Source: a virus
Reading direction: 5' to 3' (one strand)
Length of the DNA: 45,111 nt
IMG/VR virus record: IMGVR_UViG_3300010883_000073
Span: 1-45,111 of that record
Shown: positions 1 through 45,111 of the stretch, in pieces
Numbering within the stretch: position 1 is the first letter of the stretch
How the letters are laid out: the number at the start of each line of letters is the position of its first letter
Translations under genes and position numbers: made by a program
Notes under the pieces: generated by a model
The model's database searches: none
What the model was told of the DNA's origin: nothing
The model's input: only the letters and a program-made list of their open reading frames with translations

Positions 1-513
1 GGGCTCGTCGCCCACATAAAATCTATTTTCTTCAAAATGTGAACCTTGTGCTAGCTGGATTGCCAGCCACTCTTCGGTTGACAGTTGAACACCAAAACTT
101 TGCAACAAGCAAAGTGATCGATGTGATACAGACATTTTCTGGAGGTCTTCGTTGTATTTGTAAAGTTGGCCTAGCTTTTCACGGTGCCAATCAGAGTCCT
201 GATCGATAAAGTAATCGTTCTCCAAGTCGCCCACTTTTCCGATATCATGGAGAAGACCGACCTTGAGTACAGAAGCAGTAGGAAGGTTATATTCCAGAGA
301 CTCGTTTATCGTTCTCATGGTGATTGTGGTGTCCAAGGAATGTTGTACTAGTCCACCCGGAGCACAGTTATACTGATCAGTGCGAGGGGAAGCAGGACAC
401 ATTATGATCCTCTCGCCGAGGTCATCTAAAAGCTTGTTTAAGCTGTCATCGCTAAGACGCCTACAGAGCTTCTCGTATGTTTTCCAGTTAGATTCAATTT
501 TTTCGATACTCAT
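1..513 (-). CDS. HD-domain phosphohydrolase (3' end outside window)
   Basis: An open frame starts at ATG 513-511 and runs without a stop to the left edge, giving 171 visible residues. The start has a good ribosome site (GGAAG, 4 nt upstream) and lies 10 nt after the stop of the preceding gene. The translation shows the HD-superfamily signature: a first His in GGLVQHSLDTT (about residues 58-68), then LKVGLLHDIGKVGDL (about residues 87-101) with the metal-binding HD pair. A later segment, HREKLGQLYKYNE, adds more His and acidic residues. HD proteins are metal-dependent phosphohydrolases acting on nucleotides or nucleotide second messengers; phages often carry one. The substrate cannot be told from sequence. 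The C-terminus is missing, so total length is unknown. Family is fairly sure; biological role is not. Confidence 0.85.
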   Translation of the reverse strand, partial: MSIEKIESNWKTYEKLCRRLSDDSLNKLLDDLGERIIMCPASPRTDQYNCAPGGLVQHSLDTTITMRTINESLEYNLPTASVLKVGLLHDIGKVGDLENDYFIDQDSDWHREKLGQLYKYNEDLQKMSVSHRSLCLLQSFGVQLSTEEWLAIQLAQGSHFEENRFYVGDEP

Positions 514-523
514 TTATCTTCCG

Positions 524-1030
524 TTAATTTATCAAGGTAGCGCCACCGTAGGCTTTCACCATGGTCTTGTTGCCGTAAATTGAGTTACGTATAAAGTTTA
601 ACACCTTTTCTGGAACTGTATCACCGGAGGCTTTAGGATTTCCTAATCTTTTCATCAGCTCGCCTGGATTTTCTGTTGCCAGCGCGCCGGCTTGATTGAC
701 CACATCCTTAGCTCTTCCACTGCCCACGGCTCCAAGCTTAACTGAGCCGGCTCCTTTAGACTTCGTCATGGTTACTAACACCCCGGGGCCTCCGAGAGCG
801 ACTTCAATATCATAATTTCCTATGTTTAGCGATCCTCCGTTAATGCCACCGTTCAAAGTATGATTCATATAGTACACACCGTCTCGAGCTGTTAAATCTG
901 CAACAGTGACACCAATTTTAACTGATTCGCCGCCAGATGAGTCTTTCTTTTTTTTCTCTTCGTCTTCGGCGCCCTCTTGGAGGATGCCGCGAATTTTTTT
1001 TCTAATGTATAGTTCGTCTAAAATGCCCAT
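524..1030 (-). CDS. Hypothetical protein with a capsid-targeting-like N-terminus
   Basis: A 168-residue protein I do not recognise. It opens with an amphipathic helix (MGILDELYIRKKIRGILQE), followed by a charged KKKK linker and a Gly-rich, beta-looking body from about residue 38 (repeated GG and short hydrophobic strands). The helix ends in L-Q-E, matching the loose (I/L)-x-E cleavage rule of T4 gp21 protease. It could therefore be a head-internal protein that is packaged and trimmed; this is inference only. It lies between the polymerase gene (18 nt upstream) and the HD hydrolase gene (10 nt downstream), so it is probably co-transcribed with both. The spacer before its ATG carries an ATATTTAG-type motif and a GAGG rather far (14 nt) from the start. 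No enzyme motif is visible. Confidence 0.7.
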   Translation of the reverse strand: MGILDELYIRKKIRGILQEGAEDEEKKKKDSSGGESVKIGVTVADLTARDGVYYMNHTLNGGINGGSLNIGNYDIEVALGGPGVLVTMTKSKGAGSVKLGAVGSGRAKDVVNQAGALATENPGELMKRLGNPKASGDTVPEKVLNFIRNSIYGNKTMVKAYGGATLIN

Positions 1031-1031
1031 A

Positions 1032-1044
1032 ACTCTAAATATAT
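1032..1044 (-). promoter_or_regulatory. Recurrent AT-rich motif (ATATTTAG type), possible promoter element
   Basis: On the minus strand this reads ATATATTTAGAGT, directly before the ATG of the 168-aa gene. It belongs to a group of similar motifs found ahead of several genes in this window. Function is unproven. The spacing here is too short for a usual leader, so this copy is one of the weaker ones. Confidence 0.2.
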
Positions 1045-1047
1045 CCT

Positions 1048-2274
1048 CTACGATCTAGAAATCCCACTGATACCCACTGGAAAATGTCCTAGTTCATGTG
1101 TTACGCCCGCGTCGACGATTGTTTTGACAGCATTATACTGCGATTCTTCAACATCGATTACTAGGGCATCATGAATTATGTATAGTGGGTCAACAGTGAT
1201 GTCTAAGATCTTAAAATTTTTCATAAGTTGTGAAAACCCACAAAGCGCAATGTCTACAGCAGTTGATTGAATATAATGGCTTACCAGTACATGACTGCTA
1301 GTTGTGTCAGGAAACAATGGGCGCCCAAGAGCATTTTCTATATTACCCTGGGATATCATCCTGTTTTTTAATTCAGATTCAATTCGCTCCAGACCAAAAT
1401 ATCTTCTAACACTTCGAATAATGTGCTTTCCATTTTGTCCCGATCCTAAAAAAGAATCCAAGCGCTGAGAAGACGCACCATACAGAGCAGAAAGTGTTGC
1501 TAACTTGGCAGTCTTGCGATCGATAGAGCCGTTAAATAACTTTTCACACATATCATTGTAGATATCTCGCGGGGCTTCAAAGCCGGCTAGATACTTCATA
1601 ACCCTTGGCTCTAATGATACAAAGTCTACTTGAATTACTCTGCCCCTTTTATGCCGCGTTCGAATCAAGTCACGGCATTTCGCTGGAAGGGTCAGAATGG
1701 ACGGCCCGCTCTCTACTATTAATCGACCGGTAGCCGTAGTCGTCTGGCTGTAGACCGCTAGCGGCGCATAACTCTCTTTATTTGGAGTAAAAGATTTTAG
1801 TGCGCTCTCAGTAGATGGACCCGATGAATTTTGTGCTATATGATTTGCTATTCTCTTTGCGCATGTCCGTGCAGAAACCAGCTTCTGTAGCACCTTTCGG
1901 CCTTGCACATAGGTTTTCATATAACCAGAGGCTTCTAAGGCACAGATGACCTCTGAGGCTGCTTCCAGGGTATTATTTAACCCCTCCTGAAACTTACCTG
2001 AAGGAAGTACCCAATTCCAGGGAATTACGTGCTTTGTGTACTCAGGATCGACTTCAGAAAATGCTGTTTTTTGGGCCGGTGACGCTATGCTCGGTATATG
2101 CATGTGAAAAATCTTGGCGACTTCTTCAATTGACTTGGTGTGTGTATTATCGCCTACAATCCATGCTTCTTCCGGGATGTCATTACTCCACTGGAACGTT
2201 TTATTTTCATCCTCAGTATTTATAATTAGGTGCTGATTAGCACCAACAGTCTTGTTCAAAATGCAGATTGTCAC
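1048..2274 (-). CDS. Family A DNA polymerase catalytic domain, no exonuclease domain
   Basis: A 408-residue protein with the three palm motifs of family A (Pol I type) polymerases in order. Motif A is VDFVSLEPR (216-224, catalytic D217), motif B/O-helix is DRKTAKLATLSALYGAS (252-268), and motif C is IIHDALVIDV (366-375, D369). Where Pol I has HDE, this protein has HDA. There is no room for a full 3'-5' exonuclease domain: only about 200 residues precede motif A and they lack recognisable exonuclease motifs. It should extend DNA or fill gaps; proofreading would have to come from a separate protein, an arrangement reported for the far-T4 phage RM378. The start is GTG (2274-2272) with a weak ribosome site. 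Its place between tail genes and an HD hydrolase is unusual for a replicase. Confidence 0.85.
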   Translation of the reverse strand: MTICILNKTVGANQHLIINTEDENKTFQWSNDIPEEAWIVGDNTHTKSIEEVAKIFHMHIPSIASPAQKTAFSEVDPEYTKHVIPWNWVLPSGKFQEGLNNTLEAASEVICALEASGYMKTYVQGRKVLQKLVSARTCAKRIANHIAQNSSGPSTESALKSFTPNKESYAPLAVYSQTTTATGRLIVESGPSILTLPAKCRDLIRTRHKRGRVIQVDFVSLEPRVMKYLAGFEAPRDIYNDMCEKLFNGSIDRKTAKLATLSALYGASSQRLDSFLGSGQNGKHIIRSVRRYFGLERIESELKNRMISQGNIENALGRPLFPDTTSSHVLVSHYIQSTAVDIALCGFSQLMKNFKILDITVDPLYIIHDALVIDVEESQYNAVKTIVDAGVTHELGHFPVGISGISRS

Positions 2275-2312
2275 ATGCTTATTTTAACACATATTAGAGT
2301 AAGTGTACACCA

Positions 2313-5300
2313 TTACTCATCTTTCTTTTTAGCATCACCCATCACAGTCATTGCATCAGCAATTCTATCGATCATTGAGCTGTAAGCACCCCAAGCGGAC
2401 AATTGCCTCATTTTTACACTTGACTTGAATTCGCCTGAGGCTATCGTATGGTCAATTCCTACTACCGCGTAGATATTGTCGACTGTTGTTCCTGTCCCAA
2501 AGTCAATAAAAATTTGCTGGCCGAAGTCCCAAAGTGGGCAACCTATTGTCTCGATAGAACAATCAACGGGATGCACACGCATGGGCACACCTGCATCACG
2601 ATTACCTTGCGGCTGATCACCGCCGCCCATGCCCTGACGTTGCATATTAATTGTTGCTAATGCTGGGTTTTCCATGCTTTGAATATCAGCAGTTAATATA
2701 CCAGAATTAGACTCACCATATCTTGCAGAGGGCATAGATCGCATCAAAAATGATTTGACAGCAGGAAAGCCTCCGGCCAATCGAAATCTTACTTTTCCTT
2801 GAAGATCTTCAACAGAGACACCTCCGACTTTTGCGCCAGCAGTGACCGGCACTGTTTCCAGTAAGCCTTCGACGAGGGCCTTATTGATTTGAGCAACAAA
2901 ATCAGCAGAATGCTCTGGATGGGCCCCCTTGTCTTTCTTGACATTGCCGGCGCTCTTTGTTATCAATCCTACTTGTGACTTTTTTGCTGCCTGGAGCATT
3001 TGATTTAGTGCGCTGTAAGAGGTGGCCTGCTTGTCATAGATATGAATTCTCAAAATAGTGTCAGAGCCGCCTGGTTTATCTGTGCCGTCTGCTGCCTTGG
3101 TCTTATTTGCAGATGGAACACACTCCTGCTTGAAAGTGAGGGATGGCATCTTAAATGATAAATTCTCTCCTTCTCCGTATGCTTTAGTCAAAATCTTTTG
3201 CTTCTCATTGTACATGGCAGTACTGTCTTTTTCGAACTTCTTGGCTACCTTTCGCTTGTGTTTGTCTTCTTTGTCGCGGGCTCCGTATATTTTTGTCATG
3301 CCATAGGCCGGAGTACCTTGATCTTTTATGAACGTCTTGTTGAGCCAGCCCATGAATTTGCCGACAGACATATTAGCTTCAAGCTTGAGCGCGTCCTTGA
3401 TCATCATCTCAAAGTCTTTGACAGGAATCGGAAACTGAGCTATATTATAGTCTCTAACAAAAGAAGCGTGTTCATTAAAAGAGTAGAAATAAAGCTGAAT
3501 ATCATCGTACTTTCCCGTTTGAGCAATGGGCAAACCTAAAAATATAGAGACTACTTTACCTAGCGACACGTACTTCGCTGATTTTTTGGTTATCTTAGTT
3601 GTATATGCATTTATATCTACTGCCCAAGGATCTGGGGTCTTTGTACTCTTGACTAGCGTTATTTTTCTTTTGACTTCAGCAGCAACTGTCTTTTTGAGAT
3701 CAGCTACAGCGCCTGTTTTTCCGGAGCCATCCTTTCCGTATAGACCTTGAAGGGAGTCTTCTAGGGATTCTATCTCTTCAACACTTTTCTTGCCTCGGTT
3801 TTTCTTGATGAATGCACGAACTTTCGCGAGGTCTTCTTTTTTAATATTCATCGCGCCTTGTGTCGAATTGGCCACTCCAAGAACATCACCGTCTCCCCCG
3901 ACGTCGCCGGCGCCGCCCATGTTTTTCCCGATCTTTTTTCTTATCTCAGAGATAGCCTCTGTGAGTTTGTCTATTGCCTTAGTTTGTTCCTCAACATCAC
4001 CGCCCTGGCCTATCTTACACTGATGCTGATCACCCCCGGGCAGCATAGCAAGCTTGACACTAATTGTTACCTGTCCTACTTCGTCAAACGAAAAAGACGA
4101 ATTAACAACTTTGTATTTTTCTTTACACCTTAGATTCCCAATAAACGCGCCAAAGAGGCTAGTATTAGGTGACATAAGATGCTCATTACCAGATGCACCA
4201 TCCAGAACTTGAAATCTATGTGCCTTACAGTCCGGGTGGGCCCATCCGTATTCTATTAGAAAGTGGGTTCTATTGAATGAATCAGGCTTAACAAAGGGCG
4301 CAATTTCAGAAAGTCTGGACCTATCGTGGAGAACCAGCTCCATTTCTGCTGTTTTGTAAGACATCATCCCCATTGTGGGTGATACATTAACATTGAACGA
4401 TGACAATGACATGAACGGCCGGAAGCGGTCGATGACTGGTGCCGATCGACGGCCGCCTGGATGTGGGTCATTGTCGCCTAATTTTTCACCTGTTAATTGA
4501 TTGGTTTCCGCCTGCTCAATTGTATCAAATTCATAATGTAACTCATTTGCGTTTATAAGAGTTTGAGGTGCCGTGAACATTTCCATGCCAACTGTGGCTA
4601 TCGGAGATGGTACTGCATCTGTGTCTCCTGCTTGTGCCTCGTCTTCCTTGATTTCAGCAGCAACAGTGGCATCAACAGCGTTCATCATTGTTTGAGATGG
4701 GCCAGAAACATTATCGTTGCCTATAAGAAACTGTCCTAAAGACATTTGAGTTATTCTACCTGAACCGCCGTCTTCTGCCATTTGCAACATTGGTGTTTTA
4801 GTTATAGCAATAATGTCTATGAATGGAACCGCTCTACTAATTTCAGTTGTAGGAAGTGCATTAAGAAATATGCTTAAAGCTCCGGTGTCTCTATTTGCTG
4901 GGTTTAGGCGCGTCGGAAATATTTGAATTACTGATAAATTGGGAGACTCATCTTTATCCCCATCTGTGGGTTTTGCATTTACCTGTTCTTTTCCGCCTGC
5001 TTTTAGACCCAGGGTCTCAGCCATAGAATATACATCTTTTTTAGGCCAACCCTGGTCGTCCATCTTGGCGCCGGCAGTTGTGCCATTCATTACTTTACAT
5101 TTCGAAGCGTTGTCTACACCTTCTTTTTCAAATGTAATTCGAAATGTTTTTGTTAAAAGCTCTTCATTGTCACCCCACGAAGTTTCGGCAACTTGATCTA
5201 CAATATCAATGGCTCTCAGACCGCCTTCTTGCATATCAAGAATAACATTTGCAACATTACCAATTGGATCGGGTTCTGATGTATCTCCAGTTGACCAATC

Positions 5301-5423
5301 TGATGATGCTTCGTCCCCTGAAACCAAAAAGTTCATGAATGCGCTTTTAGAGATTACACCAAAATAGGGGCCTAACTTCTTAATAATGAAGTCTAATTCT
5401 GATCGGACTGTTAAATCTGGCAT
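2313..5423 (-). CDS. Giant baseplate hub-like structural protein
   Basis: A 1036-residue protein read 3 nt after the stop of the LysM-like gene. The first third is acidic and low in clear motifs. A folded section begins around residue 337 (SLSSFNVNVSPTMGMMSYKT), with residues such as EYGWAHPD following. A helical, probably coiled-coil part follows around 480-600. The C-terminal section (about 970-1010, IDFGTGTTVDNIYAVVGIDH then GEF) resembles the hub fold of P2 gpD/late-control-D and similar baseplate proteins. The order tape measure, LysM/gpX-like, then gpD-like is the classic myovirus arrangement and supports a hub role. It would sit at the tail tip beneath the tube. The length is about two to three times that of gpD or T4 gp27, so extra domains are present. 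Structural role is likely; the precise T4 equivalent is uncertain. Confidence 0.65.
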   Translation of the reverse strand: MPDLTVRSELDFIIKKLGPYFGVISKSAFMNFLVSGDEASSDWSTGDTSEPDPIGNVANVILDMQEGGLRAIDIVDQVAETSWGDNEELLTKTFRITFEKEGVDNASKCKVMNGTTAGAKMDDQGWPKKDVYSMAETLGLKAGGKEQVNAKPTDGDKDESPNLSVIQIFPTRLNPANRDTGALSIFLNALPTTEISRAVPFIDIIAITKTPMLQMAEDGGSGRITQMSLGQFLIGNDNVSGPSQTMMNAVDATVAAEIKEDEAQAGDTDAVPSPIATVGMEMFTAPQTLINANELHYEFDTIEQAETNQLTGEKLGDNDPHPGGRRSAPVIDRFRPFMSLSSFNVNVSPTMGMMSYKTAEMELVLHDRSRLSEIAPFVKPDSFNRTHFLIEYGWAHPDCKAHRFQVLDGASGNEHLMSPNTSLFGAFIGNLRCKEKYKVVNSSFSFDEVGQVTISVKLAMLPGGDQHQCKIGQGGDVEEQTKAIDKLTEAISEIRKKIGKNMGGAGDVGGDGDVLGVANSTQGAMNIKKEDLAKVRAFIKKNRGKKSVEEIESLEDSLQGLYGKDGSGKTGAVADLKKTVAAEVKRKITLVKSTKTPDPWAVDINAYTTKITKKSAKYVSLGKVVSIFLGLPIAQTGKYDDIQLYFYSFNEHASFVRDYNIAQFPIPVKDFEMMIKDALKLEANMSVGKFMGWLNKTFIKDQGTPAYGMTKIYGARDKEDKHKRKVAKKFEKDSTAMYNEKQKILTKAYGEGENLSFKMPSLTFKQECVPSANKTKAADGTDKPGGSDTILRIHIYDKQATSYSALNQMLQAAKKSQVGLITKSAGNVKKDKGAHPEHSADFVAQINKALVEGLLETVPVTAGAKVGGVSVEDLQGKVRFRLAGGFPAVKSFLMRSMPSARYGESNSGILTADIQSMENPALATINMQRQGMGGGDQPQGNRDAGVPMRVHPVDCSIETIGCPLWDFGQQIFIDFGTGTTVDNIYAVVGIDHTIASGEFKSSVKMRQLSAWGAYSSMIDRIADAMTVMGDAKKKDE

Positions 5424-5426
5424 CTG

Positions 5427-5723
5427 TTATCCTATGTAGACCATTACTTTTTCTATATCAGTGGGTATTTTAATTCTAGTTCCTGGCGGAGCTTGTAAAG
5501 CCCATCCAATTCCGCTGCATGCTGCAATTACCCACCACAGTTGGCCATTTCCTAAATGCTTGCCCGCTAAATGATCGAGACGTTGATTTTCTTTCAACAC
5601 GTATGTAACACAGGGTATTCTTCCTGCGCGCGCAGCCTCAAACAAGATAGCAGAAACACGACTTGTCCCTAACTTTTCGCCTCCGTCTAGACGACGTGTT
5701 CTTCTATAACGTGATACTGACAT
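5427..5723 (-). CDS. LysM-like baseplate protein (T4 gp53 / P2 gpX type)
   Basis: A 98-residue protein with a LysM-like core: RLDHLAGKHLGNGQLWWVIA (48-67), then a Gly/Trp turn and the APPGTRIKIP strand (78-87). The pattern 'x-LD-x-IA-x-x-x-(Y/H)-G-x-x-x-LWWVIA ... PPGT-x-I-x-IP' is typical of P2 gpX, and T4 gp53 carries a related LysM-type fold. These proteins join the tail tube or hub to the surrounding wedges. The start ATG (5723-5721) has AGGAGA upstream. The gene lies 24 nt after the stop of the 1222-aa tail gene and 3 nt before the hub-like gene, so the three are almost certainly one transcript. No membrane segment or catalytic motif is visible. The family call is firm; equating it with gp53 specifically is likely but inferred. 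Confidence 0.8.
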   Translation of the reverse strand: MSVSRYRRTRRLDGGEKLGTSRVSAILFEAARAGRIPCVTYVLKENQRLDHLAGKHLGNGQLWWVIAACSGIGWALQAPPGTRIKIPTDIEKVMVYIG

Positions 5724-5747
5724 TTTCTATTCTCCTGTTAGAAGGCA

Positions 5748-8700
5748 TTATAAGGGTAAGCCTGATGCTCCTGCCTCGGCTTCGTCGGCGGCATCTCCTG
5801 CCGCGTCTTCGGCTTCCTCTACAGCAGCGGCAGCTGCCTTCGCTTCTGCGGCTGCCCGTTCTTTCGAGGACAATTCCCAGTCCTGCCCAATTGGATCGTG
5901 TCCTACAACTCCGGAAGCTGTTCCTACGTTGTAGGCAACAGACCTCATCATTCCATCAGAGTCGAGACCCATTGGGATGTCGTGGATCGGAGAGTACGAA
6001 ACAGAGACTTTCATCATTTGCGGAGCTCTCATTCCTGGTTTTGTCTCCCACGTAGACTCTGCCCAGTCAAAGCTAAGATCTGTAATGAATCCTGCTAAGC
6101 CTTTACCCATTGCGCTTTCGAACGATCTTACAAGATAGTTTTCCTGACCTGGGTTCGCGCCGTCGGTCTCAGACCCTGCGAAGAATCTTCTAAGCTCTCC
6201 GCCGTCTGCGGCGCCGCGGGTGGGTACTGCGAGACCCTCGAGGGCGTCTTCTTTTATTCTCTCGATTCCCGCTGGTGAAAGACCTGCAATCTCAGTATGT
6301 AGTGCACGATGATACTCAAACTTCTTTTTATCGTTATACTTTTTGCCAAGCGCTGTAAACGCCGGCGAGCCGTTCTTAACTTTGACTAGATACGCCATTC
6401 TTTTATAATATGTTCCGGGCTTGTCCGCTTCTACTTTCTCCGCCTCATCAGAGCCTGGCGATCCCGATTTATGATCTGCAAATGCGCCTGGGGATGACGA
6501 CCCTTTTGCAGCACCGTCCGGGACTCTTTTGATAATTTCTACTTCAACATCACTCTTATATTTGTGAAGCTTGAGAGCAGGAGTATGTTGCTCTGTCTTG
6601 GATTTGAGGTCCCTTGACAATTCTCCCGCATCAGTTCGTACCCAATAGCTGGTCGGGGAAGATTTAAGCATTACCAGATCCCCTTCTCGATACCCAAATT
6701 CAGAGTCACCTCCGGTCACGTCGTGTCCCGTACTGCCGGCGGCGGTTAAAGCAGAGCTCTGTGCTGTGTCACTTCCGCCGGGGTCAATCTCCCTCAACGC
6801 TTGGGCTAGCTTTGCAGCCTTCTCCGCGGCCTTAAGAGCTGCGGCGTAGTCAGCTAAATCCTTAGGGTCAACCTCACCCTGATCTAAAGTAAACGCATCG
6901 CCCGGTTCTCCCAAACCGAATAGTCTCATTAGGCCGAACTTAGAATAGTTGGACTTGAGCATATCGCCAAAGCGAACTCTAAGCATAGGAGAAGCAGTTG
7001 GTATCTGGGAAAAGGGTTGTACGAACTTTGTCGCGAGGTCGCCTTCGCCTTGAATCATGGTTCTACCTCTAGAGTATTGTGGGTATATCATAGAAACAAG
7101 CTTGTTAATATCCCAATACATCTGGTTCATGTCCTCTTCACTAGTGGCTGCCACAATAAAGCCAAATGATATGCTTCTAGTTGTTTTGTTATAGATCATA
7201 ATATCATCAGCTCTTCCGTAAGCTGACATAGAAGAGTAGTCTGCAGAGAATCCATCAGATAGCTCAGTCATAAAAGCATGAAAAGAGATAATTTCATTTG
7301 TTCTTAAGTCATGAAAGTAGAATGGCATGTACTCGGAGTCTAATTGTTGTTCTATCCAGCTTACATACTCAGTAGGTAATCGTCCTCTCGAAAGTGACTT
7401 ATCTCCTTCGTATTTCGCGCCGGACCCCATATCCCCACCTCCTTCGAGATCTTGCGGTGGAAATGAACTTTCTTCTCCGTATCCGGGGGCATACATTCTT
7501 TCGAATGGCATGCCGGTTGAATAGGCATCGAGGTCCTTAGTGGGTACAATTCCGGACTTCCTCATTCGTACCTGGGCCCGCCCAAAAGACGCCGGGTAAA
7601 TATATCTTTTCGGAGCTGATGTGTGACGCCATGCTAAACGTCCAGGCTCTTTCGGACCTGGATCCCACCAGTGACCTGGCGTCATCTCGCGGCTCTTAGA
7701 GTGACGATGAACTGCGCCTGTACCCAGTTTGTTGATTTCTTCATTAAGTGTTGGGTGACCTCTCTTTGAATGTAATCCTTTCTCGCCTACTTTGACCATG
7801 GTCATCAAAAACTTCCATGTTGCTGATGTGGTTATGGCCTCAATAATTTTAAGCACCTGGGTTATCATCCCTCCAAGCCCTAAGTCAGGTCCCATATCAG
7901 AAATTGCACGTTCAATTTGCTGGGTGTCTCTTGTTACATTTCTTGTTATAACAGAATAATATCCGGGGGTCATGGCAATGTTGCCAATAGACTCCATGAT
8001 ATCAGTCCAGTCGGTCCCGGGCATTCCAGGAGTTGCGGATTCGGGTGACGGTATTGCCGGTATGCCATAGAACAATAAAATTCCAAAAAACATGGACGAT
8101 CCAAAGTTTTGTTCTGGGATGTGCATATTAAATAGCTTACTGAAGAAATCACCTGCTCTGTCCTTTGACAACGAGTGACGACCGTAAGCCAAATCTAGCG
8201 GCGGCGTATTTGATGGAACTTTTCCATCATTTTTGGATGACGACGCGGCGCCAATGCCTTCTGCTATAGCCATAATAAGTGCAGAAGATACAACAAGTGC
8301 AGCAAGGCTTATTACTGTATTCACAACCATGCCCAAAGGAAGTGGGCCATCGAAATGCTCATACTCACTAGTCATTTGTCCGTATGTCTTCTTTCCATCA
8401 ACATCACCGTCGCCAGTAAGAATACTGGATCGAACGCCTGCATCGGCTGCTACGATAGCTTTGCCACCCTTAGTATTCATTGCTCGAAGGGTTCCCATAT
8501 TAATTGTATTCCAGCCAGTTAGCTGTTCTATAGAAGGGAGCATTGCAATATCATATTTGCCGCCGATGCCTGCACTGTCGGGATCTATGTCGTGCCCTAC
8601 AGCTCTTGATAACAGATCTTCGCCAATCTTTTTGAGATCGTCCTCTTCAATAACTTTGGCTTCGGGGTCATAAACACCCATCTTTGATTGCTGTGAATAG

Positions 8701-9416
8701 CCAAATTGATTTTTCTCATTGTCTGTCATAAAGGGTGTGCTGGTTGACGGATTCCATCTATTGACCAACATCACACTGGAGATTCTTTTTTGAACATCAG
8801 TTTTCATGTCAGCAGTAGGAAATTTACTGGGCGCGCCTAATATACCGCCTGGGTCTGGCTGCGCTTGTACAGATGTGAGCAAATGATGACCACCGCGGCC
8901 TTTTTCTTTATCAAGAAGCGGCCCGCCATCGCCCCCTTCAATAAACGGATTTTCAGTAGCAGCGCCCCACTTTCCATAAGTGCTGTTGCTTAGATCTTCA
9001 AAATATCTTGCTTGATCTTCGTTGAATCCTTGTGCGGTGTTTAGAAACGTTCCAAGTGTGGTGCCTTCGTCTTTTATCTCTTTAGCACTTTCCTCAGAAT
9101 TCTGGCCGGGCTTGTACGGAGAGGAGAAAGGAGACTGGCCTACGTTAGATTCTTCATTTTCTGGTGTAACTTGAAATGAATTGCCCTTATTGAGCTTTCG
9201 ACGTGATTGATGAGATGCTTCCCCAGAAGACACTTTGTTTATGTAGTCTTTTAGCGATTCATGGGCATCCGGGCTCAGATCATAGATATCAGCAGCAGGA
9301 TCGGGAAGCGGTTCCCTTTCTCCTGTGATCGAATTGTGACCAGGATTATATAGCTCGTCTGGATCTAGCCCTTTGGAGAGCGTGGTCCAAGTATCATGTG
9401 TCTTCTTGGTCGTCAC
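5748..9416 (-). CDS. Large tail/baseplate structural protein of unknown role
   Basis: A 1222-residue protein starting at GTG 9416-9414 with a strong AGGAGG ribosome site; the start lies inside the end of the upstream gene (23-nt overlap). The N-terminal third is hydrophilic and rich in Gly, Pro and Ser. A hydrophobic stretch near residues 355-390 (GMVVNTVISLAALVVSSALI) and a second near 445 look membrane-seeking. A compact folded segment begins around 697 (MPFYFHDLRTNEIISFHAFM) and continues through SISFGFIVAATSEEDM to LVSMIYPQYSRGR; I associate this segment with structural proteins of large T4-like phages, without a firm T4 equivalent. The C-terminal end is Ala/Glu-rich. Lying between tape measure and LysM/hub genes, it is probably part of the tail tip or hub. 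No enzymatic motif is seen. Confidence 0.65.
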   Translation of the reverse strand: MTTKKTHDTWTTLSKGLDPDELYNPGHNSITGEREPLPDPAADIYDLSPDAHESLKDYINKVSSGEASHQSRRKLNKGNSFQVTPENEESNVGQSPFSSPYKPGQNSEESAKEIKDEGTTLGTFLNTAQGFNEDQARYFEDLSNSTYGKWGAATENPFIEGGDGGPLLDKEKGRGGHHLLTSVQAQPDPGGILGAPSKFPTADMKTDVQKRISSVMLVNRWNPSTSTPFMTDNEKNQFGYSQQSKMGVYDPEAKVIEEDDLKKIGEDLLSRAVGHDIDPDSAGIGGKYDIAMLPSIEQLTGWNTINMGTLRAMNTKGGKAIVAADAGVRSSILTGDGDVDGKKTYGQMTSEYEHFDGPLPLGMVVNTVISLAALVVSSALIMAIAEGIGAASSSKNDGKVPSNTPPLDLAYGRHSLSKDRAGDFFSKLFNMHIPEQNFGSSMFFGILLFYGIPAIPSPESATPGMPGTDWTDIMESIGNIAMTPGYYSVITRNVTRDTQQIERAISDMGPDLGLGGMITQVLKIIEAITTSATWKFLMTMVKVGEKGLHSKRGHPTLNEEINKLGTGAVHRHSKSREMTPGHWWDPGPKEPGRLAWRHTSAPKRYIYPASFGRAQVRMRKSGIVPTKDLDAYSTGMPFERMYAPGYGEESSFPPQDLEGGGDMGSGAKYEGDKSLSRGRLPTEYVSWIEQQLDSEYMPFYFHDLRTNEIISFHAFMTELSDGFSADYSSMSAYGRADDIMIYNKTTRSISFGFIVAATSEEDMNQMYWDINKLVSMIYPQYSRGRTMIQGEGDLATKFVQPFSQIPTASPMLRVRFGDMLKSNYSKFGLMRLFGLGEPGDAFTLDQGEVDPKDLADYAAALKAAEKAAKLAQALREIDPGGSDTAQSSALTAAGSTGHDVTGGDSEFGYREGDLVMLKSSPTSYWVRTDAGELSRDLKSKTEQHTPALKLHKYKSDVEVEIIKRVPDGAAKGSSSPGAFADHKSGSPGSDEAEKVEADKPGTYYKRMAYLVKVKNGSPAFTALGKKYNDKKKFEYHRALHTEIAGLSPAGIERIKEDALEGLAVPTRGAADGGELRRFFAGSETDGANPGQENYLVRSFESAMGKGLAGFITDLSFDWAESTWETKPGMRAPQMMKVSVSYSPIHDIPMGLDSDGMMRSVAYNVGTASGVVGHDPIGQDWELSSKERAAAEAKAAAAAVEEAEDAAGDAADEAEAGASGLPL

Positions 9417-9759
9417 TAGTATCCTCCTTTGCTACTGTATTTTCTGTCATAGCTCGGCGTGCAACAAGCTTATCTAGCTCTTTTTCGAACTGTCTTCTAC
9501 CTTCTGGTGTAGCCATTATTTTATTCATCAGGCCGCCGAAAACATCAGCAACTTTGAATAGACGTTTGTAGTCTTCTGTGAGTTGTGATTTAAGACGAGG
9601 ATCTGTTTGAGCTAAAAGGCCTTCCATAAAATATGCCTGCGAATCCGGGTTCTGCTTTTCGTTTATGAATTTACCCCAAGCTGTGCTCAGATCTGGCTCC
9701 TGCTCTGGACTATTCTCATCTGAGTTTATCTCTTCTGTATTATTCTTGTCTTCACTCAT
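9394..9759 (-). CDS. Small acidic helical protein between tape measure and tail gene
   Basis: A 121-residue protein I do not recognise. Both ends are acidic and probably disordered (N-terminal SEDKNNTEEINSDENSPEQE; C-terminal KEDTSDDQEDT), with a helical middle from about 26 to 105. Its ATG (9759-9757) lies 18 nt after the tape-measure stop, and its end overlaps the GTG of the 1222-aa gene by 23 nt, so translation of the two may be coupled. Tail chaperones often sit near the tape measure, but usually upstream; here that position is taken by the gp26-type gene. A role as a tail-assembly partner is possible but unproven. No cysteine pairs, membrane segments or catalytic motifs are visible. Confidence 0.65.
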   Translation of the reverse strand: MSEDKNNTEEINSDENSPEQEPDLSTAWGKFINEKQNPDSQAYFMEGLLAQTDPRLKSQLTEDYKRLFKVADVFGGLMNKIMATPEGRRQFEKELDKLVARRAMTENTVAKEDTSDDQEDT

Positions 9760-9777
9760 TTTATGCCGCTCCTTGTC

Positions 9778-12700
9778 CTATTGTCCTAACGACGACTTCA
9801 TCGTATCTGTTTTGACCACACCCTTGGCAATTTGTTCAGCATTCATATTCACTTGGACGTGAACATTCATTGTCAGGTCCTTGGTGAGGTCTAGACTTAT
9901 ATATCCGGAGCCGGCCAGAGCCTCGCCGATCTGGACGGCTGCTCTGATCTCTTTTGATGAAATAGCAGCCGAAATCGCTTGAAGGTCTGTAACAGCTGTC
10001 TTAACATTGGCCACTCGATCTGTAATAGCAGTTGGAATGCGATTTATAGCCGACATTGCAGGTACCAACCCGTCAGTTAAGAACATTGCCAATTTCGTCA
10101 TCGTCTCCACATGAATATTACTAGAATTTGCTTTGAAGCCTCCGGTAATAGCTTCTATCAGTTTTTGAGCCATCGCGATCGGCCCGTTGCCTTTGCCGCC
10201 GCCAGGAAGTCCGAGCATCAGAACTCTTGATGTTTTATAGAAGCTTTGATTCCACGTCATTCCTGATACAGTTCCGACAAATGTGTCCATCTCGGTCATA
10301 AATTTTCCGAGTCGAACCATGCCATCCACAGCTCCTTTCGTCATCTTGCTAAAGTCGACAGCACCAACCGCAGCAACAATGTTTATCAAAGCTTGTCTCG
10401 CTGAACCGCCTTCCGAAAAGACCTCACCCATTGTTACTAGTGCTTTCTTTGCTTTCTTGCCGCCGCCGCCAATACTGGACATTGTTTCAATCGCTGCAGC
10501 AAACTGTCCTACTGCACACATCAATGTACCTAAGATTTTGATACTATGTCTATATTTCCATAGCTTAGAAACCTTTGCCGGATCTGATCCTTCGATGGCG
10601 CCGAGCACACCGTCGATTACTTGAGGCATGCTATAGGCTAATTGTGCGGAGATTCCTGCGACAAGATCCATCACCCCGCGGATGCCTTTGGTTGCTCCTT
10701 TGCCTCCTTTTACTTTCAACTTTGAGACAGTGTCAATAACACCCACAAATGTGCTGACTGCCTCTAGAATTTGTGCTACAAGTGCAATCTGTTTCTTTGC
10801 ATGATCAGGATTGGGAATGCCTTTCACTGTATCCATTATTTTAGTTACAATTATTCCCAAACTGTCACCTAAAGAGCTAGCCATTTGGTAAACCATTCCG
10901 GATGGGACTTTGAAATACCACTCAAGCTCGCTGGCCCATGAAGATCCGCCCCTATGTTTTGCGATCATCTTCATTCCATCGCCGACCATCTTAAGTAGGG
11001 TGCCGGCGGCGGCGATGGCGGCTGTAATGACATCAATTTTCTTCAGTGCATGTTCAGGATTGTCGATTTTGATCGACTTTATCTTGGTCATAAAGTTGGA
11101 GATGCCGCGGCCGACTGCTTCAACTAATGTATCTAAGAATCCACCCTTTTTGAAATACCATGAAACTTCCTCGTCCCATTTCGTTCCCGAGCCCTTATTC
11201 TTTCCCACCATATCCATCGCTTTCATCATCGGGCCGGTGACATTCGCTAGACCTTTGATTGCATTCATAATAACAGCAAGACGTTCGCCGGCCAGTTTAG
11301 GGTTGCCTATTCCGGCCATGACGGGCTTAAGCTGATTCAGGAAGCTAGCAATGGATCGACCTACGGAAGATACCAACACAGCTAAGAGGCCGTCTTTTCC
11401 TCCTCCCCCGGGGGAACCAAAGTACCAGTAAACATTATCATTCCATGAACCTGAACCCTTATACTTTCCGATCATTTCCATGGTCTTCATCAGCGGCCCA
11501 GTAACATCACCTAGCGCCTTTACTGCCTGGCCGACTACCTCCAGCTGAGCCGCAGCTTCTTCCGGGTTTCCAATGCCCTTGGCCACTTCTAGGAGACCTA
11601 CAACGAAACCTTTAATAGCAGGAAGCATATTAGTAAAAGATTCTCCCAGCATTGCCATCATATTACCAAAGTCACTCATTTGAGAAGACATTTGCTCAGC
11701 TTCAGACGGACCCCAGAGCCAGTTGTCCTCAGTCTTTGATGACATTGTTTCCATCGCCGGGCCGACAACTTCCATCATTTTGCCCATGCCTTGCATAAGT
11801 GCTGCCACGATATCAGCTACAGCTCCAAGAACTGCCGGATCTACGTCCATTCCGTTTATTGCTTCTACCATCGGAAGCAGATGATCTGACACCATCTTTC
11901 CAATTTCCTGGCCCATGACCCGGATCAAAGGTTCAGCGGCTTTCATTCCAGAAACCATATTCTCTTTCATCTGCTCCATCAGACCAACTTCGTCGCCTCC
12001 CCAGGTCCCTGCAGCTTCTTGGACTGCTTTCATTTGCGCATCAGAAGGAGACAGCGCTTTCATTATCCCGCCGATTGCTTGCAAGATCGGAGGAATTGCG
12101 TCAAGAAGAGGCCCTACAGCCTCAAAGTCCGCTCCGTCGGTGGCGGCGGCTATATCTACGATCATGTCGCTGACTGCATAGATCATACCTGAGGCTGCTT
12201 CAATAGTTTTAGCCATTCCATCTTGGATGGATTTCATCAATTTTGCAGCACCATTGGGATTCCAAAAGCCTTGGGCTTTTTCGGCTGCGGCAAAGGCTGC
12301 ATCAGAAGGAGAGAACGCCTTCATCAAAGCGCCTATAGCGCCGATAACAGCAGCAATTGCTTTAATTGCCTCTACACCATCCTTTTCAATATTAGCCGAT
12401 TGTGCTAATTCGATCATCTTATCAATGATAGACTGCATTGGTGTCATGATTGTGTTGATTAAACTTTCTACGCTCTTAATACTCTTTTGTAATTCTGCAG
12501 ACTTGTCACCTGATATCGATGCAGCGATTCCTGGATCGATTGCCTCCATAATTCTAGCAACTGCAACAGCAAAAGAAGAGATTCCCATGATAATTGCAAC
12601 GATGGCTTCTGTTACCATCTTAAAGTGTGCGGGATTCTCGATCTTAAGGCCTGCAATTGTCTTGATCGCGGGCATCAAAGAGTCCACCATGGCACCTGCC

Positions 12701-15700
12701 AAGCCCCCCAAGACTCCAAACCCTAGAAGAAGTATACCAATGCCGGCGGTTCCAAACGGCCAAGACATCAGCATAAGACCCAAAAGGCCAGCAACTGGAA
12801 GCATTAGCATTGTTACAAGCATTATCGCTGCCAAGGCAAACATTATCTTTGAAACTGCACCTGGATCAGGGATAGAGCTCAGCATCCACCCGATAGCGGT
12901 TCCAATGCCTCCGAGCGCAAGCATAATTAGTCCCAGGATTCCCAGACCTATAAGAACATTGACTGGGCCGCCACTAACTTTTACAATCTTGTCAACCTGG
13001 CCGGCCATCATGACACACAATCCAGTTGCGAAGATAGCCATTGACATCATCAGCCCCCACTTCAAAGCTTCTCCAACAGAGGGAAGTTTAGTATTAGATA
13101 TCATCCACCCTACTACTATTCCGACAGCACCTATAGCTGGGATTATAAGGAGCATGGCAGCTAGTTCTTTTATAACATCTGATGTTTTTATACCCTTGTT
13201 CATTCTTGCAGCGGCGGCGACCATCAGAATCGTGACAGCAGTGACCAGCATGAACGCGCCGGTTTTGATGATGTCCTCCATAGAAATTGTTTTGATAATT
13301 TGAGCAGCTACCCAAAAAGCGCCTGCTAGGGCGACAATAGTAACAGCAATAAATACCACCATCAGCGCACCCTTTTTCATGGCTTGTTTCCAGTCGGTTT
13401 TGTCCCCACTGATGGCGTCTCCTGTCTTAGACAGAGTTTTTATTGCTTTCTCATCGCCCGGGCTCGGTTCATCGCCACCGCCGGTGGGGATTTTTTTGGC
13501 ACCCATCACTAGTTTCTTTAGCCATGGTCCAATGACATTCTTCATGATCATCAGCACAGAAGCTTTTGCTGCGCCCATGGCGGCAGCAACAAATATCTTA
13601 GTAATCAATATTCTCTGGAGCCACTTCATCGCTGTCTGAATATGTTTGCTGCCCTTGAGTTTTTGGAAAGCAGCGCTGATCATGTTACCGAAAGCTTCTG
13701 CTAGAGGTGGGCCTAACTCCTTGAGAATCGCCCAAATTGATTTTGCAAAGTCAGCAAATGCCGACCCCAGGGCTGATTTTATTGCGGGTGGGTTTCTGAT
13801 GGCATCTGCAATCCCATTGAATAAGCTGGTGAGGCCCTTGATAGCTTTTACCAGTAGCCCCTTAAAGATTGCCCCAAGTGCCTTTAGAAACTTAGCACCG
13901 CCCTTCTTCATTGATCCTGCAGCTGGTCCGTTTCCAGAGAACCACTTCTTGAAAGCTTTCGTCATTCGCTCAAAGAACTTATCAACAGCTGTGTCTGGGT
14001 TTGTCTCTAGATCCTTAAAGAAGCTACCAAAGACTTTCGTAATTTCACTCATCAATTTTTTGATACGCTTAGGATCAAACAGGTCAGACATTCCCTTGAT
14101 CATCTGCTTGACGCCCGGGAAGGAGTCGACAAACATCTTGCCGACTTTCCTTCCGCCCTTGAAGACCTCTTTGAGCGACCTACGAAGATTCTTCATCAAC
14201 TTGCGCATCTCTTTGGTCTTCATAATTCCGGAGGTGAAGCCCTGGACAAATGCATCGAAGAAACTCTTAAATTTCTTTCCGCCGCCGCTGCCAAAGACAC
14301 GATCAATGGAATCAGCCAACTTATTCATCACCTCTGTTTGTGACTTGGCTTGTTTCTCGGAGTCAGCAGCGCCTTTCTCCATATCCTTATAGTTAGTACC
14401 TTGACTCTCCGCAGAGAATGCAGACTCAAGTGCTGCCCCTGTTAGTCCTGTTTGAGTCTCCAGCATCTTTCTTTCAGCTGCAGACATATCTTCAAGAGCC
14501 TTGCCAGAATCAAAGAACGCACGGCGCATCTCATCGATCGCCTCAGGACCGCCCTTCATAAGCTCCATCGCGTCGACATTCATTCCAAACGCTTGTGCCA
14601 TTTGAGCTGCACCTTCTGCAGCATCTTCGAAGTTAAGGTACTTGTTCATGACGCCGGCGAGGTCCTTAACTTCAATACCTAACTTAGCAGCATAGGTTGT
14701 AGCTGCAAGCATCTCTTTCTTCGCCATGTGACCGAAGTTGGAGATATCCTTCATCATCTCGCCCATGCCCTTACCGATGACCTTGGCAGAGACACCAAAC
14801 TTAGCACCCATTTGTTGAGCTGCACCAGCAATTTCTGTGATATACTTGGTACCGTCCTTACCGAGTGCCTTCGCGTGCCTCATCATAGCGGCTGTAGCGT
14901 CTGCACTACCGGTGAAGCCTCGTGTGAGCATTGTTAACTGGACAGCGTTCTTAGAAAATTCTTCTGTAAGTCCGTTAAATGCAGGTCCCAGTGCCTTGGC
15001 AATTTCGCCGGCCTGCTTCATTGCCTCAGCAACACCCTTCCTTCCGCGACCGAAAACTTTTGCTAAAGAAAGGCCTGTGCCTGCAAGATTAGCGCTGGAT
15101 TTTTGAACTGATTTCTGGACAGACGCTAGGGCTTTACCTTCATTTGAGGCTAAATCACCATACACTTTCCGTATGGCTTCTAGTTCTAATCGAATCGGAC
15201 TCGGGCCGCCTCCGCCACCCGATTGTGACATACCGATCAAGCCACCCATTATCTTGAAGGGGAGCATAAGAATCGATTTTCCTACTTTCCCGATTGTGCC
15301 GATAATACCCATCAAGCCCTTGCCTAGACTCTTGAGCATATTCAACGATCCGGCGATGCCCGATACAAGCCCTCCGAAAGCGCCGACCATGGCCGCTTTT
15401 CCGACGTTCATGAGCGCATTTTTCTTTTTGAGTGCTTCAGACTCCGCGTTTGTACCGGCGAGAGCAACATCAGAGGCTGCCTTAGACTTATTGCCGAATT
15501 CTTCAGCAGACTTGGCCGCCGCAGTCATACAACTGTTAATTTTGCCCATATTGGCCTCGATTTCGTCGAGGCCTTCACAGTTGCCCAATGCCTTACATAG
15601 CTGCACAGCAGTAGCAACCTGGCCGGAGAGCATTTTTTGATTTGATGCTAAGAGGGCAGTCCGAGCCTGGAGAACTTTATTGATCTCTTGTTGGATCTTA

Positions 15701-15726
15701 AGATTTCCGGCGTCGCCTTCGGCCAT
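9778..15726 (-). CDS. Tail tape measure protein
   Basis: A 1982-residue protein, the longest in the window, rich in Ala, Gly, Met and Lys with long helices, as expected of tape measures. Residues about 1-560 include Gly-rich hydrophobic stretches (VGAFGGLVSGIAGSLNMLKS) and the helical repeats typical of the tape-measure N-terminal half. About residues 785-1010 hold a series of membrane-like segments (for example MVVFIAVTIVALAGAFWVAA). Residues about 1130-1675 are made of degenerate repeats of 80-95 residues. Tape measures set tail length and may later help DNA cross the host membrane; T4 gp29 has 590 residues, so this one is more than three times longer. It follows the chaperone-type genes, as in most tailed phages. 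The ATG is preceded by TAAGGACAG. A perfect 8-bp hairpin lies inside the gene near its start. Confidence 0.92.
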   Translation of the reverse strand: MAEGDAGNLKIQQEINKVLQARTALLASNQKMLSGQVATAVQLCKALGNCEGLDEIEANMGKINSCMTAAAKSAEEFGNKSKAASDVALAGTNAESEALKKKNALMNVGKAAMVGAFGGLVSGIAGSLNMLKSLGKGLMGIIGTIGKVGKSILMLPFKIMGGLIGMSQSGGGGGPSPIRLELEAIRKVYGDLASNEGKALASVQKSVQKSSANLAGTGLSLAKVFGRGRKGVAEAMKQAGEIAKALGPAFNGLTEEFSKNAVQLTMLTRGFTGSADATAAMMRHAKALGKDGTKYITEIAGAAQQMGAKFGVSAKVIGKGMGEMMKDISNFGHMAKKEMLAATTYAAKLGIEVKDLAGVMNKYLNFEDAAEGAAQMAQAFGMNVDAMELMKGGPEAIDEMRRAFFDSGKALEDMSAAERKMLETQTGLTGAALESAFSAESQGTNYKDMEKGAADSEKQAKSQTEVMNKLADSIDRVFGSGGGKKFKSFFDAFVQGFTSGIMKTKEMRKLMKNLRRSLKEVFKGGRKVGKMFVDSFPGVKQMIKGMSDLFDPKRIKKLMSEITKVFGSFFKDLETNPDTAVDKFFERMTKAFKKWFSGNGPAAGSMKKGGAKFLKALGAIFKGLLVKAIKGLTSLFNGIADAIRNPPAIKSALGSAFADFAKSIWAILKELGPPLAEAFGNMISAAFQKLKGSKHIQTAMKWLQRILITKIFVAAAMGAAKASVLMIMKNVIGPWLKKLVMGAKKIPTGGGDEPSPGDEKAIKTLSKTGDAISGDKTDWKQAMKKGALMVVFIAVTIVALAGAFWVAAQIIKTISMEDIIKTGAFMLVTAVTILMVAAAARMNKGIKTSDVIKELAAMLLIIPAIGAVGIVVGWMISNTKLPSVGEALKWGLMMSMAIFATGLCVMMAGQVDKIVKVSGGPVNVLIGLGILGLIMLALGGIGTAIGWMLSSIPDPGAVSKIMFALAAIMLVTMLMLPVAGLLGLMLMSWPFGTAGIGILLLGFGVLGGLAGAMVDSLMPAIKTIAGLKIENPAHFKMVTEAIVAIIMGISSFAVAVARIMEAIDPGIAASISGDKSAELQKSIKSVESLINTIMTPMQSIIDKMIELAQSANIEKDGVEAIKAIAAVIGAIGALMKAFSPSDAAFAAAEKAQGFWNPNGAAKLMKSIQDGMAKTIEAASGMIYAVSDMIVDIAAATDGADFEAVGPLLDAIPPILQAIGGIMKALSPSDAQMKAVQEAAGTWGGDEVGLMEQMKENMVSGMKAAEPLIRVMGQEIGKMVSDHLLPMVEAINGMDVDPAVLGAVADIVAALMQGMGKMMEVVGPAMETMSSKTEDNWLWGPSEAEQMSSQMSDFGNMMAMLGESFTNMLPAIKGFVVGLLEVAKGIGNPEEAAAQLEVVGQAVKALGDVTGPLMKTMEMIGKYKGSGSWNDNVYWYFGSPGGGGKDGLLAVLVSSVGRSIASFLNQLKPVMAGIGNPKLAGERLAVIMNAIKGLANVTGPMMKAMDMVGKNKGSGTKWDEEVSWYFKKGGFLDTLVEAVGRGISNFMTKIKSIKIDNPEHALKKIDVITAAIAAAGTLLKMVGDGMKMIAKHRGGSSWASELEWYFKVPSGMVYQMASSLGDSLGIIVTKIMDTVKGIPNPDHAKKQIALVAQILEAVSTFVGVIDTVSKLKVKGGKGATKGIRGVMDLVAGISAQLAYSMPQVIDGVLGAIEGSDPAKVSKLWKYRHSIKILGTLMCAVGQFAAAIETMSSIGGGGKKAKKALVTMGEVFSEGGSARQALINIVAAVGAVDFSKMTKGAVDGMVRLGKFMTEMDTFVGTVSGMTWNQSFYKTSRVLMLGLPGGGKGNGPIAMAQKLIEAITGGFKANSSNIHVETMTKLAMFLTDGLVPAMSAINRIPTAITDRVANVKTAVTDLQAISAAISSKEIRAAVQIGEALAGSGYISLDLTKDLTMNVHVQVNMNAEQIAKGVVKTDTMKSSLGQ

Positions 15727-15763
15727 TACTTAACTGTCCTTAGATAGCATTAATTGCTAATTA

Positions 15764-15781
15764 CCATACACTAAGTATTGG
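15764..15781 (-). promoter_or_regulatory. Recurrent motif CAATACTTAGT upstream of tape measure gene
   Basis: On the minus strand the stretch reads CCAATACTTAGTGTATGG, about 40 nt before the tape-measure ATG and in the 77-nt gap after the 83-aa gene. It matches the (C)ATA(C/T)TTA(G/T) pattern seen before several other genes. Position and recurrence suggest a promoter element; there is no direct proof. Confidence 0.3.
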
Positions 15782-15803
15782 TATTACAAAGGTTGCTTAT
15801 ATA

Positions 15804-16055
15804 CTATAATTGCCAGGACAAGCCAGTAACATCCTTAAAACGTCTAGAAGAGACTTTCTTTTTCTGAATCAGCACCAGGATATCCTTAAGTGGAGCATCA
15901 TCTGAATTTAGTGCTTCATAAAGGTTTCTACTGTGGCGCGCAGCATCACAAAAAGCATCAACTTTTTCTCTTGAGCCTTTGATAGAAATGCCGGCTTGCT
16001 CACCCATAATGTAACGTGCGATAGAAACATTGAGTGTGTTTATATTATTTTCCAT
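15804..16055 (-). CDS. Small conserved-looking protein before tape measure
   Basis: An 83-residue protein with the layout of a compact alpha/beta fold: IARYIMGEQAGISIKGSREK (residues 12-31), then a helix VDAFCDAARHSRNLYEAL, and a C-terminal basic part ending TGLSWQL. It has an excellent ribosome site (AGGAGG, 5 nt before ATG). It lies 35 nt after the end of the frameshift ORF and 77 nt before the tape-measure start. I recall similar small proteins next to tape-measure genes of large T4-like phages, without an assigned function. A tail-assembly role is inferred from position only. A motif GCATATTTAGTAA lies just before its ribosome site. Confidence 0.7.
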   Translation of the reverse strand: MENNINTLNVSIARYIMGEQAGISIKGSREKVDAFCDAARHSRNLYEALNSDDAPLKDILVLIQKKKVSSRRFKDVTGLSWQL

Positions 16056-16067
16056 GGTTACCTCCTA

Positions 16068-16080
16068 TTACTAAATATGC
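16068..16080 (-). promoter_or_regulatory. Recurrent motif GCATATTTAGTAA, possible promoter element
   Basis: The 12-base core GCATATTTAGTA occurs here, before the 83-aa gene, and again exactly before the PAS-domain gene (28514-28525). It lies just upstream of the AGGAGG ribosome site. If it is a promoter element, the leader would be very short. Confidence 0.3.
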
Positions 16081-16090
16081 TAGTCCTTAA

Positions 16091-16411
16091 TTATGTGAAT
16101 CGGCGAAGTTTAGAAGGCACTTGTGCTCTGGAGCGTCCTTGCATGGCACGGGCGTCGGCTGAGTTGGCGTGGGCAGCTCTAGAGGCGCCGGTGTCATTAT
16201 CGTTGGCACGTTTAATCTCTTTATTGAGACGCTCTAAGAACCACACTCTTTGCCACACTGGTATATTATAAGCTTCAACATAGGTGAAGCCCATATAGTA
16301 CATCAGCGTGAATATCTGGTCGAGAAAGTATTCTTTAGCTGAGTGTGCGTTACTCGGTGTCAGGCCAAAAAAAGTTGGCGCCCATCGGCAGACGCACCTC
16401 GCTACTTTCAA
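16091..16411 (-). CDS. Downstream frame of a tail assembly chaperone pair (+1 frameshift ORF)
   Basis: This open frame overlaps the end of the gp26-type gene by 62 nt in the +1 frame. It has no convincing start of its own: the only upstream start is a TTG with no ribosome site, and the first ATG is inside the conserved part. The meaningful protein begins after the overlap: a helical domain (EYFLDQIFTLMYYMGF, then YNIPVWQRVWFLERLNKEI), followed by a basic, probably disordered tail. The two frames share a run of seven T (16373-16367 read on the minus strand), where a ribosome moving +1 from TTT would pass from GANFF into GLTPSNAHS. The predicted fusion is about 371 residues. Similar overlapping pairs just before the tape measure make the G and GT tail chaperones of many phages. 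The frameshift is inferred, not shown. Confidence 0.7.
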   Translation of the reverse strand: MKVARCVCRWAPTFFGLTPSNAHSAKEYFLDQIFTLMYYMGFTYVEAYNIPVWQRVWFLERLNKEIKRANDNDTGASRAAHANSADARAMQGRSRAQVPSKLRRFT

Positions 16412-17207
16412 GGCAATGAGGACAGTCCATCCAAGACTTCATGTCAATACCTGGCTCATTGGCATCCATGTGCCGGCGCAGTGTTAGGGAGTCTCTAGCA
16501 GGCATATTTCGAACAAAATGTTGAATCTTTACCATGTCGTCGATATTATCAACCTGACGAATAGAATAGATCAGCTTTTGTGTTACTAGATTGTCTGCTT
16601 GCATTCCTTGCTTCTTTCGACGTTCTGAAGCAATAGTAATTTCCGTCTCGTCCTTACCTGTCAAGAATCTATAGCGAACTGTCTTCTTTGTGATTGGCAA
16701 CTTACATTCGAATAAGTTTGACCCTGCAGCTACAGGCTGAATCTCCAGGCGCTTAATCTTAAGATCAGTCAGCATGAACCCCTGTTTAGATCTTTCACTG
16801 CATGCAGGACAGTCTACTTCGACTGAATACTCGCCGCCGTAACCAGTGACACGAATTGCAGTCATAATAGCGTTTCTATCACCTGACAGCATATCATCCG
16901 GATCTACTGACTTATTAATTAAGCAGGATCGAATTAACTCTGTAATAACAGTTCCCTTCTTAATCAATGTACGTGATGTCAGAATATCCTCATCCTTAGC
17001 CGTCATTGCTCGGATATCAACTGTCTCTTGCCCATATAGTGGGGAATCAGCCGGATAGCATTTGCCTGCAGAGGGAAGTGGAACTGATTCTACTGGAATT
17101 TCAAATCCAAAATCGTCCTTCATGACATTTCGTCTTGGAATTGCAGCTTGTGGATCCTGTCCTCCAAAAACTTCATTTCGTGATTCTCTTGTGGGTTGAT
17201 CAGACAC
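16350..17207 (-). CDS. gp26-type baseplate/tail assembly protein with zinc-binding cysteines
   Basis: A 285-residue protein matching the T4 gp26 'baseplate protein' family as I know it: GKCYPADSPLYGQETVDIRA (48-67), MTAKDEDILTSRTLIKKGTV (68-87) and the GDRNAIMTAIRVTGYG run (109-124). It also has two Cys pairs, CPAC (133-136) and CPHC (262-265), that could bind one zinc. In T4, gp26 takes part in baseplate hub assembly; in many large phages the relative just before the tape measure probably acts as a tail chaperone. The C-terminus MGANFFWPDTE contains the TTTTTTT run where reading may shift +1 into the next frame. It is the first gene after a strong terminator, so it should have its own promoter in the 17208-17315 gap; a TATCAT box at about 17232-17237 is only a weak candidate. 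Confidence 0.8.
   Translation of the reverse strand: MSDQPTRESRNEVFGGQDPQAAIPRRNVMKDDFGFEIPVESVPLPSAGKCYPADSPLYGQETVDIRAMTAKDEDILTSRTLIKKGTVITELIRSCLINKSVDPDDMLSGDRNAIMTAIRVTGYGGEYSVEVDCPACSERSKQGFMLTDLKIKRLEIQPVAAGSNLFECKLPITKKTVRYRFLTGKDETEITIASERRKKQGMQADNLVTQKLIYSIRQVDNIDDMVKIQHFVRNMPARDSLTLRRHMDANEPGIDMKSWMDCPHCLESSEVRLPMGANFFWPDTE
16367..16373 (-). promoter_or_regulatory. Probable +1 frameshift site (run of seven T)
   Basis: On the coding strand the site reads AAC TTT TTT TGG CCT in the upstream frame. Moving one base forward on TTT gives TTT TTT GGC CTG and enters the downstream frame. The upstream stop is 12 nt beyond the run, so the overlap leaves a narrow window for the shift. RNA polymerase slippage on the homopolymer could give the same product. 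Confidence 0.55.
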
Positions 17208-17315
17208 TTGTTCTATCTCCTTAAGCGCTATATGATAGCATTAAACTAATAATCTCTTGCAAACCGCGTGCTGTAAACTTATCAAGTGTACTTGGAGCGC
17301 ATACTGTAGTAAAAT

Positions 17316-17346
17316 AAAAAGGAGAGCCATTAATGGCTCTCCTTTT
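17316..17346 (-). terminator. Strong intrinsic terminator after tail tube gene
   Basis: A near-perfect hairpin: AAAAGGAGAGCCA pairs with TGGCTCTCCTTTT around a TTAA loop (13-bp stem). It is followed on the minus strand by TTTTTATTTT and lies 28 nt past the tail tube stop. The symmetry would let it act in both directions. It separates the neck/sheath/tube genes from the tail-assembly genes. Confidence 0.85.
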
Positions 17347-17373
17347 ATAATTGTTAAAGTGTTGTATGTTGTA

Positions 17374-17862
17374 TTAGTACTGAAGCACGCAATTATCAAA
17401 TCGAATTGATAGTGCAACTTCAGTTGCATCCTCTGCACCATAATCTAAGTCACCAAAGGTGGCATTAGTAAGGAAGCATCCTTTGAGGTCCCAAAGTTCA
17501 ACAACTGTGCCAACAGGATCTAAGAGCTTAAGCTGGCAATCTCTTTTGTAGAAGTCAGCATAACCCGCTCGGCCTGATACCGATTCGAAGTGTGTTCGAA
17601 CCCATTCCATAACCTGCTGTGCACCAGAAGGTGCAATTGGATCGTGTAGCGTTACTGAAATTGCCTCGAACTTTGTCTTACCTGCAAGGTAACGAGTAGA
17701 GTTCATATAGGGAATTTCTTGCTCTGCAATAGTAACTGTTGGTCGAGCAGCAGTCTTCATAAGGAAGGCATCGATGCCTTCGATAGCGAAGACCCACCGA
17801 AACTTTCGTTTCGGCTCAAACTTATTGGGTAGCATGTCTGTGACTGAAAGCGTCTCTGCCAT
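17374..17862 (-). CDS. 19: Tail tube protein (T4 gp19 family)
   Basis: A 162-residue protein, matching T4 gp19 in length (163) and in its position directly after the sheath genes. The sequence shows the beta-rich tube fold: KFRWVFAIEGIDAFLMKTAA (20-39), then the RPTVTIAEQEIPYMNSTRYL strand-loop, VTLHDP, and the C-terminal strand ATEVALSIRFDNCVL. It would stack in hexameric rings inside the sheath to form the channel for DNA. The ribosome site is AGGAGATAAGAAA before the ATG. A motif GTCTATATTTAGATAC lies about 30 nt upstream, and a strong terminator lies just downstream, so tube protein may be made from a short extra transcript as well as from sheath read-through. That would suit its high copy number. 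Confidence 0.93.
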   Translation of the reverse strand: MAETLSVTDMLPNKFEPKRKFRWVFAIEGIDAFLMKTAARPTVTIAEQEIPYMNSTRYLAGKTKFEAISVTLHDPIAPSGAQQVMEWVRTHFESVSGRAGYADFYKRDCQLKLLDPVGTVVELWDLKGCFLTNATFGDLDYGAEDATEVALSIRFDNCVLQY

Positions 17863-17888
17863 TTTCTTATCTCCTAAAAGCCTTGGAC

Positions 17889-17904
17889 GTATCTAAATAT
17901 AGAC
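17889..17904 (-). promoter_or_regulatory. Recurrent motif CTATATTTAGATAC upstream of tail tube gene
   Basis: The minus strand reads GTCTATATTTAGATAC in the 54-nt gap between the second sheath gene and the tube gene, about 27 nt before the ATG. It matches the recurring ATATTTAG-type pattern. A promoter here would fit the need for extra tube protein, but this is inference. Confidence 0.3.
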
Positions 17905-17916
17905 GTCATCTAGTTT

Positions 17917-20900
17917 TTATATCTCTGCACCTTGATTGGTCACAACAAAATCAAGTGAGATAAACTCAACCGAGCGTGTCGGCTGTAAGAAGATCTTTCC
18001 TCGAATGGTATTGTTCTCAACATCTGCTTGAGTTGTCGTTGTTGTATCTATCTGAACTTTGAACCTATCCAGTCCTTGCTGAGCTTGAATCTGCTGAAGA
18101 ATTGGATTAACTGACGCAGAGAATCTCGCAAGTGTTTCTGCTCTATTTGGTTCGAACAAAAGACTGTTAGCAATTCTCTTCACGCGACGCCTAATCTCAA
18201 TGAGGAGACGTCGTACGTTAACTCGATCAAGAGCACTTTCAGCTGCCTGAAGTGTTTTCTGACCGAAGACTACCACTCCCGGTGTATGTGGGAAGCTTGT
18301 AATTGGGTTGATGTCGGCTTCATAAAGCGCGTCTAGATTTGATCTATTGAGCTTAACCTGGGATTCGACAACAGTTTTTAGAGCGCCTCTTGCGAAACCT
18401 GCAGGAGCATACCAAGGGTGTGCTATTGCATCATTAAGTGCGAAGGCTCCGAGGACAGCAACTGATGGTGGACACTGTAGATTAGACTTTGTAGTCGGAT
18501 CAGTTATCACAACATCAGGATAGTAAGCAGCTGCAAAGGAAGTGTCTAGATTTCTAGACTCATGGTTGTTTACAGTGTAAGTTACAGAAGGTAGCTGGAC
18601 GCTAGAGCCTGTCATGAAACTGTTTTCATTATCTTTCTCTTCAATGTCCATAATATACATTGCGTCGAATCGGTCCTCAACAGCGTCAATGGCGTAATCA
18701 GTAATAGCGTTATGTCTTAGTCCAGGAATCGCTAGGATCTGGATATCAACATCTGCTTTTTCTTCCATCACGTCAACGGCTTTTCTATAGGCAGCAATTG
18801 TAGGTCCTACGACACCACCTTGTCTTGCCTCGTCACCGTACTCTCGACGAGCCGCAATATTTGTCAATGCTGCTTTCTGCTTATCGAAGACATTGAGACC
18901 ATCAAATCCTCCCTGCGCGAACACCGAAAACTTAAGGTACTTGCGGCTGGGGAGATGGTTGAAGTCCTTGCTTGGATCTAAGAATCTAGTTACGTCTGAT
19001 GGGTATGATGTTCCATCTGCGTCTGTCAATGTAGACGCCTTAGCGGCATCTCGTCGGTATACTGCGGCTCCCCATCGGGCTGCCAGAGGACGATCTGTGG
19101 ATCCGGTTGAAACCTGGATATTCTCTAAGGTGAACTTGTTCTTGTTGAACGTATCACAGTCTAGAACCACGGTGCCGTCATCTGCTTTGCCACTGTTAGC
19201 TCCCACAGAAACGTTGAGCCATGTATCCTGAAATCTTGGGAAGTACTTGGTATACGATACAATCGATGGATCAACCTTGGTGGATGAATTTAAGTCTTTT
19301 GTATTACTCTGGAGCTCCCACTGGACACCCCAACAAAGTGAAGCGTTAAGCTTCTTCTTAAGGCCAACACCTTGTACAAGATGATTTCTCATTGGGATCG
19401 GTCGTTCTTTTAGTAGCGCCAAGTCTGTATTATCAATGCCGGTTGTTCCCGTAACATGCCCTACAACCAGCTCTTCTCCGCCGGCTGTGGTTCCGCAAGT
19501 ATTGAGGTGGTGTGGCCCTTGATAACCTACTGGAATTGCCTCTTCTGCAATTGAGCCTCGCTCGACCTGTGAGTGAACCTGAACCCTGATATACCTGGAC
19601 ACATTGGAATGTGATCCTTCGATTCGAAGCTTTTGACGTCCCTTGGGCTGGTCAAAGTCATAATACATGTTGAGGTCACCGATCACACGAGCGATGTATC
19701 TATCTGATGATGGGTCTAGGGATAATCCTCGGAAGGCTTCTATAGTAATAGTATCTTGATCTGTATCATAGAAGTCTCTGACTAAGAGATCGAACTTCCC
19801 AAACTTCTGGTTGTTATTATTGCTAGCGGCAATATTTTCGATAGTGATCTTAAAGAGATCATTAGCAGAAGAACCATCGTCTAGGGCATGGATGCGGAAA
19901 AGTTGCTTATTCCGACCACCAAATTTCTGTGAAATAAACCATGGAGTATGAGCAGCTCTAAATCTGTCTTCAAAATTCTCATAGTTGGGTACCGACGCTG
20001 TTCCTGAGTTCCGGCCACGCGAGGATGTTACTAGAAGAACTGATTCGTTGAGGAAACCTGCTGAGGCTCTTCCTGTAGCATCTGGCGCTGCGATCGAGGG
20101 GTGGATATCCCAGTTCGCATAAAGTAAGTGACCCGCTTCCTGCATCTTCTCTGGATTCGTATTTAATACGTTCTTGAAGTGATCAGCTGCAGTGGGATCA
20201 AGTGAAGCAGTAATTACGTTTCCGTACTGGCCAGACGGCACGTGGCCGTTGAGCAGTACTACGAACTTTTGCTTGCCATTTGATACGTCTACTGTTCCAA
20301 CACTTGCGCCGGCATCTAGAATTTTACCAAATTGCCATTGGGCTGCAGTTGTCTGTGATGGAGTGTTGTTTTCTGAAACTGTTGATGAAAGCGTGAGGTG
20401 AACACCTGATGCTGACATGACAACGCCCCGTAGAATGGGATATGAAGATGCTGCGCCAATGGAAATGCCGGCATCAGAAATAACTGATGATACATTGGTT
20501 CCTGCCTTTTGTGTCATAAACGACCCAAGGAGGAAAGTTCGTCCTAGTGCACCTGGGGTGCAGTCGGCGGTACCAAGGGCGGCGCCTCGGAGGGCATATC
20601 GATTGTAACCCATTAGGCCGTTGTCCCAAACCTGCTCAGCTCCTACTATGAAGCCGCCGTTATTGACACGTCCTGCATTGTTACCACCAGTTTGGCGCTG
20701 CTTGGCGTCGCCGACCCCTAGAACTCTTACATAAGTTCCGGCTCGTGCGTTTCGCATCCACTCATTCATGGCGAGTGGACCGAATTTCTTACCGTCAGTG
20801 GCACCAAACTCAGCAACAAAGTCCTGATATGTGGCGAATGTTATTGGTACAAAAGCACGTCCCTTTAGAGCGGTTCCAATCACTCCAGCGGGTGTACCTT

Positions 20901-20979
20901 GTGGTCTTAAAGTTGTAGGTCCAGAAAGATCGATCTCTCTTGAACTTACGCCTGGGCTCTTAAATGTCAGCTCGGCCAT
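17917..20979 (-). CDS. 18: Tail sheath protein, second paralogue
   Basis: A 1020-residue protein of the T4 gp18 sheath family. The N-terminus FKSPGVSSREIDLS (6-19) and GTPAGVIGTALKGRAFVP are the typical sheath opening. The C-terminal third carries the conserved core: HPWYAPAGFARGAL, then INPITSFP, VVFGQKTLQ, SALDRVNVRRLLIEIRRRV and the final strand RSVEFISLDFVVTNQG. The C-terminal domain forms the inner sheath mesh and is the most conserved part. At about 1000 residues it is far larger than T4 gp18 (659), with the extra mass in the middle, probably as outer domains. It follows the first sheath gene with only a 48-nt gap and is clearly its paralogue. Whether both are incorporated into the same tail is unknown. 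Confidence 0.95.
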   Translation of the reverse strand: MAELTFKSPGVSSREIDLSGPTTLRPQGTPAGVIGTALKGRAFVPITFATYQDFVAEFGATDGKKFGPLAMNEWMRNARAGTYVRVLGVGDAKQRQTGGNNAGRVNNGGFIVGAEQVWDNGLMGYNRYALRGAALGTADCTPGALGRTFLLGSFMTQKAGTNVSSVISDAGISIGAASSYPILRGVVMSASGVHLTLSSTVSENNTPSQTTAAQWQFGKILDAGASVGTVDVSNGKQKFVVLLNGHVPSGQYGNVITASLDPTAADHFKNVLNTNPEKMQEAGHLLYANWDIHPSIAAPDATGRASAGFLNESVLLVTSSRGRNSGTASVPNYENFEDRFRAAHTPWFISQKFGGRNKQLFRIHALDDGSSANDLFKITIENIAASNNNNQKFGKFDLLVRDFYDTDQDTITIEAFRGLSLDPSSDRYIARVIGDLNMYYDFDQPKGRQKLRIEGSHSNVSRYIRVQVHSQVERGSIAEEAIPVGYQGPHHLNTCGTTAGGEELVVGHVTGTTGIDNTDLALLKERPIPMRNHLVQGVGLKKKLNASLCWGVQWELQSNTKDLNSSTKVDPSIVSYTKYFPRFQDTWLNVSVGANSGKADDGTVVLDCDTFNKNKFTLENIQVSTGSTDRPLAARWGAAVYRRDAAKASTLTDADGTSYPSDVTRFLDPSKDFNHLPSRKYLKFSVFAQGGFDGLNVFDKQKAALTNIAARREYGDEARQGGVVGPTIAAYRKAVDVMEEKADVDIQILAIPGLRHNAITDYAIDAVEDRFDAMYIMDIEEKDNENSFMTGSSVQLPSVTYTVNNHESRNLDTSFAAAYYPDVVITDPTTKSNLQCPPSVAVLGAFALNDAIAHPWYAPAGFARGALKTVVESQVKLNRSNLDALYEADINPITSFPHTPGVVVFGQKTLQAAESALDRVNVRRLLIEIRRRVKRIANSLLFEPNRAETLARFSASVNPILQQIQAQQGLDRFKVQIDTTTTTQADVENNTIRGKIFLQPTRSVEFISLDFVVTNQGAEI

Positions 20980-21027
20980 CTGCTTATGCTCCTAACTGGG
21001 CGAATGTCATCAGAATATACGTATTCA

Positions 21028-24000
21028 TTACTCGAACGATACCCCGCTATTGGTTACTATAAAGTCGATTGCGATGAACTCAACCGCTCGGGTTGGTACA
21101 ACTACGATACGGCCGTTCATCTTGTTAGACTCGATATCTTCAGAATTATTGTTTGTGTCATCACAAACAACCCTGAATTGCTCCACCCCGGCTTGAGCTT
21201 GAACTAGCGCAAGAAGTGGTGTCACTTGATTTACGAATCTGGACCGGGTCGCTGAATTATTCTGCTCAAAGAGAAGTTTATTAGCAACGGCTGTTACCAA
21301 TCTCTTAACTTCTAACAGAAGTCTCCTAACATTGACTCTATCAAGAGCAGACTTAGCCATTTGAAGCGTCTTCTGTCCGAATATTACAAATCCACCCGAT
21401 GGGAAGACTGCAATCGGATTGATTCGTGCATCATATAGCGCGTCTCGATCTCCTGCGTTGAGTCGTACGTCAACATTCGCCACTGCGTCCAAGGCTCCTC
21501 GATTGAAGCCTGCAGGTGCGAACCATGGATACGCGACCTTATCGTTAAATGCCAAGGCGCCAAGTGCTACCACAGAGGGCGGTACTTTAACGTTCTGACG
21601 ATTAACAGGATCACTCAGATATACATCTGGGAAATACGTCGCGGTGTAATTATTATCTAATGCTCTTGACTCGAACTGCTCTGCGGATTCTCTTACGTCG
21701 ACCTTTTCTGAAGAGTCATCGAAGAGGCGCTTAGCATTCTTGTCATAATTGAGCATGTCCATCAAGTAGATTGCCATGCTGTAGTCTTTGCACTTATCCA
21801 TGGTGTAGTCTGTAATAAACGTGTCTCTCATTCCTGGGATGGCGAGGATGTTTATTCGGGACGACATCGGATCAGTCATAATGTCTACAGCGCTTCTAAA
21901 CGACTTGACGATATTATTTTTCTTGCCCTTGCCGGTAAGTGTTCCGTCATCAGTTCCCTTAATACCAAGGCCACCACTAAAGGAGTCTCCGGCTTTTCCG
22001 TCTGTGTCAGAAGAGGTTGCCTTATCTCTCATCAATCTATTATCTTGATCAAGAATGTTAAGGCCGTCATATCCTCCGTAAAACACCGTGCTGAACTTGC
22101 AGAAGTCTTGGAATCTATTGAAAACTGTTGAGGAAGAGTGAACCAGCGTAGCTAGTGTGATTCTTCCGGAACGAATTGTGTCATGAATTGTGTAATCAGA
22201 CGCATCAGGTACACCATTTCTAAGATAAGCTGCCTCGAGCATGTGGTCCTTAGCTGTACCAGTTACATCAGTAATATGTCCTGAAGTTAGCTGATTCTGC
22301 AATGCGACCCTGGCTAAAGTAAACTTGTTATTATTGAACAAGTCAGCACCCGAGCCTGTTACGAGTGTGTCGAGCTGCGAGATACCCTGGAACTTAGTGT
22401 ATGCTGATATCAGCGGATTGGGTGCAGAGCCAATGTTTGTATTGAGAACTGCTTCTGAAACAGATCCTTGATCTGCAGAAGAAGTGATTGGCAGTCTTTC
22501 GAACTTAACACCCCAGTAGAATCTGGAATCTACTCTCTCATTTGTACCAACCTGGCCCACTGCGAATGATGTTGCAGTTGCGATAGCACCTCGAGTGCAC
22601 TTAAATCTGAAGGGTAGCGGCGGGACAATTGAGCCGGACAAACCACCTGCAATGTCATTGCCTGCAATTAGCGTCATGCCGTGCAACCGCTCCGGGGCGT
22701 TACTGCCTACTGCATTATTGTCAGAATCTGAGAGGTTTGACCTGGCCGCGTCCGTAAGCGTATTAGATGTCTTAAGAACAGGGACACCGCGGAAACCGAA
22801 AGGAAGTGCTTCTTTTGGAGCTCTTCCTAGTTCCACATTGTCATGCATCATGATACGAATTCTAGAAGACTTATTCGGGTACTTACCCTGAATTACTAGA
22901 CGTCTTTCATCATCATTAGAGGCATCAAAGTTATAATAAACCTTCTTGTCACCGATCTTCCGTGCAACATAGTTCTCATGTGATGGATCAAGATTACATT
23001 CTGGGTAGTATTCTAGAACCTCTAGGTTCAAGTCAGTATCATCAAACCTGCGGATCTGGACGTCGAATGTTCCAAAAGGATCCCTAGGGTCTGAGGACTT
23101 CCGAAGATTCGCGATCGACACCTTAAACTTATTATTTGCGAATGTACCGTCAGTGATCGTTTCAAAGTGGAATAGATCATACTCAGAGTTACCAAACGGC
23201 TGAGAAATAATGGTTGGTGTTTTGGGTGTCTGGAATCTCGTGTCGTAACGACCGTATAGTGCTCGGTAAGCTGAGGTTGTGTCATATCCAGTAGTTGAGG
23301 TATTAGCAGACCCTGACATGAGAGCTACTGCGCCTGTCGCAGTGTTAACATGAGCAATTTCGTCTTCTACAGCGTAGTCCAAGTAAAGGAGATGCTCTTC
23401 TTCCTGGAATCTATCCGGATCTGTATTCAATACCTTAGAAATGTATCGTCCGCTATTAGGATCTAGAGAGACTTTATATAGTCTGACGCCGTCGAATGCC
23501 CCTTCTTTGGCAAAGTTTGCTCCCGAAGAAGACGTAAGTGCCAATTTGAAATAATTGTGACCAATACCGTCTGCATCACCAACAGAAGCAATTGAATTTG
23601 CTGCAGCAGTGTAAGCCTGGTTGTGGTCTAGAATCTCAAATCTAGATCCTGTAGCTGTAAAGAGAACAGCACGAACCAAGTTAACCTTGTCGTCGCCGGC
23701 TCTTTCTGAGAACGAATCGTTATCAGTGAAAATTGGGTAACCAGCATCCTGGCTTCCATTTCCATCAGCTCTTAAGTTATGGTTTGCAACAAGCATTTGT
23801 ACAGATCCTAAGTGGCCTGTACCTACGCCCGCATCGCCGGCAGCAATTGCGCTGCCAACTATCTTGAAACCTGCATTCTGGACGTAACCGCCCTGTGCTG
23901 TATTTGATCTATGATTGTCTGTTTCATTTGACCCAGCCCCTAAAACCCGAAGGAATGTTACTGAATTTTTATGCTTCAAAAATTCTCTGACTGCGTAAGG

Positions 24001-24198
24001 GCCAAATCGGTCTGAACTAAGAGATCCAAATTTGGTTTCAAAATCTGCTAAAGAGCCCACTGTTACTGGAACAAAGGCAGGCCCTTTGTCTGCTGTGCCT
24101 ATCACGCCCGCTGGGGTTCCGAGCGGAGTCGCGCGTCTTGCAGAAAGATCAATTTCCTGCTCAAAAAATCCTGGTGATCGGAATGTCTGCTCGGCCAT
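21028..24198 (-). CDS. 18: Tail sheath protein, first paralogue
   Basis: A 1056-residue gp18-family protein. It opens with FRSPGFFEQEIDLS, then GTPAGVIGTADKGPAFVP, almost the same layout as its neighbour. The C-terminal core also matches: YPWFAPAGFNRGALDAV, INPIAVFPSGGFVIFGQKTL, SALDRVNVRRLLLEVKRLV and RAVEFIAIDFIVTNSG. The middle regions differ much more than the ends. Sheath subunits surround the tube as a contractile helix; contraction drives the tube into the host. The ATG has CTAAGGAGATACTTTCG upstream, and a CAATACTTATCT motif lies about 35 nt before the start. It follows the gp15 gene after a 110-nt gap. The duplication makes a mixed, heteromeric or alternative sheath possible. Confidence 0.95.
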   Translation of the reverse strand: MAEQTFRSPGFFEQEIDLSARRATPLGTPAGVIGTADKGPAFVPVTVGSLADFETKFGSLSSDRFGPYAVREFLKHKNSVTFLRVLGAGSNETDNHRSNTAQGGYVQNAGFKIVGSAIAAGDAGVGTGHLGSVQMLVANHNLRADGNGSQDAGYPIFTDNDSFSERAGDDKVNLVRAVLFTATGSRFEILDHNQAYTAAANSIASVGDADGIGHNYFKLALTSSSGANFAKEGAFDGVRLYKVSLDPNSGRYISKVLNTDPDRFQEEEHLLYLDYAVEDEIAHVNTATGAVALMSGSANTSTTGYDTTSAYRALYGRYDTRFQTPKTPTIISQPFGNSEYDLFHFETITDGTFANNKFKVSIANLRKSSDPRDPFGTFDVQIRRFDDTDLNLEVLEYYPECNLDPSHENYVARKIGDKKVYYNFDASNDDERRLVIQGKYPNKSSRIRIMMHDNVELGRAPKEALPFGFRGVPVLKTSNTLTDAARSNLSDSDNNAVGSNAPERLHGMTLIAGNDIAGGLSGSIVPPLPFRFKCTRGAIATATSFAVGQVGTNERVDSRFYWGVKFERLPITSSADQGSVSEAVLNTNIGSAPNPLISAYTKFQGISQLDTLVTGSGADLFNNNKFTLARVALQNQLTSGHITDVTGTAKDHMLEAAYLRNGVPDASDYTIHDTIRSGRITLATLVHSSSTVFNRFQDFCKFSTVFYGGYDGLNILDQDNRLMRDKATSSDTDGKAGDSFSGGLGIKGTDDGTLTGKGKKNNIVKSFRSAVDIMTDPMSSRINILAIPGMRDTFITDYTMDKCKDYSMAIYLMDMLNYDKNAKRLFDDSSEKVDVRESAEQFESRALDNNYTATYFPDVYLSDPVNRQNVKVPPSVVALGALAFNDKVAYPWFAPAGFNRGALDAVANVDVRLNAGDRDALYDARINPIAVFPSGGFVIFGQKTLQMAKSALDRVNVRRLLLEVKRLVTAVANKLLFEQNNSATRSRFVNQVTPLLALVQAQAGVEQFRVVCDDTNNNSEDIESNKMNGRIVVVPTRAVEFIAIDFIVTNSGVSFE

Positions 24199-24230
24199 CG
24201 AAAGTATCTCCTTAGACTCGTGTCATCCTT

Positions 24231-24244
24231 AGATAAGTATTGAG
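24231..24244 (-). promoter_or_regulatory. Recurrent motif CTCAATACTTATCT upstream of sheath genes
   Basis: Located about 35 nt before the first sheath ATG, in the 110-nt gap after gp15. It closely resembles the element ahead of the tape measure (CCAATACTTAGT). A promoter here would give extra transcription of the abundant sheath and tube proteins. This is inferred from recurrence and position. Confidence 0.3.
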
Positions 24245-24308
24245 AAGGGACTCAAAATTCCCTACTCCAAATGCAGTGTTTAGAATATAAGCTTTTGAAG
24301 ACGTTTTA

Positions 24309-25712
24309 TTAGTCATCTAGCTTAATCCCGCCCAACTTCTTTGTTTGTCCTTCTCTGTACACTGTCTCGCCTTTTCGTTGATTTCTAGTTTTCACTTTCA
24401 GTATAGATGTTTTTGGTTTTCCCGTGAATGGATCCACCTCTATTCTAAGGAGATCTATCGCCGAAGATCCGGCGGTGAATCCTCCTAAAGATGCACTGTC
24501 ATTCTTATTTATGCCCCCGGAAGTCGCTCTTACCCCCGGAAGGTTCGAGTTTTGTCCGGAATTTCCAGCAGGTGATGTCCCGACAGGCGATGTTGTGGTC
24601 ATTCCAGGGGCACCCGGGGTGCTGACTCCGGCGGCTGCCATGGCTGCAGCATGGGGTGAAGCGCCTGGAGACTGGCCTGGAATAGCATCGTCTAGCGTCG
24701 CAACATCTTGAAGAATATGTGCAGTTGGATCCGGATTGGGCACAGTCGAGACCGGGGTTCCGATAAAAGAGCCGGCTTGGGTTGTCGAGAACTCAACTGT
24801 TGGTGCAGAGTAGGTTCTTCTAAGACCACTCGGCGCGCCGACGTAATCGGGCATAATAAGGTAGGAGGTTACTCGAAATTCGAAATTATACCTTACTAAC
24901 CTCTCGTTATCTGTGAAGTCATCGTAATTATTTCCTGGCGAAAATTCGGCGCCAACGTATCCAACGAACCAGTAACCTTTGTCTGTCTCAAGTCTAAATG
25001 ATCTTGCATGATTATTTTGATACGTGCTCATTACTGCCATGAGCATGTCATTCATTTGTTGTGTATACTGCGCCCAAAATGTCACATCATAAGTTGCCTG
25101 GTAGAATTTAACTGGGGGCATGGTTATGATTTCGTATATATTGTCGTTCAAAGAAGGAGTCAGGAGCTTACCAGACCTGGTTTCTGAGCTTCCTGCAGGG
25201 CTATTTCGCCTCGAGGCCACTGTTCCCGGTTTAGCGCCGGAGCCTCGGGGTCCATCTTCTAAATTGAGGGCGGAAGGGGCATCTGTTTGGTTTCTTAGAC
25301 CCAACTGATTTTTGAGCCTTTTGTAGACAGCTGTTTCAGGTGCAATTCGCTTTTTAACTGTGATTGGCGCGCCTTGACCTGGACCATGTCCTGTTTCTGG
25401 CATTTGTGAAACGCCCATTCTCTGAATTGATATCAACGGGAGAATGAGAGCATTAGCTTTGTCTCTTAGCGGCTCCTTTCTTCTCAAAACAGCAAATCTT
25501 TCACCCGTGGCAAAGATAACAGGAATTCTTTTAACTTCTCCTTTTTCCTTGAACTCTAGGGGGATTTGTTTATTGAATAAATTGAAAACGGCTCTATCTG
25601 TGTCTTCAAGCGTACATGTGGGAACGACAAAGTCATCGGGTATATCTGAGCCCTCGTAGCCCATTGCTTGGCTATTTGGTGTGATATCTTTCTTGTCTAG
25701 ACGTGTTGACAT
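24309..25712 (-). CDS. 15: Tail sheath stabiliser/completion protein (gp15-like)
   Basis: A 467-residue protein. Two parts line up with T4 gp15. The first is an N-terminal module, DRAVFNLFNKQIPLEFK then RIPVIFATGERFA (about 38-73). The second is a central module, MPPVKFYQATYDVTFWAQYT then QQMNDMLMAVMSTYQ, ending RLVRYNFEFRVTSYLIMPDY. T4 gp15 caps the finished tail and links it to the neck. The position after gp13 and gp14 and before the sheath is the T4 order (13-14-15-18-19). An insertion rich in Gly, Pro and Ser at about 105-190 and a disordered, Gly/Pro/Ala-rich C-terminus of about 150 residues make it longer than gp15 (272). The start has TTAGGAGTTAATAC upstream. Confidence 0.8.
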   Translation of the reverse strand: MSTRLDKKDITPNSQAMGYEGSDIPDDFVVPTCTLEDTDRAVFNLFNKQIPLEFKEKGEVKRIPVIFATGERFAVLRRKEPLRDKANALILPLISIQRMGVSQMPETGHGPGQGAPITVKKRIAPETAVYKRLKNQLGLRNQTDAPSALNLEDGPRGSGAKPGTVASRRNSPAGSSETRSGKLLTPSLNDNIYEIITMPPVKFYQATYDVTFWAQYTQQMNDMLMAVMSTYQNNHARSFRLETDKGYWFVGYVGAEFSPGNNYDDFTDNERLVRYNFEFRVTSYLIMPDYVGAPSGLRRTYSAPTVEFSTTQAGSFIGTPVSTVPNPDPTAHILQDVATLDDAIPGQSPGASPHAAAMAAAGVSTPGAPGMTTTSPVGTSPAGNSGQNSNLPGVRATSGGINKNDSASLGGFTAGSSAIDLLRIEVDPFTGKPKTSILKVKTRNQRKGETVYREGQTKKLGGIKLDD

Positions 25713-25722
25713 GTATTAACTC

Positions 25723-26373
25723 CTAACAATCATCTGCGTAAAACGAAGAACCGACGCCGTCTTTCGAAACTTTTCTGGGTGCTGGTGAGTCAAGCTTGCC
25801 CTGCTCTTGAAGCGCTCGCTTATCGCCTGTTTCGCCCAATTCATTTTCAGGTTGTCCTCGTTGTTGCACAAATTTATCTTGAACAGCGTCTTCATCTGTA
25901 TATTTCTCATCAAGCGGACCTTCTGGGCGTATGTTGATCTGTCCTTTTCTTGCTTGCTTGCCAGTTATTTTATAGCCAATTTTATGTTCGATTTGTCCGT
26001 AGACCTGTTTATCCTCAATGTACGATGTAATTTCAAAGAAGACTGCGCCATAACTAAAGTAGTCTCCTTCTCGAATAACAATATCACGATCTAAGAGATC
26101 TCTAGAGTGAAGATAAACCACCATGGTTCCGAATTCTTCTCCTCCGAATCTATTAGTTCTGACTTCGTATGGAGCCCACTCCACTAATCCTTCGATCTCA
26201 ACAGGGGGATCAAAGACTTTTTCCGGTGCTTCCTCATAAACATCATGGACATTTGTAAGATCTTCCCTGATCGAATAATAAAATATCTTCTGACCTGCTA
26301 TGTCTTTTGTTATCTCTTTAGTCAGATCTGAGATAAAATCGATTTCGCGGGGTGTTATGAAAAGTCTAGCCAT
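25723..26373 (-). CDS. 14: Neck protein (gp14-like)
   Basis: A 216-residue protein that fits T4 gp14: GQKIFYYSIREDLTNVHDVY (28-47), a predicted beta segment FGTMVVYLHSRDLLDRDIVI, then EGDYFSYGAVFFEITSY and VYGQIEHKIGYKITGKQAR. T4 gp14 has the matching 'EGDLIYMPLMNHLFEI...ITAQKF' pattern. gp13 and gp14 seal the packaged head and form the site for tail joining. The start ATG lies 3 nt after the gp13 stop; the C-terminal 50 residues are hydrophilic and probably disordered, ending in Cys. The gp13-gp14-gp15 order is preserved. The call rests on pattern similarity and synteny rather than a strong motif. Confidence 0.75.
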   Translation of the reverse strand: MARLFITPREIDFISDLTKEITKDIAGQKIFYYSIREDLTNVHDVYEEAPEKVFDPPVEIEGLVEWAPYEVRTNRFGGEEFGTMVVYLHSRDLLDRDIVIREGDYFSYGAVFFEITSYIEDKQVYGQIEHKIGYKITGKQARKGQINIRPEGPLDEKYTDEDAVQDKFVQQRGQPENELGETGDKRALQEQGKLDSPAPRKVSKDGVGSSFYADDC

Positions 26374-26376
26374 GAT

Positions 26377-27555
26377 TTACCCTACAATTATTGCTTTGCC
26401 GTTTGGCATGGGAATCATTTTAAGGATTCTTGTCAAGTTCTCAGCTGCGGCTGCTTCATCTTCAAGCATTGCGCTATAAGTCATTGTTTCAAGCATCTCT
26501 TTGATTTCAGTTTTCAATTCCGTCTGCTCTTCCCGGCCCTGCGCTATCAGATCTGCCCCGTTCAAAGTGAGCTCTGCGCCTGGTATAGGGATACTTCCAA
26601 ACTTAGACCTAATAAGCCCTAAGAGCTCCTTGCTAAGTGCTAACGTGTATTGTCTCGCCCACTGTCGGCCTATTGAATTGATCCTTCCATAGATCAGATT
26701 TCCAAAGGGTATATTAGAAAGATTAGAGACACCCTCGATCGTGTTGTCAGTAAACGCTGGGCTCATCGGATCTGGATTATATCCCACCCTAATATAGAGC
26801 TCTTTTGTCGAACCAGAGTTTACACTTGGTGTTGGGTATACCCTTAATTTAGTTCCCATGACCTTATAAGAAAAATTGCTTCTTCTTACTCGCTGGGACA
26901 TCCCTAGCATGCCTCCTCTCAAGACATCTTCAAACACTGGAAGAACATAAAAAACAGTTTCCGGAGTAAATGACTCAAACGAAAACTCATTATTCAGATA
27001 ATTGACTGCTGAGGTCGAATCAAAGAATCTATACGCAGCTGCTGGATCGAAATGAAAGATCTCTTGAATCTTCATTTTAGTTTTGGGACTATTCGCGGCA
27101 TTATCAAAAAGCTTGTTACCATCTGCGTCTTTTAACTCATCATATATGTCGTAGTCTTGTCTATTGTGCTCTAGCTCAATGGATCCAGAAAGTGTGTTAT
27201 AAGAACCGCCTAATCCGGCTTCCATTGCGTATGGCTCGCCGCGACGGAGGGCGAATTCGAAATTTTGTCGGGGAAGACGCTGCTCTGAGCCTGAAAGAAT
27301 TGAGCCCGTTGCCATTCCCAAAAGATTGGCTAGCTGTGACTTGGCCTGATACTGATTAACAATAGAACCATACTCACAGAATGACTCTTCAAAACAAGCC
27401 CATATCTGCTTTTTGGTTAGCTCAACCGACAGTATATCATCGCCCAGCTTACGACGTACAAATGTTACTATCGCATCGGCTTCTGTTTGGAACGTACTGT
27501 CCGTATCAAAAAAACCAAAAGGTGTTGGTTTAAGTGTGTTGGAAAATGTTGACAT
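26377..27555 (-). CDS. 13: Neck protein (gp13-like)
   Basis: A 392-residue protein with features of T4 gp13 relatives: LTKKQIWACFEESFCEYGSI (46-65) near the N-terminus, a helical middle, and QRVRRSNFSYKVMGTKLRVY then PFGNLIYGRINSIGRQWARQ in the second half. gp13 is a head-completion protein placed between portal and tail. The family is usually about 300 residues; extra length here is mostly around residues 75-170. The ATG has CAGGAGCACGAGC upstream, and the gene begins 69 nt after the coiled-coil membrane gene. The gene order 13-14-15-18-18-19 supports the call. Confidence 0.78.
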   Translation of the reverse strand: MSTFSNTLKPTPFGFFDTDSTFQTEADAIVTFVRRKLGDDILSVELTKKQIWACFEESFCEYGSIVNQYQAKSQLANLLGMATGSILSGSEQRLPRQNFEFALRRGEPYAMEAGLGGSYNTLSGSIELEHNRQDYDIYDELKDADGNKLFDNAANSPKTKMKIQEIFHFDPAAAYRFFDSTSAVNYLNNEFSFESFTPETVFYVLPVFEDVLRGGMLGMSQRVRRSNFSYKVMGTKLRVYPTPSVNSGSTKELYIRVGYNPDPMSPAFTDNTIEGVSNLSNIPFGNLIYGRINSIGRQWARQYTLALSKELLGLIRSKFGSIPIPGAELTLNGADLIAQGREEQTELKTEIKEMLETMTYSAMLEDEAAAAENLTRILKMIPMPNGKAIIVG

Positions 27556-27623
27556 GCTCGTGCTCCTGATGCGCTACCTTCTTAAGATAATTATGGACGA
27601 ACGAATCAACTGAAATTTGGCTG

Positions 27624-27950
27624 TTACATAAATTTCATGGCGAATACGATTGCGGCCATTGTGAACTGCACCACAGCAAATATAGTAATAGCTCTTACCT
27701 TAAATTGTTTAAGATCTTCTATTTCTTTTAATGCATTATCAAGTTGGGTGGGTGAGGCAACTTCATCAATCTTTTCTTTCCATGCCTTAAGTTCAACTAC
27801 TTTGTCTTCTCTTACTTGCATTTTTGCTAACTCTTGCTTTACTTCTACTATCTCTGACCTTAAGCCTTCCATTCCTTCAGCTAGAGTTTCTAATTCTTTG
27901 AGCACCAACCGTGAATATTCATTCCAGCCGTTCTGATTATCGTCTGACAT
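27624..27950 (-). CDS. Coiled-coil protein with C-terminal membrane anchor
   Basis: A 108-residue protein. Residues about 12-85 form a continuous charged helix with heptad-like spacing (LVLKELETLAEGMEGLRSEI), likely a coiled coil. Residues about 87-108 form a single hydrophobic segment (AITIFAVVQFTMAAIVFAMK) ending at the C-terminus, so it should be a tail-anchored membrane protein. There is no signal peptide or enzyme motif. The gene sits between the PAS-domain gene (3 nt gap) and gp13. A holin or spanin-like lysis role is conceivable, but there is no endolysin in the window, and a sensor or membrane-association role with its PAS neighbour is equally possible. I would not assign a function. 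Confidence 0.72.
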   Translation of the reverse strand: MSDDNQNGWNEYSRLVLKELETLAEGMEGLRSEIVEVKQELAKMQVREDKVVELKAWKEKIDEVASPTQLDNALKEIEDLKQFKVRAITIFAVVQFTMAAIVFAMKFM

Positions 27951-27953
27951 ATA

Positions 27954-28511
27954 CTAAGACTCCTCGGATAAAAGATTACGTAAACGGCTAACAGATAGGG
28001 CGTCTTCTGCAGCTTTTTTAATAGCGCTTAGATCACCCCCTTGATCAACGAGGTCAACAATATCTTCTAGTTTGCTAATCATGATAGCATTACTAGATAC
28101 ATCCCATGCAATTCCTACTACACCCAGTATATTGCCTACCTCATCAGGTCTTGGGACAAGACGCGTGTAATAAATGTGCTGGTCATCCTGAATAAAGTAT
28201 GATTGTACTTCTCCCTGGAGAGCAGCTGCATGTTTTTCAATTGAATCTTTTCTCATACTGGGACATTGAAATATGTCTTCTAGACTACTTACATTGTTAT
28301 TGATACATGCAAATGCAGTGCCTCTTTTTGAAAGGACAACCTGCTCTCTATTGATAGACCACATTGTAACAGGAACGGGAAAGCTTTCAACAAAATTATC
28401 AAACATTTTTAAGTCACGCTTGAGTTGTTCATCTCTATCATGTAGCGAATCCACTAGCACTCTAAGCTTATTTAGACGCTGTCGATGATCTGATTTCTTT
28501 CCTTTTTCCAT
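27954..28511 (-). CDS. PAS-domain protein
   Basis: From the ATG at 28511 this is a 185-residue protein; an in-frame TTG at 28538 would add 9 residues but falls on the U-tract side of the upstream terminator, so I prefer 28511. A basic coiled helix (about 3-36) leads into a PAS-like fold: FVESFPVPVTMWSINREQVV (40-59), SLEDIF, YYTRLVPR and the final strand ILGVVGIAWDVSSNA. PAS domains bind small ligands or mediate protein contacts in signalling. No kinase, cyclase or DNA-binding domain is attached, so it would act by binding a partner. It is the first gene after the head-cluster terminator, with the next (membrane) gene 3 nt away. The GCATATTTAGTA motif lies immediately before the ATG, with no clear ribosome site. 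Confidence 0.75.
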   Translation of the reverse strand: MEKGKKSDHRQRLNKLRVLVDSLHDRDEQLKRDLKMFDNFVESFPVPVTMWSINREQVVLSKRGTAFACINNNVSSLEDIFQCPSMRKDSIEKHAAALQGEVQSYFIQDDQHIYYTRLVPRPDEVGNILGVVGIAWDVSSNAIMISKLEDIVDLVDQGGDLSAIKKAAEDALSVSRLRNLLSEES

Positions 28512-28512
28512 G

Positions 28513-28525
28513 ATACTAAATATGC
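28513..28525 (-). promoter_or_regulatory. Recurrent motif GCATATTTAGTAT before PAS gene
   Basis: It lies directly after the terminator at 28537-28568 and a few bases before ATG 28511. It shares 12 of 12 bases (GCATATTTAGTA) with the copy before the 83-aa gene. As the first gene after a terminator should have its own promoter, this is one of the better-placed copies, although the leader would be almost absent. Confidence 0.3.
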
Positions 28526-28536
28526 ATTTCGCAGTC

Positions 28537-28568
28537 AAAAAAAAGGAGCGCCCTCGAAAGGGCGCCCC
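28537..28568 (-). terminator. Intrinsic terminator after the 212-aa structural gene
   Basis: Read on the minus strand: GGGGCGCCC pairs with GGGCGCTCC (9 bp, one G-U pair) around TTTCGA, followed by eight T. It lies about 31 nt past the stop of the 212-aa gene. Confidence 0.88.
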
Positions 28569-28599
28569 TAGATTAAAGAACTAAGTAGAAAACTTATGC

Positions 28600-29238
28600 T
28601 TATGCGGGTGCTGCTGATCCAGCATACTCAATAGTAACCATAACCCGGCCGGTTGTAGCCGTGTCTGCTGTGTTAGATGTGCCGTCAGAAGCAACATAGA
28701 GTGACGTCAATGCAGCAATATCGATATACTCACCGACTGATGGCAGACGAACCTCTGTGTCCCCTAGTGTATCTGAAGCATCACAACCCAGCGCTCCGGA
28801 GCCTTCAGCAGCGCCGCCGGCGCCAAGAATAACAGTACCGGTACCCACAACAGTTCCCTGAGCAGTGGCTGCTGTAGCTGACATTACCAATTGAACATCA
28901 ACAGCTGCAAGATCAGAAAGTGTTGTAACAGTCAATGCAGCCTTTAGAATCTTAGCATTGGCTGGAAGTGTTTTGCTAAGCTCACAAATAACACCGCTAT
29001 CTGTAGCATTAATAGCTCCCACCAAACTTACCTCTTCTTGATAAATATGGATACCTGCTTTTCCTGTATCACCACTTGATTTGTGGAATGAAACAACTTG
29101 TGGACTTCCCACTTTTCCGGCAGTTGCAGCACACTGACCTGCTCCTCGAAATGTAACTCCGCCCAGCGACTCAATAACGAGGCCCCGTCCGGAGGATTGA
29201 ACTAAACCTTTCTTGTCGGTTATCTTTACCTTTGGCAT
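28600..29238 (-). CDS. Putative capsid-associated (decoration-type) protein
   Basis: A 212-residue protein, rich in Ala, Gly, Thr, Ser and Val, with alternating short beta strands and almost no long helices. It starts MPKVKITDKKGLVQSSGRGL and ends in a strand, GRVMVTIEYAG. This composition and its position just after the major capsid gene suggest a virion surface or decoration protein, but I do not recognise a named family. The ATG has AGGAGAGAGATT upstream. A strong terminator follows the gene, and another precedes the gene two positions upstream, so these two small genes probably form their own transcription unit. High expression would fit such a setting. Confidence 0.65.
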   Translation of the reverse strand: MPKVKITDKKGLVQSSGRGLVIESLGGVTFRGAGQCAATAGKVGSPQVVSFHKSSGDTGKAGIHIYQEEVSLVGAINATDSGVICELSKTLPANAKILKAALTVTTLSDLAAVDVQLVMSATAATAQGTVVGTGTVILGAGGAAEGSGALGCDASDTLGDTEVRLPSVGEYIDIAALTSLYVASDGTSNTADTATTGRVMVTIEYAGSAAPA

Positions 29239-29333
29239 AATCTCTCTCCTATGTCCGCAAGATTCTGACTCGTCGGCGGTGTCGACTGATTATTTGAGCC
29301 AGGCCTACCAGTAAATAGGTGATTCAAAGAAGA

Positions 29334-29630
29334 TTAACTACTTAAAAGGCCCGCTTTTCGTAACTTTGCTGCCAGGCCCTCAGGGCCTTGTAGCTGCCCT
29401 CGATGGAGATCATTATGCATAATTGTTATTAACGCTTCTAATTTTTCTTCTGTCTCTTTAAGACGCTGTTCGATCGATGATATCTTGCTTGCTGCTCCTG
29501 ACGTCTGGTGCTTATCCTTCGATGGCGATGGGGTCGTCTTAGAAACAGCCCTGTCTTTTGTTTTAACTGTCTTGGGCTTAGCAGCCGTTTTGGGGGCTAC
29601 AGCTTCGGTCGTTTTCTTTACTCTTGGCAT
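29334..29630 (-). CDS. Small basic protein with a C-terminal coiled coil
   Basis: A 98-residue protein. The first half is Lys/Ala/Pro/Thr-rich and probably disordered (KKTTEAVAPKTAAKPKTVKT), resembling histone-tail or DNA-binding linkers. The second half (about 48-75) is a likely coiled coil (ISSIEQRLKETEEKLEALIT). The ribosome site is AGGAGAAAAGACATT. It lies between two terminators, with the capsid gene upstream and the 212-aa gene downstream. A role as an internal DNA-binding or head protein is possible from composition and place. No homologue is recognised. Confidence 0.6.
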   Translation of the reverse strand: MPRVKKTTEAVAPKTAAKPKTVKTKDRAVSKTTPSPSKDKHQTSGAASKISSIEQRLKETEEKLEALITIMHNDLHRGQLQGPEGLAAKLRKAGLLSS

Positions 29631-29692
29631 AATGTCTTTTCTCCTATAACAGTAATATCACTATTGTATCATAATTTGTGCGTATATAAAAC

Positions 29693-29724
29693 AAAAAAAG
29701 GGCGCCTCCGAAGAGACGCCCTTT
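29693..29724 (-). terminator. Intrinsic terminator after major capsid gene (UUCG loop)
   Basis: Minus strand: AAAGGGCGTCTC-TTCG-GAGGCGCCC then TTTTTTT. The stem has 9 bp with one G-U pair, extended by A-T pairs, and the loop is the very stable UUCG tetraloop. It lies about 27 nt after the capsid stop. Confidence 0.9.
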
Positions 29725-29750
29725 AGCTAGAACTAAATCTTAAGTTTAAC

Positions 29751-31655
29751 TTAGATGATGTTCATGTCGAGAACCGTAACGGAACCGTAGAAGTCACTTC
29801 GGACCATCTTCTTACCGTAACGAGTCATCACTCCCTTGCGGGGTGTGAAATCGTCAGGAGCGAAGATCGTTGGAGTAACAATCAGCGGTACATACGGAGC
29901 GTAAACATAACCTGTCTCGAGGTAACTTCCACCCTTGTAGCCAACGAGGATCTTGTTCCGTGGGAAGTAAGGATCCTTGTAGACCGTAAAGCGGTTGCTT
30001 AGAGCACCAACCTTTTCAGCACCGAGTGTCATAGGAGCAGAAACCTGTCCCTCGCCATCGAGACTGTAGATCGGCTTGTAGAAGATCGAAGACTCAAGGA
30101 TGGTTGCAACATCAGGTCCGACCACAATAAAGTTCGCGGAACCGCGAAGTGTCTTGCGATGAATCTGGTTAGCAGCATCAATGATTGTCTCAGTGAGAGT
30201 CTCATACCACTCACGAACCGTTCCAGCCCATGCGGGTCCGGGATGGATCGTACTTCCACGCTGTACCTCTGCGCCTGTCTCCTTGTTGACGAAACGTCCA
30301 GGAGCACGTGACCAATAGAGGTTAGCACCACCAGCCTGCATCAGGAGGTCGTTCAAGATCTCTCGATCGAGCTCTAGAGCAATCTGCTCGGATAGGATCT
30401 GAGTAAGCTCAACCTCAGCGTCGAGGCTGTGGTAAGCATTCAGGTCCTGAGCAAGCTCTGGAGTCCAGCGAGCCTTGAGCTTCCTGGTCTGCGCAGTAAC
30501 TGCGATCGACTCAATCTTGATATCGATCTCAGGGATGGTTGGATCCTCAGCTTCAAGGTTACGAGCGCTTGTCGCTGATTCGAATGCTGGTACGACGAGA
30601 GTATCGGCGTTTCCATCACTTGAGTCAAGACGTGAGCTAATAACGTATGAAACCGTAGTTAGTGACTCATCAGTAGTAGTCACGTGAGTTCCGGACAAGA
30701 CCATAAGGACATGTGCGTTGCTCGCTCCGGCATTTACCATTGGAGCAGAAGTAACTGTGCTACCTCCATCCCATGTAACCAGCTGATTCAACCTACGTAC
30801 GTTTAGAACACTACCACCCTGAATTGTTTCAGGGATAAGCGACAGAGACGTCTGAATGGTAACCCCAGTATCTGGAACAAGAGCTATATCCTTCACTAAT
30901 GTTGAATCAACGTTAGGGAAATTAGCTGTTGTAAACGGTACAGCAAGGAAGAAGAACTTCCCTTCTTCCTGCTCGATCAGATTAGTAATCTGTGGATCGA
31001 ACTGAAGAAGCTTGCCGTCTGTTCCAGTTGCATGACAATTATTGGTAAAGGCAGCATTACTTGACTGCGTGGTCCGAGTAGCATTTCCACCAAAGGTGAA
31101 TGCCTTAACCGTTGGGTTGTTTGCGCCCAACGCGGTGGTTGAATGCACACGAGTGTAACCTGATCCTGCAAGATCATACTGGCCACCTACGCCGAGAGAT
31201 CCGGACTGGATTCCCTTACCTACTGGGTTATTATAGATCGACTTACCGGTAGAGTAAGTACGACCACTATTTGTTCCACCAACAGCTGATCCGTAAGTGT
31301 AATCAAGATAGAAGAGCAGTCCCGAAGGAAGACTCATTGGCTGAATCGATACGAGATCGTTGGCAACTAGGCCACCGAATACGCGTCGAACGATTGGGAA
31401 TGCGACGTTTGTGAATCCACGAATATCGCCGCTGTCGACCAGACCTCCGCCACCGTTACCGAGGGATGAAACCTCTTTAAGTAGCTGAGATGCCTGATTT
31501 TCAAGCAGACGTGACATGTTTTCACGCTTAACGTCTTCTAGACCCCTGAGGAGTCCGGTACGAGACCATTTCTCCACCAGACGCCGGTTCTGAGATCCCA
31601 GGTGTCGTTCCCGGATACCCTCAGTCAACTGATCTAATGTAAAAGACTTAGACAT
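29751..31655 (-). CDS. 23: Major capsid protein (gp23 family)
   Basis: A 634-residue protein of the T4 gp23 group. Its N-terminus (FTLDQLTEGIRERHLGSQNR, then RLVEKWSRTGLLRGLED) is typical of far-T4 capsid proteins, followed by the capsid fold and the C-terminal part with LVGYKGGSYLETGYVYAPYV and KKMVRSDFYGSVTVLDMNII. T4 gp23 is cut by the prohead protease after Glu65; here L59-K60-E61 is the natural counterpart site for removing about 61 residues. It is about 110 residues longer than T4 gp23, with a beta-rich Gly/Ser/Thr segment at about 115-330 as the likely inserted domain. The start has AAAGGAGATAAAC upstream. It follows the scaffold gene and ends in a strong terminator, as expected for the most abundant virion protein. 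Confidence 0.93.
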   Translation of the reverse strand: MSKSFTLDQLTEGIRERHLGSQNRRLVEKWSRTGLLRGLEDVKRENMSRLLENQASQLLKEVSSLGNGGGGLVDSGDIRGFTNVAFPIVRRVFGGLVANDLVSIQPMSLPSGLLFYLDYTYGSAVGGTNSGRTYSTGKSIYNNPVGKGIQSGSLGVGGQYDLAGSGYTRVHSTTALGANNPTVKAFTFGGNATRTTQSSNAAFTNNCHATGTDGKLLQFDPQITNLIEQEEGKFFFLAVPFTTANFPNVDSTLVKDIALVPDTGVTIQTSLSLIPETIQGGSVLNVRRLNQLVTWDGGSTVTSAPMVNAGASNAHVLMVLSGTHVTTTDESLTTVSYVISSRLDSSDGNADTLVVPAFESATSARNLEAEDPTIPEIDIKIESIAVTAQTRKLKARWTPELAQDLNAYHSLDAEVELTQILSEQIALELDREILNDLLMQAGGANLYWSRAPGRFVNKETGAEVQRGSTIHPGPAWAGTVREWYETLTETIIDAANQIHRKTLRGSANFIVVGPDVATILESSIFYKPIYSLDGEGQVSAPMTLGAEKVGALSNRFTVYKDPYFPRNKILVGYKGGSYLETGYVYAPYVPLIVTPTIFAPDDFTPRKGVMTRYGKKMVRSDFYGSVTVLDMNII

Positions 31656-31690
31656 TGTTTATCTCCTTTATGATAATTGTTGTGTCGATT

Positions 31691-33325
31691 TTACTTGTTT
31701 CCTGCGATTCCTGCAAGAACAGCCCATCGATCTACCTCAACACCATTTTTTGCCGGCTGAGCCGACCGCGTTGATCTGGAAGACGAACCGATTGTCCGTA
31801 GCGTTTTGCCCTCGCGCAGAGAGCGAGTTTTCCCCTTATCAAGGGAAGCGGTTAAGCTCTTGTAGAGGAGCTTGGCCTCGCGGAGCGTCTTGGCATTATC
31901 TAGAGCCTCAACAATTGCCCGCTGTTGTTTCTGTGAAAGATTTCTATTTTGCATGAGCTTGTTTGCGTAAAGAAGCTTAGCATTAAAAAGATTCATCTCT
32001 GTGAGCTGTCCCTTCAAAGCATGCGTTGCCTTCTTGTACTCGACCAATTGTCGAGCCATGGCACGGACCTTTCTGGTCTCACTGATTCTTCCTCGCCTGC
32101 GGCGACGGGATTCTGGCATAGCGTCTCCGCCTGCTGGACGTCCACCGACATCGGGGTTGGGTGCATCACCAAGTTCATCCGCGAGAGCATTCAAGAGAGA
32201 ATCCTCGTCCACATCAACAAATTCCTCATCTTCGACGTCTCCGCCTCCGAATGAATCAGCTGACTGTGAAGGATCTTCAACCCCTGAAGTCTCTTCTGCT
32301 AATCTACGCATGCGCTTGAGTTCACGACGGAGCATGTTTTCATCGATCTCATAGACTTCGTCCATATCGAGCTCGAGGTCATCTCCACCGTCTAATTCGG
32401 CTTCATCGCCATCTTCTTCTGCACCTTCGTCGTCCTCAGCGCTTAATACGCTTACATCGAGAGCGGAAACATCAGCCTCTTCTGGATCTTCGACTCCGAG
32501 AGCCTCTAGATCCTCGTCCGCGAGGACGATATCAAGCTCGTCGAGAGCTCGACGTCCAGATTGCTGATTCCCTTCTGCCTCGAATAGGAAGTCGAAGATG
32601 TTCCTGTTGTTTCGCCTTGACATTATTTTCATCTCCTTAATGATTGAATCAATTCTTGCTTTTTCCAGGATAACACCACCTGTATCCTGCTCAGTAAGTA
32701 TTACTTGGCGACGCAAAATGACTGCCTCTCTTGCAAGAGATTCGAAAATCTTTGCCGCCTTTAGTTTATGTGACCTAGCGCCACGCTTCTTTGCAAACTT
32801 AAAACCTTTTTTGAAAGATTTTATCCTCTGCTCCAATAATGATACACGACCCTGTAGCTTCTTCCTGCCGGAATTGCTGCTAGCAACCATTCTTGCTAAG
32901 GCTTCAGCTACCTGATCATCCATCAAAACTTCTTCACCCTCTGCGTTCCCGGAGGCGTCAACCTCGATGCTTACTTCGCCCACATCAATTGAAAGACCGC
33001 CAGATGGGTCGATGTGGAGATCAGCACCAGGTGCCTCAACGGAAGCGGCGTCTGGGTCCATTGTTACAGGCGCGGGTGGTAATTCTTCTGAAGAGAGTGC
33101 GTCGAGATCAACGGTTACTGACTCGGCGTCAGCCATTTCCGGGTCTACGCCTGGCACTAATTCTTCCATTTCTTCTTCATCTGTCTCACCGAGGAGTTGC
33201 TGCTCGATCAAACTTCTAATACGGGGCGTAACAGCATCTATTATCTTGTTCTTGGCATTTTCTTCTGCCATATCACGCAATAGACGTGCTTCTGCAATTG
33301 CTTCTTCGTAAAGATTTTGGCTCAT
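31691..33325 (-). CDS. 22: Prohead core scaffolding protein (gp22-like)
   Basis: A 544-residue protein in the scaffold position directly before the capsid gene. It has an N-terminal helix (YEEAIAEARLLRDMAEENAK), a very acidic stretch (about 50-155), a basic helical section (about 150-215), a second acidic block (about 265-390) and a basic C-terminal helix set (ALKGQLTEMNLFNAKLLYAN, then NKLMQNRNLSQKQQRAIVEA) that resembles the C-terminal part of T4 gp22. Scaffold proteins fill the prohead and are destroyed by the gp21 protease; several I/L-x-E sites occur, including I-A-E at 10-12. T4 gp22 is about 270 residues, so this one is doubled in size by the acidic blocks. The start has AAGAGAGACCGCAC upstream, with a TCATATTTATAGTCA motif about 40 nt before. 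Confidence 0.85.
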   Translation of the reverse strand: MSQNLYEEAIAEARLLRDMAEENAKNKIIDAVTPRIRSLIEQQLLGETDEEEMEELVPGVDPEMADAESVTVDLDALSSEELPPAPVTMDPDAASVEAPGADLHIDPSGGLSIDVGEVSIEVDASGNAEGEEVLMDDQVAEALARMVASSNSGRKKLQGRVSLLEQRIKSFKKGFKFAKKRGARSHKLKAAKIFESLAREAVILRRQVILTEQDTGGVILEKARIDSIIKEMKIMSRRNNRNIFDFLFEAEGNQQSGRRALDELDIVLADEDLEALGVEDPEEADVSALDVSVLSAEDDEGAEEDGDEAELDGGDDLELDMDEVYEIDENMLRRELKRMRRLAEETSGVEDPSQSADSFGGGDVEDEEFVDVDEDSLLNALADELGDAPNPDVGGRPAGGDAMPESRRRRRGRISETRKVRAMARQLVEYKKATHALKGQLTEMNLFNAKLLYANKLMQNRNLSQKQQRAIVEALDNAKTLREAKLLYKSLTASLDKGKTRSLREGKTLRTIGSSSRSTRSAQPAKNGVEVDRWAVLAGIAGNK

Positions 33326-33360
33326 GTGCGGTCTCTCTTAATGATTGTATGAGTCGTTCG

Positions 33361-33376
33361 TGACTATAAATATGAC
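33361..33376 (-). promoter_or_regulatory. Recurrent motif GTCATATTTATAGTCA upstream of scaffold gene
   Basis: It lies about 40 nt before the scaffold ATG. The opposite (plus) strand reads TATAAATA at 33365-33372, the exact T4 late promoter box, but pointing away from the gene. Orientation and function are therefore unresolved. Confidence 0.3.
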
Positions 33377-33397
33377 TTTTCTACTCATTTTATCTTT

Positions 33398-33652
33398 TCA
33401 ACGTTTGTTCTTTCTATCCTGGCTTTTATTTTCGATGTCTGTTTGCTCTTTAAGCTGCTTTGATCGATGTCTGGCAGCACCTTGTTTTTTCTTCCGACGC
33501 CTCTTTTGTGACTTAGTTTCGAAAATTAAAGAATCCTTGTACTCTTTAATAATCCCAGACTTCTTACACTTACGTATGAATAATTTGATCAACTGCTCTG
33601 ATGATCTTATTCTACCGCCTAATTCGACAGAAACATTTATCGGTTTCGACAA
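33398..33652 (-). CDS. Ribosomal protein bS21 homologue
   Basis: A short, very basic protein. From the TTG at 33652 it has 84 residues: SKPINVSVELGGRIRSSEQL, then IKLFIRKCKKSGIIKEYKD, and a Lys/Arg-rich tail with KRRRKKKQGAARHRSKQ. The pattern 'x-V-x-V ... A-L-x-x-F-K-R-x-C-x-K-x-G-I ... R-R-x-F-Y-E-x-P-x-x-K-R-R-x-K ... A-x-x-R' is that of bacterial bS21 (about 70 residues), a protein of the 30S platform near the anti-Shine-Dalgarno region. I chose TTG 33652 because AGGTG sits 5 nt upstream and the start is 8 nt after the preceding gene's stop; a TTG at 33706 in the same frame is the longer alternative. It lies in the head cluster, between a small head gene and the scaffold gene. Phage bS21 genes are known in large and marine phages. 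It may alter host translation. Confidence 0.82.
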   Translation of the reverse strand: MSKPINVSVELGGRIRSSEQLIKLFIRKCKKSGIIKEYKDSLIFETKSQKRRRKKKQGAARHRSKQLKEQTDIENKSQDRKNKR

Positions 33653-33660
33653 CCTAACAC

Positions 33661-34278
33661 CTACTCTAAACCTTGTTGGATACGTCTGTCTTTGAGGATA
33701 TCCCAAATACTCATTATACCCTTACTTTCTTCGTTTTCTGCATCAATAGCGACTTTGTCATGAGGCTTTGACCAACCTTTCTTTGTGCCGCCGATCGTGC
33801 CTGTCTTAAGCGTTATATAAGAAGCGCCTCCACCGGAGCCTTTCGGAGCATTCTGCCATATCCCGGGCTTTGGGACCATTGAACTTTTTGATACTCCAAT
33901 TTCTGCCAAAACTTTATCCGGCCTGGTGAAACAATCAGAAAGTTTAGTATTTCCGGCCACAAAGTAAAACGGATCCGTCTTGGCATAGTCACCTGGATCC
34001 AATGTTTTTGATGTATACGTTTTATCAGCAACTAACTCTGATTGTTCTGTTTCTTGTTCTGTGTACTCTAAGTCTTCGTATGGATCAGGGTCAACATACG
34101 GAAAGCTAGTATTAGACATTCGCTGCCGATGCTTGTCATTAAACGACTTTCCGTAGCCTAAATCATGTCTAGAGTCTTGCGGACCAGACGTAGTTCCTCT
34201 AGAGACAGTAAGCGCGATTTCTCGTATGAGATTTTTTAGTAATTCAGATTCCATACAGCCATTATGAACTAGAGCCAT
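33661..34278 (-). CDS. Head-region protein of unknown function
   Basis: A 205-residue frame from ATG 34278; the start may instead be the ATG at 34254, giving 197 residues that open with MESELLKNLIREIALTVSRG, a helix similar in style to other small head proteins in this cluster. The longer form overlaps the preceding gene by 17 nt and neither start has a strong ribosome site. The body is hydrophilic, with acidic DPDPYEDLEYTEQETEQ and a Gly-rich KGSGGGASYITLKTGTIGGT section. No known domain is recognised. It sits just before the bS21 gene. Short I-R-E near the N-terminus could be a gp21 cleavage site. Structural or head-internal role is inferred from location. Confidence 0.6.
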   Translation of the reverse strand: MALVHNGCMESELLKNLIREIALTVSRGTTSGPQDSRHDLGYGKSFNDKHRQRMSNTSFPYVDPDPYEDLEYTEQETEQSELVADKTYTSKTLDPGDYAKTDPFYFVAGNTKLSDCFTRPDKVLAEIGVSKSSMVPKPGIWQNAPKGSGGGASYITLKTGTIGGTKKGWSKPHDKVAIDAENEESKGIMSIWDILKDRRIQQGLE

Positions 34279-34891
34279 CGGAATGTGGCATTGGCTCTGA
34301 ATTAGAGCCTAAGAGGCCGGTCTGTCTTGTTACACCGGATGTTGATGAATCGAATAGAGACCTAGCATGCTCACGAACCTTAGTTGATTGGTTAAGTGGG
34401 CTATTCGCTGATGCGTCGGAAGACATACCTCTCATTGGTGCCCTTGACGTCTTATTATCAACAGGGTCGACCGGAATGACATTAGCATATTCTGTATAAT
34501 CAGCACCCGGAACAGATGCTACTTGAGGTGTAAAGGGTCCGCCAACACCATAGCCCGACTCTTGAGTTACTTCAGCACCCACGTCGGGGGCGCCGCCGTT
34601 AGGCTTACCATCAGCGACATACTCCCTTGAAAGAACATCAAATCCCCAATAAGCAGCCGCGCCGGTGGCAAGAGCAGTCTCCTTTGTAAGGTCACCCTCT
34701 AAAACTAATTCTTCAAATGCCTGAACAGGGTTATATGCCGGTTCTGATATCGGAAGAAGCGGCGAAGCAGGATAAGCAGCTGCAATTCTGTCCTTATTCT
34801 GCTTCGCGCCTTGTGCGGTGCCGTTATTGGAAATAATACTATCTGACTGAGGTTCAGTTTGATTAATAGTATTTGTTTGAAGCCTTGCCAT
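34262..34891 (-). CDS. Head-region protein, paralogue of the next upstream gene
   Basis: A 209-residue, Pro/Gly/Ser/Ala-rich protein, probably extended or loosely folded. Its middle (FEELVLEGDLTKETALATGA, then GGAPDVGAEV and GVGGPFTP) lines up with the 159-aa protein directly upstream (WQTMVLDGP, then LGAPDPAAEV and LPASAFVPNP), so the two look like diverged copies. The Pro/Gly-rich low-complexity body suggests a virion or core protein. It starts 11 nt after the upstream gene's stop and its end overlaps the next gene if that gene uses its longer start. No catalytic motif or membrane segment is seen. I cannot name it further. Confidence 0.62.
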   Translation of the reverse strand: MARLQTNTINQTEPQSDSIISNNGTAQGAKQNKDRIAAAYPASPLLPISEPAYNPVQAFEELVLEGDLTKETALATGAAAYWGFDVLSREYVADGKPNGGAPDVGAEVTQESGYGVGGPFTPQVASVPGADYTEYANVIPVDPVDNKTSRAPMRGMSSDASANSPLNQSTKVREHARSLFDSSTSGVTRQTGLLGSNSEPMPHSDGSSS

Positions 34892-34902
34892 CTAGTGTGC
34901 CT

Positions 34903-35382
34903 TTACTCAGATGAGTTTTTACCCAAGATATACTCACCTAGAGTATGAGCAGAAATCCGCTCGGAAGCCTTCTTCGGTGAAAGTTGTGATCCAACTCCGC
35001 TGCCCCATGTATCGGCAGGTGTCTGACCAAATCCCTCGGGAGGCTCAGGTATATCAGATGGGTTATGACTTCCAGGGCCAGGTGATGCTGGGTTGGGAAC
35101 GAATGCGCTGGCTGGAAGGCCACCACCTCCGGTCTCGACCTCGGCAGCCGGGTCAGGAGCGCCTAAGTAGTTAGGTTCATACACACCAAATGTGTGTCCC
35201 CCATCATTAATAGGTCCATCTAATACCATAGTTTGCCAAGCTTCCCGACGCTCCTCATCTGTGAGCTCTTCTGCGTAAATCGGTGAAGCAGCGAAACACT
35301 GCTTGAGACCATTCATATCTGATCTTCCCATAAAACGTTCTGTGACTGGTGCTTCAACGGTTACTTGCTTGTGCTTTGGCAT
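34903..35382 (-). CDS. Head-region protein, Pro/Gly-rich, paralogue of neighbour
   Basis: A 159-residue protein. It begins with a short basic stretch, then an amphipathic part (DEERREAWQTMVLDGP), followed by a Pro/Gly/Ser-rich section (LPASAFVPNPASPGPGSHNP) and a short C-terminal helix (ISAHTLGEYILG). It shares the GAPDxxAEV and following Gly/Pro layout with the 209-aa protein that follows. The ATG has TTAGGAGATAAAC upstream. Its position between the small basic-acidic protein and the paralogue suggests a shared structural role in the head. Function unknown. Confidence 0.62.
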   Translation of the reverse strand: MPKHKQVTVEAPVTERFMGRSDMNGLKQCFAASPIYAEELTDEERREAWQTMVLDGPINDGGHTFGVYEPNYLGAPDPAAEVETGGGGLPASAFVPNPASPGPGSHNPSDIPEPPEGFGQTPADTWGSGVGSQLSPKKASERISAHTLGEYILGKNSSE

Positions 35383-35397
35383 TGTTTATCTCCTAAA

Positions 35398-35682
35398 TTA
35401 TCCTAGACGTCGAGTAACTCTTGAGCGAATTTTCTTCTTCGCCTCTTGAATTCTCTTCATCTTTGCCTTGAGTTTTCTCTCTTGAATCTTAAGTACCTTC
35501 ATGAAGTCGATGTCTTTGGCGATGGTATCTGCTTCTTCGCCTGCATCTGTTTCTTCAGCATCAACCTTTTCGGGGTCATCTATGCCGGCTTCAATTGGGT
35601 CATTCTCTCTAATGATGCGACGCTTCTCTTCTAAAACAATTTTTCTAAGAAGGCGCGGTGTTAGCTTACGAATTTTTGACAT
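35398..35682 (-). CDS. Small charged coiled-coil protein, possible prohead core component
   Basis: A 94-residue, almost entirely helical protein: basic N-terminus (SKIRKLTPRLLRKIVLEEKR, then IIREN), an acidic middle (about 28-52) and a basic, coiled-coil C-terminus (KVLKIQERKLKAKMKRIQEA). Size and charge pattern are like the small T4 core proteins gp67 and gp68, but there is no reliable sequence match. The ribosome site is AGGAGATTTAGTA before the ATG. It lies among small head genes between the protease and scaffold genes. An I-R-E at residues 24-26 could be cut by the gp21 protease. Confidence 0.62.
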   Translation of the reverse strand: MSKIRKLTPRLLRKIVLEEKRRIIRENDPIEAGIDDPEKVDAEETDAGEEADTIAKDIDFMKVLKIQERKLKAKMKRIQEAKKKIRSRVTRRLG

Positions 35683-35764
35683 TACTAAATCTCCTGGGTG
35701 TCCGTCGACGAACTGTTTGGTCCATTACTACATATTCACGAGCGATAAAATCTTCTATATCCAT
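35666..35764 (-). CDS. Possible 32-residue ORF in the gap
   Basis: In the 88-nt gap after the 138-aa gene, a frame from ATG 35764 to TAA 35666 encodes 32 residues (MDIEDFIAREYVVMDQTVRR, then RTPRRFSNVKNS). It begins 6 nt after the upstream stop and overlaps the start of the next gene by 17 nt. The ribosome site is weak. It may be a real mini-protein with an acidic head and basic tail, or just a chance frame filling the spacer. Confidence 0.3.
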   Translation of the reverse strand: MDIEDFIAREYVVMDQTVRRRTPRRFSNVKNS

Positions 35765-35770
35765 TTAGAC

Positions 35771-36187
35771 TTAAGACTTCTTTGAAGGACTATTAAATGC
35801 AAGTGCTGCCCAATTCTGTGCAGCATCATCACCGAAGACTTGGGTTAAGTCAGCGCCAGGTGCAGCAGTCTCTGTCATAGAGGCTTGCCCAGGGGCTGAT
35901 TCATTTGACAGCTGGTCTTGATAAGTTCCTCTTGCTGTGTCTTCAAACAAAGATGCCATCATTGGATCATCTGTCAAAGCCGATACATTTTTAGTAACAG
36001 CTTTATTAAAATTGGGATTATCATCAGAGCCCTTGGGCCTGGATTTTCTTGGTCGAGGTGTGGGAGAGGATAAAACTCTTGACTCACTTAGCTGGCTGCT
36101 AGAAGAATTTTCTAAACCTTCAGCAAGAATTTCAACTAAGCATTCTTTGACAATTTGTTTTAGATCATCTCTTTTTAGCTTAGCCAT
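35771..36187 (-). CDS. Head-region protein with a capsid-targeting-like N-terminus
   Basis: A 138-residue protein. The first 23 residues form an amphipathic helix (MAKLKRDDLKQIVKECLVEI, ending LAE), the rest is Ser/Pro/Gly/Ala-rich and weakly structured until the C-terminal AQNWAALAF. The end of the helix, L-A-E, fits the (I/L)-x-E cleavage pattern of the gp21 protease encoded two genes upstream. Its ATG overlaps the TGA of the preceding gene (TGATG), so translation is probably coupled. A prohead core or internal head protein is the likely role. No domain is recognised. Confidence 0.65.
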   Translation of the reverse strand: MAKLKRDDLKQIVKECLVEILAEGLENSSSSQLSESRVLSSPTPRPRKSRPKGSDDNPNFNKAVTKNVSALTDDPMMASLFEDTARGTYQDQLSNESAPGQASMTETAAPGADLTQVFGDDAAQNWAALAFNSPSKKS

Positions 36188-36621
36188 CAGGTTCCTCCGA
36201 CTCCATCAATTGTTGCTATGTCCGGGAACATATCACGCTGAATTCCTGTAAGGCCTGCATGCACGTATATTGTCTGGGGATTCGCGCTCGCGTAGACTAA
36301 CATATCTTTACACTTTAATTCGAAAGACATGTGTGTGCCTGCAGGTATTAGAAAAATATTCTTCCCTGCTCTGGACGATCCTACCGCTGGGGCAACCATT
36401 CCGGTGCTGCCGTAAGCGATCCAAAATTTAGCTGAACTATATACTGTTATCCATCTAGAAACGTATGGAAATTTAACAGTTTTAGCCAAGACAGTATCTG
36501 TGCCTGATTCTGCTGTGTCGTCTAACGCAGAGCTGTTGACGATCTGTAGTGTAAAGGGAATCCCTGATTGCTGGTATTCCCCTACATGATTGTGGTGTGA
36601 CTTTGGTGCATGTAAGGACAT
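36187..36621 (-). CDS. Small beta-rich protein beside protease gene
   Basis: A 144-residue protein with a His-rich N-terminus (SLHAPKSHHNHVGEYQQSGI) and alternating beta strands (WITVYSSAKFWIAYGS, FELKCKDMLVYAS), suggesting a compact beta-sandwich. It begins 3 nt after the protease stop with a GGAGG ribosome site inside the protease gene. The layout could suit a capsid accessory or vertex-associated protein, but I do not recognise a family. It is co-transcribed with the protease and with the 138-aa head protein that overlaps its stop. Confidence 0.62.
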   Translation of the reverse strand: MSLHAPKSHHNHVGEYQQSGIPFTLQIVNSSALDDTAESGTDTVLAKTVKFPYVSRWITVYSSAKFWIAYGSTGMVAPAVGSSRAGKNIFLIPAGTHMSFELKCKDMLVYASANPQTIYVHAGLTGIQRDMFPDIATIDGVGGT

Positions 36622-36624
36622 CGC

Positions 36625-37233
36625 TTACTTTTCCTCCCAATTCAAAATATCATTGAAAATTCTATCAATACGATCAGAGCGAGTAAAGTGTCTATTCAAA
36701 TCATTTTCGCTAATTTCTCTTCCCTCACGCATCATAAAAGCTCCCGGGGTGGAAGGCTCTGAGACAAAGTCCCAGCAAATTAATTGAAAATCGTCCTGAA
36801 CAACTTGGTAGTCGCCATCTTGTTTTGTTGATCCCACACCCCTGGAAGAAATTCCTAGAGTTACGCCGGATTCTACCAGGCTTTGCAAAATCTGGCCTGA
36901 TGGGGTATCTAAAAGTTCTACTGATCCGTAGCAAACGTCCCCTTCCATAAAAGCTTCACGAACAATATGAGATGCGTTCTTGAGCTCTACTACAGATGAG
37001 TCTGGATGATCACATTCGCCGAGGGCTCTGTTTTCTTCAATAAACTTTTGATAGTTTCTTATTTCTCTTTCGAGAATTGGCTGTGGATATATTCTGCCAT
37101 TCTGATTAAGTGTGTCTGCCTTTTGCAAGACACCCTTCAGCACAATTTTTCCGGCATTCTGCTTTTTAGACTCTTCGATCATCTCTTTGGAATAATCGAA
37201 AGCTAACCACTCAGTTAGAAGTTGCTTATTCAT
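36625..37233 (-). CDS. 21: Prohead maturation protease (gp21 family)
   Basis: A 202-residue protein (from ATG 37233, preceded by GGAGGAAAGTA; an earlier in-frame start at 37260 lies upstream of this ribosome site and is unlikely). It shows the T4 gp21 serine-protease motifs: GECDHPDSSVVEL with the catalytic His (H76) and LGISSRGVGS with the probable nucleophile Ser (S129/S130). A PSTPGAF segment near 160-166 follows the usual family pattern. The protease is activated inside the prohead, cuts scaffold, capsid and internal proteins after (I/L)-x-E, and destroys itself. It overlaps the preceding gene by 8 nt. The order portal, unknown, protease, scaffold, capsid is as in T4. Confidence 0.92.
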   Translation of the reverse strand: MNKQLLTEWLAFDYSKEMIEESKKQNAGKIVLKGVLQKADTLNQNGRIYPQPILEREIRNYQKFIEENRALGECDHPDSSVVELKNASHIVREAFMEGDVCYGSVELLDTPSGQILQSLVESGVTLGISSRGVGSTKQDGDYQVVQDDFQLICWDFVSEPSTPGAFMMREGREISENDLNRHFTRSDRIDRIFNDILNWEEK

Positions 37234-38086
37234 TACTTTCCTCCGCAAGCTCAGTCCCAAGCTTGATAGTTGTCAAGAATCTTGCGACATTTTCGTCAGA
37301 TATGTTATCTGTGTCGAGAGAACGAACTGCTTCTAAAACTAACGGTACCTTCTTGAGGCTGTATGTGCTTGTGCAATTTCTTTCATATGCTTGAATAAGA
37401 GAAACCACATCCTCTTTTTGTTCTTGCATCAGAGACTTTGCAATACTGCCGTCTCCTGTCTCTTTGCTAAAGACCATTTCTCGTATTAGTGATCTCTGGT
37501 TCTCTGTTAAAGTCATGCCGTATCGTTTATTAAACTTTTCTCGCATAATCTTAACAGTAAGTTTATCAATATCATTAGACCTCAAGTCCTCAAGATCAGT
37601 AACACTCTTCTCAGTTATAAGCCACGAATGAATTTTATCTTCATAAAGCGCAACTCTTTTGATATCAGCACCCGGGGCTTTTCTCCAATCATTTAGCAAT
37701 GTTTGAATTGTAGCATAGGTTCTATAGCTTTCAATTCTTGTTGAGTAAAAACTATCGTCATCAAGAGTATGATTGATCTCCTTTATAAGGCGAGATTTTT
37801 CTTTCCGAAGCATTGCCGCGTCGTGGTCCTGGGCTGCGTTCTTTGCTTCAGACAAAATCCTGGTGGCAATCGAATCAGAGCTGACTGTTGTTTTAACTAG
37901 AGCATTGAACAATCGGAATTCTTTATAAAGCTCTGTCTTCTTCTTAAAATTGTTTTTAAGGATATCCAGTACAAGGTTTGCACGATTCATATCTCCATCG
38001 ACAAGTGCCTCAGATACTTTTCGTACTAATTGCTCATAGATGATTCCCACGTTTCTTTTTTTATTATGTGATTTACTCATCGTCAT
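37226..38086 (-). CDS. Helical protein in the gp67/gp68 position, function unknown
   Basis: A 286-residue, mostly helical, basic protein between portal and protease. The start overlaps the end of the portal gene by 14 nt (MTMSKSHNKKRNVGIIYEQL); ATG 38080 two codons on is an alternative. Segments such as VLDILKNNFKKKTELYKEFR and MTLTENQRSLIREMVFSKET suggest a helical bundle. Much larger than T4 gp67 or gp68 (about 80-140 residues), so not a simple homologue, though it occupies their place. It may be a core or portal-associated assembly factor. No catalytic or metal-binding motif is seen. Confidence 0.7.
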   Translation of the reverse strand: MTMSKSHNKKRNVGIIYEQLVRKVSEALVDGDMNRANLVLDILKNNFKKKTELYKEFRLFNALVKTTVSSDSIATRILSEAKNAAQDHDAAMLRKEKSRLIKEINHTLDDDSFYSTRIESYRTYATIQTLLNDWRKAPGADIKRVALYEDKIHSWLITEKSVTDLEDLRSNDIDKLTVKIMREKFNKRYGMTLTENQRSLIREMVFSKETGDGSIAKSLMQEQKEDVVSLIQAYERNCTSTYSLKKVPLVLEAVRSLDTDNISDENVARFLTTIKLGTELAEESNE

Positions 38087-40118
38087 CTGGACTCACTAAA
38101 TCTGAGAGATTAAACTCAATTGGTTCCTCATCTTCTGTAGATGCTTCACTAAGTATGGTACTACGATGTATACCTATGGAGCTATCCATCTTACTTAACG
38201 CTCGCTCAACATCTCTGGTCATTCTAGTATGATATTTTATGCCATCATCCAAAAATTCTTCTACAACATCATTTCTCGGAAGCATAGATTCCCTGAATCT
38301 TTTAGACTTCGTTTTAGCACCCAGGGGATTCTTGATAAAATCATCGTCGAACGGCTTATTTAGGGTGTCTTGTGTTCGTCCGGCCTTACCTACAGACACC
38401 ATTTTGGCCAAGTCGGGCATTGCCAAGGCTTCAGCACCTGCTGTTACTTTTCGACTCTTTTGGATTGGTTCGTTAAATATGTTCCTAATCTTTTTCTGAG
38501 CTTTTATCGGGGCTTCGGTGTCGGCTATCGAGAGCCTTCCGTGAATATCATCATCATCTTCTTCCTCTTCTTCCAAGTCTTCGCGGTCTTTTCCATCTTT
38601 GGCAGGCTCAGCGGTAAGAAGCTTTCCGTCTTTGGTGTCAGATGCGAAAAGGCCGCCGTCGTCGTCCGCGGGTGGTTCATCACCTCCAGCTTCGTCACCT
38701 CCGCCGCCTTCGGCAGCGGCTGAGCCAGCTTCAACAGCCTTATCCTCGTCGGTATCTGCAATTCTTTCATCAATTAAGCTAGCAATTTGTTCCTCAGTCA
38801 TTTCCAAAATTTGCTTTCTAATATATGTTCGGCTAACAAGACCTTCTGGTGCAGAGCCGGCAATTTCAAATCTTGCGCGCACCAGTTCTAGTTTTTGTTG
38901 CTGAGCAATTGAGGAAGGGTTTGATAGCTTAATCTCAAAATCAATGAGATCTTCGCCTTCATACCCGTGAGAGTAAAGATGAATCATGGCCAGTTTATTC
39001 AACTCAGCGATTACAGTCTTTTGAATTCTAGAAATTGATCTTGAAAACCGAATATCTTCTTGAGCCAGTGTCGCTTTAGAACCCACGTCCTCGTCATATC
39101 CTAGATATGCTTTTGGAATTTTGAGTGCTGCAAATAGCTTTTTCTGAATATACTCTACATCCTCAATAGCGGCTGTATTTTGGCCGCCGGCCAATGTCTC
39201 GATTTTTGTTCCGGATTCGCCGCCGCGTACGGGAAGAAAATAATCTTCGTCTACTGAGAGCGGGTTATACCGCAAGTCTACCTTTCCTGTGTCTTTGTCA
39301 ACAATCTGATTTCTCTTAAGACTCGTCTGTGCCTGCTCTAGATAGTTTGCGACTTCTTCAGGAGGAACGTTGCCCACATCAATGTAGAAAACACGACGTT
39401 CAGGCGCGCGTATGACTCTATAGACTAACATGGCATCTTCAATAAGAATAAGTTGACGCCAAATTCTGCGCGCGGCCTCTAAAACTGAAGAACCATACGG
39501 AAGAAATGAGTCATTACCTAAAAGACGAAAATGAGAAAGTTGCCAGTTTTCTAATATTTGGTTCCCCTGTGTTATCCATCTGTAGCGAACTGCTAAAGGA
39601 TCATCCGGGTCGAAGCCTTCTTCTCTCTCAATCTCAGAAATTGATATAGGGAATGCATTTATCACACCAAACTCAGGCGATATGTCATTAAACAAAAAGA
39701 AATCGCCGTATTTGCAGAGATTTCGTACCCACATAACAAGATTAAATTCAACATTTAGAGTTTCGTAAAAAAGTTGATCTAAAAGCTCTTGAAGTTTTCT
39801 ATTCTCTGAATATATGTGTAACACTCGACCTTTATCGTCAGGTGAAACTGTTTCTTCTGCATAGATGTCTAACGCACTTGCAATCTCAGGGGTTGCTTCC
39901 ATTTCAGAAAAGTCACTATATCGTGACATCCTATCAAATGCGCCATAAGATGACAATGTACTATTATACACATCACTATGCGCTCGCTTAAAAACTTCTT
40001 GCGCTGTTGAAGTCGACCCTACTTTGCTTGATTGGCCCCTGACCCGTCGCTTTATAACCGGACCGGAACGAAATAGCTTAGTAAGCCTTACAAAAAGATT
40101 TGGGTTCTTTCCAGCCAT
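38073..40118 (-). CDS. 20: Portal protein (gp20 family)
   Basis: A 681-residue protein matching the T4 gp20 portal family. Typical sections include RMSRYSDFSEMEATPEIASA (63-82), LCKYGDFFLFNDI, RAPERRVFYIDVGNVPPEEV and the central IPKAYLGYDEDVGSKATLAQ. Portal forms the dodecamer at one vertex through which terminase drives DNA and to which the neck binds. The extra C-terminal part (about 465-540) is a very acidic, Gly/Glu/Asp-rich linker, then a helical C-terminus; T4 gp20 has 524 residues. The ATG has AGAAGGTGAAAC upstream, 54 nt after the terminase stop. The stop overlaps the next gene by 14 nt. Confidence 0.93.
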   Translation of the reverse strand: MAGKNPNLFVRLTKLFRSGPVIKRRVRGQSSKVGSTSTAQEVFKRAHSDVYNSTLSSYGAFDRMSRYSDFSEMEATPEIASALDIYAEETVSPDDKGRVLHIYSENRKLQELLDQLFYETLNVEFNLVMWVRNLCKYGDFFLFNDISPEFGVINAFPISISEIEREEGFDPDDPLAVRYRWITQGNQILENWQLSHFRLLGNDSFLPYGSSVLEAARRIWRQLILIEDAMLVYRVIRAPERRVFYIDVGNVPPEEVANYLEQAQTSLKRNQIVDKDTGKVDLRYNPLSVDEDYFLPVRGGESGTKIETLAGGQNTAAIEDVEYIQKKLFAALKIPKAYLGYDEDVGSKATLAQEDIRFSRSISRIQKTVIAELNKLAMIHLYSHGYEGEDLIDFEIKLSNPSSIAQQQKLELVRARFEIAGSAPEGLVSRTYIRKQILEMTEEQIASLIDERIADTDEDKAVEAGSAAAEGGGGDEAGGDEPPADDDGGLFASDTKDGKLLTAEPAKDGKDREDLEEEEEDDDDIHGRLSIADTEAPIKAQKKIRNIFNEPIQKSRKVTAGAEALAMPDLAKMVSVGKAGRTQDTLNKPFDDDFIKNPLGAKTKSKRFRESMLPRNDVVEEFLDDGIKYHTRMTRDVERALSKMDSSIGIHRSTILSEASTEDEEPIEFNLSDLVSPDDDE

Positions 40119-40172
40119 GTTTCACCTTCTATCACTAACTAGGATGGTACTGCGTAGAATTCACTACATAAA

Positions 40173-41765
40173 CTAAAGCAGCCAACTCATATCACCGTAC
40201 GGACTATTACTTCCGCTTGTTGTAAAATGTTCTGCCTCATACGGCTTGAAGGGGTTATAATTCCTCGAAGCCCATGGGTTTTTAATATGGTCATGACCTC
40301 TTCCGTTGACACTAAAGCCCTCTAACATTGCTTGATTGAGATCATATGAATGTTTGCTATGCACGGGAGATGTATCGTACAACCAAATGCCGATTGCCAA
40401 TGCCATCATCAAGTCATCGTTTCGACCTTTTTGAGCTTGAGCTTTGTTACCTCTCCATATAAATGTCTTAGCTTCAGCATAAAGACGAGAAGAGTAAGTT
40501 CTAATCTCTCTATTTCTTATAACCTGCTCAAGCTTTGTTAATATTTGATTTCTAGACTGCCCTGTAGTGGCGAATCCAATTTTTCCAAGTTCAACCTCTC
40601 CCAGGCCGTAAAGTGCCGCGAATCTATCCTTCTCATTTTTGAAGTATAAGTTCTTGTACTCTAGATCCCTGAGCTTCATTATGACAGCGTACCCATATGT
40701 GTTGTTCTCTGGACATACTAAAGCTTCATTGTATCGCTTTCCGGCTTCAGCTAGCAGCGTTGCAAATTGATCTGGTGGTACTTTGCCCTTGAATTCAGCA
40801 ACAACTTCTGACGCCCCTGTATCAATCACATGAAACGTACTGTAGTCACCTGAGTCTCCTCTGGACACGTCCGCAGAAATGATATACTGGTGCTCTGTCA
40901 GCGCGTACTTCCACACCCATACTCCCATTTCAGGACCCCATCGATCCATGGGCTTCTTTATATTTGCACCTAGCCACTCTATGTCCTCTGAGCTAAGAAC
41001 TGTGTCACCCGAAGCAGAGAAATCACACAAAAGCTCCTGTGCTACTTGCTTTTTTGATAAATTCTTTGACTCGCTGGCAAACCAATCTTCACCGTGTTCA
41101 GGATGCACATCCCATGGAAGCTTAATAGGGTTAAATAAATTTTCGCCAGCTTCTGCTTTTATCCATAGATCGTGATATTGACCGCCTACACCATTGGGGG
41201 TTGATAGAATAATTGCTCGACCACCTGTTGAAAGTGTAGGATAGAGTCCGGTAAATAGATCATCAAAATTTCTAACAAATGCCGCCTCATCTACAATTAG
41301 AAGAGACAAAGCTTCAGACCGGCCTGCATCATCAGATGTTGGCACAGCTTTTATTACTGACCCATTCGAAAATTCTACGGCCTGCTTATTATTTCCAGTG
41401 ATCTCAGGCATCAGCAGCCACTTTGGCATACTTCTAAGCGCAACTTTGACTTTTCTTATAAAGTTCTGTGCAACCGCAAGCTTAGTTGCAATAACAAGAA
41501 TACTTTTATCCTTATAGAAGGCTGCCAGCCATACAGCATAGGCAGCAGTCAGTGTCGAGATCCCAAGCTGACGTGACTTAAGAATAATATTGAATCGATG
41601 ATCATTAAAGTCTTGTACACACTCATCCTGGAAGGGGTATGTATTAAAATCAATCAACCCTCGTGTTGGGTGCTGGATCTTTAAGTACTTCTTCATAAAG
41701 TACACAGGATCTTTGCCACAACGCACTATCTCTTTGATCTGACGCTGTTTACTAGTGACTGACAT
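40173..41765 (-). CDS. 17: Terminase large subunit (gp17 family)
   Basis: A 530-residue ATPase/nuclease. The Walker A-type loop is SRQLGIST (64-71), the Walker B is LLIVDEAAF (155-163, D159-E160), and a coupling motif LSTPNGVGG follows. The C-terminal nuclease has a first acidic site in YIISADVSRGDSGDYSTF and the final NDDLMMALAIGIW pair. The enzyme packs DNA through the portal and cuts it at head filling. The start overlaps the stop of the preceding gene by one base (TAATG), so translation is probably coupled. I see no small terminase (gp16) in the window; the 124-aa gene upstream does not look like one. Confidence 0.95.
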   Translation of the reverse strand: MSVTSKQRQIKEIVRCGKDPVYFMKKYLKIQHPTRGLIDFNTYPFQDECVQDFNDHRFNIILKSRQLGISTLTAAYAVWLAAFYKDKSILVIATKLAVAQNFIRKVKVALRSMPKWLLMPEITGNNKQAVEFSNGSVIKAVPTSDDAGRSEALSLLIVDEAAFVRNFDDLFTGLYPTLSTGGRAIILSTPNGVGGQYHDLWIKAEAGENLFNPIKLPWDVHPEHGEDWFASESKNLSKKQVAQELLCDFSASGDTVLSSEDIEWLGANIKKPMDRWGPEMGVWVWKYALTEHQYIISADVSRGDSGDYSTFHVIDTGASEVVAEFKGKVPPDQFATLLAEAGKRYNEALVCPENNTYGYAVIMKLRDLEYKNLYFKNEKDRFAALYGLGEVELGKIGFATTGQSRNQILTKLEQVIRNREIRTYSSRLYAEAKTFIWRGNKAQAQKGRNDDLMMALAIGIWLYDTSPVHSKHSYDLNQAMLEGFSVNGRGHDHIKNPWASRNYNPFKPYEAEHFTTSGSNSPYGDMSWLL

Positions 41766-42139
41766 TAATCCTGCAACTTAAGTCTATGGTGTCTTCTGTA
41801 ATAAGCAGTTCTACGAGGTGCATGGATGGCGCCTGGAAGAATTTCGACATCATCATCAGAAAATACTTCTTTGAGTTTGAGAGCACTTCCTGTAATTTCT
41901 TTATATGAAGACTTAAGTTCTGAAACCTTGTCAGTCATTACTTGAATTGCCTCTTCAGCGATTCTAGACATTTGCCCCCGAACAGCGTGCTCGCCGGCGA
42001 AATGAACAATTGACTGGTACTTAAGAATTAAAGTGTCGCCTTCAAAAGCACATGTAATTGATCTAGTGCCTGTTGGACTGGACTCATTTCCAAATGTGGT
42101 GTTGAGAAGGGAACTTAGTATTTCGTGTTTTGTAAGCAT
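41765..42139 (-). CDS. Hypothetical protein before terminase
   Basis: A 124-residue protein I do not recognise. It has a Ser/Thr-rich N-terminus, a beta-rich section (TCAFEGDTLILKYQSIVHFA), a helical middle (SRIAEEAIQVMTDKVSELKS) and a basic C-terminal tail (APRRTAYYRRHHRLKLQD). The start has AACGGAGAAAATA upstream. Its TAA overlaps the terminase ATG (TAATG), so it is likely to be made together with terminase. The position invites a small-terminase reading, but no helix-turn-helix or oligomerisation pattern supports it. A DNA- or RNA-binding role for the basic tail is conceivable. Confidence 0.65.
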   Translation of the reverse strand: MLTKHEILSSLLNTTFGNESSPTGTRSITCAFEGDTLILKYQSIVHFAGEHAVRGQMSRIAEEAIQVMTDKVSELKSSYKEITGSALKLKEVFSDDDVEILPGAIHAPRRTAYYRRHHRLKLQD

Positions 42140-42158
42140 TATTTTCTCCGTTTGCTCC

Positions 42159-42431
42159 TTAGATAACTAAATATGAAGGTCTGGACAACAGATTCTCGCG
42201 GTATTTGTCGATCTTTGACTTAGATGGGCGCCAACCGCTTTTCCATTGCTCAGAATAAGGCTCAGCCCATGTTACTTTACACTCTTCACAACAGTCATAA
42301 TTCATAAAGGCTAGCATGTCAGTCTGGTCTCTTATCGTTAGCTCACAAATAGGGCAATCCAAGGGTACTCTGTCAATTTGTTCTGAGCTTTTAATATAGA
42401 AACCCATCGGATGCTTAACAGACTTACTCAT
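42159..42431 (-). CDS. Small zinc-ribbon protein
   Basis: A 90-residue protein with two cysteine pairs, CPIC (26-29) and CCEEC (47-51), spaced as in a zinc ribbon, and a basic C-terminal part (WKSGWRPSKSKIDKYRENLL). The ATG overlaps the end of the nuclease gene by 8 nt, so translation is likely coupled. Such ribbons often bind nucleic acid or act as subunits of larger complexes; a partnership with the recombination nuclease is possible from position but not shown. Confidence 0.72.
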   Translation of the reverse strand: MSKSVKHPMGFYIKSSEQIDRVPLDCPICELTIRDQTDMLAFMNYDCCEECKVTWAEPYSEQWKSGWRPSKSKIDKYRENLLSRPSYLVI

Positions 42432-45111
42432 AGGCTACCTTAGCATCCTTGTTGTGCTGAGTTATGTCTAGAATATTGTCTACACCATCTTTGACTGCGT
42501 CTACATGAGAGATGACTAGTATATTTCTAAACCACTTCTTTAGGGATGACAACAATCTATTGCAAGACTCAACGTTCATATCATCTAGGGCACCAAAGCC
42601 CTCATCGATGATAAGAAGATCTGTCTTGGGAAGAGAAGATACGTTAATCAACGCAACACGGATTGCCAAAGAAGACATCATTTTCTCCATACCTGATGCA
42701 CATTCAATTATTCGTCGAGAATCTCCGTAGTTAATGAAAATATCCATATCATTTGATCCCGAGTCAGCTTCAAGCTCTACAGTGAATCCAACCACTCCTT
42801 GCAGAATCTTTGATATTTCTTCATTAATTAGCGGAAGCTGGGACGACATTATTTGCAACGGGATGCCTTTCTTAGACATCGCGTTCATAAACAAATCATA
42901 TGAGCGCCATTGAATAATCAGGTCGCTATACTTCGTTTTCTCTTCAGAAAGCTTTGCTATTTGTGCTTCTAAATGGCCAATTGACTCTGTAAGTTTTATT
43001 CTTTCAGCATCTTGGGTGTTTATTTGATCGCCTACACGATCAATCTCTTTCTTTGCCTTCGATATTTTATCTGCTTCATCAGAGTTTGAAACGCGCATCT
43101 TCATTGTCTGGAGCTCTCTTACAGCATCATCAATTGTATCCTTAAATGCCTTCTTCTTAGTATTAGATCTGCTAAGCTCAAGACGATCGTTGCCTAAACT
43201 TTTGTGAAGCTTCGATGCTTTTTCTAAAATCTTGTCATATTTTTCAATTTTCTCTACGAGATCCTCTCGCTTCAAAACGTTTAAGCTCTTTTTGGCTGCG
43301 CTTACTTTTTCTAGCATATCAGAAACAGTCTGGGCCTGATTTTCTAGCTTTTTCTTGTTCTTGTGTGACTCTTTAATAAACTTGCATGTAGGAAATTGAT
43401 CACCGCAAGGCACCTCTTCCAAGAGACTCACAGACTTATTTTGCGTTTTCAGCAGCGTCTTTTCTGTAGAGTGCTCATGAGAAAGTGACAGTAAAGTACG
43501 TTCTAAGTCCTGTTGTGCTGTCAGCCTTTCTCTTAAATCGTCGATAGGAAACTGGCCCTTTATTGCCTCAATTGTCTCTAGCTTGCTTTGTGCAGTAGCA
43601 ACAGCCTGAAGAAGGACATCTGATTTATCACTCAGCTCTTTTAACTTATTCTGTGCAGCTTTTATTGTGCTTTCTTGACTTTCAACATCAGCACTAGTTA
43701 CCAGATCTTTACTATTGCTCGTTGCCAGGGCGATTTTCATTTCTTGAAGATGTAATCTCAATTTAGCTATTTGCGTTTCAGCTACATCACGATCTTTGCG
43801 GAAAGATTTCTTTTCAGATCGCTTCTCAGATATTAAGATATCCCAATCTCGATCAGGTACATTAGAAAGCTGGCCCTTAATCACTGCAGAGTCTTCTTTT
43901 GCCAAGACCCACATCTCTTCAAAAATTTCTAGATCTAAAAACTTTGTAAGAATGTTCTTTCTTTGCGTCGCGCGGTGTTTAATGAAGTTATTCATTTCAC
44001 CCTGGCTAGCCAAAGAGGTCATTAAGAAGTCATCAGATGATCCTACTAAGGCACGTAGTGTTTTTTCTGTCTCTCGACGCTGTTCACCATTCAGGTCCCT
44101 AACTTCAACCCCTTGTTCATCGATCTCGCTCAAGTTAAGATGAGTTACAGCGCTTTCTTGACCTTTCCGGTTTGTCTTCTTTACAGACTGACGTTCAATC
44201 TTATAATTTTTGCCGTTGGCATTGATCATTGCACGTGAAACGCAATGTCCCTTTCTAGAGTTAATAATATGAAGATTCTTGATAGGGCCGCGGTCAGTGG
44301 TGTTAAAAAGATTGTACATTAGCGTACCAGGAATGGATGACTTCCCTGTTCTGTTCTTCCCAAACAAGCCAGTAATGCCGCTTAGAGTATCAAAATCAAT
44401 AACGTTTTCTTTTCCGTATGCAAATGTGTTATCGAATTCAATTCGCTTTAATGACCACTTAATATTTCGGACAGTGTCTGATTTTATAGCTTTCTGGCTG
44501 TACTTGTGGACCAGCGCGGTGATTCTTGACCACTCTTCATCAGTTAAGTCAAGATCTTTATAATATTCTTTGGTCAGGGATATCTGCGTTGCTTCATCGC
44601 GGAGATCTTTAGTACTTAATTCTCCTGCGCTAGTTTGAATTTTTGATGTTTCAACGTGATGATCATGCTTAAAGACAATTTCAGTTGCCTTCTTTATTTC
44701 TTTAAGCGAACTATGAAGATGTTTTATTTCTGCCTGAGATATTGGAGTATTTGTTCTAACCCTGAATCTGGCAAAATCAGGATAGTCTTTTGCATGGTCA
44801 ACTGTTTCTTTTACAGCGCCTGTCCAGTCAATAGTGACGAACGGCTTGCTATGAGGAATTTCGTAGAACGTGCTAGTAAACTTATCTTTACTTTCAATAT
44901 CCCAAAACAAATATCCTTTACCAGGATCTTCGCCATAATTTTGCTGAATTGTAGAGCCTGGATAGGCTATTCTCTTTTCAGTGTCTAAATACTGTAGCTT
45001 GTGAATATCGCCCAACATCACAAAATCGTAGCCCTTGAAAAATTCTACATCAACTTCACCTTCGATATCCCAGTTAATATCTGTAGTTGATCCATTTACC
45101 CCGCCATGGAA
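42424..45111 (-). CDS. Fused SbcD/SbcC-type recombination nuclease (gp47-gp46), 5' end outside window
   Basis: The frame is open to the right window edge (895 visible residues). The visible start, FHGGVNGSTTD, then YDFVMLGDIHKLQYLD and IAYPGSTIQQNYGE, is the end of a Mre11/SbcD (T4 gp47) phosphoesterase, with the metal-binding His residues of the HGG and GDIH motifs. After a capping region it continues, without a stop, into an SMC-like ATPase (SbcC/Rad50/gp46): Walker A GKNRTGKSS (251-259), a long coiled coil, a hook CGDQFPTC (569-576), signature ASGMEKMMSSLAIR and Walker B DLLIIDEGFGALD. T4 has separate genes 47 and 46. The complex resects DNA ends for recombination-dependent replication. 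The hook spacing (C-x6-C instead of C-x2-C) is unusual. The N-terminal nuclease half lies outside the window. Confidence 0.92.
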   Translation of the reverse strand, partial: FHGGVNGSTTDINWDIEGEVDVEFFKGYDFVMLGDIHKLQYLDTEKRIAYPGSTIQQNYGEDPGKGYLFWDIESKDKFTSTFYEIPHSKPFVTIDWTGAVKETVDHAKDYPDFARFRVRTNTPISQAEIKHLHSSLKEIKKATEIVFKHDHHVETSKIQTSAGELSTKDLRDEATQISLTKEYYKDLDLTDEEWSRITALVHKYSQKAIKSDTVRNIKWSLKRIEFDNTFAYGKENVIDFDTLSGITGLFGKNRTGKSSIPGTLMYNLFNTTDRGPIKNLHIINSRKGHCVSRAMINANGKNYKIERQSVKKTNRKGQESAVTHLNLSEIDEQGVEVRDLNGEQRRETEKTLRALVGSSDDFLMTSLASQGEMNNFIKHRATQRKNILTKFLDLEIFEEMWVLAKEDSAVIKGQLSNVPDRDWDILISEKRSEKKSFRKDRDVAETQIAKLRLHLQEMKIALATSNSKDLVTSADVESQESTIKAAQNKLKELSDKSDVLLQAVATAQSKLETIEAIKGQFPIDDLRERLTAQQDLERTLLSLSHEHSTEKTLLKTQNKSVSLLEEVPCGDQFPTCKFIKESHKNKKKLENQAQTVSDMLEKVSAAKKSLNVLKREDLVEKIEKYDKILEKASKLHKSLGNDRLELSRSNTKKKAFKDTIDDAVRELQTMKMRVSNSDEADKISKAKKEIDRVGDQINTQDAERIKLTESIGHLEAQIAKLSEEKTKYSDLIIQWRSYDLFMNAMSKKGIPLQIMSSQLPLINEEISKILQGVVGFTVELEADSGSNDMDIFINYGDSRRIIECASGMEKMMSSLAIRVALINVSSLPKTDLLIIDEGFGALDDMNVESCNRLLSSLKKWFRNILVISHVDAVKDGVDNILDITQHNKDAKVAYE

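Follow-up and report, generated by a model that had tools for sequence, protein, structure and literature searches.

A ribosomal protein bS21 homologue with a non-AUG start codon among the head genes of a virus

The 45,111-base record of a T4-like virus analysed here (the window) carries, among its head genes and on the same minus strand, a short gene at 33398..33652 that encodes an 84-residue homologue of ribosomal protein bS21 from a TTG start codon. Its membership in the homologous Ribosomal_S21 family is secure, and the gene has the prohead protease block on its upstream side and a scaffold-like gene downstream, after which the major capsid gene follows. The original prediction had singled out this placement as worthy of attention, but it is not new, since structural genes were found within ten genes of bS21, the protease most often, in 388 of 900 bS21-bearing phages (Chen et al., 2022; PMC9723584). 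The case is real and largely ordinary, and what the window and its relatives add to the known kind are refinements, namely a deeply conserved same-strand gene order, a patchy absence of bS21 at a fixed junction, a non-AUG start codon that is kept, a particular Shine-Dalgarno context and a candidate promoter. We hold it to be moderately probable, taking the proposal as a whole, that the phage protein would be co-expressed with the head genes, would substitute for host bS21 on the 30S subunit and would bias translation towards phage late mRNA.

The head cluster is encoded throughout on the minus strand. The gene for the terminase large subunit TerL (40173..41765; Pfam Terminase_6N, E 1.1e-15; PHROG 2) and the portal gene gp20 (38073..40118; Pfam Portal_T4, E 3.9e-80) are followed by a conserved gene with no assigned function (37226..38086), which has homologues in the Microcystis phage Mel-JY01, in the Flavobacterium phage immuto and in many contigs, and whose family is found in almost every relative at this site between the portal and protease genes. 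The prohead protease gp21 (Peptidase_S77; 36625..37260; Pfam E 2.4e-26) and five small genes in an order conserved in relatives (34262..36621, comprising 36187-36621, 35771-36187, 35398-35682, 34903-35382 and 34262-34891) lead towards bS21; for the three of these five that were searched, no family match above chance was found in Pfam or PHROG. Directly upstream of bS21 lies a further small gene (33661..34278, with its likely ATG at 34254), homologues of which occupy the same place in the related loci L002, L010, L023, L034, L090-L092 and L094. On the other side stands a gene of 544 residues in the gp22 position (31691..33325), acidic with a basic C-terminal part and directly before the major capsid gene gp23 (29751..31655; Pfam Gp23, E 3.6e-76); it matches no Pfam or PHROG family and owes the name scaffold-like to its position and to its homologues in relatives. 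The gene map agrees with the site originally described for bS21, which is flanked by a small head gene and the scaffold-like gene, all in one direction; the terminase, portal, protease and capsid genes are all within ten genes of it. The scaffold-like gene is a single ORF in the window and two overlapping ORFs (6316-6699 and 6690-7892) in L002:6316-7892, where a frameshift, an assembly error or recoding could account for the split.

The assignment of the ORF to bS21 draws on Pfam, PHROG, an AlphaFold2 model and a shuffle control. The Pfam profile Ribosomal_S21 (PF01165) matches with 30.7 bits (E 2.6e-7), above its curated gathering score of 27, PHROG 21469, 'ribosomal protein S21', matches with an E-value of 7.9e-5, and every one of the 24 sequences matched in the PDB at E-values up to 1 is a bS21 chain (the best at 4.9e-4). 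An HMM built exclusively on E. coli bS21 and on phage lineages other than the window's gives the window protein 59.8 bits, and because the same HMM reaches at most 14.0 bits on 2000 composition-preserving shuffles of that protein, the match is ruled out as an artefact of basic composition. The AlphaFold2 model, based on an alignment of 29 viral sequences from the window and IMG/VR only, has a pLDDT of 88 and places helices at residues 18-32, 34-42 and 47-83. When it was searched against the PDB, 13 of the 16 matches, the top 13, were bS21-type chains from the small subunits of chloroplast and mitochondrial ribosomes, the best of them with TM scores of 0.63/0.79 and an rmsd of 2.0; the single E-values of these fold matches are weak, as expected given a short helical chain, but their consistency is strong. 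The identification as a bS21 homologue, originally proposed from the basic motifs of an ORF whose position, strand, TTG start and motifs proved exactly as stated, was thus confirmed by Pfam, PHROG, the phage-lineage HMM and the predicted fold. Purifying selection on the gene is seen between the window and L002 (pS 0.65, pN 0.20).

Homology is to be kept apart from equivalence to bacterial bS21, which we do not regard as secure. The window protein has the fold and the helix 1 core in common with bS21 of E. coli, chloroplasts and Flavobacterium, and its R61-H62 align with E. coli R55-H56, whereas its basic tail is longer and the inter-helix motif EKP[ST] is degenerate. This motif, intact in many other phage bS21 proteins, reads ETKS or ETKG in most of the window's clade, and it is for this reason that equivalence is in doubt. 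The equivalog cut-off of NCBIfam TIGR00030 is narrowly missed (26.7 vs 28.95 bits), and together with the replaced motif this could point to altered ribosome binding. In a gapless alignment with what we take to be the Flavobacterium bS21 reference sequence, the position of Tyr54 corresponds to Ala60 of the window protein.

The TTG at 33652 begins 8 nt past the stop of the preceding gene, and the longest version of the ORF opens further upstream at a TTG at 33706. In L002 a stop codon leaves just one TTG, aligned with that at 33652, so that 33652 is likely the true start and 33706 is unlikely. The start codon is TTG in the window and in L002 and GTG in L090, L092, L093 and L094, and none of these has an ATG that could serve instead; a non-AUG start is thus common to six phages with the window counted in, and the codon of L091 is ambiguous. 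Head genes adjoining bS21 in the same clade start with ATG almost without exception. More distant phages of the window's clade differ in the bS21 start, L019 having ATG, and in the separate mid clade the start is also GTG in L084, L103, L104, L106, L115 and L117. Since the codon appears to have switched between TTG and GTG without turning into ATG, a weak start may be preferred, which among such related rows is suggestive only. The weak start codon noted in the original prediction is in any case retained in relatives as TTG or GTG.

Shine-Dalgarno sites of the window genes are strong, with a mean of -6.2 kcal/mol vs -1.1 kcal/mol at mock positions (p about 1e-6). As Bacteroidia ribosomes do not use strong Shine-Dalgarno sites (PMC9976891) such as are present here, and as Tyr54 is missing, the host is probably not a member of the Bacteroidia. 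The intergenic stretch of 72 nt that separates bS21 from the scaffold-like gene (33326..33397, minus strand) holds a candidate promoter, the conserved AT-rich CATATTTA at 33367-33374, which sits 42-49 nt before the scaffold start codon in a region that is shared by L002 and, in part, by L010, L019, L091, L093 and L094. The mid clade has ACTATTTAT as its equivalent, and these AT-rich motifs precede the scaffold starts by about 35-50 nt. When loci are compared, TATTTA is enriched at -65 to -25 ahead of the scaffold gene (15/46), the portal gene (13/42) and the gene after the portal (14/55), with a shuffle significance that is overstated as the rows are related, and it is rare or absent ahead of bS21, protease, terminase and capsid genes. 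Judged by sequence, CATATTTA looks like a promoter of the scaffold-capsid unit, and the AT-rich motif is possibly a lineage-specific late promoter. Given this candidate promoter, bS21 may be the last gene of an upstream unit and lie outside the scaffold-capsid unit. Of the original placement of bS21 inside a morphogenesis operon, the part that holds is the position among head genes on their strand; membership in one operon with the genes that follow is called into question by the CATATTTA motif. A T4-type late promoter sequence, TATAAATA at 33365-33372, was rejected since it faces away from the genes and its two copies per window match the chance expectation. A strong terminator-like hairpin with a T-run lies just past the capsid gene (29697-29724), and a similar hairpin is found in the gap 28539-28602.

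Relatives were collected in two IMG/VR scans, one that used the capsid protein, so that bS21 played no part in it, and one that used bS21, which together gave 141 loci. Wherever bS21 is present in these loci it shares the strand of the head genes, precedes the scaffold-like or capsid gene and, if the locus includes a protease gene, comes downstream of it; the same-strand order protease-bS21-scaffold-capsid is repeated in dozens of IMG/VR contigs as well as in Mel-JY01, and in the mid clade several genes often intervene between bS21 and the scaffold gene. By hand count, the capsid-driven loci that span the interval contain bS21 in 12/12 cases in the mid clade and in 3/13 in the window's clade, and the capsid tree together with a record search puts its absence at about half of the window's clade. 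In L023, the nearest bS21-free relative (capsid 74% identical), the upstream gene is joined to the scaffold gene by ~90 nt that hold no bS21; no convincing copy elsewhere was found in the records of bS21-less relatives, which are fragments, and immuto has no bS21 either. The 55-row capsid tree has bS21 in three deep clades, and its well-supported branches force at least 5 state changes, a count that does not tell gain from loss. The bS21 tree is broadly concordant with the capsid clades (4 changes, with a minimum of 3 and a shuffled mean of 24.5), and because it tracks them, long co-inheritance of bS21 and capsid would fit, although its 76 columns resolve little. A tree including bacterial bS21 from a second genome scan places bacteria and phages on two sides with a support of only 52, too low to decide for or against one common origin of the phage genes; when genomes were scanned with the bS21 of the window's clade, no bacterial relative was found. 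Searching phage records by tblastn with bS21 of the window and of two relatives gave no matches, for which divergence and low-complexity masking are probably responsible; with the Mel-JY01 protein as the query, isolates were recovered. A different location is seen in L007 (LR756508.1:169725-169877), an uncultured phage of 484 kb in which a related portal gene is followed ~20 kb downstream by bS21.

Several known systems resemble the window in part. As in the freshwater Bacteroidetes phages of Chen et al., bS21 is near the terminase, portal, prohead protease and capsid genes, and for lake phages that study reported late co-transcription of bS21 with capsid and structural genes and proposed that the protein substitutes into ribosomes (PMC9723584). 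In its clades a-e, however, bS21 is on the strand opposite to the structural genes, whereas it is on the same strand in the window and its relatives, and the phages of that study have Bacteroidetes hosts and keep an aromatic residue at Tyr54, in contrast to the Ala60 and the strong Shine-Dalgarno sites of the window. Mel-JY01 (PP395634), in which the protein is annotated as RpsU, has portal, protease, bS21 and capsid genes in the window's order and strand at 37% capsid and 40% portal identity, but its bS21 starts with ATG, keeps the proline in an IKPS motif and is several genes before the capsid gene; a literature search on this phage found no paper. The T4-like Pelagibacter phages HTVC008M and Mosig EXVC030M carry a phage bS21 as the window does, yet near sliding clamp, clamp loader and DNA polymerase genes and not near head genes, and the HTVC008M protein was incorporated into E. 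coli 70S ribosomes (PMC6375957). In Vibrio phage 2.275.O the gene for RpsU3 belongs to a translation cluster with IF-3 and an L7/L12-like gene, and the 16 kb shown around it include no head gene.

According to the proposal that we favour, phage bS21 would be expressed together with the head genes, at a synthesis rate kept below theirs by its non-AUG start together with a Shine-Dalgarno site of modest strength. Late in infection it would replace or supplement host bS21 on the 30S platform, adjoining the anti-Shine-Dalgarno end of 16S rRNA, and the ribosomes that carry it would favour initiation on phage late mRNAs with strong Shine-Dalgarno sites. Homology, the predicted fold, the conserved position, purifying selection, the weak start and the strong Shine-Dalgarno sites are its observed basis, from which we infer late timing, 30S incorporation and a bias to phage mRNA for the window phage. 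Counting against it are the replaced motif and the missed equivalog cut-off, the absence of bS21 from about half of the clade and an in vitro E. coli system in which ribosomes with HTVC008M bS21 made GFP at about 5% of the normal level (PMC6375957). The latter result could also be read as host shut-off, the phage protein entering ribosomes mainly to depress or reshape host translation and not to favour phage mRNA, and the loss of the conserved EKP motif in the window's clade would agree with this; we nevertheless think it unlikely, as a gene among late head genes would depress virion synthesis too and as the published loss may, according to its authors, reflect incompatibility with the E. coli ribosome (PMC6375957).

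In another reading the very basic window protein, encoded next to the scaffold-like gene, would be a repurposed nucleic-acid-binding head protein that is carried inside the capsid or belongs to the scaffold core, for delivery to the next cell or for assembly; Chen et al. also mention encapsidation as possible (PMC9723584). The retained bS21 fold and core, however, make this quite unlikely, as do the half of the clade that builds heads without bS21, so that it is not a required head part, and the distance of several genes from the scaffold gene that is frequent in the mid clade. Replacement of host bS21 lost or damaged in infection, or evasion of a defence acting via bS21, with mRNA choice unchanged, would suit the patchy presence as a host-dependent need; we know of no defence that targets bS21, and we regard this reading as improbable, even though initiation on natural mRNAs needs bS21 (PMC6375957). 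That the gene is a relic or neutral passenger, as its frequent absence from relatives might suggest, is scarcely credible in view of purifying selection, its deeply conserved position and its presence in each of the 12 mid-clade contigs of the capsid-driven scan that span the interval. A more elaborate reading, which we hold improbable, would have the non-AUG start kept by selection as a control point and bS21 as a long-established, vertically inherited resident of the head cluster that tunes its own level and the late switch, since initiation at its own weak start would depend on the bS21 of the ribosome; the autoregulation of rpsU in Flavobacterium (PMC9976891) is comparable, here with a host that uses Shine-Dalgarno sites. 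Of wider interest is that phage bS21 is here linked to late head genes in phages with strong Shine-Dalgarno sites, where its effect on mRNA choice could be simpler to test than in Bacteroidetes, and that its patchy presence at one junction supplies natural pairs with and without the gene, such as the window and L023, for the study of its function.

Elsewhere in the window, two tail sheath genes stand in tandem at 17917-24198 (1020 and 1056 residues, each with the sheath C-terminal domain), and an ORF at 1048-2274 (408 residues, GTG start), which may be truncated or split, matches DNA polymerase A apart from the first part of the domain profile.
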